NCBI GenBank assembly: GCA_040218145.1
Contig: JAVJQK010000104.1
Span: 186,001-250,000, forward strand
DNA length: 64,000 bases
Direction of reading: 5' to 3'
Source of the DNA: Sandaracinaceae bacterium
GTDB taxonomy: Bacteria > Myxococcota_A > Polyangia > Polyangiales > Sandaracinaceae
The translations under genes and the position numbers were made by a program. How positions within the stretch are numbered: the stretch's first letter is position 1; each line of letters opens with the position of its first letter. The notes beneath the pieces are model-generated. The model saw only the letters and a list, made by a program, of their open reading frames with translations, searched no databases and had not been told where the DNA came from. Shown here one piece after another: positions 1-64,000 of this stretch.

Positions 1-264
1 GACCGCGTCGATCACGTGGTGCGCCGGGCCCGGCGCGGCGCGAAGACCGCGCTCGCGGGCGGCGTGCTCATCTACTGCGGAGGCTGCGTCGGCGCGATCG
101 AGGAGAGCACCGACGAGGTCAGCGCGCGCTTCGGCGCGGGGATCGGCGGCGCGCCGTTCGTCGGTGCGGCGACCTTCGGCGAGATCGGCACGTTCGAGTC
201 GGGCCGCACGCGGGAGCCGATGCACGGCAACCTCATGTGCGACACGATCCTGTTCGACGGTTGA
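1..264 (+). CDS. FIST domain protein, C-terminal fragment
   Basis: This is the 3' end of a gene that begins before the window; the frame is open from base 1 and stops at 262-264. The visible 87 residues look like the end of a FIST_C domain: a hydrophobic strand with YCGGC, then PFVGAATFGEIG and HGNLMCDTILF, matching the family pattern of a GE(I/Q)G loop followed by a conserved HGNL strand. FIST proteins are small-ligand (probably amino-acid) sensors linked to signal transduction. Any kinase or cyclase output domain would lie upstream and cannot be seen. Confidence 0.75.
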   Translation, partial: DRVDHVVRRARRGAKTALAGGVLIYCGGCVGAIEESTDEVSARFGAGIGGAPFVGAATFGEIGTFESGRTREPMHGNLMCDTILFDG

Positions 265-311
265 GCCTGTTCGACGGTCGAGTAGCGCGCCCTCGCGTGG
301 CGAAGGGCGTG

Positions 312-317
312 TATGCT
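312..317 (+). promoter_or_regulatory. TATGCT -10-like hexamer, 6 nt before start
   Basis: TATGCT lies exactly 6 nt upstream of the GTG at 324. Transcription would then begin at or next to the start codon, giving a leaderless mRNA. It is part of a recurrent pattern in this window. Confidence 0.5.
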
Positions 318-323
318 CCTCGC

Positions 324-791
324 GTGGAGATCCTCTACGAGGACGAGACGAACCGGCACGCGGTGGAGAAGAACGTCCACCTGGTCGTGTGGTTCGACGC
401 ACCCAACGTCGAGCAGATGATCGAGTACGGCCGCTGCGCCGACGCGGTCGCCAAGCGCAACCCGTCCGGGAGCGCGCTCCTCAACCTGGTGGTCGACGGG
501 ATGCCGCGCTTCAGCGGGGAGGTCCGCGAGGCGGCGAAGAAGCACACGCAGAAGGGACTCCACACCGTCGGCGCCGCGCACGTCATCCTCGTGCCCGGGC
601 TGCTCGGCAGCGCGGTCCGCGGCTTCCTCGGCACGACCGTCCTCCTCGGCCGACCGAAGAACCCGACGAAGGTCTTCGGGGACCTCGACGCGGCGACGCG
701 CTGGATGCTCGGGCGACTGCACGACGCCGGGGGACCGCGCTGGAGCGCGGACGACCTCCTCGCGACCTGCCAACGCGCCTTGCAGCGCTGA
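324..791 (+). CDS. STAS/SpoIIAA-like hypothetical protein
   Basis: A 155-residue cytoplasmic protein with no signal peptide. It shows alternating strands and helices (VHLVVWFDAPNVEQMIEYG near the N-terminus, then LLNLVVDG, AAHVILVPGLLGSAVRGF, and a final helix with LDAATRWMLGRL). The last part resembles small STAS/SpoIIAA-like proteins of myxobacteria, where a phrase such as VFGDLDAATRWM closes the domain. That is a fold-level guess and no partner is identified. GTG 324 was chosen because TATGCT sits 6 nt upstream; the frame opens earlier, but that part overlaps the FIST gene. The gene converges on the next one with an 8-nt gap. Confidence 0.6.
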   Translation: MEILYEDETNRHAVEKNVHLVVWFDAPNVEQMIEYGRCADAVAKRNPSGSALLNLVVDGMPRFSGEVREAAKKHTQKGLHTVGAAHVILVPGLLGSAVRGFLGTTVLLGRPKNPTKVFGDLDAATRWMLGRLHDAGGPRWSADDLLATCQRALQR

Positions 792-799
792 GGATCCCC

Positions 800-1705
800 C
801 TACGGGAGGGCGCCGGCGGCGATCCAGTCACGCACGGCGGCGAGGTCTTCGTCGCGCAGGGGGATGCCGCCGAGCGGCATCGCGTCCCCGCAGCGGGGAG
901 CTCCCGTGAGCTTCTCGACCAGGAGGCTCGCGTCTGGGTCGCCCGGGACGATCAGGGCGCCCTCGCCCGTGCAGGCCTCTCCTCGCGCGTCGCCCATCAC
1001 GAGGGCTCGGTGGGTCGCGTCGCGGTCCGTCACGCGGAAGCCGGACTCCGAGCCGCCGTGGCAGAGCGCGGTGGCGCAGCCGCGGCCGCGGAGCAGGTCC
1101 TCGAACACGCTGGCCCAGGTCGGCTCGATCGGCTCGAGCGGCAAGGGGGGGACGACCACCGCCGTGACGCCGTCCTCGCGCGGGACCGGGCGCTCGATCA
1201 CCGGCGCGGCGCACGCGAGCCAGTTGCGCAAGATCTCGCGTCCCTCGTCCGAGCCGACCGCGGGGAGCGGCTCGAAGCCGGTGTCCTCGCCCGCGCGCAC
1301 GTAGGTGGGGGCGGAGCCGAGCACGTCTCGACCCTGCTGCGAGGGCGGCGGCATCGTGCCGAGATCCACGGTGTGGAGCGCGAGGTGCGCCTCCTGCACG
1401 ACGCGAAAGCGCGCGCGCCGCTGCCGCACGATCGCCGCCTCGTCGACCGTTCCGTCGGGCGCGGCGAGCTGCACGTCGAAGCCGAGCCCCTCGGGCACGC
1501 CCAGGCGGTTCTCACGCGGGATGTCGTCGCCGCCGTGGCAGAACGCGCCGTGACCGCACGAGGCGATCATCAACGCCTGGCCTTCGTAGGCCGGCAGGCC
1601 CGTGGCCTGATCGTAGGCGACCCGGATCGCCGCCGCCTGATCGCACGCCCCGAGCTCCGGGGTACAGCCGGCCGCGAGCACGGCCACGAGGACGAAGAGG
1701 CGCAC
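800..1705 (-). CDS. Cytochrome c-like lipoprotein with two variant CxnCH motifs
   Basis: A 301-residue secreted lipoprotein: signal peptide with lipobox LAAGC (Cys14). Two heme-like motifs are visible, SCGHGAFCHGG (Cys50, Cys56-His57, five residues between the Cys) and GCATALCHGG (Cys210, Cys215-His216, four between). The C-terminus, with CGDAMPLGG and VRDWIAAGA, resembles the end of c-type cytochrome domains, including a possible Met ligand. Longer spacings than CXXCH make covalent heme attachment uncertain. Starts at GTG 1705 with TACATT 7 nt upstream. The gene is monocistronic; no oxidase neighbours are present. Confidence 0.7.
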   Translation of the reverse strand: MRLFVLVAVLAAGCTPELGACDQAAAIRVAYDQATGLPAYEGQALMIASCGHGAFCHGGDDIPRENRLGVPEGLGFDVQLAAPDGTVDEAAIVRQRRARFRVVQEAHLALHTVDLGTMPPPSQQGRDVLGSAPTYVRAGEDTGFEPLPAVGSDEGREILRNWLACAAPVIERPVPREDGVTAVVVPPLPLEPIEPTWASVFEDLLRGRGCATALCHGGSESGFRVTDRDATHRALVMGDARGEACTGEGALIVPGDPDASLLVEKLTGAPRCGDAMPLGGIPLRDEDLAAVRDWIAAGALP

Positions 1706-1712
1706 CGCGCGG

Positions 1713-1718
1713 AATGTA
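1713..1718 (-). promoter_or_regulatory. TACATT -10-like hexamer, 7 nt before start
   Basis: Reading the minus strand, TACATT lies 7 nt upstream of the GTG at 1705. It fits the leaderless-type arrangement seen at many starts here. Confidence 0.4.
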
Positions 1719-1735
1719 CCACCCTGACGGAGATG

Positions 1736-2464
1736 TCAGGCTTCGGCTTCGGCCTGTGCCTTTTCGGCCCGCTTCTGCATCGCGCGCCAGGACTGCTTCG
1801 GCGAGAGGTACGTGCCGAAGATGAAGTCCCACAGCGGCGAGGTGATCCCGAAGCGGTGATGCGGCGAGTCGAAGTGATGCGCCATGTGATAGCGCTTGAG
1901 CCACTTCCCGGGGCCGCCCTTCGGGTTGAAGTGGTGGGTGTAGTAGTGGAGCCAGTCGTAGGCGATGTAGCCGAGGGCCGACCCGCCGAAGACCACCCAG
2001 AAGTAGCTGCCGAAGGTGAACCAGTAGACCACCCCGAGCACGGCCGCGACCGGCCAGATCGCGATCGGCGGGAGCACGAGCCGCATCGAGTCGTTCGGGA
2101 AGTCGTGGTGGTAGCCGTGCATCAGGAAGTGGTTCAGCCGCCCCTTCTCCGTCTTCGGCTCGAAGTGGAAGGCGAAGCGGTGGAGCGCGTACTCGATGAA
2201 CGTCACCAGGAGCACGCCGCCCGCGAACCCGAGCAGCCCCTGCCACCAGGCGAACGCCTGGGTCGTGAAGGCCGCGTAGAGCCCGTAGACCACGATCCAG
2301 CCGAACCAGATGCCGGGCGTGATGGGGTGCGCCTGGGCGAACCACTTCTCGATGAACTCGTTCTGGTACACCTGCAGGCGCACCGGACGGTTCTTGCCCT
2401 TCGGGATCTTGATCTTCCCGTCGGCGGTTTCGAGGCACTCCTGAGTGAAGTCGAGCAGGCCCAT
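1736..2464 (-). CDS. Fatty acid 2-hydroxylase-like membrane protein
   Basis: A 242-residue integral membrane di-iron oxygenase of the fatty acid hydroxylase/sterol desaturase superfamily. All histidine clusters are present: EYALHRFAFH (His95, His100), MHGYHHDFP (His116, 119, 120), WLHYYTHH (His173-178), MAHH (His196-197) and SPHHRFG (His202-203). The phrase HGYHHDFPNDSMRLVLPP is typical of fatty acid 2-hydroxylases, so the likely product is a 2-hydroxy acyl chain for sphingolipids or ornithine-type lipids. Four hydrophobic segments separate the clusters. Start ATG 2464 was chosen over an upstream in-frame ATG because homology begins there and the extension is low-complexity. Confidence 0.85.
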   Translation of the reverse strand: MGLLDFTQECLETADGKIKIPKGKNRPVRLQVYQNEFIEKWFAQAHPITPGIWFGWIVVYGLYAAFTTQAFAWWQGLLGFAGGVLLVTFIEYALHRFAFHFEPKTEKGRLNHFLMHGYHHDFPNDSMRLVLPPIAIWPVAAVLGVVYWFTFGSYFWVVFGGSALGYIAYDWLHYYTHHFNPKGGPGKWLKRYHMAHHFDSPHHRFGITSPLWDFIFGTYLSPKQSWRAMQKRAEKAQAEAEA

Positions 2465-2618
2465 ATCGGCTCTGAGGTAGCATGTCCGGGCCCCGCCTCC
2501 AAAGGGACCGGCGCTCGAGCGAGGGGGCGGGGAGAGCGCCCTCACGCCAAGCCGGCGCGCTGGAGATGGTCCGAAAGCTGCAGCCCCCGAGGAAAGCCGA
2601 TAGAATCGAGCCCGCTCG

Positions 2619-4321
<1,703 letters not shown>

Positions 4322-4322
<1 letters not shown>

Positions 4323-5695
4323 TGCTCGATGCGCTTACCTTTCTTCTTCGCCTCCGCCCCACCCTCTCCGCCGTCGCGCTCGTCGCCGTCGCGCTCCTCG
4401 CCGCCGCGCCCGTCCTGACGTGGACGGCGCCCGCCGAGGCCCAGGAGGAGGAGGCGCGCCTGCTCTTCGAGCGCGGCAACCGTCACCTCACGGCGGGCCT
4501 GCGCGCGCGCGGCAGCCGGCGGACGCGCGAGCTCCAGCAGGCGCTCGACGCCTACCTCCAGGTGATGCGCCTCGGGGCGCGCACGCGGAACGTGGTCTTC
4601 AACCTCGGCATCACGCTCCAGGAGCTGGAGCGGCCCGAGGAGGCGTTCAACGCGTTCAGCGAGTACCTGCGCGGCTTCGAGCTGAGCCCCGAGGATCGGG
4701 CGGCGGGCGAGCAGCGGCTCGAGGCCCTGCGGCCCCAGGTCGCCGTCGTGCGCGTCGAGAGCACCCCGCCCGGCGCCGAGGTGCGCGTCGATCGGCGGGA
4801 CCTGCCCCCGCGCGGCACCACGCCGCTGGAGATCGCGGTCGCCCCGGGCACGCGACGCCTGATCCTGTCGCGCGAGGGCTACCAGGAGGCGCGCGCGGAG
4901 GCGACGGTGGCCGTCGGCTCGCGCGCCGACGTCAGCGCGACCCTCGAGCCCGCGCCCGTCTCGGTCCAGTTCATCGCCCCGGGCGGCGGACGCCTCACGC
5001 TCGACGACGCCGAGATCGTCGCCGGCCGCGCGGTCGAGGTCACGCCGGGCGCGCACGTCGTCCGGCTCGAGGTGCCGGGCGCGCCGCCGGTGGAGCGGCG
5101 CTTCGAGGTCGCCCCCGGCGCGCCGCCGATGGTGCTCGAGCTCAGCGCGACGGCGGTGGCGCAAGGTGAAGGCCGCGTGCTCGTCTCCAGCAACGTCGCC
5201 GCGCAGGTCACGCTCGACGGGGAGCCCGCCGGGAGCGGTGAGCGGCTGGAGCTGTCGCCCCCGCCCGGCGCGCACGTGCTGACGATCACCGCCGAGGGTC
5301 ATCGCCCGGTGACGCATCGGTTCTCGGTCGCGGACGGCGAGACCCTGCGCCTGCGCGGCGTGCTCGACCCGCACGGACCGCCCGGCGGCCTGATCGCGGG
5401 CCGGCTCATCCTCGGCGTGCTCGCGCTCGGCGGCCTCGCGACCGGGGTGGCGCTCCTGGTCGAGGAGGGCGACGCGCACGCGGCGTGGGTCAACGACTAC
5501 ACCGACGCGAACGCGGACCGCCTCGAGGCGGCGCAGCTGGCCGTGGACGTGACCATGGGCCTGACCGCGGCGCTCGGCGTGGCCGCCCTGGTCCTGCTCT
5601 TCCTCGACGAGGGAGACTCGTCGATCGAGGTCGGCGCCGCGCCCACACCAGGCGGCGGCGTCTTCCTGGCGCGCGGCACGTGGGGGGAGCGATGA
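4322..5695 (+). CDS. Secreted TPR protein with PEGA repeats and C-terminal membrane segments
   Basis: A 457-residue protein. The signal sequence ends near APAEAQ (about residue 41). A TPR-like helical region follows (LLFERGNRHL to about 130), then three PEGA-type beta domains: STPPGAEVRVD near 145, GGGRLTLDDAEI near 220 and SSNVAAQVTLDGEPAG near 290. Two hydrophobic segments close the protein (about 350-375 and 400-425). PEGA domains are extracytoplasmic beta-sandwich domains, often found in surface proteins. ATG 4322 overlaps the kinase stop by one base; GTG 4319 is an alternative. Coupling suggests it works with kinase 1 as sensor partner or surface effector. Confidence 0.85.
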
Positions 5696-7710
5696 GGCAG
5701 CAATTCGCGTGGCTCCTGGCTCTGCTGCTCGCGTCCGGCTGCAGCCTCGTGCGCCCGCCCGATCGCGACCTGATCCCGCGCGACGCCGAGGCCGGCGTGA
5801 TGGACGCGGGCGACGCAGGCCCCGACGCGAGCGACGCGGGAGACGCGGGAGACGCGGGAGACGGCGGCGGCTGCCCGATGCGGGAGCGCCGCGAGACCTC
5901 GTGCGACAACGGCGAGGACGACGACTGCGATGGCGTCATCGACTGCCTCGACTACGACTGCCGCGGCATCGTCGAGTGCTGCGTCGAGTCGAGCTCCACG
6001 ACGGTCTGCCTCGACGGCGACGCCGACCCGACCCAGCGCTTCAACAACCTCACCGGCGTGGGCATGGCCGACGGCTGCAGCGCGACCGAGCGGCTCGTGG
6101 ACTTCAGCGGCGCGTACGGCGCGATCGTCACGGAGAGCTGCCAGCCGATCACCTTCGGCATGCGCTTCACGGCGCAGTTCGAGATCGTGACCCCCTGCCC
6201 GTCCGGGCCGTGCAGCGATCAGTACGCGGCGCTCGCGTTCGGGCCCACGGGGACCCTGCTCTCGGGCCGGTACGACAGCGAGCTGCGCTTCGTCATCGGC
6301 GCCGACCGGACGGCGCGCCTCGAGCGCGCGGGGAGCCCCCTCGGGACGACCCTCTCCAACCTGCCCACGGGCGCGACGATCACGCTGACGGTGGAGCTGC
6401 AGCCGGGGCCGAGCGAGCTGGGGCGCGACGTGCTCTACCTGCTCGCCGACGTGGCCTGGGACGGCGGCGGCGGACGCCTCGTCGATCGCGACACCCCGAT
6501 CCTGCCGCTGGACGACATCCGCTGTCAGGTCGCCGGGCGCTCGCAACCCGGGCTCTACGCGGCCATCGAGGGCAAGGGCACCAACGCGGTCGAGGTGCTC
6601 GGGCCCATCGCCCGGGTCGAGCGCGCGTGCGCGAACCCGAGTCAGTTCGAGCGCTTCGGCGCGCCGCCCGACCTCACCGCGGTCGAGGCGTGCGCGCCCG
6701 GCAACGTCGGCGCCCCCGCCCTCGCTGGCTACTGCTACGAGGACTGCTCCGGCAGCGCGAGCTTCCAGTGGGACCTCTGGGTGGACGGAAGCGACCGCCC
6801 GCGCGAGGACGACGCGGCGGCCTTCATCGACTTCGGGGTGTGCGGCGCGCGCGCGCAGACGCCCGGCTTCCCCGGCACCGGGGCGATCGACTGGGAGGGG
6901 CGAGGCGCGGGCACCCTGCTCGGCGCGATGATGAGCTCCGCGCGCGAGCCTACGCTCCTGCCCGACTACGACGACGGCGCGGGGACCCGGGTGGAGACGC
7001 TCGGCTACGCCTACGCGTGGCGCACGACGATGGGCTCCGACGTGCACGAGATCCGCGGAGGCGAGCTCCTCAGGAATCCGGGCGCGGTGCCGGGGCCGGG
7101 CACGCTCCTCGTCTCACCGAGCACGGCGACCGGCTGCGCGTCGGTGCGCGAGCCGCTCCTGCTCGCGAACCTCGCCGAGGCCACCTCGGGGCACCGCGTG
7201 GACGGAGGCTGGCTGGTCTTCACCTGCGACCGCGGCCTGTCCGGAGACACGCTCGGGGTGGTGGCGGTCGACGACTCCTTCGGCGCGCCGATGGGCGCGG
7301 TGCAGACCGACTTCTTGACGGGCGCGATCGGGCCCTACGCGAGCCGCGGGGTGTTCGGCGCCGCGGGGTATACGGAGGCGAACGGCGCGGAGCTCACCCT
7401 GCGCCTCTGGTTCCTGGCGCGCGACGGCGCGGGAGAGGTCACGCTCGCGTACGCCCAGGGCCGCGGCCCGCTCGGCGCGCTCCCCCCGCTCGAGGTCTAC
7501 CCCGCCAACCCCATCCTCCGCGGTGACTCGCAGGATCTGGGTGGGTCCTGCGACGGCGCCTGCCGCCTGACGGGCGTGAGCGTGATCGCCGACCCCAACG
7601 CGCCGGCCCGCGGCGGGGACAACGTCTTCGTGGTCGCCCGCTCCCGGATGACCTCGACCGACTTGCTCCACGAGCTGGTCCCGTTGTTGCAACCTCGACC
7701 CTTCGACTGA
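5692..7710 (+). CDS. Large lipoprotein with Asp/Cys MopE-like motif
   Basis: A 672-residue lipoprotein (lipobox LASGC, Cys17). A low-complexity Asp-Ala-Gly linker built from 9-bp DNA repeats leads into a Cys/Asp motif (CDNGEDDDCDGVIDC, then ECC) resembling the metal-binding repeats of MopE-type proteins. A beta-rich region with scattered cysteines follows. The C-terminal half looks like a lectin/propeller-type fold. It shares the domain order of the next three genes but is the most divergent of the four. ATG 5692 overlaps the previous stop (ATGA) and has a G-rich ribosome-binding site. Function unknown; cell-surface location is expected. Confidence 0.85.
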   Translation: MRQQFAWLLALLLASGCSLVRPPDRDLIPRDAEAGVMDAGDAGPDASDAGDAGDAGDGGGCPMRERRETSCDNGEDDDCDGVIDCLDYDCRGIVECCVESSSTTVCLDGDADPTQRFNNLTGVGMADGCSATERLVDFSGAYGAIVTESCQPITFGMRFTAQFEIVTPCPSGPCSDQYAALAFGPTGTLLSGRYDSELRFVIGADRTARLERAGSPLGTTLSNLPTGATITLTVELQPGPSELGRDVLYLLADVAWDGGGGRLVDRDTPILPLDDIRCQVAGRSQPGLYAAIEGKGTNAVEVLGPIARVERACANPSQFERFGAPPDLTAVEACAPGNVGAPALAGYCYEDCSGSASFQWDLWVDGSDRPREDDAAAFIDFGVCGARAQTPGFPGTGAIDWEGRGAGTLLGAMMSSAREPTLLPDYDDGAGTRVETLGYAYAWRTTMGSDVHEIRGGELLRNPGAVPGPGTLLVSPSTATGCASVREPLLLANLAEATSGHRVDGGWLVFTCDRGLSGDTLGVVAVDDSFGAPMGAVQTDFLTGAIGPYASRGVFGAAGYTEANGAELTLRLWFLARDGAGEVTLAYAQGRGPLGALPPLEVYPANPILRGDSQDLGGSCDGACRLTGVSVIADPNAPARGGDNVFVVARSRMTSTDLLHELVPLLQPRPFD

Positions 7711-9482
7711 TGCGACTGGCACGCTACGGCACGCCCCTCTCGGGCCACTCCGGCTTCACGCGGGGCTCCCTCCTCGCGTTCGCGGGGTGGCTCGTGCTGG
7801 CGTTCGCGAGCTGCGCGGACGCCGGCGCGCCGGACGGATTCGTCACCGACGGCGGCGCCACGGCCTTCGACGGGAGCCCGGTCTCCCCACCCAACGACCG
7901 CGAGGATCCCGACTTCGACGCCGGGGCCTGCTTCGATGGGCTCGACAACGACGCCGACGGAACGCTCGACTGCGCCGAAGCCGAGTGCGGGGTGCGCGCG
8001 GAGTGCTGCGTGGGCTCGGCCGAGTGCTGCAGCGGCGCGACCCGCCTGAGCACCCTGACCGTGGAGTGCGAGGACGGCCCCGCCTCCGCCTGCGACTCGC
8101 TCGAGGGCCTGACGCTCTTCGGCGCCCCGACGATCGAGCGGACCGGCCTCGTCCCCCAGGGCGGCGCGGGGCACGGCGGCGTGGTGATGCATCCGTCCGT
8201 CGACCCGCGGGCTGGCAACCTCCGGGTGCAGGCGCGCATCGAGGCCCCCACCACGCCGTGCGCCGAGTGCGTCGACCTGGCCGGCATCGCGCTGGTCGAG
8301 GCCGCCCCCGCGCCGGGCGCGCGCGCCGTCGTCTGGCTCGGCGTCGTCGCGGTGAGCTCTCGCGGCGAGGCGCAGGTGGTCGCCAGCGACGAGGTGGTGG
8401 CGACGTTCTCGCTGATGGCGGCGGCGGAGTACGAGATCGAGCTGCGCGCGGACGGCGTCGCGACGGTGTCCGTGGGGTCCGAGTCGGTCGCGCTGACCGA
8501 GCTCGAGCTGCCCCCCTCGATCCAGGTGATCGCCTACGGCCGCACCCAGAACCGCGGCGCGGGCGTGGACGCGGCGCGGCTGCGCGGCGGCGAGGTGTTC
8601 TTCGAGGCCTGCGACATGCCGGCCGCGCTCGAGCGCGACCCGACGCCGCGCCTGCCCACCGTGGCCTCCGGCTTCACGCCGCGCGCCCTCGGGCGGGCCA
8701 CCGCGCTGATGGTGGAGGACCGTCTCCTCACCGTCTTCGCCGACGACGGAGACCTCTATCAGGCGATGGAGACCCGCAGCGGCGACCTGGCGGGACCCGC
8801 CGACCGCAACGACCGCGCGGTCGTCCCGCCGGAGGGGATCGACGACCTGTTCGACCCCGCGCTGGTGGTCGAGGACGGCGCCGTGACGCTCTACTTCGCG
8901 GGCGAGCACGTGAGCGGAGTCCGGCGCATCTTCCGCAGCCGGCGCGAGGGCGACACCTTCGCCGCTCCAGAGGACGTGCTCGCGGTCGACGGAGGCTCGG
9001 TCGACGGCCCGACCGTCTTCAAGAGCCCCGCTGGCCCGTGGCGCATGATCGCCCGGGTCCGGCGCGGCGCGCAGACCTCGCTCGAGCAGTTCGAGGCCAT
9101 CGGCGGCGACACCGGCGCCTGGCGCCCGCTCTCGGTGGTGCGCGCCCCGGCTGCCGCCGACCTGTTCGCGTTCGATCGCGACGACGTCGCCCAGCCCGCC
9201 GTCGTGCGCAGCGCCGACGGGCTCTACCGCCTCTACTACGCGGGGCAGCGAGGCACGGGCTGGTCCATCGGGCTGCTCGTCTCCCAGGATGGGGACGCGT
9301 GGCGGCCGCTCGGCGCCGTGCTCACCCCGGACGGCGAAGGCTTCGACGCGCTCCAGGTACGCGGGCCCGCCCCCGTGCTCCGGACCGACCGCGCCAACGC
9401 GCTGCACCTCTACTACACGGCCAGCGACGGCGTCTCGTCCGCGATTGGCCTCGCTGGACCGGCTGGCACGCTCGGTGAATGA
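7710..9482 (+). CDS. MopE-motif/beta-propeller-like lipoprotein, paralogue A
   Basis: A 590-residue lipoprotein with a hydrophobic leader ending in FASC (Cys35). Next comes CFDGLDNDADGTLDC and a Cys cluster (ECCVGSAECC), then a concanavalin-like beta region ending ... IQVIAYGRTQNR. The last 250 residues contain repeats such as GLYRLYYAGQRGTGWSIGLL and LHLYYTASDG, which resemble blades of five-bladed glycosidase-type propellers. The order is the same as in the two following genes. The start ATG overlaps the upstream stop by one base (TGATG), so translation is coupled. No catalytic residues can be assigned. Confidence 0.85.
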   Translation: MRLARYGTPLSGHSGFTRGSLLAFAGWLVLAFASCADAGAPDGFVTDGGATAFDGSPVSPPNDREDPDFDAGACFDGLDNDADGTLDCAEAECGVRAECCVGSAECCSGATRLSTLTVECEDGPASACDSLEGLTLFGAPTIERTGLVPQGGAGHGGVVMHPSVDPRAGNLRVQARIEAPTTPCAECVDLAGIALVEAAPAPGARAVVWLGVVAVSSRGEAQVVASDEVVATFSLMAAAEYEIELRADGVATVSVGSESVALTELELPPSIQVIAYGRTQNRGAGVDAARLRGGEVFFEACDMPAALERDPTPRLPTVASGFTPRALGRATALMVEDRLLTVFADDGDLYQAMETRSGDLAGPADRNDRAVVPPEGIDDLFDPALVVEDGAVTLYFAGEHVSGVRRIFRSRREGDTFAAPEDVLAVDGGSVDGPTVFKSPAGPWRMIARVRRGAQTSLEQFEAIGGDTGAWRPLSVVRAPAAADLFAFDRDDVAQPAVVRSADGLYRLYYAGQRGTGWSIGLLVSQDGDAWRPLGAVLTPDGEGFDALQVRGPAPVLRTDRANALHLYYTASDGVSSAIGLAGPAGTLGE

Positions 9483-9506
9483 TGTCTTCACGGTGGGTCT
9501 ACCGTG

Positions 9507-11342
9507 ATGAATCGTGTGCCAAGCTGTGATCGAAGCGCCTGGATCGGGCGGATCTGCACGGTCCTCGCGCTCCTCGCGCTGAGCGCCTGCGATGGTTCGA
9601 GCGCGGCAGGACGCTGCGCCGGCGACCCCGGGTGCTTGTACGGAGACGCGGACTCCGGCGCGGAGCCGCCCGTCACCGGGGGCGACGCGGGCCTGGTCCC
9701 CGACGTCGACGCGTCCCCGCCCGGCCCGAACGACGAGAGCGGCTTCAGCGCCGACGCCTGCTTCAACGGCCTGGACGACGACGGCCTGGCCGGCGGCGAG
9801 ACCGACGGCGCCTTCGACTGCGACGACGCGAGCTGCGGCAGCGCCGCCATCTGCTGCCTGGGAGAGACCCACGAGGCCTGCTGCGTCCCCGCGGCCGGCT
9901 TCTCGATCGAGCTCGCCGCGTGCGGAGATCCCACGGACTGCGCGCGCGGCGGCGGCGTCTTCGGCGCCCCCTACCTGACGGCGGACGGCCTCGTGCCCAA
10001 CGGCGACGGCGTGGCCGACGGCGGGCTGGTGGTCGGAGACGCGCTCGACCCCACCCGCGACCGCCTGACCTTGCGTGCCACCCTTCGCGCAGACGCCGAC
10101 TGCGAAGGCGACTGCGTGGAGGTGGCGGCCTTCGGGCTCGGCGACGCGCCGGACCGCGAGTCGATGCGCATCACCCCGGACGTGGGCATCTCGCTCCGAC
10201 CCGCGCGGCGCGAGATCGCGCTGGTGGTGGCGGGCGAGACCCTGCACGCGTGGCGGTACGACGGGCCGGCGGACGTGGCGGCCACCCTCGTGCTCGCGCC
10301 CGACGGTCACCTCGACGCGAGCGTGATGGGCGTCCCGGGCGCGGAGCCGGTGAGCGCCACCTACACGCCGCGCGCCGATCGTCGCCTCGTGATCTACGGC
10401 CGCACGGAGAACAGCGCCGCGCGCGCGCCCGCCCGCGTGGTGAGCGTGACCGTCGAAGAGATGCGGTGTCGGGTCCCGAGCGCGCTCGACCGCCCGCTCG
10501 CGCCGCAGGTCCCTTGGGGGGAGCCCTGGACGACCGAGGCGCCGCGCGCGCCGAGCGTGCTCGCGGACGAAGACACCTTGCACGTCGCGTTCGAGATCGA
10601 CGGGGACATCTTCCTCGCGGACCGCGGCCCGGAGGGTGCTTGGCGTCTGCGCGGCAGCGACCTCGACGATCCCGTGCTGCGCGCGCCCGACGGCGAGCGC
10701 TACGCCGATCCCGAGCTCGTGCGGACCACCTCGGGGCACTTCCTGTTGCTGACGCACGAGGTCGACGGCCGCGACACGATCGCCGTCTCGCGGGTCGACG
10801 ACTTCGCGGCCGCGGTCCACTTCCCGGACCCGCGCCCCTTGGCGGTGGACGGCGTGGCAGACGCGAGCCTCCGAGCGCCGAGCGCGCTGGTCACGACCGA
10901 GGGCGTCTGGGTCGCGGCGGTCGGGGGACGGGGGGAGCAGAGCGCAATCTCGCTCTTCCTCGCCGACGCCGCCCTGACGAGCCTCGAGCGACGCGTCGAG
11001 CAGCCGGTGCTCACCGCGAGCGGTGATCTCTTCCGCTTCGATGGCCAGGAGGTCGGCGACCCCGAGCTGGTGCGGGACGGCGACGGGCTCGTCCGCCTCT
11101 ACTACGCGGGCCGCCGCGGCACGCGCTGGGCGATCGGCCTCTACGTCACCGCCAACGGCGAGCTCTGGCGCGAGGTGGGCGATGGCTCTCCCCTCCTCGA
11201 GGCGGCCGGCTTCGGCTTCGACGGCCTCAGCGTCCGCGGGCCCGACGCGCGCTGGCGCGAGACGGACGGCGTGATGGAGCTCTGGTACGGCGCGACGGAC
11301 GGCGCGCGGCGCGCCCTCGCGTTCGCCGAGGAGTCCCGATGA
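9507..11342 (+). CDS. MopE-motif/beta-propeller-like lipoprotein, paralogue B
   Basis: A 611-residue paralogue of its neighbours. Leader with lipobox LSAC (Cys28), motif CFNGLDDDGLAGGETDG with a short insertion relative to paralogue A, Cys cluster ICCLGETHEACC, then the beta region ending LVIYGRTENS. The C-terminal repeats read GLVRLYYAGRRGTRWAIGLY and MELWYGATDG. Start ATG 9507 (GTG 9504 is possible) lies 24 nt after the previous stop, the only real gap in this run. Likely an outer-surface protein; substrate unknown. Confidence 0.85.
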   Translation: MNRVPSCDRSAWIGRICTVLALLALSACDGSSAAGRCAGDPGCLYGDADSGAEPPVTGGDAGLVPDVDASPPGPNDESGFSADACFNGLDDDGLAGGETDGAFDCDDASCGSAAICCLGETHEACCVPAAGFSIELAACGDPTDCARGGGVFGAPYLTADGLVPNGDGVADGGLVVGDALDPTRDRLTLRATLRADADCEGDCVEVAAFGLGDAPDRESMRITPDVGISLRPARREIALVVAGETLHAWRYDGPADVAATLVLAPDGHLDASVMGVPGAEPVSATYTPRADRRLVIYGRTENSAARAPARVVSVTVEEMRCRVPSALDRPLAPQVPWGEPWTTEAPRAPSVLADEDTLHVAFEIDGDIFLADRGPEGAWRLRGSDLDDPVLRAPDGERYADPELVRTTSGHFLLLTHEVDGRDTIAVSRVDDFAAAVHFPDPRPLAVDGVADASLRAPSALVTTEGVWVAAVGGRGEQSAISLFLADAALTSLERRVEQPVLTASGDLFRFDGQEVGDPELVRDGDGLVRLYYAGRRGTRWAIGLYVTANGELWREVGDGSPLLEAAGFGFDGLSVRGPDARWRETDGVMELWYGATDGARRALAFAEESR

Positions 11343-13195
11343 GCGCCGGGCGCGGAGGGCGGGGATACGGATGGAAGGCGGCGTGCGCGCTGCTCATGAT
11401 CCTGCCCGCCTGCAGCGCCAGGATCTCCTCCGACGACCAGGACGCCGGCCGTTCCGACGCGGGGGCGGCGTTCGCCGACGCGGCCGGCCCGTCCCTGGAC
11501 GCCGCCACGCAGTCGCCCGACGCGAGCCTGGCCGACGGCGGCCCCGGGACCATGGGAGCGGCCGAGTTCGACCCCTCGCGCGGCGGCATCGCCGCCTGCT
11601 TCGACGGCGCCGACAACGACGAGGGCGGCGGCGGCGCGGACTGCGCGGACACGAGCTGCCAGGCGAACGTGCCGGCGTGCTGCGTGGGCGTCAGCAGCTC
11701 GACCTGCTGCGACGCGGGCGTCCCGCGCGATCTCCCGTTCGGCACGTGTGGCGGAGGCGTCGCCGGGTGTCCCGCGCTCGCCGGCTTCGACGTGTTCGGC
11801 GCGCCCTCCCCCCGCGTCGACGACAGCGGCGCAGAGACCGTCTTCCTCCCCGGCGGGGAGGGCTCGGAGAGCGGCGTCCTGTTCCCCGAGCCGCTCGACC
11901 CGCGCCTCGGCACGATCACCCTGACCGCGCGCGTCGCGACGCCCGAGCCCCCGCCGAGCGGTGGCCAGATCGAGCTCGTCGGCTTCGGGCTCGTCGACGC
12001 CGAGATCGACCCGGGCGGGCTCGGACGGGTGGCGCCGATCGCCGGCCTCCGCGTGAGCCGCAACCGGCGCGAGGTCACGCTCGTCGTCGCGGGCGAGACC
12101 GTGTTCCGCGCCGCGATCACGACCGAGGGCTTCGTGGACTACGGCCTGACGCTCTCGCCCACGGGGCGGGTGGCGCTGCTCCGGGACGGCGCGGAGCTCG
12201 CCGCGCTCGAGCTCGGCCCCGGCCTCGCGCTGCGCGCCGCGCTCTACGGGCGCACGTCCAACGAGCCGGGCTCGGGCGACGTCGGGCTCAACACCCGCGT
12301 CGCCTCGGCGTCCGTGTCCCAGCAGCGCTGCGACATGCCGGGCGCGCTCGCGCTTCGCCCCACCCCGGCCCTCGGCGGCGCGGCGTGGGCGGACGACTTC
12401 GACGCCATCGGCGAGCCCGACATGCTCCGCTGGACGTTCGAGGAGACGACGCGCGCGACCCTGGCCTTCATGCTCGGCGACTCCATCTACCTGGCCGAGC
12501 CGGGCCCGGGTGGGCTCGCGCCGACGACCGCCCTCGACGCGCCCGTGCTCACCGAGGGCCTCGTCGACTTCGCCATGACCGCCGTCTCCTCGCCCGCCCT
12601 GCGCCACGACGGGGCCGGGGAGCTCGAGATCTGGTTCGTGGGCGAGACCGGAGGCCAGACCACGATCGGCGTCGCGCGTCGACGCGCGAGCGACGGCCTC
12701 TACCGTGACTTCACGCGCCAGCTCAGCGCGGCGGCGGGGGAGCGCTTCGAGAGCGTCGACGTCTACGACACGAACGACGAGACGCGGCTGGCGGTCGCGG
12801 TGCGGGCTCCCGACGGCAAGACGCGGATCGAGATTCACCGCGTGGGCGCAGGCGCCGTCGGCGTGGTCCGCGAGAGCCGGCCGGACACCCTCTTCGCGTT
12901 CGACCGCGACGAGGTCGGCGACCCCTCGATCGACATCGAAGGCGGCGTGTACCGGCTCTACTTCGCCGGACGGCGCGGCACCCGCTGGTCGATCGGCCTG
13001 CTCGTGTCGGCCGACGGCGCTGTCTTCGTCGAGCCGAACGATCCGATCGCGCTCGAGCCGTCGGGGCTCGGGTTCGACGCGCTCTCCGTGCGCGGCCCGA
13101 GCGCCGAGGTCTTCGAAGACGAGCTGCACCTCTACTACGAGGGCAGCGACGGCGCGCGCTCCCGGATCGGCGTCGCGATCGGCGCAGCTCCCTGA
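11339..13195 (+). CDS. MopE-motif/beta-propeller-like lipoprotein, paralogue C
   Basis: A 618-residue paralogue. Lipobox LPAC (Cys25), Asp/Ala-rich linker, CFDGADNDEGGGGADC with Cys cluster ACCVGVSSSTCC, beta region ending ALYGRTSNE, and C-terminal repeats VYRLYFAGRRGTRWSIGLL and LHLYYEGSDG. The ATG overlaps the previous stop (ATGA). It is the last gene of the coupled run headed by kinase 1. The three paralogues are collinear over their full length but diverged, so the duplications are old. Confidence 0.85.
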   Translation: MSAGRGGRGYGWKAACALLMILPACSARISSDDQDAGRSDAGAAFADAAGPSLDAATQSPDASLADGGPGTMGAAEFDPSRGGIAACFDGADNDEGGGGADCADTSCQANVPACCVGVSSSTCCDAGVPRDLPFGTCGGGVAGCPALAGFDVFGAPSPRVDDSGAETVFLPGGEGSESGVLFPEPLDPRLGTITLTARVATPEPPPSGGQIELVGFGLVDAEIDPGGLGRVAPIAGLRVSRNRREVTLVVAGETVFRAAITTEGFVDYGLTLSPTGRVALLRDGAELAALELGPGLALRAALYGRTSNEPGSGDVGLNTRVASASVSQQRCDMPGALALRPTPALGGAAWADDFDAIGEPDMLRWTFEETTRATLAFMLGDSIYLAEPGPGGLAPTTALDAPVLTEGLVDFAMTAVSSPALRHDGAGELEIWFVGETGGQTTIGVARRRASDGLYRDFTRQLSAAAGERFESVDVYDTNDETRLAVAVRAPDGKTRIEIHRVGAGAVGVVRESRPDTLFAFDRDEVGDPSIDIEGGVYRLYFAGRRGTRWSIGLLVSADGAVFVEPNDPIALEPSGLGFDALSVRGPSAEVFEDELHLYYEGSDGARSRIGVAIGAAP

Positions 13196-13214
13196 CGCGA
13201 CGCTTCGAACGCGC

Positions 13215-13220
13215 TATCGA
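13215..13220 (+). promoter_or_regulatory. TATCGA -10-like hexamer, 5 nt before start
   Basis: TATCGA lies 5 nt upstream of GTG 13226, consistent with a leaderless transcript for the pseudouridine synthase and a new transcription unit after the lipoprotein run. Confidence 0.35.
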
Positions 13221-13225
13221 GGGGC

Positions 13226-14167
13226 GTGGCACGCGCCGAGACGAAGGTGGACGAGACGATGGCGGGGCAGACCCTCGCCGCGGTGGTGCGGGCTCTGCTG
13301 GACGTGCCCTGGAGCAAGGCCAAGCGGCTCTGCACGAGCGGCCGCGTCTTCCTCGACGGCGACGTGTGCACCGACCTGGCGCGGCGCGTGAAGGCGGGCG
13401 CGAAGGTCGCCGTGGACGAGGCGGCGCCCAAAAAGCGCCTCGGCGTGCTCGACCGTGACGCGATCCTCCACTCCGACGCGGACGTCGTCGTGGTGCGCAA
13501 GGACGCGGGCCTGCTCACGCTGCCCTTCCACGGCGACGAGAAGGACACCCTGGTGGACCAGACGCGGGCCGCGCTCGCGCGCATGCTCCCGCGGCGCGCC
13601 AAGGGCCGCGACCCGATGGTCGGGGTCGTCCAGCGCCTCGACAAGGACACGACCGGTGTGCTGGTCTTCGCGCGGAACATGGTGGCCAAGCGCGCGCTCC
13701 AGGACCAGCTCCGCGCGCACACCGTCGGGCGGCGCTACCTCGCGCTCGCGCACGGCGCGGTGAAGACCGAGAGCCACGAGAGCGACATCGTGCAGGACCG
13801 CGGCGACGGCCTGCGCGGGAGCTGGGGGACGCGATCGAACCACCGCGGCGCGCCGCCTCCCAACGCGAAGCGCTCCGTCACCCACGTGCGCCTCGTCGAG
13901 CCGCTGCGAAAGGCGTCGCTCGTCGAGTGCCGGCTCGAGACCGGGCGGCAGCATCAGATCCGCATCCACCTCGCCGAGGCCGGCCACCCGCTCGTGGGAG
14001 AGCGCGTCTACATCCGCGACTTCTCCGCGCCGCAGATCTCCGCGCCGCGCCCGATGCTGCACGCGACGGAGCTGGCGTTCGAGCACCCGCGCACGGGGGA
14101 GCGCCTGCGCTTCTCGGTGCCGCTGCCCGCGGACTTCGAGGCGGCGCTGGCGCGTCTCCGCGGTTGA
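13226..14167 (+). CDS. RluA-family pseudouridine synthase
   Basis: A 313-residue RNA-modifying enzyme that converts uridine to pseudouridine in rRNA or tRNA. An S4-like N-terminal part (SKAKRLCTSGRVFLDG) precedes the catalytic domain with GVVQRLDKDTTGVLVFARN; the Asp in RLDKDT is the expected nucleophile. Later family motifs are present: GRRYLALAHG, and the RLETGRQHQIRIHLAEAGHPLVG block. The target base cannot be predicted. GTG 13226 is the only sensible start. It probably begins the transcription unit that continues into the HTTM module. Confidence 0.92.
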   Translation: MARAETKVDETMAGQTLAAVVRALLDVPWSKAKRLCTSGRVFLDGDVCTDLARRVKAGAKVAVDEAAPKKRLGVLDRDAILHSDADVVVVRKDAGLLTLPFHGDEKDTLVDQTRAALARMLPRRAKGRDPMVGVVQRLDKDTTGVLVFARNMVAKRALQDQLRAHTVGRRYLALAHGAVKTESHESDIVQDRGDGLRGSWGTRSNHRGAPPPNAKRSVTHVRLVEPLRKASLVECRLETGRQHQIRIHLAEAGHPLVGERVYIRDFSAPQISAPRPMLHATELAFEHPRTGERLRFSVPLPADFEAALARLRG

Positions 14168-14201
14168 CGGAACGAGCCCTTCGCGCGAGCGTCGAGCGTC
14201 G

Positions 14202-14849
14202 ATGAGTGAACCGAAGAGCCAAGCGAACGGCCTGTCCACGCGGGTCGCTCAGGCCAGCGCGGCGGTCGTGGCGGTGGGCGCCCTCCTGCTCACGTTCGAC
14301 GTGACGGCCCAGGAGCAGCGCGGCTGGGGCTGGCTGATCCTGGTCGCAGGCGTGCTCGGCCTGCTCGTCGCGGGCGTGATGCGGGGCGCGGAGGACGCCG
14401 CCACGGTGAAGGCGCCGCTCGTCGCCGACGCGCCGAAGGGCAAGGCCGCCACCTGGCTCGGCGTCGCCTTCGGGGTCGGCGTGCTCGTCCAGGCCGTCAT
14501 CCCCTTGCGCTACTACTTCGGCGACGACGCCTACGACGAGCGCTTCGCGTGGCGCATGTTCTCGAACGTGCGCGTCTATCGCTGCGACCTCGGCGCGTTC
14601 GAGACGCGCGACGGATACGAGCGGCCGGTGAACCTGATGGAGACCATCCACGTGGGCTGGGGCAGCCTCCTGCGGCGCAACCGGGAGCCGGTCATGGACG
14701 CCTGGCTCGAGTGGCGGTGCGAGCAAGAGGGGGTGAGCGCGGCGCGCCTGCTGAACCGCTGCGTCTCACCCGCGGGAGAGAGAGCGCCCGACGTCCGGCG
14801 CGCCATCGACTGCGAGCGCGGTGAGATCACCGAAGGGGGGGAGGAATGA
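14202..14849 (+). CDS. HTTM-module partner protein (carboxylase C-domain-like), copy 1
   Basis: A 215-residue membrane protein with three predicted helices (about 18-38, 42-60, 85-104) and a soluble C-terminal domain. Directly after helix 3 comes QAVIPLRYYF (97-106) and RFAWRMF (114-120). This resembles the motif that follows the membrane domain in vitamin K-dependent gamma-carboxylases, where a Q..(I/L)P segment is followed by a (S/A)W.MM-type strand. The stop overlaps the start of the HTTM gene (ATGA), indicating coupled expression. A similar small protein precedes the second HTTM gene at 35146-35568. The interpretation as a detached carboxylase domain is inference. Confidence 0.6.
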   Translation: MSEPKSQANGLSTRVAQASAAVVAVGALLLTFDVTAQEQRGWGWLILVAGVLGLLVAGVMRGAEDAATVKAPLVADAPKGKAATWLGVAFGVGVLVQAVIPLRYYFGDDAYDERFAWRMFSNVRVYRCDLGAFETRDGYERPVNLMETIHVGWGSLLRRNREPVMDAWLEWRCEQEGVSAARLLNRCVSPAGERAPDVRRAIDCERGEITEGGEE

Positions 14850-16480
14850 GCCTGCTGTCGCGCACGCTCTACGTCCCGGTCGCCGCGGTGCGTCCCTACC
14901 TCGCGCTGAAGTGCACCCTCGTGCTCCTCGCCTTCGACGTGTGGATCGCGCGCCTCTACAAGGGGCACGGCCACGGCGCGGGCGGCTTCAACGTCGCGCA
15001 CTTCGAATTGCTCGACGCGGTGCAGCCGTCGATCAGCGCTCCGCTCTTCGTGGGCGTGATCATCCTGACCGGCGCGCTCTGCCTGACGATCGCGATCGCC
15101 TCTCGTCCGCCGCGCTGGCTCATCGGTCTCGCCTTCGTGCTCCACACGTGGAGCTGGGCGATGAGCATGCTGGACAGCTACCAGCATCACTACCTGCTCT
15201 CCATCGTGCTGCTCGCGCTCGTCTTCTTCCCGCGGCTGACGGCCGAGGACGCGCTGCTGCCTCCGTCTTCTCCGAAGAAGCGCGACGCGCCGAGCACCGC
15301 GGCGGAGCGGCGCAAGGGCAAGAAGAAGAAGCGGAAGAAGAGCGCCGACGAGCCGGCCGCCCAGCCCTCGATCCTGTCGCCCGCGTCGCTGACGAGCGCC
15401 GGGGGCTACGCGTTCCTCGCCGCGAGCATCGCCGTCGTCTACGCCTACACCGCGCTCAGCAAGACCGACCCGGAGTGGCTCTCGGGCGCGGCGCTGAAGA
15501 GCGTGCTCCACCTCCAGGAGAACGGGATGCCCGCGCCGGGGCGCGAGGACCCGATCGGGTTCTTCCGCGACCTCGCGGCCAGCTTCGGCCTGGCCGGCGA
15601 GACCTTCTGGTGGTTCATGGGCCACTCGGTGGTCGGCGTGCAGCTCGTCTGCGCGCTCGGGTACCTGCTGGCGCCGTTCCGCGACGTGACGCGCGCAAAG
15701 TGGATGGCTGGGCTCGGCTGGCTCGCGCTGTTCACCGCGCTGAGCTTCCACGTCGGCGCGGAGTACATGGACCTGAAGATCGGCTGGTTCAGCTGGTACA
15801 TGATCGGCTACGCGCTGATCTTCTTCCTCCCCGGTCGCTGGCTCGTCGTCGCGGCGCGCGGGCTGGTGCCCCTGGTCGGCACCTCCCTGGGCCCGCAGGT
15901 CATCGCCGCGCGGATCCTCGTCGCGCTCGTCGCGCTCGTCGTCGGCTTCGCCGTCCTGCCCGTCATCGGCTGGCTCGGCGTCGGGCTGCTGCTGCTGACG
16001 CCGCTCCGCCTGCTGGCGAAGGCGGCCTGGACGCGCGAAGCGGAGGCGCAGGCCGAGCAGACCCATCACGTCGCGCTCGGCGCCGCCGGCCTCGGCGCCG
16101 CGATCCTCGTCGGGGCGGGCTACGTGGCCGACCTGCCCGGCGCGCCCGCGGCCGTGATCGCGGGCGCCGTCCTGCTGGGCGGGGGCGTGATCGGGCTCCT
16201 CGTGTCGAAGGGCCACGCGCGGGCGATCCACGGCTACGGCGTCGGCGCCGCGGTCGCGGGCCTCGCGCTCGTCGCGTCCATGTCTCTCTCGGAGGCGCGG
16301 TGGGACTTCTACCGCAACTACGGCGGCAACCACCGCCGCCTCGGCGAGTGGGCCGTCGCCTACCACGCCTACCAGAAGGCGGTGAGGTACGCGCCCGACG
16401 ACGAAGCGGCCGAGAGCCGCCAGCGACGCGTCGACGAGATGCGCGCCAACATCGAGCGCGACGGCCCGAGGCGCCCGTGA
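14846..16480 (+). CDS. HTTM-domain membrane protein (gamma-carboxylase-like), copy 1
   Basis: A 544-residue polytopic membrane protein of the HTTM (horizontally transferred transmembrane) superfamily, related to vitamin K-dependent gamma-glutamyl carboxylase. Two features match the enzyme family: a His pair before a helix (SYQHHYLL, His114/115), and SKTDPEWLSG with Lys206, in the context of the catalytic-base Lys of human GGCX (KKLDADW). A strongly basic cytoplasmic loop (about 153-167) and a short helical, TPR-like tail are extra. The large luminal domain of GGCX is missing here and may be supplied by the upstream partner. HutF-like gene follows with a GTGA overlap. Confidence 0.75.
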   Translation: MSLLSRTLYVPVAAVRPYLALKCTLVLLAFDVWIARLYKGHGHGAGGFNVAHFELLDAVQPSISAPLFVGVIILTGALCLTIAIASRPPRWLIGLAFVLHTWSWAMSMLDSYQHHYLLSIVLLALVFFPRLTAEDALLPPSSPKKRDAPSTAAERRKGKKKKRKKSADEPAAQPSILSPASLTSAGGYAFLAASIAVVYAYTALSKTDPEWLSGAALKSVLHLQENGMPAPGREDPIGFFRDLAASFGLAGETFWWFMGHSVVGVQLVCALGYLLAPFRDVTRAKWMAGLGWLALFTALSFHVGAEYMDLKIGWFSWYMIGYALIFFLPGRWLVVAARGLVPLVGTSLGPQVIAARILVALVALVVGFAVLPVIGWLGVGLLLLTPLRLLAKAAWTREAEAQAEQTHHVALGAAGLGAAILVGAGYVADLPGAPAAVIAGAVLLGGGVIGLLVSKGHARAIHGYGVGAAVAGLALVASMSLSEARWDFYRNYGGNHRRLGEWAVAYHAYQKAVRYAPDDEAAESRQRRVDEMRANIERDGPRRP

Positions 16481-17697
16481 TCCGGCTCAACGGAGACGCC
16501 CTCTCTCTGCCCGGGCTCGCCACCGCGCACTCCCACGCCTTCCAGCGCGCGCTCCGCGGACGCACCCACCGGCCTCTCGCTCCGAGTCGCGGCGGCGCCT
16601 CGTTCTGGAGCTGGCGCGGGCTCATGTACGAGCTCGCGGCCAAGCTCGACCCGGACACGATCTACGCCCTGTCGCGCTACGCCTACGTCGAGCTGGCCAT
16701 GAGCGGGGTGACGGCGGTGGGCGAGTTCCACTACGTGCATCATCAGCCCGACGGCGAGCCGTACGGCGACCGCACCGCGCTCGCGGACGCGGTCGTGCGC
16801 GCCGCGATCGACGCCGGCCTCCGCGTCTGCCTGCTGCGTGTCCTCTACCAGCGCCCGGGGCTGGGCCGCGCGCTCGAGCCGACCCAGCGACGCTTCTCCG
16901 ACGCCGACGTCGACGACGCCCTCCGCGACGTCGAGACCCTGCGCGCCCGCTGGGCGGCGGAGCCCCGGGTCCGCGTCGGCGTCGCCCCCCACAGCGTCCG
17001 CGCCGTCCCTCTCGAGGGCGTCCGCGCCGGGGCGGCCTTCGCCGAAGAACACAGATTGCCATTCCACATGCACGTCAGCGAGCAGCGCCGCGAGGTCCGC
17101 GAGTGCCTGGCCGAGCACGGGCGCCGGCCCGTCCAGCTCCTCGCCGACGAGGGCGTGCTCACCGACCGCTTCGTGGGCGTGCACGCCACCCACCTCGACG
17201 CCCGCGAGATCGCGGCGCTCGGCGCCTCCCGCGCGTTCGCGTGCGTGTGCCGCACGACCGAGCGCGACCTCGGCGACGGCCTCCCCTCGCTGACGCCCAT
17301 GCTCGCCGCGGGCGCGCGCCTCTGCTTCGGCACCGACAGCCACGCCATCAGCGACCCCTTCGAGGAGGCGCGCGCGGCCGAGCTCGACGAGCGCTCCCGC
17401 CTCGAGCGGCGCGCCCTCGTCGACGCCGGCGCGCTGCTCGGCGCGGCGAGCGCCGAGGGCTACGCCGCGATCGGTATGGCCGGCCTCGAGACCGAGGACC
17501 GCGTCACGCTCGACGGCCCCGAGCTCGCGGGCGCGGCGCCGCCCTACGAAGACGCCGTGGTCTTCGCCGCCAACGCCCGCTGCGTGCGCACGGTCGAGGT
17601 CGCCGGCGCGCGCATCGTGGAGGACGGTGTGCACCGCGACTACGCGGAGGCGCGCGCGGACTACGAGCGCGCCGTACGCGGGCTGATCGACGGCTGA
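16477..17697 (+). CDS. hutF: HutF-like amidohydrolase (formimidoylglutamate deiminase family)
   Basis: A 406-residue metal-dependent hydrolase. Metal and substrate motifs are clear: LPGLATAHSHAFQRAL (HxH, residues 18-20), FWSWRGLMYELA, FHMHVSEQ, VHATHLD and FGTDSH. HutF deiminates N-formimidoyl-glutamate in histidine breakdown. The N-terminal beta-sandwich found in most relatives is almost absent: only about 13 residues precede the LPG strand. No other hut gene is nearby, so another substrate is possible. The start GTG overlaps the HTTM stop (GTGA). Confidence 0.8.
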   Translation: MIRLNGDALSLPGLATAHSHAFQRALRGRTHRPLAPSRGGASFWSWRGLMYELAAKLDPDTIYALSRYAYVELAMSGVTAVGEFHYVHHQPDGEPYGDRTALADAVVRAAIDAGLRVCLLRVLYQRPGLGRALEPTQRRFSDADVDDALRDVETLRARWAAEPRVRVGVAPHSVRAVPLEGVRAGAAFAEEHRLPFHMHVSEQRREVRECLAEHGRRPVQLLADEGVLTDRFVGVHATHLDAREIAALGASRAFACVCRTTERDLGDGLPSLTPMLAAGARLCFGTDSHAISDPFEEARAAELDERSRLERRALVDAGALLGAASAEGYAAIGMAGLETEDRVTLDGPELAGAAPPYEDAVVFAANARCVRTVEVAGARIVEDGVHRDYAEARADYERAVRGLIDG

Positions 17698-17698
17698 G

Positions 17699-17867
17699 CC
17701 AGCAGCGCGCGGCGAAGATGCGCGTGATGGATCGGCGAGCGCGACGTCGCGTCCAGCGCGGCGGGCCGACGACGAGATCCTTCAGCATTTCGGAGGAGCG
17801 ACTGGCGCGGTGGGCGCGGCGTCCCGCCGGCGAGGCGCGCGCAGTCATTTTCGCCGCGCGCTGCTAG
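17699..17867. repeat. 22-bp inverted repeats flanking 125 bp between convergent genes
   Basis: The arms 17699-17720 and 17846-17867 are complementary at 20 of 22 positions (core AGCAGCGCGCGGCGAA). The interior also shows partial self-complementarity. No coding capacity was recognised. It could be a MITE-like element or a large bidirectional terminator hairpin; it fills the only sizeable gap between convergent genes in the window. Confidence 0.6.
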
Positions 17868-17869
17868 TC

Positions 17870-19273
17870 TCACGCGCCAGAGAGCGCGAGCCAGGCGGCG
17901 GCCGCGGCGGCGAGCAGCAGCGCCAGGACGATCAGCAGGACCCAGCGGCTCGTCTTCGCCGCGCGCGGTCGGCCCTCGACGCGGTCCTCCTCGTCGAGGC
18001 GGAGCACGAGCGACGGAGGTCGCCCCTCCTCGCGCGCCTCCGCCGGCGCAGCTGGCGCCGCCTGCAGCCGCGGCCGCGAGAGCGGCACGGGCGCCTCCAC
18101 CTCGGAGAGCTCGTCGAGGCGAGCTTCGACCGTCGAGGGCTCGGGGGGCTGCGACTCGTACTCGCTCGGGCCGCGTTCATCAGGCGCGTGCTCGTCGGGG
18201 AGCGTGCGAGAGGCGCTCCGGAACGAGCTCGCCGGGGCCACGTGGGACGCCAGCGTCGCCTCCGCCTCGGCCACGATCTGCATCCGCTCGTGGCGACGCT
18301 CGCGGAAGAGATAGCCCATCCAGTCCGCGGTCTCGGCCGACTCGAAGGTCGCGCCCGCGCTCGCGATGAAGTGGCGCAGCGTCCGCCCCATCTCACGCGC
18401 GCTCTCGAACCGCTCGTCCGGATCACGGCTCAGCGCCCGCGCCACGATGTCCGCGAGCTCGCGGGGGAGATAGGGGTCGAGCTCGTCCACGCGCGGGATC
18501 GGCTCCTCGAGGATGGCGCGCGCGGTCTGCATCGGGGACTCGCGCTTGAAGATGCGCTCCAGCGTCAGCGTCTCCCAGAGCACCGCGCCCAGCGACCACA
18601 CGTCGGTGCGCGCGTCGAGCTTGCGGATCCGCAGCTGCTCGGGCGCGGCGTACGCGAGCTTGCCCTTGAAGATCCCGGCGCTCGTCTCGGTGATGCGCTG
18701 CAGCGCCTTCGCGCAGCCGAAGTCCACGACCTTCACCGTGCCGTCGTAGGTCACGAAGAGGTTCTGGGGCGACACGTCGCGGTGCACGACCTCGAGCTTC
18801 TGGCCGCCCGCGCCGACCGTCTCGTGCGCCGCGTGAAGCCCCTCGCAGGCATCGGCGACGATCCGCGCGGCGAGGAAGGGCAGCGCGTCGAGCACCGCGT
18901 CGTTCAGCCGGTGCTCCCAGACCTGGCGGATGATCTCGGAGACCGGCTCGCCCACCAGGTACTCCATCGCCATGAAGTAGGTGCCGTCGGCCTGCCCGAA
19001 GTCGTGCACCGCGCACACGTTCGGGTGGCTGATGAGCGTGGCGATCTTCGCCTCGTCGAGGAACATGTCGACGAAGGCGCCCTGCCCCGCCAGGCCCTCG
19101 TGAATGGTCTTGACGGCGACGAGCCGCTCGATGCCCTCGGCGTGGGAGATCTTGCCGAGATAGACCGTCGCCATGCCGCCCGCGCCGAGCTCGCGCAACA
19201 GGGTGAAGCGACCGAGCTGGCTCGGTAGCGATCGGCGCTGACTGGCCGTCCCGGGCTGCTCGGACGGTGACAT
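17870..19273 (-). CDS. Ser/Thr protein kinase with C-terminal membrane anchor (kinase 2)
   Basis: A 467-residue kinase anchored by a single C-terminal helix at the extreme end (WVLLIVLALLLAAAAAAWLAL). The catalytic domain covers about 22-290: G-loop GAGGMATVY (30-38), Lys55 in AVK, HRDVSPQN loop, DFGCAK. The HRDVSPQN form, lacking the usual Lys, is common in myxobacterial kinases and is still expected to be active. After the kinase there is an acidic, Pro-rich linker but no folded sensor domain. ATG 19273 was chosen because the in-frame extension upstream has no homology. Downstream of, but not overlapping, the two giant lipoprotein genes on the same strand. Confidence 0.93.
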   Translation of the reverse strand: MSPSEQPGTASQRRSLPSQLGRFTLLRELGAGGMATVYLGKISHAEGIERLVAVKTIHEGLAGQGAFVDMFLDEAKIATLISHPNVCAVHDFGQADGTYFMAMEYLVGEPVSEIIRQVWEHRLNDAVLDALPFLAARIVADACEGLHAAHETVGAGGQKLEVVHRDVSPQNLFVTYDGTVKVVDFGCAKALQRITETSAGIFKGKLAYAAPEQLRIRKLDARTDVWSLGAVLWETLTLERIFKRESPMQTARAILEEPIPRVDELDPYLPRELADIVARALSRDPDERFESAREMGRTLRHFIASAGATFESAETADWMGYLFRERRHERMQIVAEAEATLASHVAPASSFRSASRTLPDEHAPDERGPSEYESQPPEPSTVEARLDELSEVEAPVPLSRPRLQAAPAAPAEAREEGRPPSLVLRLDEEDRVEGRPRAAKTSRWVLLIVLALLLAAAAAAWLALSGA

Positions 19274-19338
19274 GGCCGCAGACCCTACACCGAGTCTCCG
19301 GCGGCGGGCACCCTCCACGCGCCGATGGTCGGAGGATC

Positions 19339-19371
19339 GTGCGTCAGGGGACCTGCGTGCGTCAGGGGACC
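19339..19371. repeat. Direct repeat of GTGCGTCAGGGGACC, 18-bp period
   Basis: Two perfect copies (19339-19353 and 19357-19371). The stop codon of the overlapping lipoprotein gene is inside the second copy. A simple tandem duplication of the gene end could explain it. Confidence 0.7.
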
Positions 19372-21902
19372 AGGTGCACGCGCGCGCCCGAGCCGTCGCC
19401 GCCGGGGGATCCGGCCGCGCCCGGGCTGAAGCCGCCGCGGCCGCCGCGGCCGGGGACCCCGGCCTCGTCGATCACGAGGTCCATACCCAGCGCGTCTCGG
19501 TACGCGCTCGCGTCTCCGCCGCGGCCGACGAGGTAGACGCCGAAGCTCCCGCCGCCGCAGCCGCCGCCGCCGCCGCCGCCCGCGCCGCCGCGGCCGCCGT
19601 CGCCGCCCCGTCCGCCCGTGCGCGCGCACCAGAACATGGTCGGTCCACCGTTGCCGCCGACGCCGCCGCTGCCGCCGTCCGCGCCCACGCCGCCGTCTCC
19701 GCCCACGCCGCCGCTCGCGGTCACGACGCGCACGTCTCGGAAGACCGGGCCCCGGACCGCGCCGGCCCGGAGGCGGATCACCACGCCGACGCTCGCGCCG
19801 CCGCCGCCTCCGCCGGTCGCCCCCGGGGCGCCACAGCCGCCGGCCCCGCCGCCGCCGCCGCTGCCGCCGCTCCGGTCGTCGGTCCGCGTGTCGCAGCCCG
19901 AGGTGCCGCCGATGACGTCGTAGCCCGCGCCCGCGGAGGCGCCGCCGCCGCCGCTGCCGTCTCGGCCCGGCGCGCCCGAGGTGCCGGCCGTGCCCGCGAG
20001 CCGGCCGCTCGTGAGATCGAGCGTGGGAGAGCCGCCGCAGCCGCTGCCCGCCACGCCGTCCCCGCCCGGCGCGCCGTCCCCGCCGTTCGCGGTGTCCCGG
20101 GGGAGCGTGGGGTTGTCGTCGCAGAAGTTGCAGACGCCGCGGTTCGTCGGCGCGTTGTAGGTCAGCTCCGCCGCGTCGCCCGGCATGGGGCCCCGGCCGG
20201 CCGAGGGCGCAGGGTTGGGGACCGCGTCGCGCAGGACCGCGGCGAAGTCACAGACGCCGCCGGTCGTATAGTCCGTGCAACCGGCGTTGCCGCAGGGGCG
20301 GCCGTTCACGCAGCCCGTCTCCGGGCAGTCCGCGGCGCCGCCGTCTCCGCCGCTCACGTCGGTGGCGCGGCAGCTGTGCCGCCCGCCCACGCCGCCCGCC
20401 ACGCGCCGGCAGACCCCGCCGCCGCTCGTGCCCGGCCGCCCGTCGGTTCCGTCCGGGCCGTCGAGCTGGTCGAGGCTCATCAGCCCCCACTCACGGAGGC
20501 GCGCGCTCGAGTCGAGGCCGTTCTGGCCGTCCGAGCCGCGCCCGGCGAACACCTGGAGGTCCCCGAAGCGGACCGAGTCGGTGCAGCCGTCGAGGAACAT
20601 CGCGGTCGAGCCCTCGCCCGCGCCGGTGGCGTCGCCGCCGATCACGGTGAAGCCCTCGATGGCGGCGGGCGTGGTCACGTCGCTGCAGGTGATGGCCGGG
20701 AGCCCGGGCGTGGTCCGCTCGATGATCACCTGGAACAGCTCGAGGTCGCGGTCGCGGAAGTCCGGGCTGTAGCCGCCGAAGATCGAGACGCCGCCGAGCA
20801 CGTTCAGCGGCCCCTCGTAGATGCCGCGCGCGACGAGCACGCTCTTGCCCGCGCTGCGCCCGCGCGCGAGCGCCGCGTTCAGGGTGCGCATCGGCCGCAC
20901 GAGGGTGCCGGGGTTGGTGTCGCTGCCCGTGGTGGTCACGTAGATGAAGAGGTCGTCGTCGTCGGGCGCGCCGTCGCAGTCCGCGTCACCGCCGACGACC
21001 GGGGGCGGGCCCATCCCGTCGAAGCGCTCGCACTCGCAGCCGTTCGCGAGGATGCGATCGACGTCGACGAAGCCCTCGAGACACTCGATCTCGCAGCGCA
21101 CGCCCGCTCCTTCCGGGAGACAGCTCGCCTGCATGTTCGGCCCGGGCTCCACGCACGGGGTGGCGCACGCGCCGCAGTGCAGCCGGTCGACGTAGCGCCC
21201 CGCCTCGTCGCGGAAGTCCTCGTCGACCTGACCGTCGCAGTCGTCGTCCTGGCTGTCGCACGCCTCGGCGAGGGCCGGCGCGCACGGGCCCGGCCCGTCC
21301 ACCCCGCACACCTGGACGCCGACGCAGGCGTGGCCGTCCTCCTCGACCCGGAGGATGCAGGCCAGCTCCGCGCCTTCGCTCATCTCGGAGCAGTTGCACC
21401 AGCCGCTCGTCGGCACGCACTGCGCGTCCTGGCAGGCGAAGCCCTCCGGGCAGAGCACCCCGTCGCCGCAGGGCTGGCCGCAGCGGCGCTGACCGCTCCC
21501 CGTCTCGAGGCAGCGGCTCCCGGGGAGGCGCAGCGCGCAGTCCTCGTCGGCCGTGCACGGCAGGCAAAGGACGGGCACGTCCGGCGCGCAGGAGCCGTCT
21601 CCGGAACGGTGGAACCCGTCTGGACACGCGACGAGCACGCAGACCGGCCCCGAGGCGGCGTCCTCGCAGGCCACCTCGCTCGCGGTGGGGAACGCGTCGG
21701 CGCAGCTCACGCCGCACGTGCCGCAGTGCTCGACGGTCCGGTAGACGCCGTCGTCCGACACGATGCCCTCGTCGATCAGGCCGTCGCAGTCGTCGTCGAA
21801 GAGGTTGCAGCGCTCCTCGGTGCCGCAGAGGTTCGACTCGTAGCAGCCGCCCAGCAGCAGCGCGGCGACGAGCACGCAGCGCAGCTCAGAGAACGATGTC
21901 AC
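19362..21902 (-). CDS. Giant MopE-motif, beta-helix and Gly-rich lipoprotein 1
   Basis: An 846-residue lipoprotein (leader ending LLLGGC). N-terminal third: two MopE-type repeats (CNLFDDDCDGLIDE and CDSQDDDCDGQVDEDFRD, each followed by a CG.C pair) plus further Cys-rich segments. Middle: a DUF1565-like parallel beta-helix (IYVTTTGSDTNPGTLVRPMR, then VARGIYEGPL and IFGGYSPDF). C-terminal third: dense Gly-Gly-X repeats, visible as long GCC/CGC runs in the DNA. GTG 21902 overlaps the upstream paralogue by 17 nt. Likely a large surface or matrix protein; MopE repeats are associated with copper or calcium binding. Confidence 0.85.
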   Translation of the reverse strand: MTSFSELRCVLVAALLLGGCYESNLCGTEERCNLFDDDCDGLIDEGIVSDDGVYRTVEHCGTCGVSCADAFPTASEVACEDAASGPVCVLVACPDGFHRSGDGSCAPDVPVLCLPCTADEDCALRLPGSRCLETGSGQRRCGQPCGDGVLCPEGFACQDAQCVPTSGWCNCSEMSEGAELACILRVEEDGHACVGVQVCGVDGPGPCAPALAEACDSQDDDCDGQVDEDFRDEAGRYVDRLHCGACATPCVEPGPNMQASCLPEGAGVRCEIECLEGFVDVDRILANGCECERFDGMGPPPVVGGDADCDGAPDDDDLFIYVTTTGSDTNPGTLVRPMRTLNAALARGRSAGKSVLVARGIYEGPLNVLGGVSIFGGYSPDFRDRDLELFQVIIERTTPGLPAITCSDVTTPAAIEGFTVIGGDATGAGEGSTAMFLDGCTDSVRFGDLQVFAGRGSDGQNGLDSSARLREWGLMSLDQLDGPDGTDGRPGTSGGGVCRRVAGGVGGRHSCRATDVSGGDGGAADCPETGCVNGRPCGNAGCTDYTTGGVCDFAAVLRDAVPNPAPSAGRGPMPGDAAELTYNAPTNRGVCNFCDDNPTLPRDTANGGDGAPGGDGVAGSGCGGSPTLDLTSGRLAGTAGTSGAPGRDGSGGGGASAGAGYDVIGGTSGCDTRTDDRSGGSGGGGGAGGCGAPGATGGGGGGASVGVVIRLRAGAVRGPVFRDVRVVTASGGVGGDGGVGADGGSGGVGGNGGPTMFWCARTGGRGGDGGRGGAGGGGGGGCGGGSFGVYLVGRGGDASAYRDALGMDLVIDEAGVPGRGGRGGFSPGAAGSPGGDGSGARVHLVP

Positions 21903-24567
21903 GTGCGCCTCCTTCCGCGCCGTCGCCGCCCGGGGCCGCGCCGCCGCCGCCGCGACCGGCGATGCCGGGTCGACCGAGGTCGAAGGTGTTCCCGCTGCGC
22001 CACTCGTCGACGCGCGGGTCGGCGCGTCCGCCGAGCATCCAGATCCCGACCGACGCGCCGCCACACCCGCCGCCGCCGCCGCCGCCGTCGCCGCCGCGCC
22101 CGCCGGTCCCGCCGCGCCCGCCCGGGAAGGGCCCGGCCACGCTGGGCGTCGTGCGGTCGGCGCGCGCCAGCTCCCCGCCGAACGCGCCCGACGAGCCGCG
22201 CCCGCCCGCGCCGCCCGCGCCGCCATCGCCACCCCGGCCGCCGTCGGACGGCGCGAGGATCACGTCGCGCACCTCGGGCAGCCGACGCGGCGTGACGGTG
22301 AAGCGGAAGAGGATGGCGACGCTCGGCGCGCCGCTCGTGCCGGGCATGCCCGGGTCGCCGCCGCAGCCGCCCGCGCCGCCGCCGCCGCCGCCGCCGCCGA
22401 GCCCGTCGGTGAACTCGCACTCTCCGGCGAACCAGCGCATCTCCGCGCCCCCGCCCGCGCCGCCGCCGCCGCCGCCGCTCCCGGGTCGGCCGTCGGTCCC
22501 GGCGCTCGCCACGTCGCCGCGCCAGTCGTCGCCCATGAAGCTCCCGAACGGATCACGGCAGCCGCGCCCCGGGCTGCCCGCGCCGCCCGGTCGTCCGGGC
22601 TCACCCGCGCGAGGCCCGCGGAAATCGGTCGGCACGGTGAAGTCCGCGAGCCCGCAGCAGATCCCGCTCGGCCGCATGCAGCTCGGGCTCTCCATCGAGG
22701 TGATCGGCCCCTGGCTGTCCTGCCCACCGTCGCCGCCGCTCCCGCCCGGGATCACGCCCGCCGCGCGGCCGCTCTGCCCCGCGCCCTGGAAAGACGTGAA
22801 CATGGGACAGCGGGCCGAGCCGCCCTGCCCGCCGCTCACGTCGACGCCGTCACACGTGTTGCGCCCGCCCGACCCGCCCGCGACCGTGTTCATCGGCCCG
22901 CTGGTGCAGTTGTGCGAGGCGTCCTCCACCGACGCGCGCGGCGGCGCGCCCGCGGCGGGCGGCGACATGAAGTCGGAGCCCGAGGTGCCGATCATGCCCG
23001 GCATCCCGTCGCCCGGGACGCCGGCGCGGACCGTCATCTCGCGGAGGGACAGCGACGGCCCCGGATCGAGCGCGTACACGCCGAAGGTGGGGGCCGCGGC
23101 GCGCGACGCGTCCAGGCCACGGAGCTCCAGCCACTCCACGCTCGTCTCGCTGCTCCCCGCACCGCGGATCACCATCGCCGCGCCGCCCGGCGCCGTCGTG
23201 TCGACGGGCGCGCGCACGATCGTGCGGAAGCCGTCCGGGTCGAGCGCGAGGAAGTCGCGGCGGTAGCCGCCGTGCACGAACACCCCGTCGGGGAGCTCCA
23301 CCGTCTCGGCGTAGGTGCCCGACGCGACGAACACGTGCGGTCGCGCCCCCGGCATGCCGATCGACGCGGCGGCCCGGTCGAGCCCGACCTGGAGGGTGCG
23401 GAGCGGGCGGGTGGGCGAGCCCGGCCCATCGTCGTCGCCGTCGGGCGCCACGTAGAAGCTCTGGATCACGATGCCGTCGGCGCCGTCGCAGTTCACGTCG
23501 AGCGCCTCGCCCTCGGCGCCCACCGGCCCCGGCACGTCGCTGAGCGAGCCGACGGTGCACTCGCAGCCGTTCGCGATGTCGAGATCGGCGTCGATGCGGT
23601 CGCCCGGCATGATCCCGTCCGCGGCGTCGGGGCAGGCGAGGACACACCGCGGGGCGAAGGGGTCGCCGCCGCAGACGAGGTCTCCCTCCGGCGCGGTCGA
23701 GAGCGTGCAGTCCACGCCGCACTCGCCGCAGTGGTGGATGTCGAGGCTGTACGCGCCGCGCGCGTCGCGGAAGCCCTCGTCGATCATCCCGTCGCAGTCG
23801 TTGTCGGCCTCGTCGCAGACATCGAGCGGCGCGACGCACTCGCTGATCACGCCGTCGTCGCACACCGCCGACCCCGCGCATCGCTCGCCCATCGGGTCGA
23901 TCAGCGCGCACGCCAGCGTGAACGCGTCGCCCGGGTCACACGCGCAGCTCCCGCCCTCCGGAACACAGACCCCCTCCACGCAGCCGTAGCCGTCCGGACA
24001 GCCCAGCTCACAGGATACCGTGCAGCGCCGCTCGCCCGCGATGAGCGCGCAGCTCGCCGCCGCGAGATCGCCGCAGTCGCCGTCGTCCGCGCACGGGAGG
24101 CAGAGCCGATCGATCGGCACGCAGCGCCCCGTGGTCGACGGCGCGAAGCCGGCCGCGCACTCGAGCGCGACGCAGGTGGGTGAGCCCTCCACGAGCTCAC
24201 ACGCGACCGCGAGCGCCTCGCCCGAAGGCCGGCAAGGCATATTGCAGCCGCCGCAGTGGTCGGGGTGCACGTAGCGGCCGTCTTCGTCGCGGAAGTCCTC
24301 GTCGACGAAGAGGTCCGCGTCCACGCCGCCGTCCAGCCCCGCGTCGGATCCGCCGTCGCGCAGGCCGGCGTCGAAGACCCCGCTGACGCGCAGGCCATCG
24401 AGGTCGTCGTCCAGCCCGTTGCAGCGCTCGGGCTCGGGCTGCGGAAGCTCGCGCTCCTCGGGCGGGTCGTCGATCGTCGCGGTCCGCGCCCCACAGGCCG
24501 GCAGCAGGCCCACGAGCGGCAGGAGCGAAAGGAGAGCGAGCAGCACGCCGTTCGGTCTACGCGACAC
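21886..24567 (-). CDS. Giant MopE-motif, beta-helix and Gly-rich lipoprotein 2
   Basis: An 893-residue paralogue of the next gene with the same order: leader (LLPACG), MopE-type repeats, DUF1565-like helix (FYVAPDGDDDGPGSPTRPLR, VASGTYAETVEL) and Gly-rich tail. In the first repeat the Cys is lost (CNGLDDDLDGLR) and an Asp-Ala-Gly insertion of about 30 residues separates it from VDEDFRDEDG; the second repeat is canonical (CDEADNDCDGMIDEGF). Start GTG 24567 has TATTCT exactly 6 nt upstream, which supports it over longer in-frame starts. Confidence 0.85.
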   Translation of the reverse strand: MSRRPNGVLLALLSLLPLVGLLPACGARTATIDDPPEERELPQPEPERCNGLDDDLDGLRVSGVFDAGLRDGGSDAGLDGGVDADLFVDEDFRDEDGRYVHPDHCGGCNMPCRPSGEALAVACELVEGSPTCVALECAAGFAPSTTGRCVPIDRLCLPCADDGDCGDLAAASCALIAGERRCTVSCELGCPDGYGCVEGVCVPEGGSCACDPGDAFTLACALIDPMGERCAGSAVCDDGVISECVAPLDVCDEADNDCDGMIDEGFRDARGAYSLDIHHCGECGVDCTLSTAPEGDLVCGGDPFAPRCVLACPDAADGIMPGDRIDADLDIANGCECTVGSLSDVPGPVGAEGEALDVNCDGADGIVIQSFYVAPDGDDDGPGSPTRPLRTLQVGLDRAAASIGMPGARPHVFVASGTYAETVELPDGVFVHGGYRRDFLALDPDGFRTIVRAPVDTTAPGGAAMVIRGAGSSETSVEWLELRGLDASRAAAPTFGVYALDPGPSLSLREMTVRAGVPGDGMPGMIGTSGSDFMSPPAAGAPPRASVEDASHNCTSGPMNTVAGGSGGRNTCDGVDVSGGQGGSARCPMFTSFQGAGQSGRAAGVIPGGSGGDGGQDSQGPITSMESPSCMRPSGICCGLADFTVPTDFRGPRAGEPGRPGGAGSPGRGCRDPFGSFMGDDWRGDVASAGTDGRPGSGGGGGGAGGGAEMRWFAGECEFTDGLGGGGGGGGAGGCGGDPGMPGTSGAPSVAILFRFTVTPRRLPEVRDVILAPSDGGRGGDGGAGGAGGRGSSGAFGGELARADRTTPSVAGPFPGGRGGTGGRGGDGGGGGGGCGGASVGIWMLGGRADPRVDEWRSGNTFDLGRPGIAGRGGGGAAPGGDGAEGGARDIVL

Positions 24568-24573
24568 GCGCGG

Positions 24574-24579
24574 AGAATA
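24574..24579 (-). promoter_or_regulatory. TATTCT -10-like hexamer, 6 nt before start
   Basis: On the minus strand TATTCT precedes GTG 24567 by exactly 6 nt, predicting a leaderless mRNA for the two giant lipoproteins. Confidence 0.5.
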
Positions 24580-24740
24580 GCCGTACCGCGCGCGCGCGCC
24601 ATCAAAGCGAAGAATCACGGGGATGTGCGAAGGCATGATGCGAGCCACGAGCGGGGGCAGAGGAATGCGATGAGCTCCCTCCCTCCAGTGCGCCGGACCG
24701 TGCCCAACGTTTCACACTCGTGGGCAGCACACACGGTCGC

Positions 24741-25403
24741 TCAGCACGCCGCGCCCGACCGGATGCACACCCACGCGCCCCCACCCGGGCCACGGCACTC
24801 CATGCAGGTCTGCCCCGAGGGGCAGCCCGCGGTGCGGCAGTCCGAGCCGGTCGCGCCGCACATCCCGTCCGCCTGGACGTCGGTGCCCATGCTCTGTGCG
24901 AGACACTCGTTGTCGTAGTCGTTGCCGTCGCAGCCGCAGACCGGCATGAGGATGCGCGGGCAGACGGTGGGTCGCGGTCGACAGGCGCCGGATCCGCCGC
25001 AGGTGCGGTCCGCCGCATAGTCGCAGAACTCGCCAGCGGCGCAGGGCGCGCCCGCGCCGCAGTCACACACGAGCGTGCCGCACTCGCAGGCGGTCGCGCC
25101 TTCGTATCGGCAGCCCATCGGGGGCGCGGGGCACGGCGGAGGGACACACGCGTCGACCCCCGAGTCCGCTCGGCCGGCGTCATCGCCGCCCGCGTCGGAG
25201 GCAGGCCCGGCGTCGTCCGCCCCGGAGTCGCTCGCGCTGCCCGAGTCCGGCGCGCCAGCGTCGGTGGGAGGCGCCGCGTCCATGGGCACGGCCGCGTCCA
25301 TGAGCACGGCCGCGTCTCGTCCTGCGCCGCTGTCGTCGGAGACGGACTCGGCGTCGCAAGCGCTCAGGATCAGCAAGACAGAGAGGCAAAGGCGGGTCTT
25401 CAT
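24741..25403 (-). CDS. Lipoprotein with Kazal-like domain
   Basis: A 220-residue lipoprotein (lipobox LSAC, Cys16). An Asp/Ala/Ser-rich linker to about residue 75 is followed by Cys-rich modules. One fits the Kazal-like signature (VCPRILMPVCGCDGNDYDNEC), a fold used by serine-protease inhibitors; many bacterial copies have no proven inhibitory role. A further CX4C-type module ends the protein. TATGGT lies 6 nt before the ATG; the intervening GGAGGG could also act as a ribosome-binding site. Divergent from the next gene. Confidence 0.8.
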   Translation of the reverse strand: MKTRLCLSVLLILSACDAESVSDDSGAGRDAAVLMDAAVPMDAAPPTDAGAPDSGSASDSGADDAGPASDAGGDDAGRADSGVDACVPPPCPAPPMGCRYEGATACECGTLVCDCGAGAPCAAGEFCDYAADRTCGGSGACRPRPTVCPRILMPVCGCDGNDYDNECLAQSMGTDVQADGMCGATGSDCRTAGCPSGQTCMECRGPGGGAWVCIRSGAAC

Positions 25404-25409
25404 CCCTCC

Positions 25410-25415
25410 ACCATA
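25410..25415 (-). promoter_or_regulatory. TATGGT -10-like hexamer, 6 nt before start
   Basis: Minus-strand TATGGT lies 6 nt upstream of ATG 25403. A second candidate, TATTCT at 25426-25431, would give a 15-16 nt leader. Confidence 0.4.
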
Positions 25416-25461
25416 CCCCCGCGGGAGAATAGAGCGGAGGTCCGAGCGTCGGAGCGGATGG

Positions 25462-25467
25462 TACGGT
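25462..25467 (+). promoter_or_regulatory. TACGGT -10-like hexamer, 6 nt before start
   Basis: TACGGT lies exactly 6 nt upstream of ATG 25474, divergent from the Kazal lipoprotein promoter. Confidence 0.45.
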
Positions 25468-25473
25468 CGATTC

Positions 25474-26208
25474 ATGCGACGCCTCTCCATCGCCCCGCTC
25501 CATCTCGCCGCCGGTCTCGCGCTCACCTTCGTGGCCGTGGGGGCGCTCGCGCAGGACGACACGAACCGCGAGACGCAGGCGACGCCCTGCCCCGACGCGA
25601 CCTTTCAGCCGCAGCTGATGACGCCGCCCGCCGGACGCGTGCCGCGCGACGCCTCGATCGTGGTCGGCCTCTTCCCGGGCGGCACCTTCCGCGACCTGCC
25701 TCCGGTGCAGCTCACCCGACGCCGCCGCGAGGTCGCGCTGCGCCGCGAGCCCATCGCCCCCGGGCTCTATCGGCTGACCCCCGACGTGCGCCGCATCTAC
25801 GGCCGCTATGACGTCTCGGGCGTGGTGGGCAGCCCCGAGATCGTCTTCGGTCGCCCCGGCGCGCCCGCGCCGCCGACCACCCCGCGGGTCTCGCGGGTCG
25901 AGCGTTACCTCCGCGCGAGCGGCGGCGAGATGACGCGCGAGCTGCGCGCGCACTTCGGCTTCCCCATCCCCAACGGCGTCGTCGCGGTGCTCGCCTACTG
26001 GGACGGGGACGCCTCGCCCGATCACTGGGTGCGCGCGGTGCCCACCCGGACCGACGCGGTGATCTGGTCGGCGAGCGGCGCCTGCACCCCTCAGCCCGAG
26101 GGCGCGTCCCCGCCGCCCGCCTCGGGTTCGATCCGCCTCGCCTTCGTCGACCAGTACGGTCAGGTCAGCCAGCCGAGCGAGCCCTCGCCCCTGCCGGCTG
26201 CGGACTGA
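25474..26208 (+). CDS. Secreted hypothetical protein
   Basis: A 244-residue exported protein with a Sec signal peptide cleaved near VGALAQ (about residue 27). The mature part is beta-rich, with no transmembrane helix and no recognisable catalytic motif. It contains VPRDASIVVGLFPGG, resembling an Ig-like or DUF-type strand pattern seen in myxobacterial surface proteins, and a C-terminal SIRLAFVDQYGQVSQPSEP strand that looks like the end of an Ig-like fold. Function unknown. Divergent from the Kazal lipoprotein, with promoters in the shared 70-bp gap. Confidence 0.75.
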   Translation: MRRLSIAPLHLAAGLALTFVAVGALAQDDTNRETQATPCPDATFQPQLMTPPAGRVPRDASIVVGLFPGGTFRDLPPVQLTRRRREVALRREPIAPGLYRLTPDVRRIYGRYDVSGVVGSPEIVFGRPGAPAPPTTPRVSRVERYLRASGGEMTRELRAHFGFPIPNGVVAVLAYWDGDASPDHWVRAVPTRTDAVIWSASGACTPQPEGASPPPASGSIRLAFVDQYGQVSQPSEPSPLPAAD

Positions 26209-26253
26209 TCGTCACTCTTCGGGCGTCATCGCCAGCACCAGTCTGGTATGGGC

Positions 26254-26562
26254 TCAGAGCGCCATCAAGAAGCCGTCGAGCTCACGCGCCGCGTGGTCGT
26301 CGTGCTTGGCCTTCGCCTGCACGATCCCCTGCTCGGCCCAGGCGCGCGCGTCCTCGTCCCGATCGAGCTCGAGGGCCACCTGCGCGGCCATCAGGTAGGT
26401 CGGCACGTAGTCCACGAAGCGCTCGCGCACGTCCGCGTAGGCAGCGAGCGCGTCCTCGAGCCGCCCCAGGGAGCGCAGCTCCATGGCGCGCGCGTAGTGA
26501 TGGAAGGGATCCGTCGACCCCTTGGCGATCATCTGCTCGATCATCGCGAGGCGGTCGCTCAC
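26254..26562 (-). CDS. Small TPR protein
   Basis: A 102-residue all-helical protein with a TPR-type pattern ([22 protein letters not shown], then [20 protein letters not shown]). It has no signal peptide and is probably a cytoplasmic adaptor. GTG 26562 overlaps the hpt stop (GTGA), so it should be coupled to hpt. Too short for a longer solenoid; partner unknown. Confidence 0.75.
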
Positions 26563-27083
26563 TCCGATCCTCCTCCGAGGACACCCAGGTACGGCAAGTT
26601 GCGGTAGCGCTCGTCGAAGTCGAGGCCGTAGCCGATCACGAAGACGTCTTCGATGGTGAAGCCCAGATAGTCGATGTCGACCGGGACCTTGGTGCGGGCC
26701 GGCTTGTGCAGGAGCGAGGCGAGCTTCAGCGACGCGGGGTGACGCGTCTCGAAGTTGTCGCGCATGTACTCCATCGTCAGGCCGGTATCGACGATGTCCT
26801 CGACGATGATCACGTGCTTGCCCTCGATGGGCTTGGTGAGATCGAGCGTGGTCTGCACGACGCCGCTCGAGCTGCTGCCCTCGTAGCTGCGGCAGCCGAA
26901 GAACTCGATCGAGAGCGGCAGATCGATCGCGCGCGCCAGATCCGCGGCGAAGACGAAGCTGCCCTTGAGGACCGGGACGAGCACCAGCTCCTTGCCGCGG
27001 AAGTCCTCGGTGATGCGGGCGCCGAGCTCGCGCACCTTGTCGGCGATGGTCTCGGCGTCGATGAGGGTCTGAAGGTCGTCCAT
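26559..27083 (-). CDS. hpt: Hypoxanthine phosphoribosyltransferase
   Basis: A 174-residue purine-salvage enzyme that joins hypoxanthine or guanine to PRPP. The PRPP-binding loop is canonical ([13 protein letters not shown]), preceded by the [15 protein letters not shown] strand-helix and [10 protein letters not shown] flexible loop; the C-terminal [20 protein letters not shown] is typical of the family. The length is standard. Follows the fliR-like gene by 15 nt on the same strand, an unusual partner for hpt. Confidence 0.95.
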
Positions 27084-27098
27084 GTCGCGGCGTGTCTA

Positions 27099-27920
27099 TC
27101 ACCCGAAGGCGGAGCGGACCAGGGCCCGCGCGGCGTCGATCGAGCCCGCGAAGGTCGGCCCGAGCCGCGGGAGCAGCGCGCCGAGCGAGAGCAGCGCCAC
27201 CGCCACCCCGAGCGCGGCGCGCAGCGACATGCCCTCCATCCAGAGGCGCAGGCTGGGCGCGGCGCGGCCCCAGAGCCCGAGGACCAGCTCCAGCACCAGG
27301 AACGCGAGCAGCGCGGGCGCCGCGAACGCGACCGTCAGCTCGAGCGCCACGGTGACCAGCCGGCCCGCGCCCATCGCGAACGCGGCGAGGCTCGCCCCGT
27401 CCGCGCCCGCCCCGACCGGGGCGTCGATCAGCCCGTCCGCGAACGCCGCGAGCGCCAGCCGATGGCCGCCGAGCGCGATGAAGAGCACCACCGACGCCGC
27501 GAGGTGCAGCGCGCCGAGCGGGCTCGAGTCGCCGAGCGGAGAGACCACCGTCGCGTCGGGCGGGCTGCCGCGCCAGCGATCGACCAGCTGCCCGGTCCAG
27601 CCGAGCGCGTAGAGGGGCACGCTGGCGGCGATGGCGAACGCGGCCCCGACCAGCACCTCCCGCACGCCGAGCACGAAGAGCGGCAGCCAGGAGACGGGCA
27701 CCTCTGGCGCGCTCGAGAGCGCGAGCGGCGTCAGCGCGGCCGCGAGCACGACCGCGACGGACACGCGCACGAGCGCCGCCGTGCCCTGCCAGCCCAGCCA
27801 CGGCGCGAGCCAGGCCAGGGGCACGGTGCGGGCGAGCACGAGCAGGAAGACGGGCGCGAGGCGATCGGGCTCCACGTCCACGCCGAGGGCCTCGAGGAGC
27901 GTCCCCTCGATCGCGGGCAT
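27099..27920 (-). CDS. FliR/SctT-type export apparatus protein
   Basis: A 273-residue membrane protein with six or more hydrophobic segments. The family core is visible: LVGAAFAIAASVPLYALGWTGQLVD, then SPLGALHLAASVVLFIALGGHRLAL, as in FliR/SctT. These proteins form part of the export gate of flagellar or non-flagellar type III secretion. ATG 27920 sits on the stop of the FliQ-like gene (TGATG). No FliP, FlhA or FliI homologue is in this window, so the rest of the machine must be elsewhere if it exists. Confidence 0.8.
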   Translation of the reverse strand: MPAIEGTLLEALGVDVEPDRLAPVFLLVLARTVPLAWLAPWLGWQGTAALVRVSVAVVLAAALTPLALSSAPEVPVSWLPLFVLGVREVLVGAAFAIAASVPLYALGWTGQLVDRWRGSPPDATVVSPLGDSSPLGALHLAASVVLFIALGGHRLALAAFADGLIDAPVGAGADGASLAAFAMGAGRLVTVALELTVAFAAPALLAFLVLELVLGLWGRAAPSLRLWMEGMSLRAALGVAVALLSLGALLPRLGPTFAGSIDAARALVRSAFG

Positions 27921-28189
27921 CAGCCGACGAGCCCGGGGATGGACCGCCAGAGCTGCTCGGTGAACCCGACGAGCTGCGTCGCCATCCACCCGCCGACGAG
28001 CGCGAGCGTGAGCGAGACGAGGGCGACCTTCGGCACGAACGTCAGGCTCTGCTCCTGCACCTGCGTGGCCGCGGAGAGCACCGCCACCGTCAGCCCCGTG
28101 ACCATCGCGACGACGAGCGCCGGGGCGCTCACCCAGAGCACGAGGTAGAGGCTCTCCGCGATCAGCCGGGACAGATCGGCGGCGTTCAT
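27920..28189 (-). CDS. FliQ/SctS-type export apparatus protein
   Basis: An 89-residue protein with two transmembrane helices (about 15-38 and 50-75), exactly the size and topology of FliQ/SctS. The helix-turn segment GLTVAVLSAATQVQEQSLTFVPKVAL matches the conserved Q.QE.TL..IPK pattern of the family. It is coupled to the FliR-like gene. In known gates FliQ packs around FliP and FliR. Confidence 0.85.
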   Translation of the reverse strand: MNAADLSRLIAESLYLVLWVSAPALVVAMVTGLTVAVLSAATQVQEQSLTFVPKVALVSLTLALVGGWMATQLVGFTEQLWRSIPGLVG

Positions 28190-28275
28190 CGCGAGAGCCC
28201 GTCGGCGAGGTAGCGTTCGTCGTCGCGCACGTCGATCGCGAGTGTCGTGCAATCGGGCGCCCGGGCCAAGCGCGC

Positions 28276-28281
28276 TATGCT
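28276..28281 (+). promoter_or_regulatory. TATGCT -10-like hexamer, 6 nt before start
   Basis: TATGCT lies exactly 6 nt upstream of GTG 28288, as in several other genes here. Confidence 0.5.
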
Positions 28282-28287
28282 GCCCAG

Positions 28288-28899
28288 GTGACCGCTCACA
28301 CGCGCGTCCTCGTGACGGGGTTCGGCCCCTTCCTCCACCACGACGCCAACCCGTCCGAGCACCTCGCGCGCGCCCTCGACGGGCGACGACGGCGCGGCGT
28401 CCGGTTCGAGGCCGCGATCCTGCCCGTCCGCTACGAGGAGGCGGCCCGGCGCGCGCAGCAGAGCGGGCGCGGGCGCGCGGCGGTGCTGGCCCTGGGCCTG
28501 GCCGGCAAGGCGACACGGGTCCGGGTCGAGCGCCGCGGCCGCAACCTCTGCACGTCTCACCAGCCCGATGACCGCGGGGACGTCCGCCTCGGCCGCGCGC
28601 TGATCGGCGGCGCGCCGGCGGCGCTGCTCGGAATCGATCCCGGCCCGATGCACGAGGCGCTGCACGCGCGCGGGATCACGAGCGAGGGCTCGTCCGACGC
28701 GGGCGGCTACGTCTGCAACGACCTCTACTACCGCCTGCTGCACGCGGGCGTGCCGACGCTCTTCGTGCACGTGCCGCCGGACATTCGCGTCCGCGCCGCG
28801 GCCGAGGCGCTGGCGGAGGGCTTCACTCGCGCCCTTGGAAGACGAACGGGATGCTGGTCTGGGTCTGGCCCCCGCTGGACGGGAAGCGCCAGCGCCTGA
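28288..28899 (+). CDS. pcp: Pyroglutamyl-peptidase I
   Basis: A 203-residue C15-family cysteine peptidase that removes N-terminal pyroglutamate. Family signatures: VLVTGFGPFLHHDANPSEHL at the N-terminus, Glu81 in VERRGRN, the catalytic Cys143 in SSDAGGYVCNDLYY, and His161 in LFVHVP. The triad is complete. The last about 25 residues are read across the 3' end of the convergent AgmX-like gene (77-bp overlap) and lack family similarity. Confidence 0.85.
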   Translation: MTAHTRVLVTGFGPFLHHDANPSEHLARALDGRRRRGVRFEAAILPVRYEEAARRAQQSGRGRAAVLALGLAGKATRVRVERRGRNLCTSHQPDDRGDVRLGRALIGGAPAALLGIDPGPMHEALHARGITSEGSSDAGGYVCNDLYYRLLHAGVPTLFVHVPPDIRVRAAAEALAEGFTRALGRRTGCWSGSGPRWTGSASA

Positions 28900-30709
28900 C
28901 GCTCCGCTCGATGCACTCGTGCAGGTTGCCGAACGCCTGCCCACGAGCCCGAGCCTGCGTGACCGTGCCCGACCCGCCCACCGTGACGTCCACGTCGACG
29001 CGCACCGCGGGGGCGCGCCCGCTCTGCCTCGCCGCGGTCTCGTAGCAGCGCGTGACGCCGGCGCGCTCGCGGTTGACGACGGAGCGGATCTGGTCGGCGT
29101 TGAGGGTGCTCGTGCTGCGCTCGCGGCGCTCGTCGAGCACGCCGCGGGTGGGCGTGCCGATCGGCGCGGGCCCGGCGCTGTCGTCCGCGAACCGATCGAA
29201 GCGCGGATCGGGCCGCTTGGTCGCGGCGGCGCCGCCGCCCGTGCCTCCGGTGCCTGCGCTCGAGGGCGTGGCGCTCGATGTGCCGCGGCTGGTCCCGCCT
29301 CCGCGCTGGGTCGTGCCGCCGCGCTGGGTCGACGGCGCCTCGGTGGCTGCCTCTTCGACGCCCTCTTCTTCGCCCCCTTCGTCGGGCGCGCCTTCGGGCG
29401 TCTCCTCTGCCTCGTCGGGCGGCGTCTCGGGGACCTCGGTGTCGAGGGTGGGCTCGGCCGGGCCCTGGGGCTCGGTCGGCGCGGTCGGCTCGTTCACCGC
29501 GACCGCGGGCTGCGCCGGCTGACGGAGCAGCTGGCTGCCGACCATCACCGCGAGCGCGACGCCGAAGGCCATCGCGCCCGCGATCGCGATCCAAGCGCCG
29601 ATGGGGATCGCGCGGCGGCGACGCTCGACGGGCACCGCGGCGGCGGTCGGCGACTCGGCCGGGGGCGCGTGGAACGCGCCGGGCGTCGGACCGAGCCCGG
29701 GCGCCGGGGCGGCTCCGGGGGAAGACCCCGCCGCGCCCATGCCGGCCTGCGACGCGAAGGGATCGAAGACGTCGGAGTCACCACCGAAGGCGACGCCCGC
29801 CGGCTTGCGGCGCGCCTCCTCCTCCTGCTGCTGAGCCTGCTGAGCGGCCTGCTGCTGCGCGGCGTCGGCTGCGGCCGCCTCCGCCGCGGCCCGCTCGCGC
29901 GCCTGGCGCTCGGCCTCCTCCTGCTCGCGCGCCTCCCGCTCCATCGCCTCGAAGTCGACGGCGGCGCCCACGCGCGTCGGCTCGTCGTCGAAGTCGTTCT
30001 GCGGCAGGTCGTCGAGGGCGGGCGCCGCGGCCGCGCCGAGGCGACCTCCGATCGGCACCACGTTCCCGCGCGCGGCGGCGCGGTTCGACTCGGATCCGCC
30101 GAGGGGTCGCGTGGGCTGACTGCGCGCGCTGCTCGGCGGGCGCGCGGGACGCGCCGGGCCGCGGTTGCCCAGCCCTCGCCCGGGCGTGGGGAACGCCGGC
30201 TTCGGCGGCGCGGGGCGCGCCTTCGTGAGCAGCGCGGCCAGCTCCGGGATGTTCTTCAGCTCGCGCCAGTCGTCGAATCCCTCACGCCAGCTGAGCGACG
30301 AGCCGAGGATGGCCCCGGCCGCGATCTTGTTCGCGATCTCGCCCCGCTTCATCGGGCCGACGGGCACGTCGTTGATCGCCACGTACCACTGGTCGAGCGC
30401 GGTGGGCTTCTGGGCCGCGGGCGCCTGGCCCGCGTTCTTGCGGAAGTCCGCCCCGAGGGCCGAGCGAGAGCTGCGCGACGGCGCGGGGCCGACCCCCGAG
30501 CCGCCGACACTCGAGCCGCGACGGCGGCCGCCGGGCGACGACGCGGACGGACGGCTGCTGCGGCTGGCCGCCTCCTTGCTGGCGCTCTTGTCCCCACGGA
30601 TGACGATCGGATGGTTGCAGCGACGGCAATCCATCTTGAGCGTTCGGCCGGCGATCTTCTCGTCGGAGATCTGGTACTTGGCCTTGCAGTTGGGGCAGAG
30701 GAACTTCAT
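28823..30709 (-). CDS. AgmX/GltJ-like gliding motility protein
   Basis: A 628-residue protein with the layout of myxobacterial AgmX (GltJ): an MJ0042-type zinc ribbon (Cys5, 8, 28, 31), GYF_2-like domain (about 107-165, DQWYVAINDVPVGP), a Gln/Glu/Ala-rich disordered stretch, one transmembrane helix (about 369-394), a Pro/Thr/Glu-rich periplasmic linker, and a TonB-like AgmX/PglI C-terminal domain (about 537-628, with paired Cys). In Myxococcus the ribbon and GYF domains are cytoplasmic docking sites for motility regulators. Paralogues are common, so a non-motility role is possible. 23 nt downstream of the MshEN-REC gene. Confidence 0.85.
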   Translation of the reverse strand: MKFLCPNCKAKYQISDEKIAGRTLKMDCRRCNHPIVIRGDKSASKEAASRSSRPSASSPGGRRRGSSVGGSGVGPAPSRSSRSALGADFRKNAGQAPAAQKPTALDQWYVAINDVPVGPMKRGEIANKIAAGAILGSSLSWREGFDDWRELKNIPELAALLTKARPAPPKPAFPTPGRGLGNRGPARPARPPSSARSQPTRPLGGSESNRAAARGNVVPIGGRLGAAAAPALDDLPQNDFDDEPTRVGAAVDFEAMEREAREQEEAERQARERAAAEAAAADAAQQQAAQQAQQQEEEARRKPAGVAFGGDSDVFDPFASQAGMGAAGSSPGAAPAPGLGPTPGAFHAPPAESPTAAAVPVERRRRAIPIGAWIAIAGAMAFGVALAVMVGSQLLRQPAQPAVAVNEPTAPTEPQGPAEPTLDTEVPETPPDEAEETPEGAPDEGGEEEGVEEAATEAPSTQRGGTTQRGGGTSRGTSSATPSSAGTGGTGGGAAATKRPDPRFDRFADDSAGPAPIGTPTRGVLDERRERSTSTLNADQIRSVVNRERAGVTRCYETAARQSGRAPAVRVDVDVTVGGSGTVTQARARGQAFGNLHECIERSVRRWRFPSSGGQTQTSIPFVFQGRE

Positions 30710-30732
30710 GCGCGTGTCGTCGTCGCTTCTTC

Positions 30733-32247
30733 TTAGAGCAGACTCATCAGGTGGTCTTTGATCCCGAGTCGCGTTTCTTCGTCCGGCGCGTTCCCCATGG
30801 CGCGTTCCCACATCTCGATGGCCTTGTGTTTGAAGCCGGCGCGTTGATAGAGGACGGCGAGGTTCTTGAGCGCGGAGAAGTTTCGCGGGGACAGGTCGAC
30901 GCTGGTCTCGAGAGACTCGATGCCTTCGAAGAGCTGGTCACGTCGGCCGTAGAGCAATCCGAGGTGGTAGTGTAACCGGAACGCGAGCGGATCGAGACCC
31001 ACCCCGCGCTGAAGGTGCTCGATCGCGTCGTCCAGGTGTCCGTTGCGATACGCCTCGATCCCCTTCCCGAGGCAATCGGAGGCTTCGTCGGTGAGCTGCT
31101 CCGCGGGCTCGTCCTCTTTGCCCTCGAGGACCCGCTCCACCGCCTGGACGACCTCGCTGATCTTGAACGGCTTCTCGAGGAAGTCGGCCACCCCGTACGA
31201 CTGCTTCAGGTCCTCGGCGAAGCGCCAGCCACGGTAGACCGCGCTGACCATGATGATCGGGATGTGGCCGTACTTCTTGCTGCCCTTGATCCGGCGGCAG
31301 ATGTCGAAGCCGTGGATCTCCGGGAGCATCGCGTCGAGGAGGATCGCGTTCGGCTCGTGCTCGCGCACCATCGCGAGCGCCTCCGAACCCTTGGCCGCCT
31401 CGAGCACCGTCATGTCCCGCTCCGTCAGCACCCGGCGCAGCATGCGGCGGATGTCGTCCTCGTCGTCGACGATCAGTACGACGCGTTCGCCCGCGACCTG
31501 AGGGCCCTCCCCTTTCTCGGGCGCCGTCGGCAGCGGCGCGACGCGAGAGGCGAAGGCGGGATCGAGGGTCGGGAGCCGACGCGGGGCCTTGCGGTCGACC
31601 GGGATGGGAGGCGGATCTAGCAGCCCGCTGTCCTCCTTCGTCACCACCGCCACCTCGGGGGTGCTCGGCGGGCGGAAGCGGGGCGCGGAGGGCCGGTGTT
31701 TCGGGTGTCGGGGCGGCGGGGGCGGCTCAGGGCGGCTCAGGCCGAGCTCCGCGAGGTAGTCCTCGGGGGCGTGCGGCCCGACGTAGAACTCCTCACCCTG
31801 CTCGAGCGCCGCGTACGCGATCTCGATGATGTGCTCGAGGGGCCGCGCCACGGCCACGTAGGGGAAGACCTTCCGGCCGGTGACGAACTCGATCTCGTCC
31901 GTGACCCGGCGGTCCGAAGGATCGGCCATGGCCAGGAAGAGGTGCTCGTCCTTCACCGAGAAGGGCAGGATCAGGTACTGCCGCGCGATGTCGTGCGGGA
32001 TGAGCCTCAGGTTCTCGAGCGGCACCACCGTCTGCGCGAGATCGATCCCCGGCAGCCCGTGCTGCTCGCTCAAGGCGCGCAACATGTCGACCTCGTCCAC
32101 TTTGCCGGTCTCCACCGCCGCGGAGCCCAGGCGCGCGCCAGGGTGCTCGCGCTGGTGCTCGAGCAGCTCGTCGAGCTCCGAGTTGGTCACGAGCTTCTGC
32201 CGAAGCAGAATCTTCCCGAGCTGCTTTTTGTCGCCGGAGCCGGACAT
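30733..32247 (-). CDS. MshEN-type domain, response regulator receiver and TPR protein
   Basis: A 504-residue cytoplasmic regulator. Residues 1-150 resemble the N-terminal domain of GspE/PilB-type ATPases (LGKILLRQKLVTNSELDELL and HLFLAMADPSDRRVTDEIEF), which in some proteins binds c-di-GMP. After a Pro-rich linker comes a REC domain (about 256-375: VVLIVDDEDDIRR, LLDAMLPEIHGFDICR with the phospho-Asp, and KPF). Four TPR-like helices pairs close it (about 390-500). No ATPase or HTH output is present, so it probably acts by protein contacts. An alternative start is ATG 32322; ATG 32247 gives the conserved N-terminus. Co-oriented with the AgmX-like gene. Confidence 0.82.
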   Translation of the reverse strand: MSGSGDKKQLGKILLRQKLVTNSELDELLEHQREHPGARLGSAAVETGKVDEVDMLRALSEQHGLPGIDLAQTVVPLENLRLIPHDIARQYLILPFSVKDEHLFLAMADPSDRRVTDEIEFVTGRKVFPYVAVARPLEHIIEIAYAALEQGEEFYVGPHAPEDYLAELGLSRPEPPPPPRHPKHRPSAPRFRPPSTPEVAVVTKEDSGLLDPPPIPVDRKAPRRLPTLDPAFASRVAPLPTAPEKGEGPQVAGERVVLIVDDEDDIRRMLRRVLTERDMTVLEAAKGSEALAMVREHEPNAILLDAMLPEIHGFDICRRIKGSKKYGHIPIIMVSAVYRGWRFAEDLKQSYGVADFLEKPFKISEVVQAVERVLEGKEDEPAEQLTDEASDCLGKGIEAYRNGHLDDAIEHLQRGVGLDPLAFRLHYHLGLLYGRRDQLFEGIESLETSVDLSPRNFSALKNLAVLYQRAGFKHKAIEMWERAMGNAPDEETRLGIKDHLMSLL

Positions 32248-32402
32248 CGAGGCCGAGTCGCACTGATCCGCTCGGGTGGCCCGACCTTCGGGTCCCGCGC
32301 GCATGCTCGACTCGTCGGGCATGGTAGCCGAGGGGCGGCTCGCTGTTCAACGACAGTCCGCCGACAGTTCGTCGGTGGCCGGACGATCGCGGCGCGGGAG
32401 CC

Positions 32403-32882
32403 TCAAATGCCCGAGACGATACGGAATTGGTCGTCTTCGCGGACGAGCTCGATCCGGTTGTCCCGCAGGCGGGTCTCCCAGCGATCGCCCTCGGGGGTCG
32501 CGATCTTGAACGACGCCGTGTAGGTGTAGTCGACCATGATGCGGCTGGGCCGGTACTCGATGTTCCGGTACCGCATCTCGTAGCGGACATCGAGGAGCTG
32601 ATCGAAGCGCCCCAGCTGCTCCCGGAGGCGGTCGTAGTCGCGGTCGTCGTCGGGCGAGATGGTGCCGTTGTCGTCCAGGAACTGCTCCGAGACGAGGGCG
32701 AGGATGCCGCCCACGTCGCGGCGCTCGACCGCGTGGCGGTACTCCTCGACGAAGTCGATGACGGCGCGGTTCTCCGCGTTGTCCGGCACGTCCGTGTTCG
32801 GGATGTTCTCGGGCCCGCAGCCGCCCGCGAGGAGGCCGAGGAGCGCGAGGGCGAGGCAGGGGATGATAAAGCGGTGCGTCAT
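32403..32882 (-). CDS. NTF2/SnoaL-like lipoprotein
   Basis: A 159-residue lipoprotein with lipobox LAGGC (Cys22). The mature part has one N-terminal helix pair (NRAVIDFVEEYRHAVERRD) followed by a curved beta-sheet (YEMRYRNIEYRPSRIMVDYTY, ASFKIATPEG), the pattern of NTF2-like domains. No catalytic residues are evident. Probably a periplasmic binding or scaffold protein. Confidence 0.75.
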   Translation of the reverse strand: MTHRFIIPCLALALLGLLAGGCGPENIPNTDVPDNAENRAVIDFVEEYRHAVERRDVGGILALVSEQFLDDNGTISPDDDRDYDRLREQLGRFDQLLDVRYEMRYRNIEYRPSRIMVDYTYTASFKIATPEGDRWETRLRDNRIELVREDDQFRIVSGI

Positions 32883-33000
32883 CGAAGCTCGAAACCGAAC
32901 GGGGAGCGGCGGCCAGGGTATTCCGCGCCGCGGAGCCGGGGCGCATTTTTGACGCGCTCCCCTCTCGGGGGCAAGTCGACCGTGCTAAGAACCGCGCGCC

Positions 33001-34305
33001 ATGACCAAGCACGTCGCGATCGTCGGGAGTGGCCCGGCGGGGTTCTACGCCGCCGAGGCCATCTGCAAGAAGGAGCCGGAGGTTCGGGTCGACATCCTCG
33101 ACCGTCTCCCCACTCCCTACGGGCTCGTTCGGAGCGGCGTCGCCCCCGACCATCAGGGCACGAAGAACGTCTGGCGCGTCTTCCACCGCACCGCGCAGCG
33201 CGAGCAGGTGCAGTACGTGGGCAACGTCGAGGTGGGCCGCGACGTCGGCGTGCCGGAGCTGCTGGAGCTCTACGACGCGGTCGTGCTCGCGGTGGGCGTG
33301 ACCGACGACCGCAAGCTCGGCATCGAGGGCGAGGACCTGCCCGGGGTCTACGGCTCGCGCGCGCTGACCGCCTGGTACAACGGCCACCCCGACTTCGCCG
33401 ACCTGGACCCCGACCTGCGTGGTCCCGGCATCGCGGTGATCGGCAACGGCAACGTCGCGGTCGACGTGGTGCGCGTGCTCGGCCGCACCCGGCCGGAGAT
33501 GGTCAAGACCGACCTGCCCGACTACGCGATGAAGAAGATCGAGGCGTCGGACTACACCGACATCTACATGCTCGGGCGGCGCGGCCCGCTGCAGGCCAGC
33601 TTCACCACCGCGGAGCTGCGTGAGCTGGGCGACATGAGCCAGACCGTGGCCGTGGTGCAGAAGGAGCAGCTCCCGGGCGAGTTCACGGTCGACGATCCGA
33701 AGCAGCAGCGGCTCTTCGAGAAGATCGTCGACACGCTCCGCGGCTACTCGGAGAACGACCCGACCAGCAAGCCCAAGCGGCTGCACATGCGCTGGTTCGC
33801 CTCGCCGGTGCGCGTGCTCGGCGAAGACCGGGTCACCGGGCTCGAGGTGGCGGTGACGAAGATCGACGAGGACGGCCGCGCGGTGAAGACCGGCGAGACC
33901 TACGTGATCGAGGTGGGCACGGTCGTGACGGCCATCGGCTACGTCGCGACGCCGCTCGAGGGCGTGCCGGTCGCGAAGTGGGGCACCTGCTTCAAGAACG
34001 AGGACGGCAAGATCGCCGACCGCCTCTACGCGGTGGGTTGGGCCAAGCGCGGCCCGAGCGGCGTCATCGCCACCAACCGCAAGGACAGCGGCGAGGTCGC
34101 GCACGTGATGCTCGACCAGCTCGAGGACGGCGGGCGCGCCGGGCACGAGGGCCTGCTGAAGCTCCTCGCGCAGCGCGACGTCGCCGCCACGAGCTACGAC
34201 GATTGGGTCCGCATCGACGCGCGAGAGACGGCCGACCTCCCCGAGGGCACGCCGCGCCGGAAGATCACGTCGATGCCGGATCTGCTGAGCGCGACGAAGT
34301 CCTGA
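33001..34305 (+). CDS. fprA: Ferredoxin/adrenodoxin-type NADP reductase
   Basis: A 434-residue FAD enzyme of the FprA/adrenodoxin reductase family that moves electrons between NADPH and ferredoxin. FAD-binding GSGPAGFYAAE (10-20), the PTPYGLVRSGVAPDH block, NADP-binding GNGNVAVDVVRVL and the late GWAKRGPSGVIATNRKDS motif are all typical. Length is normal for the family. Its 3' end overlaps the HTTM copy 2 gene by 41 bp (convergent). Confidence 0.93.
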   Translation: MTKHVAIVGSGPAGFYAAEAICKKEPEVRVDILDRLPTPYGLVRSGVAPDHQGTKNVWRVFHRTAQREQVQYVGNVEVGRDVGVPELLELYDAVVLAVGVTDDRKLGIEGEDLPGVYGSRALTAWYNGHPDFADLDPDLRGPGIAVIGNGNVAVDVVRVLGRTRPEMVKTDLPDYAMKKIEASDYTDIYMLGRRGPLQASFTTAELRELGDMSQTVAVVQKEQLPGEFTVDDPKQQRLFEKIVDTLRGYSENDPTSKPKRLHMRWFASPVRVLGEDRVTGLEVAVTKIDEDGRAVKTGETYVIEVGTVVTAIGYVATPLEGVPVAKWGTCFKNEDGKIADRLYAVGWAKRGPSGVIATNRKDSGEVAHVMLDQLEDGGRAGHEGLLKLLAQRDVAATSYDDWVRIDARETADLPEGTPRRKITSMPDLLSATKS

Positions 34306-35149
34306 AGAGCCGTCGCTCCCACGGCAGGAAGGTCACCAGGAAGAGCGCCATCGAGGCGCCGAACGTGCTGACCATCGTCGTCGTGTCGAGCACGACGTGC
34401 AGGGCGAGGCCCAGCGCCACGCCGAGGAGCCGCGTCTTTCGCCACGCCAGCAGCGGCACCAGCGCGAGCTCCCAGAGCGCGATCGCGGTCGCCATGCCCG
34501 CGTGGCCGACGAGCCCGAGGCCCGCGTCCCAGAAGACCCCCTCGAACGGGAAGCGCTCCGCGATCAGCCGGAGAGAGGTGCCATCGAGCCAGCGCGGGTC
34601 GAGCTTGGCGAGGCCGGCCGCGCCGTAGATCACCAGGGCCTGGAGGCGCCAGAGCGTCAGCGGCCAGCGCGGCGCCGAGGGATCGCCGCGCCGGATCACG
34701 GCGAGCCTCGCGTCGCACGGCGTCAGCGCGACGAGCGCGCAGCTGAGCCAGAGCAGGTGCAGGTGGTGGAAATACCGCGCCGCGTCGAGCGCCATGAGCC
34801 CGTAGCCCGCGATCGCGAGGAGCAGCGCCGCGGGGCGCGCGCGGATCCCGAGCAGCACCAGCCCCGCGAGCGGCAGCCGCGCCCACGCGAGGGCGGCGGC
34901 GACGAGCCCGTGCGGCGACGGAAGCCCCGGGACGAGCGGCATCTCGAGCCAGGGCGTCTCCGCGGGATCGGCGCCCGGGGCGTGGTCGAGGCCCGAGACC
35001 CAGGCGTGGTGATCGAGCTGCAGAAACGGGGCGGTCCAATCCGAGACGCGCAGCAAGACGAGGGTCGCGACGCCGACGCGCAAGATGGCGTAGACGAGCG
35101 GGTCCACCTCGCCCGCCCAGAGCGCGTCCCAGCGCGCCCGCACGCTCAC
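34265..35149 (-). CDS. HTTM-domain membrane protein (gamma-carboxylase-like), copy 2
   Basis: A 294-residue polytopic membrane protein of the HTTM superfamily. Like copy 1 it has the His pair before a helix (RYFHHLHLLWL, His128/129) and the Lys context GLAKLDPRWLDG (Lys182), which closely matches GGCX (KKLDADWVEG). It contains only the membrane domain and ends shortly after, so no soluble carboxylase domain is attached. GTG 35149 overlaps the stop of the small partner gene (GTGA). Third gene of a coupled unit beginning with a TSP3 lipoprotein. Confidence 0.78.
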   Translation of the reverse strand: MSVRARWDALWAGEVDPLVYAILRVGVATLVLLRVSDWTAPFLQLDHHAWVSGLDHAPGADPAETPWLEMPLVPGLPSPHGLVAAALAWARLPLAGLVLLGIRARPAALLLAIAGYGLMALDAARYFHHLHLLWLSCALVALTPCDARLAVIRRGDPSAPRWPLTLWRLQALVIYGAAGLAKLDPRWLDGTSLRLIAERFPFEGVFWDAGLGLVGHAGMATAIALWELALVPLLAWRKTRLLGVALGLALHVVLDTTTMVSTFGASMALFLVTFLPWERRLFRTSSRSADPAST

Positions 35150-35568
35150 TCGCACGCGCGCTCCAGGCTCCGATCGTCGAGCGGCGCGCCCGCGCCGTCC
35201 TGGAACTCGATCCGCACGTGCACGCGCGCGCGGCGCGGGTCCTGTCGGCACGCCAGCTCGGCCAGCGCCTCGAGCCGGCCCGCGACGAGGCGCGCCTGGG
35301 TCTCTCCGAGCCGGAAGGCGTCGCTCCCCCCGAGCACCCGGCGGGCGTCGCGCGTCGCGTGCGGGAGCAGCGCGCGGACGGGCAGCTGATAGGCCGTTCC
35401 ATCGCGCCGCTCCTCGAAGAGCGTGAGCCGATAGCGGACCGGCTCGGTGAACATGCGGAAGCCCCCGACGGGGGTGACCTCCAGCGCCGCGAGCGCGGGC
35501 AGGAGGAGCATGGCCAGCACGGCCGCGAGCAGCGCCGCGTCGGGCGGGCGGCGCCGCTCGGGCGTCAT
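35146..35568 (-). CDS. HTTM-module partner protein (carboxylase C-domain-like), copy 2
   Basis: A 140-residue protein with one N-terminal membrane helix (about 11-30), then GGFRMF (35-40) and a beta-rich domain (YRLTLFEERRDG, VHVRIEFQDG). The position and RMF motif match copy 1 (RFAWRMF), and the sequence order (WxMM-like strand, DG turn, Cys-containing helix, I/V-x-I strand) recalls the luminal domain of GGCX. Overall identity to copy 1 is low. ATG 35568 sits on the upstream stop (TGATG). Proposed as the separately encoded extracytoplasmic part of a carboxylase-like enzyme; this is inference. Confidence 0.55.
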   Translation of the reverse strand: MTPERRRPPDAALLAAVLAMLLLPALAALEVTPVGGFRMFTEPVRYRLTLFEERRDGTAYQLPVRALLPHATRDARRVLGGSDAFRLGETQARLVAGRLEALAELACRQDPRRARVHVRIEFQDGAGAPLDDRSLERACE

Positions 35569-36422
35569 CAGATCAGGATCGGGCAGAACCCCGGCATCAC
35601 GAGCACGACCACCTCGGTCGCGATCGCGTCGCCGCCCACCGTGGCGCGGAGCGTGACCACCGACGTCGGCGGCGAGGGGTTCTCGATGCCGCGCGCGGAG
35701 CCGACCGAGAAGGTGAGCACCGAGCCCGGCCGCACGTTGGTGAACGTGGTGTCCGACGCGTCGCCGGCCGGCATCCCGTCGGGGTGCGAGGCGGAGACCG
35801 CGGCGACCACCGTGAACTGCCCCTCGAAGGGCAGGTAGCCGTCGGTGTTCGCCAGCTCGAGCGCCACGGTCGCGTCGAGGGAGACCGTCGCGTCGTCCGG
35901 GATGGTCACGGTGACGCTCGCCGTGCCGCCGTGGCACTCGACCTCGTGGACCGCGAGCGCGCCGTCGGCGCAGCCGCCGAAGCCGACCTCGTCGAGATCC
36001 GAGCAGCCGTCTCCGTCGGAGTCGGCCAGGCACGCGTCGGTCCCGGCCTCGCGCTCGTTCGCGTCGGGCAGGCCGTCGTCGTCGCTGTCGAGGTCGAGGT
36101 AGTCGTCGAACATGTCCGTGTCGCAGTTACGCGGACGAGTGCAACCCGGGTTGTCGTGACCGCGCTCGTCGGTGTCGGAGTTCCCGTCCCCGTCCGAGTC
36201 GGTGTCGATGATGTTCTCCAGGCCGTCCCCGTCGAAGTCGCCGTCGCCCTCGTAGAGGTCGATGATGCCGTCTCCGTCGGTGTCCCGGTTCATGCGCTCA
36301 CACAGCGGGCGTGGGCCCTGGTCCGCCATGACGCCGGCGTCGTCGTTGCGATCGTGGCTGCAGAAGCAGCCCGAGATGAAGAACGCACAGAGCGAAGCGA
36401 AGACGAGCACCAGGTGACGCAT
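35568..36422 (-). CDS. Lipoprotein with thrombospondin type-3-like repeats
   Basis: A 284-residue lipoprotein (lipobox FISGC). Residues 40-150 carry calcium-binding TSP3-type repeats (DTDGDGIIDLYEGDGDFDGDG, DSDGDGNSDTDE, DLDSDDDGLPD, DSDGDGCSDLDE). The C-terminal half is an Ig-like beta domain (VTVTIPDDATVSLDATVALEL). It is the first gene of a three-gene coupled unit with the HTTM copy 2 module, so it is a natural candidate for the module's substrate or partner. CATTCT lies 6 nt before the ATG. Confidence 0.85.
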   Translation of the reverse strand: MRHLVLVFASLCAFFISGCFCSHDRNDDAGVMADQGPRPLCERMNRDTDGDGIIDLYEGDGDFDGDGLENIIDTDSDGDGNSDTDERGHDNPGCTRPRNCDTDMFDDYLDLDSDDDGLPDANEREAGTDACLADSDGDGCSDLDEVGFGGCADGALAVHEVECHGGTASVTVTIPDDATVSLDATVALELANTDGYLPFEGQFTVVAAVSASHPDGMPAGDASDTTFTNVRPGSVLTFSVGSARGIENPSPPTSVVTLRATVGGDAIATEVVVLVMPGFCPILI

Positions 36423-36532
36423 GGCAGAAGAATGCCACCCCCGAGGATCCTGGCAATGGCCGAGGGCGACGTGACGGCTCGATGCATCGATAGAAAGTGC
36501 CGCCGACGGCGTTTCGGGGCAGGCTCGTCTCG

Positions 36533-37318
36533 ATGGAGCCCGAGCGTGACGAGGAGCCGGAGGGCGGCGGGACGCGGTTCGCGCTCGTCGTGGCCTGCGT
36601 CGCGATCACGATCGTCAACACCGTCGTTCCGTTCGGGGACGTCATCCTCTACCCGTTCACCCTCTTCGGGACCTGGGTCCACGAGATGGGCCACGGCCTG
36701 ACGGCGCTCGCGCTCGGCGGGCAGCTCGACGCGCTCGAGATCTTCTGGAACGCGTCCGGGCTCGCCCACTGCCGGGGCTACGAAGACGGCTGGCCGCGCG
36801 CGCTGGTCTCGATGGGCGGGCTGCTCGCCCCTCCCCTGCTCGGCGCGTTCATCCTCGCCTTCGCGCGTGGCCCGCGCCGCGCGACGATGGTGCTCTGGGG
36901 CCTCTCTGCGGTCATGCTGCTCAGCGTCGCGCTCTGGGTGCGGAGCGCGGCGGGCTTCGTCGCGGTGCCCGGCGTCGCGTTCCTGATCGGGCTGCTCGCG
37001 AAGGAGGGCAGCCCCACCCTCAAGCACGTCGGCGCGCAGGGCCTGGGCGTGCTCCTGGCGCTCGATACGATCTTCGGCGTCGACTACCTCTTCACCTCGA
37101 CCGCCTTCATCGACGGGGAGGAGCGCGCGTCGGACGTGGCCAACATCGCGTCGAGCGTGGCCGGCCACTGGCTGCTCTGGGGCGTCGTGCTCGCGGTGAT
37201 CTCCTTCGCGCTGCTGGCGCTCGGGCTGAAGCTCGCGTGGATGTCGCCGATGCGGCTCGGCCGGCCTTCGATGCGAGAAACGAGCGAGCCCTTTCCGAGC
37301 GACGACTCCTCGGCGTAG
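36533..37318 (+). CDS. M50-like membrane metalloprotease
   Basis: A 261-residue polytopic membrane protein with a zinc-protease HExxH motif (HEMGHG, His50-His54) at the end of helix 1, as in M50/M50B site-2-type proteases. Five or six further hydrophobic segments follow. The later Asp motif of the family is less clear: LALDTIFGVDYL may supply it. No PDZ domain is present. ATG 36533 was chosen since upstream in-frame sequence is not membrane-like. Substrate unknown. Confidence 0.78.
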   Translation: MEPERDEEPEGGGTRFALVVACVAITIVNTVVPFGDVILYPFTLFGTWVHEMGHGLTALALGGQLDALEIFWNASGLAHCRGYEDGWPRALVSMGGLLAPPLLGAFILAFARGPRRATMVLWGLSAVMLLSVALWVRSAAGFVAVPGVAFLIGLLAKEGSPTLKHVGAQGLGVLLALDTIFGVDYLFTSTAFIDGEERASDVANIASSVAGHWLLWGVVLAVISFALLALGLKLAWMSPMRLGRPSMRETSEPFPSDDSSA

Positions 37319-37321
37319 CCT
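37316..37321 (+). promoter_or_regulatory. TAGCCT -10-like hexamer, 6 nt before start
   Basis: TAGCCT begins within the end of the M50 gene and lies exactly 6 nt before GTG 37328. It could drive the next gene separately. Confidence 0.35.
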
Positions 37322-37327
37322 CGCCGC

Positions 37328-37999
37328 GTGGAGCAAGCGCTCGTCGAAGAGGCCGTGGAGCGGGGCGAGCTGAGGCGCGACGCGCTGGAGCTCCTCTCGC
37401 TGCTCGACGATCCAGCCGCGCGCCGCGCGCTCGGGGCGATGCCGCTCGAGCTGACCGAGGCGCCCGGCCAGGCGTGGCTGCCGGAGCGCGACCTCCCGTC
37501 CGAAGCCTGGCGCTCGATGGCCGACTGGCTCGATCGCCTGGACGCCGCGCCGATCCGCGCGGCGGCGCGCGCGGTGGTGCTGCAGATCGCCGAGCGACTC
37601 GACCCCGAGGACGAGCCGCCGGCCGTGGTGCACGAGGGCCTGCACACCGGGCCGAACGGCGCGCTGGTCATCTCCGCGGCGGACGCGAAGGCCTGGTTCC
37701 CGCTGAGCGCGCTCGTCCGGCGCGCGGCCGCCGCGAGCGGGTTCGAATGGCCCGGAGCGCTGAGGGAGCGAAGCAAGGCGCGCCTGTGCGCCGAGCTGGC
37801 CGGGCTCGACTGGCGCGCCGTGTGGGCCGCGCGATGGCTCGCGGAGCTGGGCGAGGAGCGCGGGGACGATCGCGTCGCGGGCGCGGCGGCCTGCGTCGGG
37901 GCCTACGCCGAGGGCGTGCTCGGTCGGGCCGAGACGCGCCGCGTCTTCCGCGAGGCGCTGCTCGCGCACATCAGCCGATCTCCGGCCGCATCCCGATGA
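37328..37999 (+). CDS. Hypothetical helical protein
   Basis: A 223-residue, Ala/Leu/Glu/Arg-rich cytoplasmic protein, predicted mostly helical, with no known motif. One beta segment in the middle ([32 protein letters not shown]) breaks the helices. Nine bases downstream of the M50 gene, overlapping convergent folE by 29 bp. Function not recognised. Confidence 0.7.
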
Positions 38000-38597
38000 G
38001 CGTGAACAGCTCCATGCGCGCCGCGGCGTCCCGCAGGAAGACGCCGTGGAGCTTCGAGGTCGTGGTCCAGCTCCCCGGCTTGCGCACGCCGCGGTAGCAC
38101 ATGCAGAAGTGCTGGCACTGGATGATGACGGCCACGCCCTGGGGCTGGAGCACCTCGTTGATGGTGTCGGCGACCTGCGCGGTGAGCTTCTCTTGCACCT
38201 GCAGACGCTTCGCGTAGACGTCGACGACCCGCGCGAGCTTGCTCAGGCCGACCACCCGGCCGCCCGGGATGTAGGCGACGTGCGCCTTGCCGACGAAGGG
38301 CACCATGTGGTGCTCGCAGTGCGAGTGGAGCTGGATGTCGCTGACGAGGACCAGCTCGTCGTAGCCGTTGACCTCGCCGAAGGTGCGCTCGAGGTGAGCG
38401 CGCGGATCCTCCGCGTAGCCGGAGAAGTGCTCGGCCATCGCGCGCACGACGCGGGCCGGCGTCTCCTCGAGGCCTTCGCGCGCGGGGTCCTCGCCGATGA
38501 ACTTCAGGAGACCACGGACATGGGTCTCCGCGTCGGCGATCTCCTCCGAGCTGCGCACCCAGGTCTCGTCGGGGCTGCTGTCGTCGCTGATGCTCAT
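37971..38597 (-). CDS. folE: GTP cyclohydrolase I
   Basis: A 208-residue enzyme making 7,8-dihydroneopterin triphosphate from GTP, the first step of folate and pterin synthesis. The zinc site is intact: [11 protein letters not shown] and [11 protein letters not shown]. Also [24 protein letters not shown] and the C-terminal TRxEF-equivalent region are as expected (here ARMELFTLI). ATG 38597 gives a normal N-terminus. Monocistronic. Confidence 0.95.
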
Positions 38598-38672
38598 GGC
38601 GGGGGGTGTACTACCAAGCCCTCCACGTGACCAACCACACGAGGAGGTTGGCCGCTCCGCGCTCGGTGACGC

Positions 38673-38678
38673 TAGCTT
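38673..38678 (+). promoter_or_regulatory. TAGCTT -10-like hexamer, 10 nt before start
   Basis: TAGCTT lies 10 nt upstream of ATG 38689; the predicted leader would be at most a few bases. Confidence 0.35.
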
Positions 38679-38688
38679 CCGGCCCAGC

Positions 38689-39147
38689 ATGGAGATTCTC
38701 CTCATCGTCGGCTCGGAGATGGGCAACGCCGAGATGGTCGGCGACCTGGTCAAGGACGAGCTCGAGTCCCTGGGCCACACGGTCGAGATGATCGCCGACG
38801 GCTCGCTCGAAGAGCTCGGCCTGGAGAACCGCTCCACGCTCCTGATCGTCAGCTCGACCACCGGGCTGGGCGACATCCCGCAGAACATCGAGCCGATCTG
38901 GGAGGCGCTGAACGAAGAGCGCCCGGATCTCTCGCACCTGAAATACGGCCTCGTCGGCATGGGCGACCGCAACTACAAGGACACCTTCTGCGGCGGCCCG
39001 CGCAAGTGGGACGCGCTGCTCAGCGAGCTGGGCGCCGCCCCCGCGGGCGAGAAGCTCTACCTCGACGCGACCGACAACCCGTGCCCCGACGAGGACGCCA
39101 TCGCGTGGCTCCCGAGCTGGCTCGAGGCGCTCTCGTCCTCTACCTGA
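38689..39147 (+). CDS. Flavodoxin-like protein
   Basis: A 152-residue flavodoxin fold with an FMN phosphate-binding loop near the N-terminus ([15 protein letters not shown]), second loop [13 protein letters not shown] and third loop [15 protein letters not shown]. It resembles MioC-type or small flavodoxin proteins. Likely an electron carrier; the FprA-type reductase at 33001-34305 is a plausible but unlinked partner. Confidence 0.9.
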
Positions 39148-39889
39148 GGAAGAACACGATCAGGTCGTAGATCGTGTGCGTGTAGACCGCGACCGCGAAG
39201 CCGCGGAAGCGGTAGACGGCGGCCAGGTACACGCCCGCGAGCGCGCGGAAGAAGAACGAGTCGAGGCGGAACGGGTCCCCGAAGCTGCCCACGTAGTGGA
39301 TGCCGCTGAAGATCACGGAGGAGACGAGCCCCGCGATCAGCGCCGCCTTCCACTCCTTCATCTTCAGGCCGCGGTGCAGGGCCCAGGTGCCGCCCGCGAA
39401 GAGGCCGACGCGGAAGACCAGCTCCTCGTGGAAGCCGGCGCCGGCCGCCATCACGAGCTTCTCGAGCGGGTTCATCGCGGGCGGTCCGGCCTGCCAGTCG
39501 AAGAGCTGGTGCGTCGCCCAGCCGACCGTGAAGCTCATCAGCAGCGCGAGCACGACGCTCTCCCCGAGCACGGGCAGCCACTCGGTCGGGCGGATCTTGC
39601 CTTTGCGCCGCAGCCACCACGCGGCGCCCGCGATCGCCGCCGCGTACCCGAGCGTGAGGCCCACGTAGCCGAGCAGGCTGTGCTCGAGCAGCTCGAACGT
39701 CAGCCCGCTGACCAGATCGACGCCGTTGCGCAGCTGAATGAGCAGGATGCCGAGGTGGTAGAGCAGGAAGATCGGGATGGTGAGCAGCAGGCTGGTCAGC
39801 GGGTCGTGCCGATGCTTCAGGAAGCCGACGAAGCCGCGCTTCTGCGGCGCGCGCTCCGGGCTCTTCTTCCTCGTGGGCGTGTCGGCCAT
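39140..39889 (-). CDS. CPBP family intramembrane metalloprotease
   Basis: A 249-residue membrane protein of the CPBP/Rce1 family. Motif 1 is HEELVFRVGLF (Glu155, Glu156, Arg160), motif 2 FSGIHYVG (His198), motif 3 HTIYDL (His238, Asp242 at the usual Asn position). The N-terminus is basic and Pro/Lys-rich. AGAGGGAGAG directly before the ATG makes this one of the few genes here with a strong Shine-Dalgarno sequence. Substrate unknown. Confidence 0.88.
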   Translation of the reverse strand: MADTPTRKKSPERAPQKRGFVGFLKHRHDPLTSLLLTIPIFLLYHLGILLIQLRNGVDLVSGLTFELLEHSLLGYVGLTLGYAAAIAGAAWWLRRKGKIRPTEWLPVLGESVVLALLMSFTVGWATHQLFDWQAGPPAMNPLEKLVMAAGAGFHEELVFRVGLFAGGTWALHRGLKMKEWKAALIAGLVSSVIFSGIHYVGSFGDPFRLDSFFFRALAGVYLAAVYRFRGFAVAVYTHTIYDLIVFFLR

Positions 39890-39974
39890 GCTCTCCCTCT
39901 GTGGGACCCTCGGTTGGACACCTAGGTCCGCTCGTCGATTCCGCGCGCGCCTTTGCCTCTCGCGCGTGAGCGGA

Positions 39975-39980
39975 TAGTCT
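39975..39980 (+). promoter_or_regulatory. TAGTCT -10-like hexamer, 8 nt before start
   Basis: TAGTCT lies 8 nt before ATG 39989 of the biotin carrier gene. Confidence 0.4.
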
Positions 39981-39988
39981 CCCGCGCG

Positions 39989-40486
39989 ATGAAGTACCGC
40001 GTCACCATCGAAGGCGTCGAGCGGGAGGTCGACGTGATCGTCACCCCCGGCGGAGGCGTGACCGTCTCCATGGACGGCTCCCCCGTCGAAGCGGACGTCG
40101 AGCGCGTCCCGGGCGGGCTGAGCCTGATGCTCGGCAACCGCGTCTACGACCTCGCGTTCGGCGGCAAGCCGCAGGCGATGGACGTGGCCGCGGGCGCGGC
40201 GCGCGGCGTGGCCGAGGTCGAGAGCGAGCGCATGCGCGCCCGGCGGAAGAAGAAGGGCGGGCTCGGCGCGGGCGGCAAGGAGATCCGCTCTCCCATGCCC
40301 GGCCGCGTCGTGAAGCTGCTCGTGGCCGTCGGCGACGAGGTCGCGGAGGGCGACGCCTGCGTCGTCGTCGAGGCGATGAAGATGGAGAACGAGCTCCGCG
40401 CCCCGACCGCCGGCACGGTGCAGGCGATCCACGCGGAGGAGGGCGCCAGCGTCGAAGGCCAGGCGCTCCTCGTCAGCTTCACTTGA
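39989..40486 (+). CDS. Biotin carboxyl carrier domain protein
   Basis: A 165-residue carrier. The C-terminal biotinyl domain (about 98-165) has the modification site EAMKMEN (Lys131) and hinge SPMPGRVV. The N-terminal 80 residues form a beta-rich region followed by a basic linker, as in carrier subunits of acyl-CoA or pyruvate-type carboxylases. No carboxylase subunit is adjacent, so the partner is encoded elsewhere. Overlaps the NtrC-type gene by 8 bp at the 3' end. Confidence 0.9.
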   Translation: MKYRVTIEGVEREVDVIVTPGGGVTVSMDGSPVEADVERVPGGLSLMLGNRVYDLAFGGKPQAMDVAAGAARGVAEVESERMRARRKKKGGLGAGGKEIRSPMPGRVVKLLVAVGDEVAEGDACVVVEAMKMENELRAPTAGTVQAIHAEEGASVEGQALLVSFT

Positions 40487-41834
40487 TGCCGTAGTCCTTG
40501 ATCTTGTAGAGCAGCGCGCGATGCGAGATCTCGAGCAGCTTGCTCGCGGCGGTGCGGTTGCCGTCGGTCTTCTCGAGCGCCTTGAGGATCAGCGTCTCCT
40601 CCATGTAGCGCTGCGTCTTCTTGATGCTCAGCTCGCCCGTCGCGAGGATGGCCTGCACCGGATCGGGCTCGCGCAGCCGGTCGGGTAGGTCCGCCTCTCC
40701 GAGCGTGTCGCCGTCGGCGAGCACCATCGCGCGCTCGATGACGTTCTCGAGCTCCCGCACGTTGCCCGGCCAGTGGTAGGCGAGCATCAGCTTGCGCGCC
40801 TTCGCGTCCACGCCCCGGATCCGCGTCCCGAGCCGCGCGTTGTTCCGCTCGAGGAAGGCGTCGGTGAGCATCGGCAGGTCGCCCTTCCGCTCGCGCAGCG
40901 GGGGCACCTGGATGGGCAGCACGTTGAGCCGGTAGAAGAGGTCCTCGCGGAACCGCCCCTCGTCGACCTCTTCCTTCAGGTTGCGCACCGTGGCCGCGAC
41001 CACGCGCACGTCGACCTCGCGGTCCTTCGTCTCGCCGAGCCGCCGGAAGGTCCCCTCCTGGAGCGCGCGCAGGAGCTTCACCTGCGTCGCGAGCGGCAGC
41101 TCCCCGATCTCGTCGAGGAAGAGCGTCCCTCCGTCCGCCTCCTCGAACAGCCCGGGCTTGTCGCTGCTCGCGTCGGTGAACGCGCCGCGCTTGTGCCCGA
41201 AGAGCTCGCTCTCGATGAGCTGCTCCGGGATGGCCCCGCAGTTGATGGGCACGAACGGTCGATCCTTGCGCGCCCCGCGCTCGTGCAGCGCCCGCGCGAC
41301 CAGCTCCTTGCCCGTCCCGCTCTCGCCCTGGATGAGCACGGTCGTCGAGTACGCGGCGGCCTTCTCGACGACGCGAAACACCTTCTGCATCGGGTCGCTG
41401 CGCCCGATCATCCCGGCGAAGCTCGACTGCTCGCGCATCTGCGCCTTGAGCTCCCGGTTCTCGCGCTTGAGGCTCTCCCGCTCCTCGGCCTTGCGCAGCG
41501 CGAGCAGCACCTCGTCCTGCTTGAACGGCTTCGACACGTAGTCGTACGCGCCCGCCTTCATCGCCTCGAGCGCCAGGTCCACCGAGCCGAACGCGCTCAT
41601 CACGATGACCGTCGCCTCGACGCCCTTCTCGGTGAGCTTCCGCGTCAGCTCGATCCCCGTCATCCCGCCCATGCGCACGTCCGCGAGCACGAAGTCCGGC
41701 GCCAGCTCCTCCACCTCGTCGAGCGCCATCTCCCCGCTGGAGGCCACGGCCACCTCGTAGCCGTGCTTCTTGAGCATCGTGCGCAACACGAGCCGAATGT
41801 TCTCTTCGTCGTCGACGACGAGCACGCGCGCCAT
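40479..41834 (-). CDS. NtrC-family sigma-54-dependent response regulator
   Basis: A 451-residue regulator: REC domain (1-120, VVDDEENIR, phospho-Asp52 in ADVRMGG, KPF), AAA+ domain with Walker A GESGTGKE, sigma-54 contact loop GAFTDA (the usual GAFTGA with Gly to Asp), Walker B GTLFLDEIGE, and a Fis-type HTH (NRTAASKLLEISHRALLYKI). It should activate sigma-54 promoters on phosphorylation. No cognate kinase is adjacent. Upstream, TAGGAT lies 6 nt before the ATG and the repeat array begins. Confidence 0.95.
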   Translation of the reverse strand: MARVLVVDDEENIRLVLRTMLKKHGYEVAVASSGEMALDEVEELAPDFVLADVRMGGMTGIELTRKLTEKGVEATVIVMSAFGSVDLALEAMKAGAYDYVSKPFKQDEVLLALRKAEERESLKRENRELKAQMREQSSFAGMIGRSDPMQKVFRVVEKAAAYSTTVLIQGESGTGKELVARALHERGARKDRPFVPINCGAIPEQLIESELFGHKRGAFTDASSDKPGLFEEADGGTLFLDEIGELPLATQVKLLRALQEGTFRRLGETKDREVDVRVVAATVRNLKEEVDEGRFREDLFYRLNVLPIQVPPLRERKGDLPMLTDAFLERNNARLGTRIRGVDAKARKLMLAYHWPGNVRELENVIERAMVLADGDTLGEADLPDRLREPDPVQAILATGELSIKKTQRYMEETLILKALEKTDGNRTAASKLLEISHRALLYKIKDYGIK

Positions 41835-41840
41835 CCGCGC

Positions 41841-41846
41841 ATCCTA
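41841..41846 (-). promoter_or_regulatory. TAGGAT -10-like hexamer, 6 nt before start
   Basis: Minus-strand TAGGAT lies exactly 6 nt upstream of ATG 41834. Confidence 0.45.
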
Positions 41847-41937
41847 CGCCACTCCCGCCGACCGCGTGGCGCGAACTCCAGACGCGCCCCTCGAGTGCCC
41901 CCAAAGCGCCAGCGAGGCGGCGGGCGACGAGCGAACC

Positions 41938-42077
41938 GACGCCGCCCCCGAGCGGCGAGCCAAGCGACGCCGCGATCGGCCGGCGAGCCAAGCGACGCCG
42001 CCCCCGAGCGGCGAGCGAACCGACGCCGCCCCCGAGCGGCGAGCGAAGCGACGCCGCGCCCCCAAGCGGAGGTCCCG
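41938..42077. repeat. 28-bp tandem repeat, four copies plus a partial
   Basis: Units begin with GACGCCGC at 41938, 41966, 41994, 42022 and 42050, an exact 28-bp period. The core contains GCCGC/GCGGC arms around CCCCGA. Period is not a multiple of three and the region has no credible gene. A degenerate copy may precede it. Confidence 0.9.
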
Positions 42078-42112
42078 CGGCAGCGGGCGCCCAGCTTTCG
42101 CGCAGCGAAAGC
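42074..42112. other. Two short hairpins at the start of the repeat array
   Basis: CCCGC/GCGGG arms around GGCA (42074-42087), then an 8-bp perfect stem GCTTTCGC/GCGAAAGC around a GCA loop (42094-42112). The second uses the same kind of GNA triloop as hairpins inside the following 180-bp units. Confidence 0.7.
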
Positions 42113-42120
42113 GCGAGGCG

Positions 42121-42637
42121 CGTGGCTCACGCGCGGAGCGCGGGACACGGGCGGCGCAGCCGCCCGACTTGGGTTGGGGGGGCCCCGTGGAGCCGGCGCA
42201 GCGATGTTTGCGAAGGGCGCGAAGCGCCCGAAGCGAACATCGTTGCGACGGCGCAACGGGGGGGAGGGGCTTGAAAGGCCCCGCCCAGAAAAAAACGCCG
42301 CGTGGCTCACGCGCGGAGCGCGGGACACGGGCGGCGCAGCCGCCCGACTTGGGTTGGGGGGGCCCCGTGGAGCCGTCGCAGCGATGTTTGCGAAGGGCGC
42401 GAAGCGCCCGCAGCGAACATCGTTGCGACGGCGCAACGGGGGGGAGGGGCTTGAAAAGCCCCGCCCAGAAAAAAACGCCGCGTGGCTCACGCGCGGAGCG
42501 CGGGACACGGGCGGCGCAGCCGCCCGACTTGGGTGGGGGGGCCCCGTGGAGCGGGTGCAGCGATGTTCGCGAAGGGCGAAGCCCGAAGCGAACATCGTTG
42601 TGCCCGCGCAGCGGGGGGGAGGGGCTTGAAAAGCCCC
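42121..42637. repeat. Three tandem 180-bp structured repeat units
   Basis: Units start at 42121, 42301 and 42481; the first two are 180 bp, the third is 5 bp shorter and ends at the sulP gene. Each has GCGC-GGA-GCGC, GGGCGGC-GCA-GCCGCCC (42149-42165 in unit 1), a long hairpin (42192-42252, 42372-42432, 42551-42607) with an inner GAA-loop stem, and GGGGCTT-GAA-AAGCCCC. Units 2 and 3 differ in the long hairpin by paired, compensating changes. With the 28-bp repeats this fills the only non-coding stretch above 300 bases in the window. No open frame is conserved across the indels of unit 3. Confidence 0.9.
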
Positions 42638-42646
42638 TCCCAACAA

Positions 42647-44281
42647 CTAATGCCCCACGATCTTCCCAGGGGCCGCGGGCACGTCGACGAGCGTGACCGC
42701 GATGTCGCGCGTGTGGGCCGTCTCCTCGAACTCGTGGATGAGCTCGAGCACGTCGGGGTGGATGTACATCGAGGGGCGCGCGTCGATCTCGACCATGCTG
42801 TGGCCCGGCAGCTCGTGCAGGACCTTGTTCACGCTCGCCTTGTTGAGGAACGAGACGTTCTCGCTCAGCTCGATGCGGATGCAGTTCTTGCCCGTCTCTT
42901 CGTGCGACTCGCGGTGGTGGATGAAGTACGGCGTCTTCAGGTTCGCGCGCAGGATGAAGAAGACGGCGACCGCCATCCCGATGCCGACACCCTTGAGGAG
43001 GTCCGTGGCCAGGATCGCCGCCACGGTGATGGCGAAGGGCGCCCACTGCTCCATGGACTGCCGGAACATGCCGATCACGAGGGTCGGGTTGGCGAGCTTG
43101 TAGCCGACGTGGAGGAGCACGGCCGCGAGGGCCGCGAGCGGGATCATGTTGAGCACCATCGGGAGCAGGACCAGGCCTATCAGGAGCAACAAGCCGTGCG
43201 CGAAGGCGCTGACGCGGCTGCGGGCGCCCGAGTGGATGTTCGCCGAGCCGCGCACGATGACCGCCGTCATCGGGAGACCACCGATCGAGCCGGCGATCAT
43301 GTTGCCGATACCCTGCGCGGCCAGCTCGCGATTGGTCGGCGTGTTGCGCTTGTAGGGGTCGAGCTTGTCGATGGCCTCGATGCAGAGCAGCGTCTCGATG
43401 CTCGCGACCGCGGCGATGGTGAAGGCCGACGACCAGACGTCGACGTCGCCGATGCGGCCGAAGTCGGGGAAGGACATCTCCGCGAAGAGGCCCGAGAGCC
43501 CACCCGTGGGCAGCGACACGAGGTGCTCGCCCGAGAGGAAGAGGTCGCCCGCGAAGGCCTGGTAGGCGACGTTGATGCCGATGCCGAGGCCCACGGCCAC
43601 GAGCGGGCCGGGCAGCCACTTGAGCTTCTTGAGGGCGGGGATCTGCGCCCAGGCGATCAGCATCACGAGGCCGATGCCCGCGATGATCGTCGCCCCGACG
43701 TGCATGTGGGTGAAGGAGAACGTCAGCGCCTCGAGCGGGCCCATCTGGCCGTCGCGCAGGAGCGTGAGGTCTCCCTCGAAGCTCGCCGAGTCGAGCCCGA
43801 CCGCGTGCGGCAGCTGCTTCATGATCAGGATGATCCCGATCGCAGCGAGCATCCCCTTGATGACGCTCGAGGGGAAGTAGTACGCAAAGATACCTGCGCG
43901 CAGGATGCCGAAGCCGAACTGCAGCGCCCCGGCGAGCACCACGGCGAGCAGGAAGCCCTGATAGCCGAGGGTGTCGATGGCCACGAGCACGATGGTGGTC
44001 AGACCCGCCGCGGGGCCGCTCACCGCGAGGTGGCTGCCGCTCGCCCAGGCCACGACCACGCCGCCCACGATGCCCGTGATCAAACCAGCGAGCGGAGGGG
44101 CGCCCGACGCCACGGCGATGCCCAGGCAGAGCGGCAGCGCCACGAGGAAGACCACCACCGAGGCCGGTAGGTCGTGCTTCAGGTTCGCGAGGTAGCCGGC
44201 GTTCTGAGGCCCGAGGTCTCGCAGCGCCTCGGGCGGCTCAGAGTTGCGCGTCTCCGACTGATTCTGTTTCGCCTTGTCCAC
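42647..44281 (-). CDS. SulP-family anion transporter
   Basis: A 544-residue polytopic transporter with ten or more hydrophobic segments. The SulP core is clear: DLPASVVVFLVALPLCLGIAVASG at the first helix and GSHLAVSGPAAGLT in the anion-binding region. Substrate may be sulfate, bicarbonate or another anion. The C-terminal STAS-like domain (about 440-544) is short. GTG 44281 is the chosen start; AGGAGAG lies 15 nt upstream, rather far, so the exact start is uncertain. Confidence 0.9.
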   Translation of the reverse strand: MDKAKQNQSETRNSEPPEALRDLGPQNAGYLANLKHDLPASVVVFLVALPLCLGIAVASGAPPLAGLITGIVGGVVVAWASGSHLAVSGPAAGLTTIVLVAIDTLGYQGFLLAVVLAGALQFGFGILRAGIFAYYFPSSVIKGMLAAIGIILIMKQLPHAVGLDSASFEGDLTLLRDGQMGPLEALTFSFTHMHVGATIIAGIGLVMLIAWAQIPALKKLKWLPGPLVAVGLGIGINVAYQAFAGDLFLSGEHLVSLPTGGLSGLFAEMSFPDFGRIGDVDVWSSAFTIAAVASIETLLCIEAIDKLDPYKRNTPTNRELAAQGIGNMIAGSIGGLPMTAVIVRGSANIHSGARSRVSAFAHGLLLLIGLVLLPMVLNMIPLAALAAVLLHVGYKLANPTLVIGMFRQSMEQWAPFAITVAAILATDLLKGVGIGMAVAVFFILRANLKTPYFIHHRESHEETGKNCIRIELSENVSFLNKASVNKVLHELPGHSMVEIDARPSMYIHPDVLELIHEFEETAHTRDIAVTLVDVPAAPGKIVGH

Positions 44282-44409
44282 GGTCGACAGCCCGTTCTCT
44301 CCTGAGTTGCCCAGCGCCTCGGCGGGAGCGGGGGGGTACGCGAAAGCGACCTGTTCTATGCGATGGCAGCGGCGAATTCGCAACCCCGCGTTTTCATTGC
44401 CGGCGCTGG

Positions 44410-44415
44410 TATGCT
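44410..44415 (+). promoter_or_regulatory. TATGCT -10-like hexamer, 10 nt before start
   Basis: TATGCT lies 10 nt before ATG 44426. An in-frame ATG inside the hexamer (44411) would put the -10 within the coding region, so 44426 is preferred. Confidence 0.4.
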
Positions 44416-44425
44416 CCGCGGGCCC

Positions 44426-46261
<1,836 letters not shown>

Positions 46262-46365
46262 GGCGCGTTCGCGGCTCCAGGATCGCAATCTCCCGAAATT
46301 GTTGCTCGAAGATGGGGCGATTTGACGTGAACACGGGGGGGCTGAGTACAGTCAGAGGTCACCGC

Positions 46366-47343
46366 ATGTCGGATCGCCGAAGGCAGCTCGGGCTCAGGGC
46401 CTCCGCATCGTGCGCGTTCATCGCGCTCGCGTGCGCCTTGGTGCCGGTCGGGCTGGTGCCGGTCGGGCTGGGGGTCGCCCAGTCGGATCACTCGACGATG
46501 GTCCGCGTTCTGCGGCGGAGCCCCGACTTCCGCGCCCGGGTGCGCGCCGCCCTCGCCCTCGGGTCCACGAACGATCACGCCGTCACGCGACACCTCGTGC
46601 GGGCGCTGCGGGACGAGAACCCGGCCGTCCGCGCCGCCTCGGCCACCGCGCTCGGGCGGCTCGGCGATCCCGCGGCGCTCGACGCCCTGCGGCGGCTCGA
46701 GCGCGACGAGGAGCGGGTGGTGCGCGACGAGGCGCGGCAGGCGATACGCCGCATCGAGGTCGCGTCGCGCGGCTCCGCCCCCTCCGGCCCCAGCGCGCCC
46801 GCCCGGGTCAGCCCCCGCCGCGGCGGCGGCGACGCGTACCCGGCGATCTCGGTGATCCCACGCGCCCGCGACATCTACTGGCCGCGCATCCGCTACGTGG
46901 TCGTGCTCGGGGACATGCAGAACCGGTCCAACTTCCGGGACGACTCCCTCGCGCAGGTGCTCCAGCAGGAGGTCAGCCGCAACCTGCTGGTCCTCCGCGG
47001 CGTGGCCGTCTTCCAGGACGGGCAGCTCGACGCGAACGCCCAGCGGCAGATCGCGCGGCGGAGCCTGCCGAAGCTGCGGCTCGAGGGCTCGCTCAACCGG
47101 GTCGAGCGTCGCCGTCAGCGCCGGCAGCTCACCATCCGCTGCGAGGTGTCGCTGATGCTCATGGACGAGCCCGAGCGGAACCTGCGCGGGATGCTCCAGG
47201 GCGCGGCCGAGGGCAGCCAGCCCCAGCGCCGGGGCGCGCGGCAGCAGCAGGAGTCCACGCTGGCGCGACAGGCCCTGACCGGCGCGGTGCGGGGCGCGAT
47301 GAGCGGCGCCGCGCAGGCGATCTCGAACGCCGGCCGCCGGTAG
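46366..47343 (+). CDS. Exported HEAT-repeat protein
   Basis: A 325-residue protein with a signal peptide cleaved near GLGVAQS (about residue 39). Two HEAT-like helical repeats follow (TMVRVLRRSPDFRARVRAALALG and NPAVRAASATALGRLGDPAALDALRRL). The C-terminal part is beta-rich (YVVVLGDMQNRSNF), then a Gln/Arg-rich tail with small-residue helices. TACAGT lies 13 nt before the ATG. Function not recognised; probably a periplasmic scaffold. Confidence 0.78.
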   Translation: MSDRRRQLGLRASASCAFIALACALVPVGLVPVGLGVAQSDHSTMVRVLRRSPDFRARVRAALALGSTNDHAVTRHLVRALRDENPAVRAASATALGRLGDPAALDALRRLERDEERVVRDEARQAIRRIEVASRGSAPSGPSAPARVSPRRGGGDAYPAISVIPRARDIYWPRIRYVVVLGDMQNRSNFRDDSLAQVLQQEVSRNLLVLRGVAVFQDGQLDANAQRQIARRSLPKLRLEGSLNRVERRRQRRQLTIRCEVSLMLMDEPERNLRGMLQGAAEGSQPQRRGARQQQESTLARQALTGAVRGAMSGAAQAISNAGRR

Positions 47344-47366
47344 CCGATCCGACACGCTCCCCGTGC

Positions 47367-47372
47367 TACAGT
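47367..47372 (+). promoter_or_regulatory. TACAGT -10-like hexamer, 8 nt before start
   Basis: TACAGT lies 8 nt before GTG 47381, starting a separate unit after the HEAT gene. Confidence 0.4.
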
Positions 47373-47380
47373 GCCCCGCC

Positions 47381-48007
47381 GTGAGACGCCTTCTCTTCGT
47401 GATCTCGGTGCTTTCGATGCTCTGCGCCTGCACGCCGCAGGGGGATCCTCAGATCCCCGCGGAGGGCTTCACCGACGACTTCGAGCGCGAGGATCTGGGC
47501 GACGTCTGGCACAACACGGGCGGCCGCTACCGGATCCAGAACGGCTGGCTCAACATCCAGGGCGCGCGCAATCGGCCCCTCTGGCTCCGCCGCCGCCTCC
47601 CGCGCGACGTGCGCGTCGAGTTCGACGTCCGCTCCGAGAGCCCCCAGGGCGACATCAAGGTGGAGATCTTCGGCGACGGATCGAGCCGCGCGACCAGCGA
47701 GAGCTACACCGCGACGAGCTACGTGGTGGTCTTCGGCGGCTGGAACAACAGCCTGAACATCATCGCCCGGATGGACGAGCACGCCGACGATCGCGCGGTC
47801 GGCCCGCGCCGCCCCGTCGAGCCCGGTCGCACCTACCGGATGAAGATCGAGCGCATCGGGGACACCATCACGGCCTACGTCGACGGGGAGGAGCTGGTCA
47901 GCCTGACCGACCCAGATCCTCTCGAAGGCCGCGGCCACGACCACTTCGCCTTCAACGACTGGGAGGCGGACCTCTGGTTCGACAATCTCAGAATCACGCC
48001 TCTCTGA
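47381..48007 (+). CDS. LamG/concanavalin-like lipoprotein
   Basis: A 208-residue lipoprotein (lipobox LCAC). The mature part is a beta-sandwich: FTDDFEREDLGDVWHNTGGRY at the start is typical of concanavalin-like domains that open with a DDF....W phrase, and WFDNLRI ends it as is usual. No catalytic glutamates of family-16 glycosidases are apparent. Carbohydrate binding or structural role is likely. Confidence 0.78.
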   Translation: MRRLLFVISVLSMLCACTPQGDPQIPAEGFTDDFEREDLGDVWHNTGGRYRIQNGWLNIQGARNRPLWLRRRLPRDVRVEFDVRSESPQGDIKVEIFGDGSSRATSESYTATSYVVVFGGWNNSLNIIARMDEHADDRAVGPRRPVEPGRTYRMKIERIGDTITAYVDGEELVSLTDPDPLEGRGHDHFAFNDWEADLWFDNLRITPL

Positions 48008-48047
48008 GGTTGCCTTGCTACACTGATCGAGGACCCGTCCGGCCCCG

Positions 48048-49022
48048 ATGGAAGTCAAACAGTTCGACATCCTGCTGCACGACGCCGAGGTGAAGCTCAA
48101 GCGCCTCAAGGCGCTCTATGAGCAGTACTTCCAGGGCATCGAGCGCATCGAGCCGCTGATCGTGCGCAAGGACCTCGATCGGACGTTCAAGAACCTCCAC
48201 AAGAACCGACCGCGCAACACCGCGGCGCGCTTCAAGCTCAACCAGCTGCAGGCGAGCTACAACACCTACCAGACCTACTGGGGTCGCATCGCTCGGCAGA
48301 TCGAGGAGGGGACCTACGAGCGCGACGTGCGGCGGGCCAAGCGTCGACGCGGCCGCGGCGCCGCCGCCGCCGACCGCGAGGTCAAGGAGTTCGAGCTGGA
48401 CCTCGAGGCGGATCTCGACCTCGACGCGAACGATCTCTTCGGAGAGGACGAGCTGGCGTCGGTGCTCAGCGCGCTCGACGAGCGCACGTCGGCGCCGCCT
48501 CCCGAGCCCAAACCGGCCGGCTTCAGCGCCTTCTCCCCGTTCTCGCGCGCGGAGTCGACGGGCACCAGCAAGGTCGCGCCCCTGCCGAAGCGCGACCCGC
48601 TGCCCGCCGACGACACGCAGCCCAACGCGGTCAACCCGTTCGCCGCCAAGCCCGTCACGGCCACCTTCGGCAAGCCCAAGCGCGACGTGGCTCCGTCCCC
48701 CCCGCCGTCCCGACCCGAGCCCCCCGCGCGCCCGAGGCCGCCGAGCCCGCCCGCCCGCGCCGCTCGCCCCGGGCCGCCACCGCCGCCGCCGCGCCGCCCT
48801 CCTCCGCCGCCCGGCGGGGAGAACATGAAGAAGCTCTACGCCGACTACATCTCGGCCCGGCGCCAGAACAGCGAGCGCACCGACAACATGAGCTACGACA
48901 AGCTCGAGAAGTCGGTGAAGAAGATGAAAGACCGGCTGCGGCAGAAGCACGGCGACCGGAAGATCGACTTCGAGGTCGTGCTGCAGAACGGGCGTGTGGG
49001 CCTGAAGCCCAAGATCAAGTAG
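48048..49022 (+). CDS. MXAN_5187-type C-terminal domain protein
   Basis: A 324-residue cytoplasmic protein. The N-terminal 95 residues are helical and basic (FDILLHDAEVKLKRLKALYEQYFQGIERIEP; TRF-like KNRPRNTAARFKLNQLQASYNTYQTYW). Then an acidic stretch, and a very Pro-rich spacer with poly-Pro (about 205-265). The last 60 residues are again basic and helical (MKKLYADYISARRQNSER) and end in a strand (KIDFEVVLQNGRVGLKPKIK). This arrangement matches a domain known mainly from myxobacteria. Role unknown. TACACT at 48019-48024 would give a leader of about 17 nt. Confidence 0.7.
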   Translation: MEVKQFDILLHDAEVKLKRLKALYEQYFQGIERIEPLIVRKDLDRTFKNLHKNRPRNTAARFKLNQLQASYNTYQTYWGRIARQIEEGTYERDVRRAKRRRGRGAAAADREVKEFELDLEADLDLDANDLFGEDELASVLSALDERTSAPPPEPKPAGFSAFSPFSRAESTGTSKVAPLPKRDPLPADDTQPNAVNPFAAKPVTATFGKPKRDVAPSPPPSRPEPPARPRPPSPPARAARPGPPPPPPRRPPPPPGGENMKKLYADYISARRQNSERTDNMSYDKLEKSVKKMKDRLRQKHGDRKIDFEVVLQNGRVGLKPKIK

Positions 49023-49025
49023 CGC

Positions 49026-49619
49026 TCACAGCCAGAGCAGGCCGCGCCGCGCCGCCACCACCACCGCCTCCGTGCGGGTGGCCACCCCGAGCTTGCCGAG
49101 GATCTGGCCGACGAAGAACTTCGCGGTGTGCTCGCTGATCCCGAGCGCCTTCGCCACCCGCCGGTTGGAGTGCCCCGAGGCCACCAGCGTCAACACCTGT
49201 CGCTCACGCGCGGTGAGCTCCTCGCCCTCGTCCTCGAGCGCGCTCGGATCGGGCAGCGCGCCGCGCGCCATCTCTCCGTCGACGACCACGAGCCCGAGCC
49301 CCACCGCGAGGATGGCGGCGCACAGGCGCTCGGGCGCGCAGTCGCGCGGGAGCACGGCGGCCGCCCCCTGGGAGAGCAGCTCGGTCGGACGCGCCCCCGC
49401 CTCGACGAGCACGACCAGGGGCAGGTCCGTCGACAGCGACGGAAGCTTCTTGCCCGGCCGCAGATCCACCACCGCGACGTCGGCCACGTCGGCGGCGCCC
49501 GCGCGCAGCCCCTGCTCGACGAGCACCCGCTCGAGCCCCGCGCGCACGAGCGGATCGTGCGTCACCACGTGAGCCCGGAGAGGCGTCTCGCGGCGCGCGA
49601 ACGGAGGGGGTCCCGACAC
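49026..49619 (-). CDS. LuxR/NarL-type response regulator with degenerate receiver
   Basis: A 197-residue DNA-binding regulator. The C-terminal GerE-type HTH is canonical (LTARERQVLTLVASGHSNRRVAKALGISEHTAKFFVGQILGKLGV). The receiver-like N-terminus lacks the usual acidic pair (THDP instead of DD) though an Asp is present at the phosphorylation strand (VAVVDLRPG). It may work without phosphorylation. Divergent from the HtrA-like pseudoprotease gene with a 109-bp gap, so it could control it. Confidence 0.85.
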   Translation of the reverse strand: MSGPPPFARRETPLRAHVVTHDPLVRAGLERVLVEQGLRAGAADVADVAVVDLRPGKKLPSLSTDLPLVVLVEAGARPTELLSQGAAAVLPRDCAPERLCAAILAVGLGLVVVDGEMARGALPDPSALEDEGEELTARERQVLTLVASGHSNRRVAKALGISEHTAKFFVGQILGKLGVATRTEAVVVAARRGLLWL

Positions 49620-49728
49620 CCCTTCAGCGTGCGGCGCCGCGGGCGCGCGTCAACCCACCCGAACGGGCAGGCGCGTTCCCCTCCGACCGGGCGATGTGCG
49701 CCGGTGCGCCGCGTCCGAGGATCCATGC

Positions 49729-50622
49729 ATGACCGACCTCTCCGAGCTCAGCGAGTCCCTCTCCTCCGTCGCCGAGGCTGGCGCCGCCTCCGCGCTCCAT
49801 CTCTCCGCGGGCTGCCGCCGCCGCGCGACCGCGACCGCGTTCGACGTGCGCCACGCGATCACCACCGCCCACGCCGTCGGCCACCGCGAGCGCGTGTGGC
49901 TGCGGGACGACGGCGGCGCGCGGTTCGAAGCGGAGGTGGCGGGGCGCGACCCGGGCACCGATCTCGCGCTCCTCGCGCTGCCCGAAGACGCAGCGCTCCG
50001 CGTCCCTCGCTTCCGCGAGCCCGACGACGCGGTGAAGCTCGGGGCGCTCGTGCTCGCCCTGGGCCGACCGGGCCGCGCGCTCCGCGCCTCGATGCGCATG
50101 CTCGGCGCCGTCGCGTCGGACGTCCCGACCCACGGCGGCGCCACCCTCCCCCGCTACCTCGAGACGGATCGCGCGATCCCGTCGGGCTTCGAGGGCGGGC
50201 CCGTGCTCGACCTCGAGGGGCGCGTGATCGGGCTGCAGTCCCGCGCCGCGGTGCGGGGCGCGGATCTCATCGTCGCGATCGAGACGCTGCGTGAGGTCGC
50301 CGCGGAGCTCGCCGCGCACGGCCGCGTGAGGAGCGGCTTCCTGGGCGTGAGCGTGCGACCGATCGGGTTGCCCGACGCGGCCCGGCGGCAGCTCTCCCGC
50401 CGCCGCGGCGCGCTCGTGATGGGGGTGGCCCCCGGCGGCCCAGCGGAGTCGGCGGGGCTGCACCTCGGGGACGTGATCCTCGGCCTCGACGGCGTCGAGG
50501 TCAGCGGCGGCCGCAGCCTCGCCCGCGCGCTGCGCGCCCGCTTCGGAGCGCCCGCGCCGCTCGAGATATGGCGGACCGGGGCGCCCGCGTCGCTGACGAT
50601 CACCCCCGAGGAGCGGGCCTGA
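49729..50622 (+). CDS. HtrA/DegP-like pseudoprotease with PDZ domain
   Basis: A 297-residue trypsin-fold protein plus C-terminal PDZ domain (SGFLGVSVRPIGLPD, VAPGGPAESAGLHLGDVILGLDG). The catalytic His48 (ITTAHAV) and Asp78 (GTDLALLAL) are present, but the serine motif GNSGG reads GFEGGPVLD, with Glu155 where Ser is expected. No signal peptide is seen, so it should be cytoplasmic. It probably binds rather than cleaves peptides. ATG 49729 was chosen; the in-frame extension upstream has no homology. Confidence 0.85.
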   Translation: MTDLSELSESLSSVAEAGAASALHLSAGCRRRATATAFDVRHAITTAHAVGHRERVWLRDDGGARFEAEVAGRDPGTDLALLALPEDAALRVPRFREPDDAVKLGALVLALGRPGRALRASMRMLGAVASDVPTHGGATLPRYLETDRAIPSGFEGGPVLDLEGRVIGLQSRAAVRGADLIVAIETLREVAAELAAHGRVRSGFLGVSVRPIGLPDAARRQLSRRRGALVMGVAPGGPAESAGLHLGDVILGLDGVEVSGGRSLARALRARFGAPAPLEIWRTGAPASLTITPEERA

Positions 50623-50675
50623 GCGCGGCGCCAGTCCGCCTTTACATCCGGGTCGGCCGGCGCCAGACCAGGGAC

Positions 50676-51263
50676 ATGTGGGATGAACGCTACGGGAAAG
50701 AGGGCTTCGCCTATGGCACCGCGCCGAACGACTTCCTGAGGGAGCACGCCGCGAAGCTCCCCGCAGGCCCGGTGCTGTGCTTGGCGGACGGCGAAGGCCG
50801 CAACGGCGTGTTCCTGGCCGAGCAGGGGTACGAGGTGACCTCGGTCGATCAGTCACGGGTGGGGCTCGCGAAGGCGGCGACGCTCGCGGCGGAGCGCGGC
50901 GTCACGATCCACACCGAGGTCGCCGATCTCGCGACCTGGGATCTGGGCCAGGCGCGGTGGTCGGGCGTGGTCTCGATCAGCGCGCACCTGCCGCCCGACG
51001 TCCGCGCCCGCGTGCACGCCGGCGTCGTCCGGGCGCTGCGCCCCGGAGGGGTGTTCCTGGTGGAGGCGTACGCGCCCTCCCAGCTCGGCTTCGGGACCGG
51101 CGGGCCGCCGGCCGCCGAGTGGCTCTTCGACGTCGAGCAGGTGAAGCGCGAGCTCGACGGGCTCACGTTCGAGCTGGCCCACGAGATCGAGCGAGACGTG
51201 GTCGAGGGCCGCTACCACACGGGGCGCGCGGCGGTGACCCAGATCATCGCTCGGAAGCCGTGA
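50676..51263 (+). CDS. Class I SAM-dependent methyltransferase (TehB-like)
   Basis: A 195-residue methyltransferase. The SAM-binding motif is CLADGEGRNGVFLAEQGYEVTSVDQS, followed by the acidic EVADL and the VSISAHLPP segment, typical of small TehB/tellurite-resistance-like enzymes. N-terminal MWDERYG is also characteristic. Substrate unknown. Separated from the pseudoprotease by 53 nt; overlaps the DUF1295 gene by 20 bp. Confidence 0.85.
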   Translation: MWDERYGKEGFAYGTAPNDFLREHAAKLPAGPVLCLADGEGRNGVFLAEQGYEVTSVDQSRVGLAKAATLAAERGVTIHTEVADLATWDLGQARWSGVVSISAHLPPDVRARVHAGVVRALRPGGVFLVEAYAPSQLGFGTGGPPAAEWLFDVEQVKRELDGLTFELAHEIERDVVEGRYHTGRAAVTQIIARKP

Positions 51264-52110
51264 ACCAGGGCGCGAGGCGCGAGACGCGCGACATGTAGTC
51301 GGCGTAGCCCGGCCGGCGCGCCTTCATGCGCGCGTCGATCATCGGAATGCTGATGAAGAAGAAGAGCAGCACGATCGCGAGCACGCCCGCGCCCGCCCAC
51401 CACGCGCTCGGATCCGAGGCGAGGCCGAACAGGAACAGGCCGAGCCAGAAGGTGCACTCGCCGAAGTAGTTCGGGTGGCGCGTGTGCTTCCAGAGCCCAC
51501 GCCTCAGCCACTCGCCCTTCGGCGGCCCGCTCCGGACGTACGCGCGCAGCTGCTCGTCGGCGATCGTCTCGTAGCCGATGCCGAGGGCCATCACGGCCGC
51601 GGCCACCGCGTCGAGCGCGCCGAGGGGCCGCGCGGGCCGGTGCAGGATCACCCAGAGGGGCACGCTCCCGGCGAAGGTCAAGAGCGTGGGCATGAAGTGC
51701 ACGCCGATGAAGCTCACCGGCCAGTACAGCTTGCCATGCTTCTCTTGCAGATCCCGGTAGCGCCAGTCTTCGTGCGCGAGGCTGGAGAACCCACGCAGGA
51801 AGTTCCACGTCAGCCGCAGCCCCCAGACGATCACGAGCCCACCCGCGATCCACCCGCGCGTGGAGGGCTCGCCGGTGGTCAGCCAGTAGGCGAAGAGCGC
51901 GGGCGGCGCGACGCTCCAGTACGGGTCGTACATGGACGAGTTCGAGAGCGCGACGCTGAAGCCGAAGACGACGAAGGTCGCCACCACGTCGGCGGCGAGC
52001 GCGCCCCAGAGCGGCTCGAGCGGCAGGAGCCGGAGCGTGAGCGCGGCGGCGCCGAGCGCGACCAGGTAGCAGACGAGCTGGGCGAGGTAGCCTTTGATGC
52101 GCGGGCTCAC
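51244..52110 (-). CDS. DUF1295/steroid 5-alpha-reductase-like membrane protein
   Basis: A 288-residue polytopic membrane protein. The C-terminal signature LWKHTRHPNYFGECTFWLGLFLFG and the ending FFFISIPMIDARMKARRPGYADYM are typical of the DUF1295 (ICMT/5-alpha-reductase-like) family, which are probable lipid reductases or methyltransferases. GTG 52110 start; TAGAAA lies 9 nt upstream. Confidence 0.88.
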   Translation of the reverse strand: MSPRIKGYLAQLVCYLVALGAAALTLRLLPLEPLWGALAADVVATFVVFGFSVALSNSSMYDPYWSVAPPALFAYWLTTGEPSTRGWIAGGLVIVWGLRLTWNFLRGFSSLAHEDWRYRDLQEKHGKLYWPVSFIGVHFMPTLLTFAGSVPLWVILHRPARPLGALDAVAAAVMALGIGYETIADEQLRAYVRSGPPKGEWLRRGLWKHTRHPNYFGECTFWLGLFLFGLASDPSAWWAGAGVLAIVLLFFFISIPMIDARMKARRPGYADYMSRVSRLAPWFTASER

Positions 52111-52166
52111 GGGATGGCGTTTCTACACCACCGACTCCTCCTCGACCAAGGCGCAGACGCGCCCTC

Positions 52167-52598
52167 TCACGCTCGGTCATCGCCAGGACGGGCCGGTCCC
52201 CCTTCGTCGGCTCGACGAATCAGCCGACGGCCCAGCGCGGTGAACGCGGCGATCCCGAGCGCGTCCGCCGCGAGGTCGACGAGGTCGAAGCTCCGCGTGG
52301 GGAGGGCGATCTGGCTCAGCTCCTCGAGCAGCGCGACGACCATCACCACCGCGGGCCCGATCGGCACGCCGCGCCAGCTCCGGAAGCGCCAGTCCCGGAA
52401 GCGCAGGGCCACGTCGGCGGCCAGCCCGAGCCCGCCGATCAGCACGAAGTGACCGACCTTGTCGCCGAACGGGACGTGCGTGACGAAGCCGAACATCTCG
52501 TTCGTCCCGCCTCGGCCGGCGACCACGACGATCACGACGAGCGCCGCGAGGTACGCGCCGCAGAAGGCGAGGATCCACGCGCGTCGACTCGAGGGCAT
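52167..52598 (-). CDS. VanZ-like membrane protein
   Basis: A 143-residue protein with four predicted helices and the VanZ-like signature: GDKVGHFVLIGGLGLAAD, EELSQIALPTRSFDLVDLAADALGI. In glycopeptide-resistance clusters VanZ is accessory, but most VanZ-like proteins have unknown roles. TATCCC lies 6 nt before the ATG. Confidence 0.85.
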   Translation of the reverse strand: MPSSRRAWILAFCGAYLAALVVIVVVAGRGGTNEMFGFVTHVPFGDKVGHFVLIGGLGLAADVALRFRDWRFRSWRGVPIGPAVVMVVALLEELSQIALPTRSFDLVDLAADALGIAAFTALGRRLIRRADEGGPARPGDDRA

Positions 52599-52604
52599 CT
52601 CGAG

Positions 52605-52610
52605 GGGATA
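52605..52610 (-). promoter_or_regulatory. TATCCC -10-like hexamer, 6 nt before start
   Basis: Minus-strand TATCCC lies exactly 6 nt before ATG 52598, in a 55-bp divergent gap with the next gene. Confidence 0.35.
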
Positions 52611-52640
52611 CGGGTGGCGCGGTGCGCGCATTCCCCGTGG

Positions 52641-52646
52641 TATGCC
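52641..52646 (+). promoter_or_regulatory. TATGCC -10-like hexamer, 7 nt before start
   Basis: TATGCC lies 7 nt before ATG 52654. The ATG inside it (52642) is an alternative start, four residues longer. Confidence 0.35.
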
Positions 52647-52653
52647 GCGAGGG

Positions 52654-52965
52654 ATGCGCGCCTCGCTCGTCGCCGTCGTCTCCGGCCTGCTCCTCGGTGC
52701 GTGCTACGCGGCGCCGCCCGCGCCCGCCGCGCCCGGGCAGCTCGGCGCCTGTCACCCGGGCGCCTACGCGTCCCTGAGCGAGCACGCGTGCCAGCGCGAC
52801 GACGACTGCCTCCTCTGCGCGTCCCCCGACGCCTGCACGTTGACCACCCGCCGCGCCCTGGCGCTCACCAACGCGCCCTGCCCTCGGCCCACCGCCTGCG
52901 ACGGCGCCACCGCGGCGTGCTGCGACGGTCGCTGCGTGAGATCTCTCGGCCCTCCCCCGCTCTGA
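52654..52965 (+). CDS. Small Cys-rich lipoprotein
   Basis: A 103-residue lipoprotein (lipobox LLGAC) with ten cysteines in the mature part, including CQRDDDCLLC and ACCDGRC. The paired spacing suggests disulfide-bonded loops. A C.RDDDC phrase also occurs in other myxobacterial Cys-rich lipoproteins. Function unknown. Followed by the TetR gene after 37 nt. Confidence 0.75.
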   Translation: MRASLVAVVSGLLLGACYAAPPAPAAPGQLGACHPGAYASLSEHACQRDDDCLLCASPDACTLTTRRALALTNAPCPRPTACDGATAACCDGRCVRSLGPPPL

Positions 52966-52987
52966 TAGACCGAGTGGACTTTTCGAG

Positions 52988-52993
52988 TATCCT
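52988..52993 (+). promoter_or_regulatory. TATCCT -10-like hexamer, 9 nt before start
   Basis: TATCCT lies 9 nt before ATG 53003; the TetR gene likely has its own short-leader promoter. Confidence 0.4.
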
Positions 52994-53002
52994 CGGACCG
53001 GG

Positions 53003-53566
53003 ATGAACTCGGTTCGCGATCAGAAGCTGCGATCGCACGCCAAGATCGTGCGGGCGGCGTCGCAGCTCTTCCGTCGGCGGGGCTACCGCGCCACCAGCGT
53101 CGACGTGCTGATGAACGAGGCCGGGCTCACGCGCGGCGGCTTCTACGCGCACTTCGAGAACAAGGCGGCGCTGCTCCGCACGGCGCTCCAGGACGCCTTC
53201 GCCGAGTCGCGCGCGAACCTGTTCGAGCGAGGCCTCGACGGCGTCGAGGGCGACGCCTGGCTGGTGCGGGCGGCGGCCCGCTATCTGAGGCGCGGCCACG
53301 TCGAGCAGCCCGAGCGCGGCTGCGCCATCCCGAGCCTCGCGGCCGAAGTCGCGCGCGAGGACGACGAGACGCGGCGCAGCTTCGAGCGCGAGGTCGGCCG
53401 CATCCTCGCGGTCTTCGTCACCCGACTCGGCGGCGACCCGGCGAAGGCGCGCGTCCGCGCCATCCGCCACCTCGCCACCTGGGCGGGCGCGCTGACGCTG
53501 GCGCGCGCGGTCGAGGACCCCGAGCTGGCGCGCGAGATCCTGGACGCCGCCCGTCCCCCGGAGTGA
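53003..53566 (+). CDS. TetR-family transcriptional regulator
   Basis: A 187-residue repressor-type regulator. The N-terminal HTH is canonical (IVRAASQLFRRRGYRATSVDVLMNEAGLTRGGFYAHFENKAALL). The ligand domain carries RGCAIPSLAAEVARED, seen in the AcrR/NemR-like subgroup. Target genes cannot be inferred; the only near neighbours are convergent. The stop abuts that of hflX. Confidence 0.9.
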   Translation: MNSVRDQKLRSHAKIVRAASQLFRRRGYRATSVDVLMNEAGLTRGGFYAHFENKAALLRTALQDAFAESRANLFERGLDGVEGDAWLVRAAARYLRRGHVEQPERGCAIPSLAAEVAREDDETRRSFEREVGRILAVFVTRLGGDPAKARVRAIRHLATWAGALTLARAVEDPELAREILDAARPPE

Positions 53567-55339
53567 TCAGGCGACGGCGTCCTCGAGCGCCTCGTCTTCG
53601 TACGCCTCGTCTTCGGGCGCGTCTTCGGGCGCGTCTTCGGGCGCGTCGCCGTCGTGCGCGGCCTCTTCCGCGGGCGCGGCCTCGGCCTTCGGCCAGAGCT
53701 CGTCCTCGCCGCCCGGATACAGGCGACGCTCGATCTCCAGCAGGAGCGGCTCGAGGCTCGCGCGGTCGAGCGCGCTCACCGCGATGCCGTCGCGCGACGC
53801 GGCGATGCGGGCCGCCTCGCCCTCGGACAGCGCGTCCGCCTTGTTGAAGATGAGCAGGTGCGGGACGGCCGCGAGGTCGAGCTTGCCGAGGATCTCCTCG
53901 GTCGTCTTCATGTGATCGCTCAGCGCGGGATCGCTGACGTCGACCACGTGGAGGAGCAGATCGGCGTCCTGCGCCTCCTCGAACGTCGCGCGGAACGCGG
54001 CGAAGAGATCCTTGGGCAGCTCCCGGATGAAGCCGACCGTGTCGGTGATGACCACCTCGCGCTCGCGCGGGAACCGGATGCGCCGGCTGCGGGTGTCGAG
54101 CGTGGCGAAGAGCTTGTCCTCCGCGAGCACGTCCGACTCCGTCAACGCGTTGAGCAGCGTGCTCTTGCCCGCGTTCGTGTAGCCGACGATCGACACGATG
54201 GGCACGCCTCGCTTGGCCCGCCGGCTGCGACGCTGCTTGCGCTGCTTGCCGAGCTGCTTCAGCTCTCGCTCGAGCCGCGTGACCCGCTCGCGCGCGCGCC
54301 GACGTCCGATCTCGAGCTTGGTCTCACCGGGGCCTCGGCCGCCGATGCCGCCCGTGAGGCGCGACAGCGCGTCGTCCTTCGCGCCGAGGCGCGGCAGCAG
54401 GTACTTCATCTGCGCCAGCTCGACCTGGAGCTTGCCGTCGCGGCTCTCGGCGCGCTGGGCGAAGATGTCGAGGATGAGCTGGGTGCGGTCGATGATCTTG
54501 AGATCGGTCACGCCCGCGAGCGCGGCCGACTGCGCCGGGCTGAGGTTGCGGTCGAAGATCAGCACCTCGACGTCGAGCTGCATGGCGCGCAGCACGACGC
54601 TGTCGACCTTGCCGCGGCCGAGCACGAACTTGGGATCCACCCGATCGCGCACCTGCAGCACCGTGTCGGCGACCTCGACCCCGGCCGTGTGGGCCAGCTC
54701 CTCGAGCTCGCGCAGCGACGCGTCCGCGCCCCAGGCGTTCCGCTTGTCGGTGACGTGCACGAGGATCGCGCGGCCGTCCTTGGCCTCGACCTCGCGCCCG
54801 CGCTTGGCCCGCGCGAACTCCTCCTCGAGCGCGCCGATCAGCTGCTCGGGGTTCACGTCGAGCTTGCCGTACGGGATCGGCCCGTGCGTGACGTACGGGG
54901 TCTGCCCCGAGCCGTCGGGCACGGGGACGTTGTGCCCGTAGTGCACCGAGGTGGGCTGCCCCTCGGGCGAGAGACAGACCGCCGCCACCAGGTCGAGCCG
55001 CAGGCGCGTCAGGTCGACGATGTCGTCCCGGTTCAGCCCCTCCTGGTTCAGATGGGTGTGGATCAGCCGCAGGCCCCGGAAGCGCCCCTGCGCGGCGCGC
55101 AGCCGCCCGAAGTCGGGGAGCCAGAGCTTGTGCGCGTCGCCCACGATGACGAAGTCCACCGTCCCGCGCCGATCGACGAGCACGCCCACCTGCCGCCCGG
55201 TCCGGTGGGCGACGTCGGCGAGCGAGCGCGTCAGCTCGGGGGTGAGGAGTCGATCGAAGGGGACCTTGCGGCGGTAGATTCGCTCGAGCGCCTTGATGTC
55301 CGACGGCGCGAGCCCGTTGGTGTTGCCGTAGATCTGCAA
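53567..55339 (-). CDS. hflX: GTPase HflX with long N-terminal extension
   Basis: A 590-residue ribosome-associated GTPase of the HflX family, which splits stalled or stressed ribosomes. The core has the HflX N-domain ([24 protein letters not shown]), coiled region with [14 protein letters not shown], and G-domain motifs [18 protein letters not shown] and NKAD. An extra domain of about 190 residues precedes it, as in many deltaproteobacterial HflX. The acidic tail has a 12-bp repeat coding for PEDA units. Start is TTG 55339: [10 protein letters not shown] matches relatives and GGAAGGAA lies about 10 nt upstream. Confidence 0.92.
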
Positions 55340-55423
55340 AAAGTCTTCGTTCCTTCCGTGGGGCGGCCGACCCGCCTCCCGACCGCTCGACTTTAAGGCC
55401 CTCGCTCGGCCCCGTCGAGGGCC

Positions 55424-56209
55424 TCATCCGAGAACGGCGTCGTCGAGCTCCAGGGTGATCGGGCAGTGATCGCTCCCCCGGACGTCCTTCTCGATGGAGG
55501 CCGCGGTGAGGTGTTTCGCCGCGGCGGGGCTCACCAGGGCCAGATCGATGCGCCAGCCGATGTTCTTCTCGCGCACGCCGAAGCGCTGGCTCCACCAGCT
55601 GTAGTGGCCCCCTCCATCCTCGAAGACCCTGAAGGAGTCGACCCAGCCGCTCTTCAACCAGCGCTTCAGCTCCTTGCGCTCCTCCGGCAAGAAGCCGCTC
55701 GTGCGTTTGTTCTGGCTCGGCCGCGCGAGGTCGATCGGCTCGGGCGCGGTGTTGAAGTCTCCCATCACGACGATGGGCTCGCCCGCCTTCTTCGCCGGCT
55801 CGAGGACGCGGTACAGGCGGCGATAGAAGCGCAGCTTGAAGGGCACGCGGCTGTTGTCGCGATCCTTGCCGTTGCCGTTCGGGAAGTAGCAGTTGACGAC
55901 CTTCAGCTTGCCGACGCGCGCGATCTGCACGCGCCCCTCGCGGTCCATCGTCCCGACGCCGAGGCTGCGCTCGACGGCGTCGAGGGGGTGGCGCGAGAGG
56001 ACGCCGACGCCCGAGTAGCCCTTGCGCTCCGCGGACACGTAGTCCTGGTGCCACCCGGCGTCGTCCCGCAGCACCTCGGGGACCTGCTCGGGCAGGCAGC
56101 GCGTCTCCTGCACCCCCACCACGTCCGCCTCGCTCTCGGCGAGCCAGTCGGTGAACCCCTTGCGCGTGATGGCGCGCAGCCCGTTGACGTTCCAGGAGGC
56201 GATCCGCAT
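55424..56209 (-). CDS. xth: Exodeoxyribonuclease III
   Basis: A 261-residue AP endonuclease/3'-5' exonuclease for base-excision repair. Motifs are intact: [51 protein letters not shown] and GSDHCPI with the terminal catalytic His. ATG 56209 gives the standard N-terminus ([10 protein letters not shown]); an in-frame start upstream adds only Arg-rich sequence. Confidence 0.95.
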
Positions 56210-56251
56210 CGAACGGGGAGAGATGCGTCGACGGGCGGGCGTCCGCAAGGA

Positions 56252-57379
56252 TCACGCGAAGCGGATGCGGTTCTTGCCCTCCTCCTTCGCGCGCATCAGC
56301 GCCTCGTCGGCCGCGCGCACGAGGGACTCCGCGTCCTCCGCCCGGCCCGGAAGGATCGCGCCGCCGACCGAGCAGCCCACCCGGATGGGCGGGGCGCCCG
56401 GCAGCTCCACCGGGGCGTGGGTGATCGCCTTCCAGATCCGGTCCGCCGCCGCGCCCAGGGTGTCGGGGCGCACGCCCGGCAGGACCACCGCGAGCTCCTC
56501 GCCGCCGTAGCGGTAGCCTTCGCCCGGTCGCAACGTCGCGTGCATCCGCTCCCCGATCTCCGTGAGCACGCGGTCACCGGCCGGGTGGCCGTAGGTGTCG
56601 TTGAGCTGCTTGAAGTCGTCGAGGTCCATCATGAGCAGGCCGACGCTCGGCCCGTCCGCGAGCGCCGCGGCGACCGCCTCGCCGACGCGCTCGTCGAAGC
56701 TCCGCCGGCTTCCCAGCCCCGTCAGCGGGTCGGTCCGCGCCTCGCGCGCGAGCCGCTCGAACTGCTCGGCCGTCTCCACCGCGCGGCCCGCGTGGTCGGC
56801 GAGCAGGTCGAACACGCGCTGGGTCGCGTCGTCGACCGGATCTCCCTCGAAGCGCCGGTCGGCGATGAGCACGCCGCGGATGCGACGCTGACCGCGAAGC
56901 GGCGCCGCCAGCACGGACGGCAGGTGGAGCAGCCCGTCGAGGTCGTCTTCTCCCTCCGCGTGGACGAGCTTGCCGCGCCGCAGGGCCATCGCGATCGGGC
57001 TCCCTCCCCGCGGATCGACCTCGAGCCCCTTCACGCGCTGGTCGAAGCGCCCCGGGTTGGCGCGGCGCGCGAGCCCCGCCTCGTAGAGGGTCTGCAGATC
57101 CGGCCGCTCGGCGGCGATCTCGCGCCAGACCCGATCCGCCTCGGCCTCGTCGCTCGGGCCGACCCCGGCCATGCCCACGAGCGGGCCGCCGGGCTCCCCG
57201 AGGAAGATCGCGGCGCGGTGCATGCCGAGCCCCACCCCCGCCGTCACCCCGGTCAGCAGCGCGTAGCAGGTCGGCGCGAGCTCCTGCGCGGACCGGACGA
57301 GCACGGAGATCTCGTGCAGCAGCCCGATCGCGCGGTGCAAGCCCGCGTTCTCCTCCCGCAGCGCGTCCAGCTCCCCCAC
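56252..57379 (-). CDS. GAF-GGDEF diguanylate cyclase
   Basis: A 375-residue soluble c-di-GMP synthase. A short helix leads to a GAF-like sensor (about 25-195), then a GGDEF domain (about 205-375): [32 protein letters not shown] and the active-site RYGGEELAV. The product-inhibition site reads RPGE instead of RxxD, so feedback inhibition may be weak. No transmembrane segment. Lies 41 bp after nagZ on the same strand. It could feed c-di-GMP to MshEN-type domains such as that at 30733-32247. Confidence 0.92.
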
Positions 57380-57420
57380 GCCGCCAGCTTACCCCGACTC
57401 GCTCCCCGCTGTCCGTCCCC

Positions 57421-58497
57421 TCACCCCAGCGCTTCGCGCAAGGACGCGGCGGACGGGGACGCGAAGAGGCGCGCGAGCGCGTCGGCGTCGGTGACCGGGG
57501 CGCAGCGGAGACGAGCGCGCGCGGCGTGCACCCGCCCCGCGGCCTCCCTCAGCCGGTCGGCGAAGGCGGGGTCGTGCGCGGCCTCGGCGGCGAGGGCCTC
57601 CACCGCCTCGTCCACGAGCGCGACGGTCTTGCAGATGAGGAGCACGTCGCAGCCCGCCGCGATGGCCTCGACCGCGGCCTGCCCCGTCGAGTAGTGGTCG
57701 GCGATCGCCTTCATCTCCAGGTCGTCGCTCACGATCAGCCCGTCGTAGCCGAGCGTCTCGCGGAGCAGGCCCGTGATCACCCGCTTCGAGAGCGTCGCGG
57801 GCCGATCGGGGTCGAGGGCCTCGAAGACGATGTGCGCGGTCATGATCGAGCCGACCACGCCCGCCGCCGCGCGGAAGGGGACCAGCTCCACCGCCTCGAG
57901 CCGGGCCATGTCGTGGGGCAGCGACGGCAGGTCGAAGTGGCTGTCGCTCGCCGTGTCCCCGTGTCCCGGGAAGTGCTTGCCGCACGCGAGCAGCCCCGCG
58001 TCGGCGAGCCCGGAGGCGAAGGCCAGCCCGTGCCGCGCCACCTTCTCCGGATCGGCGCCGAAGCTCCGATCGCCGATCACCGGGTTCTCGGGGTTGGTGT
58101 CGACGTCCAGCACGGGGGCGAAGTCGACCGTGAACCCCAGGGCCGCGAGCTGCTCTCCGAGCACGCGCCCCGCCCGTCGGGTCAGCGCGGGGTCGTCGCG
58201 ATCGCCGAGCACCCGCATCGGGGGCAGCTCGAGCACGGGGGACTTCAGCCGCTCGACCCGCCCGCCCTCCTGGTCGACCGCGACCAGCGGCGCCGGCCCC
58301 GAAGTGGCCGCGGCGATCGCCGCGACGTGCCGCGCCACCTCGAGCGGACTCAGGCCCTCGAGGTTGCGCTTGAAGAGGATCACCCCGGCCAGGGCCTGCG
58401 CGCCGAGGCGGCGACGGATCGCCTCCGGCGGCTCACCCGCGGGGTAGCCCGCCACGATCACCTGGCCCGCGAGGGCACGAAGCTCGGAATCCATCAT
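57421..58497 (-). CDS. nagZ: Beta-N-acetylhexosaminidase (GH3)
   Basis: A 358-residue family-3 glycosidase acting on GlcNAc-anhydroMurNAc peptides in cell-wall recycling. NagZ features: VAVDQEGGRVERLK, GDRSFGADP, the KHFPGHGDTASDSH loop with its catalytic His/Asp, and the nucleophile in VSDDLEMKAI. Cytoplasmic, with no signal peptide. TATGGT lies 8 nt before the first of two adjacent ATGs (58497, 58494). Confidence 0.93.
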   Translation of the reverse strand: MMDSELRALAGQVIVAGYPAGEPPEAIRRRLGAQALAGVILFKRNLEGLSPLEVARHVAAIAAATSGPAPLVAVDQEGGRVERLKSPVLELPPMRVLGDRDDPALTRRAGRVLGEQLAALGFTVDFAPVLDVDTNPENPVIGDRSFGADPEKVARHGLAFASGLADAGLLACGKHFPGHGDTASDSHFDLPSLPHDMARLEAVELVPFRAAAGVVGSIMTAHIVFEALDPDRPATLSKRVITGLLRETLGYDGLIVSDDLEMKAIADHYSTGQAAVEAIAAGCDVLLICKTVALVDEAVEALAAEAAHDPAFADRLREAAGRVHAARARLRCAPVTDADALARLFASPSAASLREALG

Positions 58498-58505
58498 CGG
58501 GAGCG

Positions 58506-58511
58506 ACCATA
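58506..58511 (-). promoter_or_regulatory. TATGGT -10-like hexamer, 8 nt before start
   Basis: Minus-strand TATGGT precedes ATG 58497 by 8 nt. Confidence 0.4.
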
Positions 58512-58645
58512 GCCCGTTGCCGGCGTGAGCCAGCCTTGCTAAGGGGTGACTTGACGCACGTCGCGGCGCCGTGGGGCGACGAGACGGCGACGAGGTCCGC
58601 GCGGCTCGAGCTACAGCGAGCGCCGAACCTCCGAGATTCGACAAC

Positions 58646-60394
58646 ATGGACTCTGCCTCGTCCGAATCTACCAGCCCGCCCGGGGAACCGGGGTCGACGG
58701 CTGACGGCGAGCCCGCCGGCGCGGATGAAGGGTCGGCCGAGGGTGCCGTCACGAACCCCGACGCCGGGGGTGACGCGCCCATCCGCAAGCGCCGGAGGCG
58801 GCGCCGTCCCTCCCGGGAGGACTCGTCCGGTGAGGAAGCGGCCGCGTCGGACGACGGCCAGCCCGCTCGCGAGCGGGACACCCGCGACCGGGACGAGCCG
58901 GAGAAGCGAGGCCGGGGCGAGCGCGCGGCCGAGGGGCGAGGCGCCCGCGGCCGGACCCGCCCGGAGGCCGACGACGACCGCAGCGATCGGGAGCGCAGCC
59001 GCGAGCGCCGCTCCCGTCGCTCCTCGCGGGACGCCGAGGAGCCCGAGCGCGGTCGAGACGGTCGCCGCCGCGGTCGGCGGCGGTCGCGGGACGAAGAAGA
59101 CGACGACGGACCGCCCTCGCCGCCGCGCGAGCGCCCTCCCGGCGGCCCCGAGCCCCTCGTGGTCCCGGCCGAGGTCCGCAAGGAGGACATCGATCCCGAC
59201 GCCCTCAAGGTCATCCGGCGGCTGCGCCGCTACGGGCACGACGCCTACCTCGTGGGCGGCGGCGTGCGCGACCTGCTCCTCGGGGTGAAGCCCAAGGACT
59301 TCGACATCGCGACCAGCGCGCGGCCGAGCGAGGTGCGCAACCTCTTCCGGAACTGCCGCATCATCGGCCGCCGCTTCCGCCTCGCGCACATCCTCTTCGC
59401 GGGCGGTAAGATCATCGAGACCGCCACCTTCCGGCGCGACCCGACCGAGGCGTTCGACCAGGTCGAGGGCGAGTTCAAGGAGGAGATGGACGCGCTCGAG
59501 AAGAAGAAGCGCCTCGCGAAGCGTCGGGACGACGTCGACCTCCTCATCCGGCACGACAACGTCTTCGGGGAGCCTCACGAGGACGCGCTGCGCCGCGACT
59601 TCACCATCAACGGCCTCTTCTACGACAGCGAGGACAACACCGTCATCGACTACGTCGGCGGCGTCGCGGACGTGAAGAACCGCGTGGTGCGCACCATCGG
59701 CGCGCCGGACCTGCGCTTCCGCGAGGATCCCGTCCGCATCCTGCGCGCGATCAAGTTCAGCGCGCGCCTGGACCTCGGCATCCACCCCGATCTCTACGAC
59801 GCCATGGTGGCGCAGCGCGAGGAGCTCTCGCGGGCCGCTCGGCCTCGGCTCCTGGAGGAGCTGCTGCGGCTGCTCCGCGGCGGGGCGGCCCACCGCTCCT
59901 ACTGGCTCATGTGGGAGACCGGCGCGCTCGGCGTGCTGCTGCCGCAGCTGGCGATGCACCTCGACGACGACAGCGCGGAGGCGCGCCTCCTCTGGAAGCG
60001 GCTCGCCGCCATCGACACGCTCAAGCGCGCCGGCACGCTCCCCGACGACCCCGTGCTCTTCTCGGCCCTCATGCTGGGCCCCATCACCGAAGCGATGGCG
60101 GGCGCGAAGGATCCGATGAAGGGCTACGAGGCGCTGATGGACGACGTCGTGGAGACCCTCGCGGTCCCCCGGCGCATGAAGGAGCGCGCCCGCAACATCG
60201 TGCAGGCGCAGCGTCGGCTCCTCGCCGGTCGCCTCGGGGTCCTGCCCCGCCGCGAGTACTTCGGCGACGCGGCGACCCTCTTCGCCATCGAGTGCGACGC
60301 GCGCGGCGAGCGCCGCCCCGACTGGCTCGACGAGCAGCCCAAGCCGGACGCGAACGCCCCGCCCCGCCGACGCCGTCGACGCCGGCGCCGCTGA
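58646..60394 (+). CDS. pcnB: Poly(A) polymerase with disordered charged extension
   Basis: A 582-residue enzyme. Residues 1-175 are disordered and extremely charged, with Arg-rich blocks alternating with Glu/Asp. The catalytic core follows: DAYLVGGGVRDLLLGVKPKDFDIAT (nucleotidyl motif with the DxD), RNCRIIGRRFRLAHI, RRDFTINGLFY and EDPVRILRAIKFSARLD. It also has the FDQVEGEF and long helical C-domain of PcnB rather than of CCA-adding enzymes, and an Arg-rich tail. It adds poly(A) to RNA 3' ends, promoting decay. The extension may bind RNA or decay partners. Confidence 0.88.
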   Translation: MDSASSESTSPPGEPGSTADGEPAGADEGSAEGAVTNPDAGGDAPIRKRRRRRRPSREDSSGEEAAASDDGQPARERDTRDRDEPEKRGRGERAAEGRGARGRTRPEADDDRSDRERSRERRSRRSSRDAEEPERGRDGRRRGRRRSRDEEDDDGPPSPPRERPPGGPEPLVVPAEVRKEDIDPDALKVIRRLRRYGHDAYLVGGGVRDLLLGVKPKDFDIATSARPSEVRNLFRNCRIIGRRFRLAHILFAGGKIIETATFRRDPTEAFDQVEGEFKEEMDALEKKKRLAKRRDDVDLLIRHDNVFGEPHEDALRRDFTINGLFYDSEDNTVIDYVGGVADVKNRVVRTIGAPDLRFREDPVRILRAIKFSARLDLGIHPDLYDAMVAQREELSRAARPRLLEELLRLLRGGAAHRSYWLMWETGALGVLLPQLAMHLDDDSAEARLLWKRLAAIDTLKRAGTLPDDPVLFSALMLGPITEAMAGAKDPMKGYEALMDDVVETLAVPRRMKERARNIVQAQRRLLAGRLGVLPRREYFGDAATLFAIECDARGERRPDWLDEQPKPDANAPPRRRRRRRRR

Positions 60395-60397
60395 CCG

Positions 60398-60856
60398 TCA
60401 GTCGCTGAGCACGTAGCAGCCCGGCTGTTCGACGCAGTCGAAGACCCGCCCGTCGAGCGCGCTGCATTCGCGCGCCTCGCCGCCGCAGCTGCCAGACCAC
60501 GTGCAGCCGGCCTGGCCGAGGCACGAGCGCAGGTCCGAGAACCTGTCACAGCGCAGCGCGCGTCCGGCGCACGAGCTGTGGCCGGTCCCCTCCGCCTCCA
60601 CCCGGCAGCCGGCGTGACTCGCGCAGCTCCCCTCGATCGAGCTGCAAGGCAGCGCCGCGCCCCGACAGCTCCCCACGCCCTCACAGCCGGGCGCGGCGGC
60701 GCAGCGATGCGGAGTCTCGATCAGGCTGCACGGGGTCGCGACGCCGAGACACGCCGTCCCGCCGTCGCCGCTCGTCGGCGTCTGCGGCTCGCAGCCGACG
60801 ATGAGCCACGGGAGAGCCGCCCCGGCGAGGAGAACCAGCGATGCCCAGCGCGACAC
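60398..60856 (-). CDS. Lipoprotein with four four-Cys repeats
   Basis: A 152-residue lipoprotein (lipid Cys22). The mature part is four tandem modules, each with four cysteines: Cys 36/43/52/58, 64/71/78/84, 96/103/112/118 and 124/131/141/147. The spacing is C-x6-C-x6to9-C-x5-C, with GC often at the fourth Cys. Sixteen cysteines suggest eight disulfides. No known domain was recognised. GTG start. Confidence 0.82.
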   Translation of the reverse strand: MSRWASLVLLAGAALPWLIVGCEPQTPTSGDGGTACLGVATPCSLIETPHRCAAAPGCEGVGSCRGAALPCSSIEGSCASHAGCRVEAEGTGHSSCAGRALRCDRFSDLRSCLGQAGCTWSGSCGGEARECSALDGRVFDCVEQPGCYVLSD

Positions 60857-60923
60857 GGGAGATACGTAGCGTGGAACCGCGCGGCGTCAAAGCCTCTCGC
60901 ACACCGCGCGATGGGATGACGTC

Positions 60924-62498
60924 TCAGTTCCACATCTGGAAGGGGTTGCCCTCGCGCCCCTGGCGGCGGGACTCCCCGCGGCCACGACGGCGCGCGCTCG
61001 ATCGCCCGGTGGGACGGCTCGTGGAGGGAGGGGGCGCCTGGACGACCTCGGGATCCGGCTCCGGCGGCGCGTCCGGCGACAACAGAACATGCATGCGTTG
61101 GTTCGTGGTCGGCGTCACCTCGTCCGTCCACGGCGCGTAGCCGTCGAGCTCGAGCCGGAAGGTCAGCGAGGCGCTCGTCTTCGGCACGCGCAGGGTCGTC
61201 GGGGTCACGCCGACCAGGCCCTCGGGCCCGTGCAGCGTCGCGCCGGCGGGCTCGGTCGTGAAGGCGAGCTCGACCGGCACGCGCGGGGCGCGGCGGGGCG
61301 CGGCGCGCTCGGACGGCTCCATCACGGCGAAGGTGGCGCCGACGCCAGCGGCGAAGACCAGCGCGAGCAGCGCGCCGACGAGCCAGCGCAGGCCTCGGCG
61401 GCCCGACGGCGCGACCGGCTCGTCCGCGAGCTGCGCGAAGTCGCTGCCCACGCTCGGGATGTCGGACTCTTCGGACGGCTCGGTGACCAGCCGCTCGACC
61501 TGCTCGCCGTCGCGGACGCGACGCACCATCTCGGACTTCTCCTCCGCGCGCGCAGCGAAGAGGGTCTCCATGAGCCCCTTGAGGCGCGCCTCGGGGAGAT
61601 CGTCGCCGGGCGGCACCGCGCGGAGCAGATCACGGCGCAGCTCCGCCGCGGTGGCGTGGCGCTGATCGATGGGCCGCGAGAGGGCCTTGAGGCAAGCCTC
61701 GTCGAGGGCGGAGGGGATGTTCGGGCGGATCGCCGACGGCCGGACGATCGACGACTCCAGGACCGCGCGGAGGGTGGCGGCCGGGTTCTTGGTGCGGAAC
61801 AGGCGGCGGCCGGTGAGCGCCTCGAAGAGCACGACCCCGAGCGCGAACACGTCGGCGCGGCGGTCGACGGGCTGCTCCTTGATCTGCTCGGGCGCCATGT
61901 ACGCGAACTTGCCCTTGAAGTAGCCGGTCTCGGTGCGGGTCAGGCGGTCGGCCGCCTTGGCGATCCCGAAGTCGAGGACCTTCACGGAGCCGTCGTAGGT
62001 GATGAAGAGGTTCTGCGGCGACACGTCGCGGTGCACGACCTCGAGCGGCCGGCCCGAGTCGTCCGTCATCTCGTGGGCCGCGTGGAGGCCCGCGCACGCC
62101 TCGGCGACGACGTGCGCCGCCAGCGCGGGATCGAGGTGTCGGTTGCGCCGAGCGAGCTCGGCGATCAGCGCGTGGAGGCTCTCCCCCGAGAGGTACTCCA
62201 TCACCATGAAGAGCGAGTCGCCGTCCCGGCCGAGCTCCTCGACGCTCACGACGTTGGGGTGACGGATGCCGGCCGCGATGCGCGCCTCGTCCAGGAACAT
62301 GCGGACGAACTCGTCGCTCTTCGCGAGGTGGGGGAGGATGCGCTTGACGACGACGCTGCGCGCGAAGCCCTCGGGGCCGACCCGTCGCGCGAGGAACAGC
62401 TCGGCCATGCCGCCCGTCGCGAGCTCGCCCACGATCGTATAGCCGCCGACGGAGCTCGGCTGCTCCGTCGACTCCGCTCCGGCTGCCCCCCCGAACAT
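60924..62498 (-). CDS. Ser/Thr protein kinase with C-terminal PEGA domain (kinase 3)
   Basis: A 524-residue single-pass kinase. Catalytic domain about 20-285: G-loop GELATGGMAELFL, VVVKR Lys, HRDVSPQN, DFGIAKA and the YMAPEQ segment. One transmembrane helix near residue 375-395 (LRWLVGALLALVFAAGVGATFAV). Outside is one PEGA-like domain (FTTEPAGATLHGPEGLVGVTPTTLRV), then a Pro/Arg/Ser-rich tail. Overall design is like kinase 1. Divergent from the TPR protein gene, 162 bp apart. Confidence 0.94.
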   Translation of the reverse strand: MFGGAAGAESTEQPSSVGGYTIVGELATGGMAELFLARRVGPEGFARSVVVKRILPHLAKSDEFVRMFLDEARIAAGIRHPNVVSVEELGRDGDSLFMVMEYLSGESLHALIAELARRNRHLDPALAAHVVAEACAGLHAAHEMTDDSGRPLEVVHRDVSPQNLFITYDGSVKVLDFGIAKAADRLTRTETGYFKGKFAYMAPEQIKEQPVDRRADVFALGVVLFEALTGRRLFRTKNPAATLRAVLESSIVRPSAIRPNIPSALDEACLKALSRPIDQRHATAAELRRDLLRAVPPGDDLPEARLKGLMETLFAARAEEKSEMVRRVRDGEQVERLVTEPSEESDIPSVGSDFAQLADEPVAPSGRRGLRWLVGALLALVFAAGVGATFAVMEPSERAAPRRAPRVPVELAFTTEPAGATLHGPEGLVGVTPTTLRVPKTSASLTFRLELDGYAPWTDEVTPTTNQRMHVLLSPDAPPEPDPEVVQAPPPSTSRPTGRSSARRRGRGESRRQGREGNPFQMWN

Positions 62499-62644
62499 GT
62501 CAGCCGACCTCGCTCACGGGGGCGGGTCGTCGCTCTGTCGCGGGAATGGTCACGGGGTTCTCAGGATAGCGAACGTGTCCCTCGCGCGCGCCTTTCCGAA
62601 TCATACGGCGCACGATTCAGCTTCGGACCCGCACCCCCGAAGCG

Positions 62645-62650
62645 CTACCC
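62645..62650 (+). promoter_or_regulatory. TACCCT -10-like hexamer, 10 nt before start
   Basis: TACCCT lies 10 nt before GTG 62661. Confidence 0.3.
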
Positions 62651-62660
62651 TGGCCGCTGC

Positions 62661-63458
62661 GTGGGCGTGCGAGGGAACATCAGGGGCAGGACGCTGAGCT
62701 GCGCCGTGGCGGTCGGGCTGGCGGTCGCGGCCCTGGGGAGCGCGCCCGCACGCGCGCAAGAGGACGCCTCGCTGGATCAGGCCGTCGTGCTCTTCCAGCG
62801 GGCGGAGCAGCGCTTTCGCCAGGGCGACTACGAGACCGCCGCGACCCTGCTGCGGGAGGCCATCGCGCTCGAGCCGGCGCCGCCCCTGTACTTCAACCTC
62901 GGCCGCGCGCTCGAAGAGCTCGGTGACCTGCGCGGCGCACGCGAGGCCTACGAGTCCTTCCTGGAGCTCGCCCCGGAGCACCCCGAGCGGGCGACGGTGG
63001 AGGCGCGCGTGGTGGAGCTGACCGCGGCGGAGGCCCGCGCGGACGCCGAAGCGGCGCGCGCCCGCGAAGAGGCCGAGGCCCGCGCGGCGGCCGAGGCCGA
63101 GGCCGAGGCGGCGCGGGAGGCCCCGACCCTCGCTCCGCGGAGCCCGGACGCCGCGCCGTGGATCCTCGCCGGGGCGGCGCTGGTCCCGCTCGGGGTCGGC
63201 GTGGTGTTCGGCGTGCTCTTCGAGGACGCGGTCGCGGCCGCGCGCGCGGCTCCGAGCCAGGCCGACGCGGGGCCGTTCGTGGCCGACGCGGAGCTCTTCG
63301 GGGGGCTCGCCACGGCGTCCTTCGTGCTCTCCGGCGTGCTGGCCGTCGCGGGGACCGTGTGGGGCCTGATCGACCTGGCCACGCTCTCGGCGGGCGACGG
63401 GGGGCAGGCGTCCGTGCGCGTCGGCCCGGGTAGGTTGGTCCTGGAGGGCGCGCTCTGA
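62661..63458 (+). CDS. Exported TPR protein with C-terminal membrane segments
   Basis: A 265-residue protein with a signal peptide (cleavage near APARAQE, about residue 34). Two or three TPR-like repeats follow (VVLFQRAEQRFRQGDYETAATLLREAIALEP; LYFNLGRALEELGDLRGAREAYESFLEL), then an Ala/Glu/Arg-rich coiled coil. The C-terminus has two hydrophobic segments (about 170-190 and 220-245). This recalls the kinase 1 companion at 4322-5695 without its PEGA domains. GTG 62667 is an alternative start. Divergent from kinase 3. Confidence 0.83.
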   Translation: MGVRGNIRGRTLSCAVAVGLAVAALGSAPARAQEDASLDQAVVLFQRAEQRFRQGDYETAATLLREAIALEPAPPLYFNLGRALEELGDLRGAREAYESFLELAPEHPERATVEARVVELTAAEARADAEAARAREEAEARAAAEAEAEAAREAPTLAPRSPDAAPWILAGAALVPLGVGVVFGVLFEDAVAAARAAPSQADAGPFVADAELFGGLATASFVLSGVLAVAGTVWGLIDLATLSAGDGGQASVRVGPGRLVLEGAL

Positions 63459-63477
63459 GACCGCCCGTCTCCGGCGC

Positions 63478-64000
63478 TCAGCGAGGCTGATAGAGCAGGC
63501 GGTGCACCGCTCGGCTGCGCCCGATGAGGATCTCGCAGCCGTCCGCGCTGACCGTGGTCTCGGCCTCCTCGCCCGCGGCCAGGAAGGCTCCGGGGATCTC
63601 TCGAATGGGCCCGAACGCGTCGAGCCAGCTGGCGCGTGTGGCGTAGACCATCTGCCGCCCTCCGAGCTCCGGCGCGTCGGAGACGAAGGTGAGCACGCGT
63701 CCGTCCGCGGTGGCGCCGGCTTCGGCCTGGCTGCCGGGCCCCGCGAGCTCCTCGACCAGCAGCCCGACCTCGAACGGCTCGTCCAGGGACGCGCGCGCGG
63801 CCACGTAGAGGTCCTGGCCACCCGGGCGCTCGGGGGACCAGTAGAATCGCAACCCATGTGGCGCCAGGAGGCCGTCCCAGTTGTTCACGCCCGCGAAGGA
63901 CAGCCCGGGTTGCCGCGTCGGCATGGTCCAGGGGCTGTCCCGGTCGGGCCGGGTGGCGCTCTCGACCGTCACGAAGTCACCGTCCCGGTCGGTCGCGTAG
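63478..64000 (-). CDS. PD40/WD40-like beta-propeller protein, C-terminal fragment
   Basis: The frame is open to the window edge; the true start lies beyond base 64000. The visible 173 residues contain repeats of the PD40 (TolB-like) type: RFYWSPERPGGQDLYVAARASLDEPF and VSDAPELGGRQMVYATRAS, where a (D/Q)(I/L/M)Y.A.R strand is characteristic. No catalytic domain is visible. Probably a secreted or periplasmic propeller protein. Confidence 0.75.
   Translation of the reverse strand, partial: YATDRDGDFVTVESATRPDRDSPWTMPTRQPGLSFAGVNNWDGLLAPHGLRFYWSPERPGGQDLYVAARASLDEPFEVGLLVEELAGPGSQAEAGATADGRVLTFVSDAPELGGRQMVYATRASWLDAFGPIREIPGAFLAAGEEAETTVSADGCEILIGRSRAVHRLLYQPR

What the first reader, a model, noticed from the sequence alone, without database searches (positions are those of the whole stretch)
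14202..16480. Split gamma-carboxylase-like module: HTTM membrane protein plus a separately encoded C-domain-like partner
The HTTM protein keeps a His pair (His114/115) and Lys206 in SKTDPEW, the same context as the catalytic-base Lys of human GGCX (KKLDADW), but lacks the soluble domain. The gene directly upstream, overlapping by ATGA, encodes a membrane protein whose helix 3 runs into QAVIPLRYYF...RFAWRMF, similar to the segment that follows the membrane domain in GGCX-type proteins. One enzyme may have been split into two subunits.
Basis: partly seen in the sequence, partly recalled or inferred. Interest (0 to 1): 0.85.

Follow-up and report, generated by a model that had tools for sequence, protein, structure and literature searches.

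The report
Carboxylase-like enzyme split into two genes
Two overlapping bacterial genes encode the two complementary halves of an enzyme related to the human vitamin K-dependent (blood-clotting) carboxylase, and a survey suggests that related bacterial enzymes generally carry this second half, either fused to the first or as the gene next door.

Summary
P2 (14846-16480, 544 aa) is a divergent HTTM protein: its family profile hits human GGCX at E=1e-22, with His114, Lys206 and His302 aligned to GGCX His160, Lys218 (catalytic base) and His287, and its model matches GGCX at Z 19.8. P1 (14202-14849, 215 aa; ATGA overlap) has the next piece of GGCX: TM9, the membrane-embedded linker and the lumenal PBD-2 lobe. 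The best nine structural matches of P1 are all GGCX, residues 353-505 (Z 7.2); 32 of 59 P1 relatives match Pfam VKGC_lumenal_dom. The pair is conserved: P2 lies beside P1 in 57 of 58 independent loci, and 3.4 kb away in the other. Of 53 other HTTM hits lacking the canonical lumenal domain, 40 have a small upstream TM+soluble partner with a (W/F)x(M/L)(F/Y)-type linker and 11 carry such a module fused C-terminally. SdpA/SdpB has the same layout. Best reading: an obligate two-subunit, quinol-dependent carboxylase-like modification enzyme. Complex formation, chemistry and substrate are untested. New variant of a known kind.

The parts
14202..14849 (+). P1, partner subunit (215 aa): two lineage-specific N-terminal TM helices (10-30, 41-60), then TM helix 81-106 (GGCX TM9-like), linker DERFAWRMFS (112-121) and a soluble alpha/beta domain with four conserved Cys (C128, C173, C187, C204), GGCX PBD-2-like
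   Evidence: AF2, soluble part pLDDT 93-98; GGCX 353-505, Z 7.2; 32/59 relatives hit PF22777
14846..16480 (+). P2, catalytic subunit (544 aa): HTTM membrane domain (about 8-335) with H114, K206, H302; C-terminal extension with further helices of membrane length and a TPR-like end (484-539)
   Evidence: GGCX E=1.1e-22; AF2 pLDDT 84.9, pTM 0.84; GGCX Z 19.8, 267 aligned; 54/56 relatives hit HTTM
14846..14849 (+). ATGA overlap: start of P2 and stop of P1, suggesting translational coupling
15185..15190 (+). codons of H114-H115; H114 aligns with GGCX His160
   Evidence: invariant in 56 relatives
15461..15463 (+). codon of K206, aligns with GGCX Lys218, the base that deprotonates vitamin K hydroquinone
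   Evidence: role of Lys218 from PMC12589487
15749..15751 (+). codon of H302, aligns with GGCX His287
14535..14564 (+). linker motif DERFAWRMFS of P1, aligns with the GGCX TMD-PBD linker (W399, M401, M402) that lines the vitamin K pocket
   Evidence: invariance in A2 partly by construction, because the scan used DERFAWRM
35146..35568 (-). pair B partner (140 aa): N-terminal TM, then GGFRMFTEP and a soluble domain; a second split module of the same layout
   Evidence: no Pfam match of its own
34265..35251 (-). pair B HTTM protein without lumenal domain; the listed ORF uses an upstream GTG, so the true start may lie further in
   Evidence: PF05090 E=1.7e-16

Best explanation
P1 and P2 are the two obligate subunits of one GGCX-type membrane enzyme. 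P2 supplies the eight-helix HTTM bundle with the catalytic base (K206) and the two histidines, and binds reduced quinone (menaquinol is likely). P1 supplies in trans what GGCX carries in cis after that bundle: the ninth helix, the membrane-embedded linker that closes the quinone and Glu pockets, and the PBD-2 lobe on the outer face of the membrane. The soluble domain of P1, possibly together with the C-terminal TPR-like end of P2, would present an exported substrate protein, which is modified by quinol-oxygenation-driven carbanion chemistry, most simply Glu gamma-carboxylation. Shown here: homology, fold, conserved catalytic residues, conserved gene pairing. Inferred: complex formation, topology, quinol use, carboxylation, substrate. 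The stated confidence is for one two-subunit GGCX-type enzyme; I put about 0.45 on the product being gamma-carboxyglutamate.
For: Catalytic half: the A4 profile hits human GGCX at E=1.1e-22 with H114=H160, K206=K218, H302=H287. Q113, H114, H115, K206 and H302 are invariant in 56 P2 relatives gathered through P1, so not selected on P2. The P2 model matches GGCX at Z 19.8 over 267 residues, all 16 top rows GGCX. Partner half: P1 model residues 76-215 match GGCX 353-505, Z 7.2, 129 aligned, rows 1-9 all GGCX, next unrelated row Z 5.6. PF22777 VKGC_lumenal_dom is the only widely recurring Pfam hit, 32 of 59 members, best E 2.8e-5. hhalign against the lumenal domain of fused proteins E=1.4e-9, soluble part alone 1.1e-4 against a shuffle minimum of 0.039. 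The two halves cover complementary stretches of GGCX (about 48-340 and 353-505). In GGCX the linker aligned with P1's motif contributes Y395, S398, M401, M402 to the vitamin K and Glu pockets (PMC12589487). Linkage: P2 adjacent downstream of P1 in 57 of 58 loci, 3.4 kb away in the other. Rule: of 41 sampled HTTM hits without PF22777, 33 have an upstream TM+soluble partner and 6 of the other 8 carry such a module at the C-terminus; cis and trans modules are homologous, hhalign E=2.7e-10, best shuffle 0.054; fused HTTM-VKGC genes lack an upstream partner (1 spurious call in 32). Three genomes of one genus that lost the K206 region in P2 also changed the P1 linker. The genome encodes two VKOR-family proteins.
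Against: No complex could be predicted and no interaction is shown. The P1 match to GGCX is of middling Z (7.2), and Foldseek alone found no significant match. Much of the P1-lumenal profile score comes from the TM segment (shuffles that keep the TM still reach E 3e-7 to 6e-6). The 8-residue identity of the linker in alignment A2 is partly by construction. P1 has no equivalent of the propeptide-binding lobe PBD-1. In P2 the GGCX residue N159 is Gln, so the substrate or chemistry may differ. No substrate and no recurrent third gene were found. The gene order P1-P2 is the reverse of the GGCX domain order.
Confidence: 0.8

Rival explanations
1. The two proteins do form one complex, but it is not a carboxylase: the HTTM fold with its Lys/His is used for another quinol- or lipid-linked reaction on exported proteins, for example toxin or peptide maturation as by SdpA/SdpB.
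For: SdpA/SdpB are required for processing of SdpC to the SDP toxin (PMC6818787), and an HTTM protein occurs in linaridin clusters with unknown mechanism (PMC9927463). Two-gene layout and TM-PQGWKFF motif in SdpA. N159 of GGCX is Gln in P2.
Against: The base Lys218, His160 and His287 equivalents are all kept, which favours the same first chemical step.
Confidence: 0.35
2. P1 is an independent membrane protein in the same operon (chaperone, regulator or substrate of P2) and its likeness to the GGCX lumenal domain is superficial.
For: Middling structural Z, no VKGC Pfam match for P1 itself, a large part of the profile score from a TM helix.
Against: 32 of 59 relatives hit VKGC_lumenal_dom and no other family recurs in more than four; the nine best structural rows are all GGCX and cover TM plus soluble domain collinearly; soluble-only profile signal; comparable modules occur fused to HTTM in other genomes.
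Confidence: 0.08
3. Inactive remnant: the pair is a decaying copy of the two intact fused HTTM-VKGC enzymes of the same genome (L001, L002).
For: The genome has two intact fused enzymes, and one genus shows loss of the Lys region in P2.
Against: The catalytic residues are invariant in 56 P2 relatives, conserved pairing in 58 loci from several groups, long open frames without stops.
Confidence: 0.03

Closest known systems
[quoted passage not shown]
   Same: HTTM bundle with Lys218/His160/His287 equivalents; TM9, linker and PBD-2 equivalents; together P1 and P2 cover GGCX about 48-505.
   Different: Two genes in reversed order; no PBD-1 or arch domain; four conserved Cys in P1; a C-terminal helical and TPR-like extension on P2; N159 replaced by Gln; no known substrate.
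SdpA/SdpB of Bacillus subtilis (PF17418 / TIGR04033) and YitP/YitO
   Same: Small upstream TM protein with a QGWxFF motif overlapping an HTTM gene (locus L119/L236); both proteins required for toxin maturation (PMC6818787).
   Different: Sequence link between SdpA and the GGCX-type module is only suggestive (hhalign E 0.0017 to 0.0036); no toxin gene like sdpC was recognised beside P1/P2; NCBIfam gives no SdpB call for P2.
HTTM proteins in linaridin RiPP clusters (CrdG)
   Same: HTTM protein in a secreted-peptide modification setting (PMC9927463).
   Different: Not compared by sequence here; a partner gene was not examined.

Membership tests
HTTM domain (PF05090) | Profile match over the curated cut-off | tested here: inconclusive
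   P2 itself 24.6 bits against a cut-off of 27.7, E=2.3e-5; 54 of 56 relatives match at E<=0.01, best 1.5e-26; family hhalign E=1.1e-23 over 250 columns
HTTM domain (PF05090) | Fold of the GGCX membrane domain | tested here: met
   Z 19.8, 267 residues, GGCX in all 16 top rows
HTTM domain (PF05090) | Catalytic residues His160, Lys218, His287 of GGCX | tested here: met
   H114, K206, H302 aligned and invariant in 56 sequences
VKGC lumenal domain (PF22777) | Profile match over the curated cut-off | tested here: not met
   P1 itself has no match; 32 of 59 relatives match at E<=10, best 2.8e-5, and whole-genome hits of P1 relatives stay below the cut-off
VKGC lumenal domain (PF22777) | Fold and position: TM9 helix, linker, PBD-2 | tested here: met
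   P1 76-215 on GGCX 353-505, Z 7.2, rows 1-9
VKGC lumenal domain (PF22777) | Covalently joined after the HTTM domain | tested here: not met
   Separate gene in all 58 loci
Vitamin K-dependent gamma-carboxylase (function) | Carboxylates Glu using reduced vitamin K | not testable with these tools
   No substrate or activity data
SdpA/SdpB | PF17418 (SdpA) or TIGR04033 (SdpB) match | tested here: not met
   No NCBIfam hit for P1 or P2; no PF17418 hit in the window's genome even at E<=10
SdpA/SdpB | Two-gene layout: small TM partner upstream, overlapping an HTTM gene | tested here: met

The most novel reading that the evidence does not exclude
Every HTTM-family enzyme needs a second module (TM helix, a linker of the (W/F)x(M/L)(F/Y) type, small extracytoplasmic alpha/beta domain) that completes the quinol and substrate pockets, and this module moves freely between cis (GGCX, fused tails) and trans (an overlapping upstream gene). 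SdpA/SdpB would then be a split carboxylase-type enzyme, and bacteria would hold a large, unrecognised set of two-subunit GGCX-like protein-modifying enzymes.
Probability: 0.5. Interest if true: 0.88.

Novelty: new variant of a known kind. Interest (0 to 1): 0.76.

Why it matters
GGCX is the only human enzyme that makes gamma-carboxyglutamate, and what its many bacterial HTTM relatives do is largely unknown, since most appear to lack half of the enzyme. If the missing half is the neighbouring gene, these proteins become testable two-subunit enzymes, annotation of HTTM-only genes and their unannotated neighbours changes, and the roles of SdpA and SdpB in toxin maturation get a concrete mechanistic hypothesis. 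A natural split also gives a way to study how the lumenal domain and linker control catalysis.

Tried and rejected
Direct hmmscan of P1 found no VKGC or SdpA match, and a profile search of PDB sequences with P1 found only chance hits; the link appeared only with family-wide scans and structure. Foldseek alone gave no significant match for P1. A strict regular expression for the linker found only 13 of 41 partners and was replaced by a TM+soluble-tail criterion plus reading of the sequences. Of the 34 automatic calls, two (L194b, L221) were discarded as unrelated genes; L199, missed by the criterion, was added; and L224 was kept on its correct partner, giving 33. Recurrent neighbour genes as substrates: only lineage synteny (Lhr-like helicase, endonuclease III-like, HutF-like), no common substrate. 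The partner of pair B is not in plasmid records. hhalign of several other trans partner types against the lumenal domain, with only 2 to 6 sequences each, was not significant for most, so homology of all partner types is not claimed. SdpA against these profiles was only suggestive. No open paper describing a split HTTM enzyme was found, but the library holds only open-licence papers; the primary SdpA/SdpB paper was not held.

Full report
WHAT IS THERE. Two genes overlap by ATGA: P1 (14202-14849, 215 aa) and P2 (14846-16480, 544 aa). Upstream is an RluA-type pseudouridine synthase (13226-14167) and downstream an amidohydrolase of HutF type (16477-17697), which give no functional hint. The window lies in an 11-Mb genome (G000, contig C104); the closest named record is a Sandaracinaceae MAG (99% identity over P1).

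P2 IS A GGCX-TYPE MEMBRANE DOMAIN. P2 alone is just below Pfam's HTTM cut-off (24.6 against 27.7 bits), but 54 of 56 relatives match HTTM, best E 1.5e-26, and the family profile aligns with the HTTM domain of fused bacterial enzymes over 250 columns at E 1.1e-23. A profile of the HTTM part finds human GGCX at E 1.1e-22. In that alignment H114 falls on His160, K206 on Lys218 and H302 on His287. Lys218 is the base that deprotonates vitamin K hydroquinone and His160 helps bind the Glu (PMC12589487). Q113, H114, H115, K206 and H302 are invariant in all 56 P2 sequences, which were collected through P1 and so were not selected for these residues. The AlphaFold2 model (pLDDT 84.9, pTM 0.84) matches GGCX at Z 19.8 with rmsd 3.1 over 267 residues; the first 16 rows are GGCX entries. 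Beyond the HTTM part P2 has more helices of membrane length and a TPR-like end at 484-539. By helix counting this end would be outside the cytoplasm, which is an inference.

P1 IS THE NEXT PIECE OF GGCX. P1 has a TM helix (81-106), the motif DERFAWRMFS and a soluble alpha/beta domain predicted at pLDDT 93-98. In the longer family most members have only this one TM helix; the two extra N-terminal helices are specific to the window's lineage. The model, compared with solved structures, gives GGCX in rows 1-9 (Z 7.2 for the best, rmsd 4.3, 129 residues; P1 76-215 on GGCX 353-505), and the first unrelated chain has Z 5.6. The Z value alone is middling; the weight lies in nine of nine rows being the same protein and in the collinear cover of TM and domain. 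Scanning the 59 relatives against Pfam, 32 match VKGC_lumenal_dom (best 2.8e-5), and no other family recurs in more than four. Whole-genome search with that Pfam model independently rings on P1 relatives in ten or so genomes, always near model positions 3-76. Profile-profile comparison gives E 1.4e-9 for the whole and 1.1e-4 for the soluble part alone, against a minimum of 0.039 in 40 column shuffles. The TM helix carries much of the score, since shuffles that keep it reach 3e-7 to 6e-6.

WHY THE LINKER MATTERS. In human GGCX the linker between TM9 and the lumenal domain is embedded in the membrane and contributes Y395, S398, M401 and M402 to the wall between the vitamin K and Glu pockets (PMC12589487). 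Aligning W117 of P1 with W399 puts M119 on M401 and F120 on M402 (numbering from the sequence around M401/M402 given in that paper, with the human sequence from my own knowledge). So P1 would complete the active site of P2 in trans. The complete invariance of D112-M119 in alignment A2 is partly by construction, because the collection scan used the pattern DERFAWRM; in the unbiased search of 144 genomes the motif is DERFAWRMFS in most, DERFAWRLFS in one and DDRFTWRTF or TL in three. Those three genomes, one genus, are also the ones whose P2 lost the K206 region: the two genes decayed together once.

THE PAIR IS CONSERVED. In 144 class genomes P2 relatives occur in 22, and each of these also has a P1 relative; the two further P1 hits are a patatin-like false hit (G075, named from the sequence) and a contig where P2 breaks off (G109). 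In a scan of public genomes 58 P1 loci were found, mainly Myxococcota with some Planctomycetota and one Bdellovibrionales and one Bradymonadaceae record. All 58 have a P2 on the same strand downstream; 57 adjacent, one 3.4 kb away (L137). Four Cys of P1 are conserved; one relative lacks exactly C173 and C204, which suggests the pairs C173-C204 and C128-C187 (inference).

IT IS A GENERAL RULE, NOT ONE SPLIT. In the window's own genome each HTTM protein without the canonical lumenal domain has a small TM+soluble gene directly upstream: pair A, window pair B (35568-35146 and 35251-34265, minus strand), and those on C101, C44 and C82. Of 41 HTTM hits lacking PF22777 taken from other class genomes, 33 have such a partner upstream; of the eight that do not, six carry a C-terminal tail of about 190 residues or more with a TM and a linker-like motif (QGWTMFSPEP, YPTF, QNWSMFAPEP, EHWGMFVK, QGWKMFAAN, RGWRLFTN), and two remain unassigned. 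Tails after the HTTM hit have a median of 34 residues in the 33 and 192 in the eight. As a control, 32 loci with fused HTTM-VKGC genes gave one spurious upstream call. Eight further HTTM proteins reached through six genomes, three of them Planctomycetota, all fit: five cis, three trans. With the four other proteins of the own genome this is 53 cases outside the P2 family: 40 trans, 11 cis, 2 open. The cis tails and one group of trans partners are homologous around the linker (E 2.7e-10, best of 30 shuffles 0.054). Homology of every partner type is not shown; several groups are too small. Assignment involved reading sequences by eye, so the counts carry some judgement.

RELATION TO SdpA/SdpB. 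SdpA and SdpB are both needed to make the SDP toxin (PMC6818787), and SdpB belongs to the HTTM group. In locus L119/L236 the SdpA gene precedes and overlaps the SdpB gene and encodes a TM followed by PQGWKFFTRDP. Profile comparison aligns this motif with the cis and trans linkers in register, but only at E 0.0017 to 0.0036. I regard a common origin as likely and unproven.

HOW IT MOST LIKELY WORKS. Shown: homology of both halves to complementary parts of GGCX, conserved catalytic residues, conserved pairing. Inferred: P1 and P2 assemble; menaquinol binds in P2 behind the P1 linker; K206 deprotonates it; oxygenation generates the strong base that takes a proton from an exported protein held by P1 and perhaps by the TPR end of P2; CO2 adds to give Gla, or another product forms. 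The genome has two VKOR-family proteins, compatible with but not evidence for quinone recycling. The genome also has two intact fused HTTM-VKGC enzymes, so the pair is an additional enzyme and not a broken copy.

SUBSTRATE. No third gene recurs. In eight loci, including the window's close relative, large paralogous lipoproteins like those at 7710-13195 lie upstream, and in L137 one ends 12 bases before P1. They are candidate substrates only.

VERDICT. The observation and the main interpretation stand. The wider finding, an HTTM-completing module that is encoded in cis or in trans, is the more important result. New variant of a known kind.

Noticed in passing
34265-35568 (- strand): A second two-gene HTTM module in the same window: a 140-aa TM+soluble protein (GGFRMFTEP) overlapping an HTTM gene.
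   Followed up: partly
7710-13195 (+): Three tandem paralogous secreted lipoprotein-like ORFs without Pfam match (checked for the middle one); relatives lie upstream of the pair in 8 of 58 loci, directly adjacent to P1 in L137. Candidate substrates.
   Followed up: partly
L002:2312-3550 (-) and about 20 of 32 fused HTTM-VKGC loci: Fused HTTM-VKGC genes lie directly downstream of a gene whose product is imelysin-like (Peptidase_M75 E=3.3e-30 for L002) and ends in an acidic DND/NDGD tail; a possible substrate of the fused enzymes.
   Followed up: partly
L064, L065, L069 (genomes G022, G031, G132): In one genus P2 is shortened and lacks the Lys206 region while P1 has a changed linker (DDRFTWRTF/TL): joint decay or a changed function.
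   Followed up: partly
14846-16480, residues 484-539 of P2: TPR-like C-terminal end, present as TPR hits in about half of the relatives, some with long TPR arrays; probably extracytoplasmic by helix count.
   Followed up: no
L194 (G083:C272): Two HTTM genes in tandem, with only the second clearly preceded by a partner gene; the first has no assigned partner.
   Followed up: no

Follow-up and report, generated by a model that had tools for sequence, protein, structure and literature searches.

A small one-helix protein and an HTTM protein, encoded by adjoining genes in the 64,000-nucleotide stretch of DNA analysed here (the window), probably form a real two-part protein-modifying machine, since the design recurs, split or fused, across the order Polyangiales. 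The reading favoured here, with moderate confidence, is that of a split enzyme of the VKGC type, probably quinol-using, whose active site would be completed in trans and which most likely acts on the co-encoded lipoprotein. The product of the pair is probably not the conversion of Glu to Gla.

Gene layout and pairing across the order

The locus, in the genome of a marine myxobacterium, consists of three chained minus-strand genes (Table 1). The stop codon of the lipoprotein gene contains the start of the partner gene (TGATG, a 1-bp overlap) and the partner stop contains the HTTM start (GTGA, a 4-bp overlap), as the initial annotation had described; AKLDPRW with Lys182 and FHH (127-129), which it had named in the HTTM protein, were both located. 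A scan of the locus for promoters and terminators found none. A first partner-HTTM pair, whose genes also share a 4-bp overlap, lies about 18 kb from the lipoprotein-linked pair. Recent duplication as the origin of the window's two pairs was rejected: their partners belong to different families, and comparison of these families (P2 against S2) gave an hhalign E of only 0.003.

Table 1. Positions of the genes discussed
Feature	Position	Strand	Description
TSP3-type lipoprotein gene	36422-35568	minus	284 aa
One-helix GGFRMF partner gene	35568-35146	minus	140 aa
HTTM gene	35149-34265	minus	294 aa
First-pair partner	14202-14849	plus	215 aa, DERFAWRMFS
First-pair HTTM	14846-16480	plus	544 aa, SKTDPEW Lys, TPR tail
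G047 lipoprotein-partner-HTTM (L051)	7316-8143, 8140-8559, 8556-9479		overlapping ends
Homologous lipoprotein (L052)	12875-13711		TSP3 match

The pair is not a chance arrangement, since a second assembly of the species carries it with 99% identity and two other genomes have it, in unchanged order, with 38-50% identity. The order of lipoprotein, partner and HTTM genes, the conservation of which had been suggested as a check, recurs with overlapping ends in G047, and a search of the named genomes returned nothing beyond the three loci already known.

HTTM proteins are present in 130 of the 183 genomes of the order. Among 74 non-VKGC HTTM loci tallied from about 20 Polyangiales genomes, a small one-TM partner lies directly upstream in 53, a TM helix with a WxMF-like module is fused at the HTTM C-terminus in 20, and one locus is cut by a contig end; no orphan HTTM was found among the 74. 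Pairing of partner and HTTM is the rule in the order. The earlier proposal of a real two-component system, based on two loci, is strongly supported by these counts, and the two genes do not occur apart in most genomes. All five DUF5819 matches in the order precede an HTTM, and two SdpA-family matches are the partners of L127 and L128. The host genome also encodes two fused VKGC-like proteins (C67 and C147).

The HTTM protein and its partner

The locus HTTM protein matches PF05090 in Pfam over residues 94-267 with 61.6 bits (cut-off 27.7 bits), and the first-pair HTTM protein lies slightly under that cut-off at 24.6 bits. A profile of three HTTM orthologues matches human GGCX with an E of 6e-7 and aligns GLAKLDPRW with GVKKLDADW, so that Lys182 corresponds to Lys218, the catalytic base of GGCX. 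His251 corresponds to His287. The AF2 model of the HTTM protein, built from four sequences, is weak (pLDDT 47.5) and was used for the GGCX register alone; its top 12 Foldseek matches are all GGCX, and VIA superposed residues 172-257 on GGCX 208-293, in the same +36 register as the sequence alignment. Of 53 paired HTTM proteins, 50 have the catalytic lysine at the aligned position, and the His251 equivalent is present in all 50 that reach that position. The chain ends about 28 residues past the PF05090 match without a propeptide-binding domain, and a module similar to that domain is encoded at the locus by the separate upstream gene.

The partner has a basic N-terminus, one TM helix (9-29), the GGFRMF motif reported by the initial annotation (35-40) and an extracytoplasmic alpha/beta domain, with C107 and C139 invariant. 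No match was found in Pfam and no meaningful match in NCBIfam. Membership of DUF5819 or of the SdpA family was rejected, as neither PF19136 nor TIGR04034 matched up to an E of 1. A fold search with the partner model (pLDDT 71) gave no clear PDB match, though the lack of one does not point to a new fold; the best VIA hits (Z 5.8) were to unrelated proteins, with GGCX not among them.

Profile comparisons link the partner families to the C-terminal domain of VKGC. The similarity is clearest for the first-pair partner family (S), with an hhalign E of 7e-7. The locus partner family (P) matches a further family, Q (E 5e-7), Q matches the first-pair family (E 8e-5), and the combined partner profile matches VKGC in register over 110 columns (E 6e-5). 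No control, whether column-shuffled (60) or block-shuffled (60), attained any of the scores of these four comparisons. The link of the locus partner to the VKGC C-terminus passes via two other families: its own family (P2) gave an E of 0.35 against VKGC_C, below significance, and P and Q without S scored barely above column shuffles (24.9 versus 24.8). Support for the F-D and SdpA-D links comes from the block shuffles, because for each of them a single column shuffle produced an outlier above 130 that has no explanation.

The RMF motif of the partners aligns with YSWDMM of GGCX. In GGCX, M401 and M402 either line the vitamin K pocket or close it off, and S398 is in contact with K217 (PMC12589487). 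The partner families appear to be linked, via related families, to the TM9-linker-propeptide-binding domain of GGCX, an alignment in which RMF would coincide with S398-M402, next to that pocket. We propose that the partner is a detached module comprising TM9, the linker and a substrate-binding, PBD-like domain.

Under this proposal, partner and HTTM protein would each supply half of a single membrane enzyme with the architecture of VKGC/GGCX. The HTTM protein would be the quinone-binding, catalytic transmembrane half, with Lys182 as base, and the partner would contribute the last TM helix, a membrane-embedded linker (GFRMF) and an extracytoplasmic substrate-docking domain. Because these elements would be supplied by the partner, the quinone pocket would close only when the two assemble. 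We infer that the two proteins form a physical complex which, with reduced quinone (menaquinol), may act on the outer side of the inner membrane to modify a protein that has been exported. The client would most likely be the co-encoded lipoprotein, perhaps modified on its C-terminal domain.

The lipoprotein and the nature of the reaction

The surface lipoprotein comprises a signal peptide with a lipobox-like ISGC, about 100 residues of TSP3-like repeats and a C-terminal domain of about 130 residues. Its repeats fall under the Pfam cut-off of 25 (TSP_3 14 bits, TSP3_bac 13.6 bits), and its homologue L052 exceeds it with 29.8 bits. TSP3 lipoproteins adjoin the pair in the host species, in G047 and in G046. 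The family of the C-terminal domain is otherwise almost absent from the 183 genomes; the sole other strong match outside the host species (G046:C8) has no pair next to it. An unrelated Cys-rich lipoprotein family adjoins homologous pairs in G072, G107, G110 and G111. As sequences from these loci went into the client profiles, only five Cys-rich matches are independent, and four of these five are beside a pair. With linkage in two clades and to two unrelated lipoprotein families, the lipoprotein is a plausible candidate client.

Across the order, only a minority of partner-HTTM pairs have an adjoining lipoprotein, and other pair families lie near MBOAT/GDSL genes or RluA. These observations are consistent with a rather improbable reading in which the two proteins still make up a split VKGC-like enzyme, but one acting on a lipid, a quinone or some other exported protein, with the lipoprotein no more than an operon passenger. 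However, the overlapping lipoprotein-partner junction is kept where the HTTM protein is only 50% identical, and in another clade, too, homologous pairs repeatedly have lipoproteins as neighbours.

The initial annotation had suggested looking for gamma-carboxylated or otherwise modified residues in the lipoprotein. In gamma-carboxylation proper, the pair would turn Glu residues of the calcium repeats into Gla and so strengthen calcium binding; this reading is very unlikely. The Glu side chain is held in GGCX by N159 and H160 (PMC12589487), and this pair, kept by every one of 15 fused VKGC-type proteins, is variable among paired HTTM proteins; the locus HTTM protein has HH, with H129 aligned to H160 and H128 in place of N159, and in its other-clade relatives one of the two residues is mostly T, N or S. 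The TSP3 region is Asp- rather than Glu-based (31 Asp, 6 Glu) and has no Gla-like Glu cluster, and no Glu is invariant in the Cys-rich family of the other clade, so that carboxylation of the repeats is disfavoured, although the HTTM protein is homologous to GGCX and retains the K218 and H160 equivalents, the neighbouring lipoprotein has calcium-type repeats, and VKOR homologues, which are not specific to carboxylation, occur in all eight genomes tested.

Maturation of the SdpAB type, in which the pair would cause cleavage of the lipoprotein and secretion of a C-terminal, perhaps antibacterial, peptide, is also unlikely. In Bacillus subtilis, the processing of SdpC that yields the SDP peptide requires SdpA and SdpB, a partner and an HTTM protein (PMC6818787); SdpA-family partners precede HTTM genes in the order and the extreme C-terminus of the lipoprotein is fairly hydrophobic, but the last residues differ among homologous TSP3 lipoproteins. 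Moreover, the partner lacks an SdpA model match, the lipoprotein has no SdpC-type model match in NCBIfam, and none of the adjacent genes that were read was recognisable as an SdpI-like immunity gene.

Significance and comparison with known systems

HTTM proteins are common in bacteria, mostly without an assigned role. If the partners are detached GGCX-type docking domains that complete a quinone pocket, unannotated HTTM-adjacent genes would gain a role, SdpAB would gain a structural framework, and the co-encoded lipoproteins would become named, testable substrates of the HTTM family. A broader and distinctly tentative reading is that the HTTM class consists of obligate two-module quinone-dependent enzymes, with different docking halves for different clients and with chemistry other than Glu carboxylation. 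Each would have a catalytic HTTM half and a half made of TM helix, WxMF and docking domain that gives active-site residues, encoded by overlapping genes or as one fusion, and the exported clients would include TSP3 lipoproteins, Cys-rich lipoproteins and SdpC.

The literature searched on DUF5819 and on bacterial VKGC homologues contained nothing relevant. DUF5819 (PF19136) resembles the locus partner in lying directly upstream of HTTM and in its WxMFAPxP-like motif, and the module also occurs fused to HTTM C-termini; it differs in having no profile similarity to the locus partner group past the motif. Neither DUF5819 nor SdpA (TIGR04034) has a match in the host genome.

The best-characterised analogue of the locus pair is SdpA-SdpB, in which a small one-TM partner likewise precedes the HTTM gene, a secreted client is co-encoded, and a motif occurs at a similar position (WKFFT in SdpA-family partners). 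The locus client is, however, a larger lipoprotein rather than SdpC, and the SdpA profile gave an E of 0.009 against P and Q, showing no clear relation to the locus partner.

From VKGC/GGCX the locus system differs in being two proteins with a much shorter docking domain, in belonging to a paired HTTM subfamily without conserved N159-H160, and in having no Gla-type substrate. It resembles them in the HTTM transmembrane domain, with equivalents of Lys218 and His287 in the locus HTTM protein, and, via related families, in a partner that appears to correspond to TM9, the YSWDMM linker and the propeptide-binding domain.

Gene layout and split-or-fused pairing

The window (C104:186001-250000 of the 11.06 Mb genome G000; Sandaracinaceae bacterium MED-G138 is an assembly of the same species) contains a gene for a TSP3-type calcium-repeat lipoprotein, chained to genes for a small one-TM partner and an HTTM protein. 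The lipoprotein stop and partner start overlap by 1 base (TGATG), and the partner stop and HTTM GTG start by 4 bases (GTGA). Elsewhere in the window, two large secreted-looking proteins carry repeated DDDCDGxIDEG-like segments, then long glycine-rich tails.

Coordinates of features in the window and at compared loci
Feature	Position	Strand	Remark
Lipoprotein	36422..35568	minus	First of three chained genes
Partner	35568..35146	minus	Second of three chained genes
HTTM	35149..34265	minus	Third of three chained genes
Pyridine-nucleotide-disulphide-type oxidoreductase	33001-34305	plus	Converges on HTTM gene
M50B-like peptidase	36533-37318	divergent	Neighbour of lipoprotein-partner-HTTM chain
First pair (partner, HTTM)	14202-14849, 14846-16480	plus	Same gene order, 4-bp overlap
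First pair's family in window	13259-16480
Large secreted-looking proteins	19362-21902, 21886-24636		Adjacent
FGFRMFSESS family	L062 7833-15979, L054 1487-8721, L060 3-8201		Near MBOAT and GDSL/SGNH genes
Cytochrome c/MauG-like lipoprotein	L051 9614-11449 (G047), L052 10498-11976 (G046)		Downstream of pair
Fused VKGC-like HTTM (window genome)	L046 6111-10249		After imelysin gene (and DUF4856 gene)

The HTTM protein scores well over the PF05090 cut-off. Its orthologues in the Polyangiales genomes G047 and G046 share 50% and 46% identity, the adjacent partner orthologues 42% and 38%, and a partner match adjoins an HTTM gene in 7/7 genomes of the order having such a match. Pairing was surveyed at 74 non-VKGC HTTM loci (the retrievable matches from 20 genomes and the window genome), with neighbourhoods read by a custom ORF scorer and by eye. 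A small protein, single-TM where the start is intact, lies directly upstream at 53 loci, mostly overlapping the HTTM gene by exactly 4 bp. At 20 loci the partner is absent and a C-terminal extension consists of a TM helix, then a W-x-M-F-like motif (QGWGMFAPNP, DQYWSMFAQP, AQEWSMYVD); one locus ends at a contig border, and none of the 74 is an orphan lacking both. The automatic classifier had assigned 43 loci to partner, 16 to fused and 15 to other; on reading the sequences, four false partners (L085, L109, one of L113, L125) were moved to fused and 14 others (L097 among them) to partner. By the Rosetta-stone argument, this split-or-fused occurrence points to partner and HTTM acting as a single unit, and it strongly supports the initial annotation's view of a real two-component system.

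All five DUF5819 matches in 183 genomes lie directly upstream of an HTTM gene (L065, L066, L067, L068, L069), and profile comparison relates the fused C-terminal module to DUF5819 (E 4e-7); position and fusion together hint at a function for a family that Pfam lists as of 'unknown function'. Two partners are SdpA-family matches (L127, L128). The first pair's family (DERFAWRMFS partner) recurs in G180, G046, G047 and G060 (L117, L105, L110, L095), and in G180 and the window follows an RluA-type pseudouridine synthase gene. The FGFRMFSESS pairs of several f11 genomes have MBOAT acyltransferase and GDSL/SGNH genes within a few kb, hinting at an acylation-related client. Genes resembling imelysin/DUF4856 also precede fused HTTMs in G180 and G181 (L058, L059), and L113 (G135) has two fused HTTM genes in tandem (~720-755 aa each, WxMFAP-like module).

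The two halves compared with GGCX

A three-orthologue HTTM profile matches human GGCX (E 6e-7), aligning GLAKLDPRW to GVKKLDADW, so that Lys182 corresponds to GGCX Lys218, the base deprotonating vitamin K hydroquinone (PMC12589487). Although AF2 modelled the HTTM protein poorly (pLDDT 47.5), GGCX accounts for each of the 12 best Foldseek matches of the model, which stand well clear of the rest; VIA-align places residues 172-257 of this model on GGCX 208-293, at the offset of 36 seen in the sequence alignment. The Lys is aligned in 50/53 paired HTTMs, and His251 (GGCX H287 by that offset) is present in 50/50 reaching that position. In GGCX, Glu is held by N159, H160 and Y395 (PMC12589487); H128-H129 of the HTTM protein fall at N159-H160, and the VKGC N-H pair is not kept among the 53. 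Conservation thus extends to the quinone side of the site but not to the Glu side.

Compared directly, the locus's partner family (P) shows no significant match to the VKGC C-terminal region (E 0.35). However, P matches the FGFRMFSESS partners (Q; E 5e-7), Q the first pair's family (S; E 8e-5) and S the VKGC C-terminus (E 7e-7), and a combined P+Q+S profile matches the latter over 110 columns (E 6e-5), TM on TM and motif on motif. For each comparison, 60 column shuffles and 60 block shuffles served as controls, and none reached the real score; P+Q without S exceeded its controls only narrowly. In the combined register the partner RMF falls on GGCX S398-W-D-M401-M402, and bacterial YSWHM aligns to GGCX YSWDMM. 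The YSWDMM linker is membrane-embedded, with M401 in the lining of the naphthoquinone pocket and M401/M402 contributing to the partition between the pockets for vitamin K and Glu (PMC12589487). On these alignments, the active site would be completed in trans by the partner. In the partner AF2 model (pLDDT 71) an alpha/beta domain follows a TM helix (9-29), and a PDB fold search with this model found no clear match; the basic N-terminus suggests, by the positive-inside rule, that this domain faces the periplasm.

Lipoproteins as candidate clients

The three-gene order recurs in G047, where a TSP3 lipoprotein homologue, 39% identical over 203 residues, holds the same position with its stop overlapped by the partner start, and a second is found downstream of the HTTM gene; in G046 two TSP3 lipoproteins are downstream. 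In both genomes a cytochrome c/MauG-like lipoprotein gene sits between the pair and the further TSP3 genes. The lipoproteins of all three genomes have a common C-terminal domain with conserved Cys. Across 183 genomes, the profile of this domain gave only one more strong match (E < 1e-18) beyond these loci and this species, a G046 paralogue not adjoining a pair; a match in G053 was weaker (1e-9). With 11-17 repeat matches per genome, TSP3 genes are fairly frequent, so a lone TSP3 neighbour counts for little, and the conserved overlap and recurrence carry more weight.

In another clade (G107, G110, G111), small lipoproteins with ~8 conserved Cys and no invariant Glu flank homologous pairs. Their profile has 11 strong matches, 10 beside a pair, a count that is partly circular because lipoprotein profiles were built from these very loci; outside the building set, matches beside a pair occur in G110, G111 (two) and, weakly (4e-5), G072, and one G111 match (C396) lies away from any pair.

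Most likely, HTTM and partner are separate chains of a split VKGC-type enzyme, which would draw on a reduced quinone to modify the exported lipoprotein encoded with it. Glu gamma-carboxylation, one of the modifications considered in the initial annotation, is unlikely, because the Glu-binding N-H pair is not kept and the Cys-rich candidate clients lack an invariant Glu; VKOR homologues, present in 8/8 genomes tested, are not specific. The pair may alternatively serve proteolytic maturation of the lipoprotein, or the lipoprotein may be a mere passenger.

Comparison with known systems

In the literature searched, no description was found of a general split-or-fused partner-HTTM rule, of a TSP3 lipoprotein-partner-HTTM cassette, or of a correspondence between the partner motif and the GGCX quinone-pocket linker. 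HTTM, VKGC and SdpAB are themselves already known. SdpA and SdpB are required for SdpC processing (PMC6818787), and provide an experimental precedent for a partner and HTTM acting on a co-encoded secreted protein.
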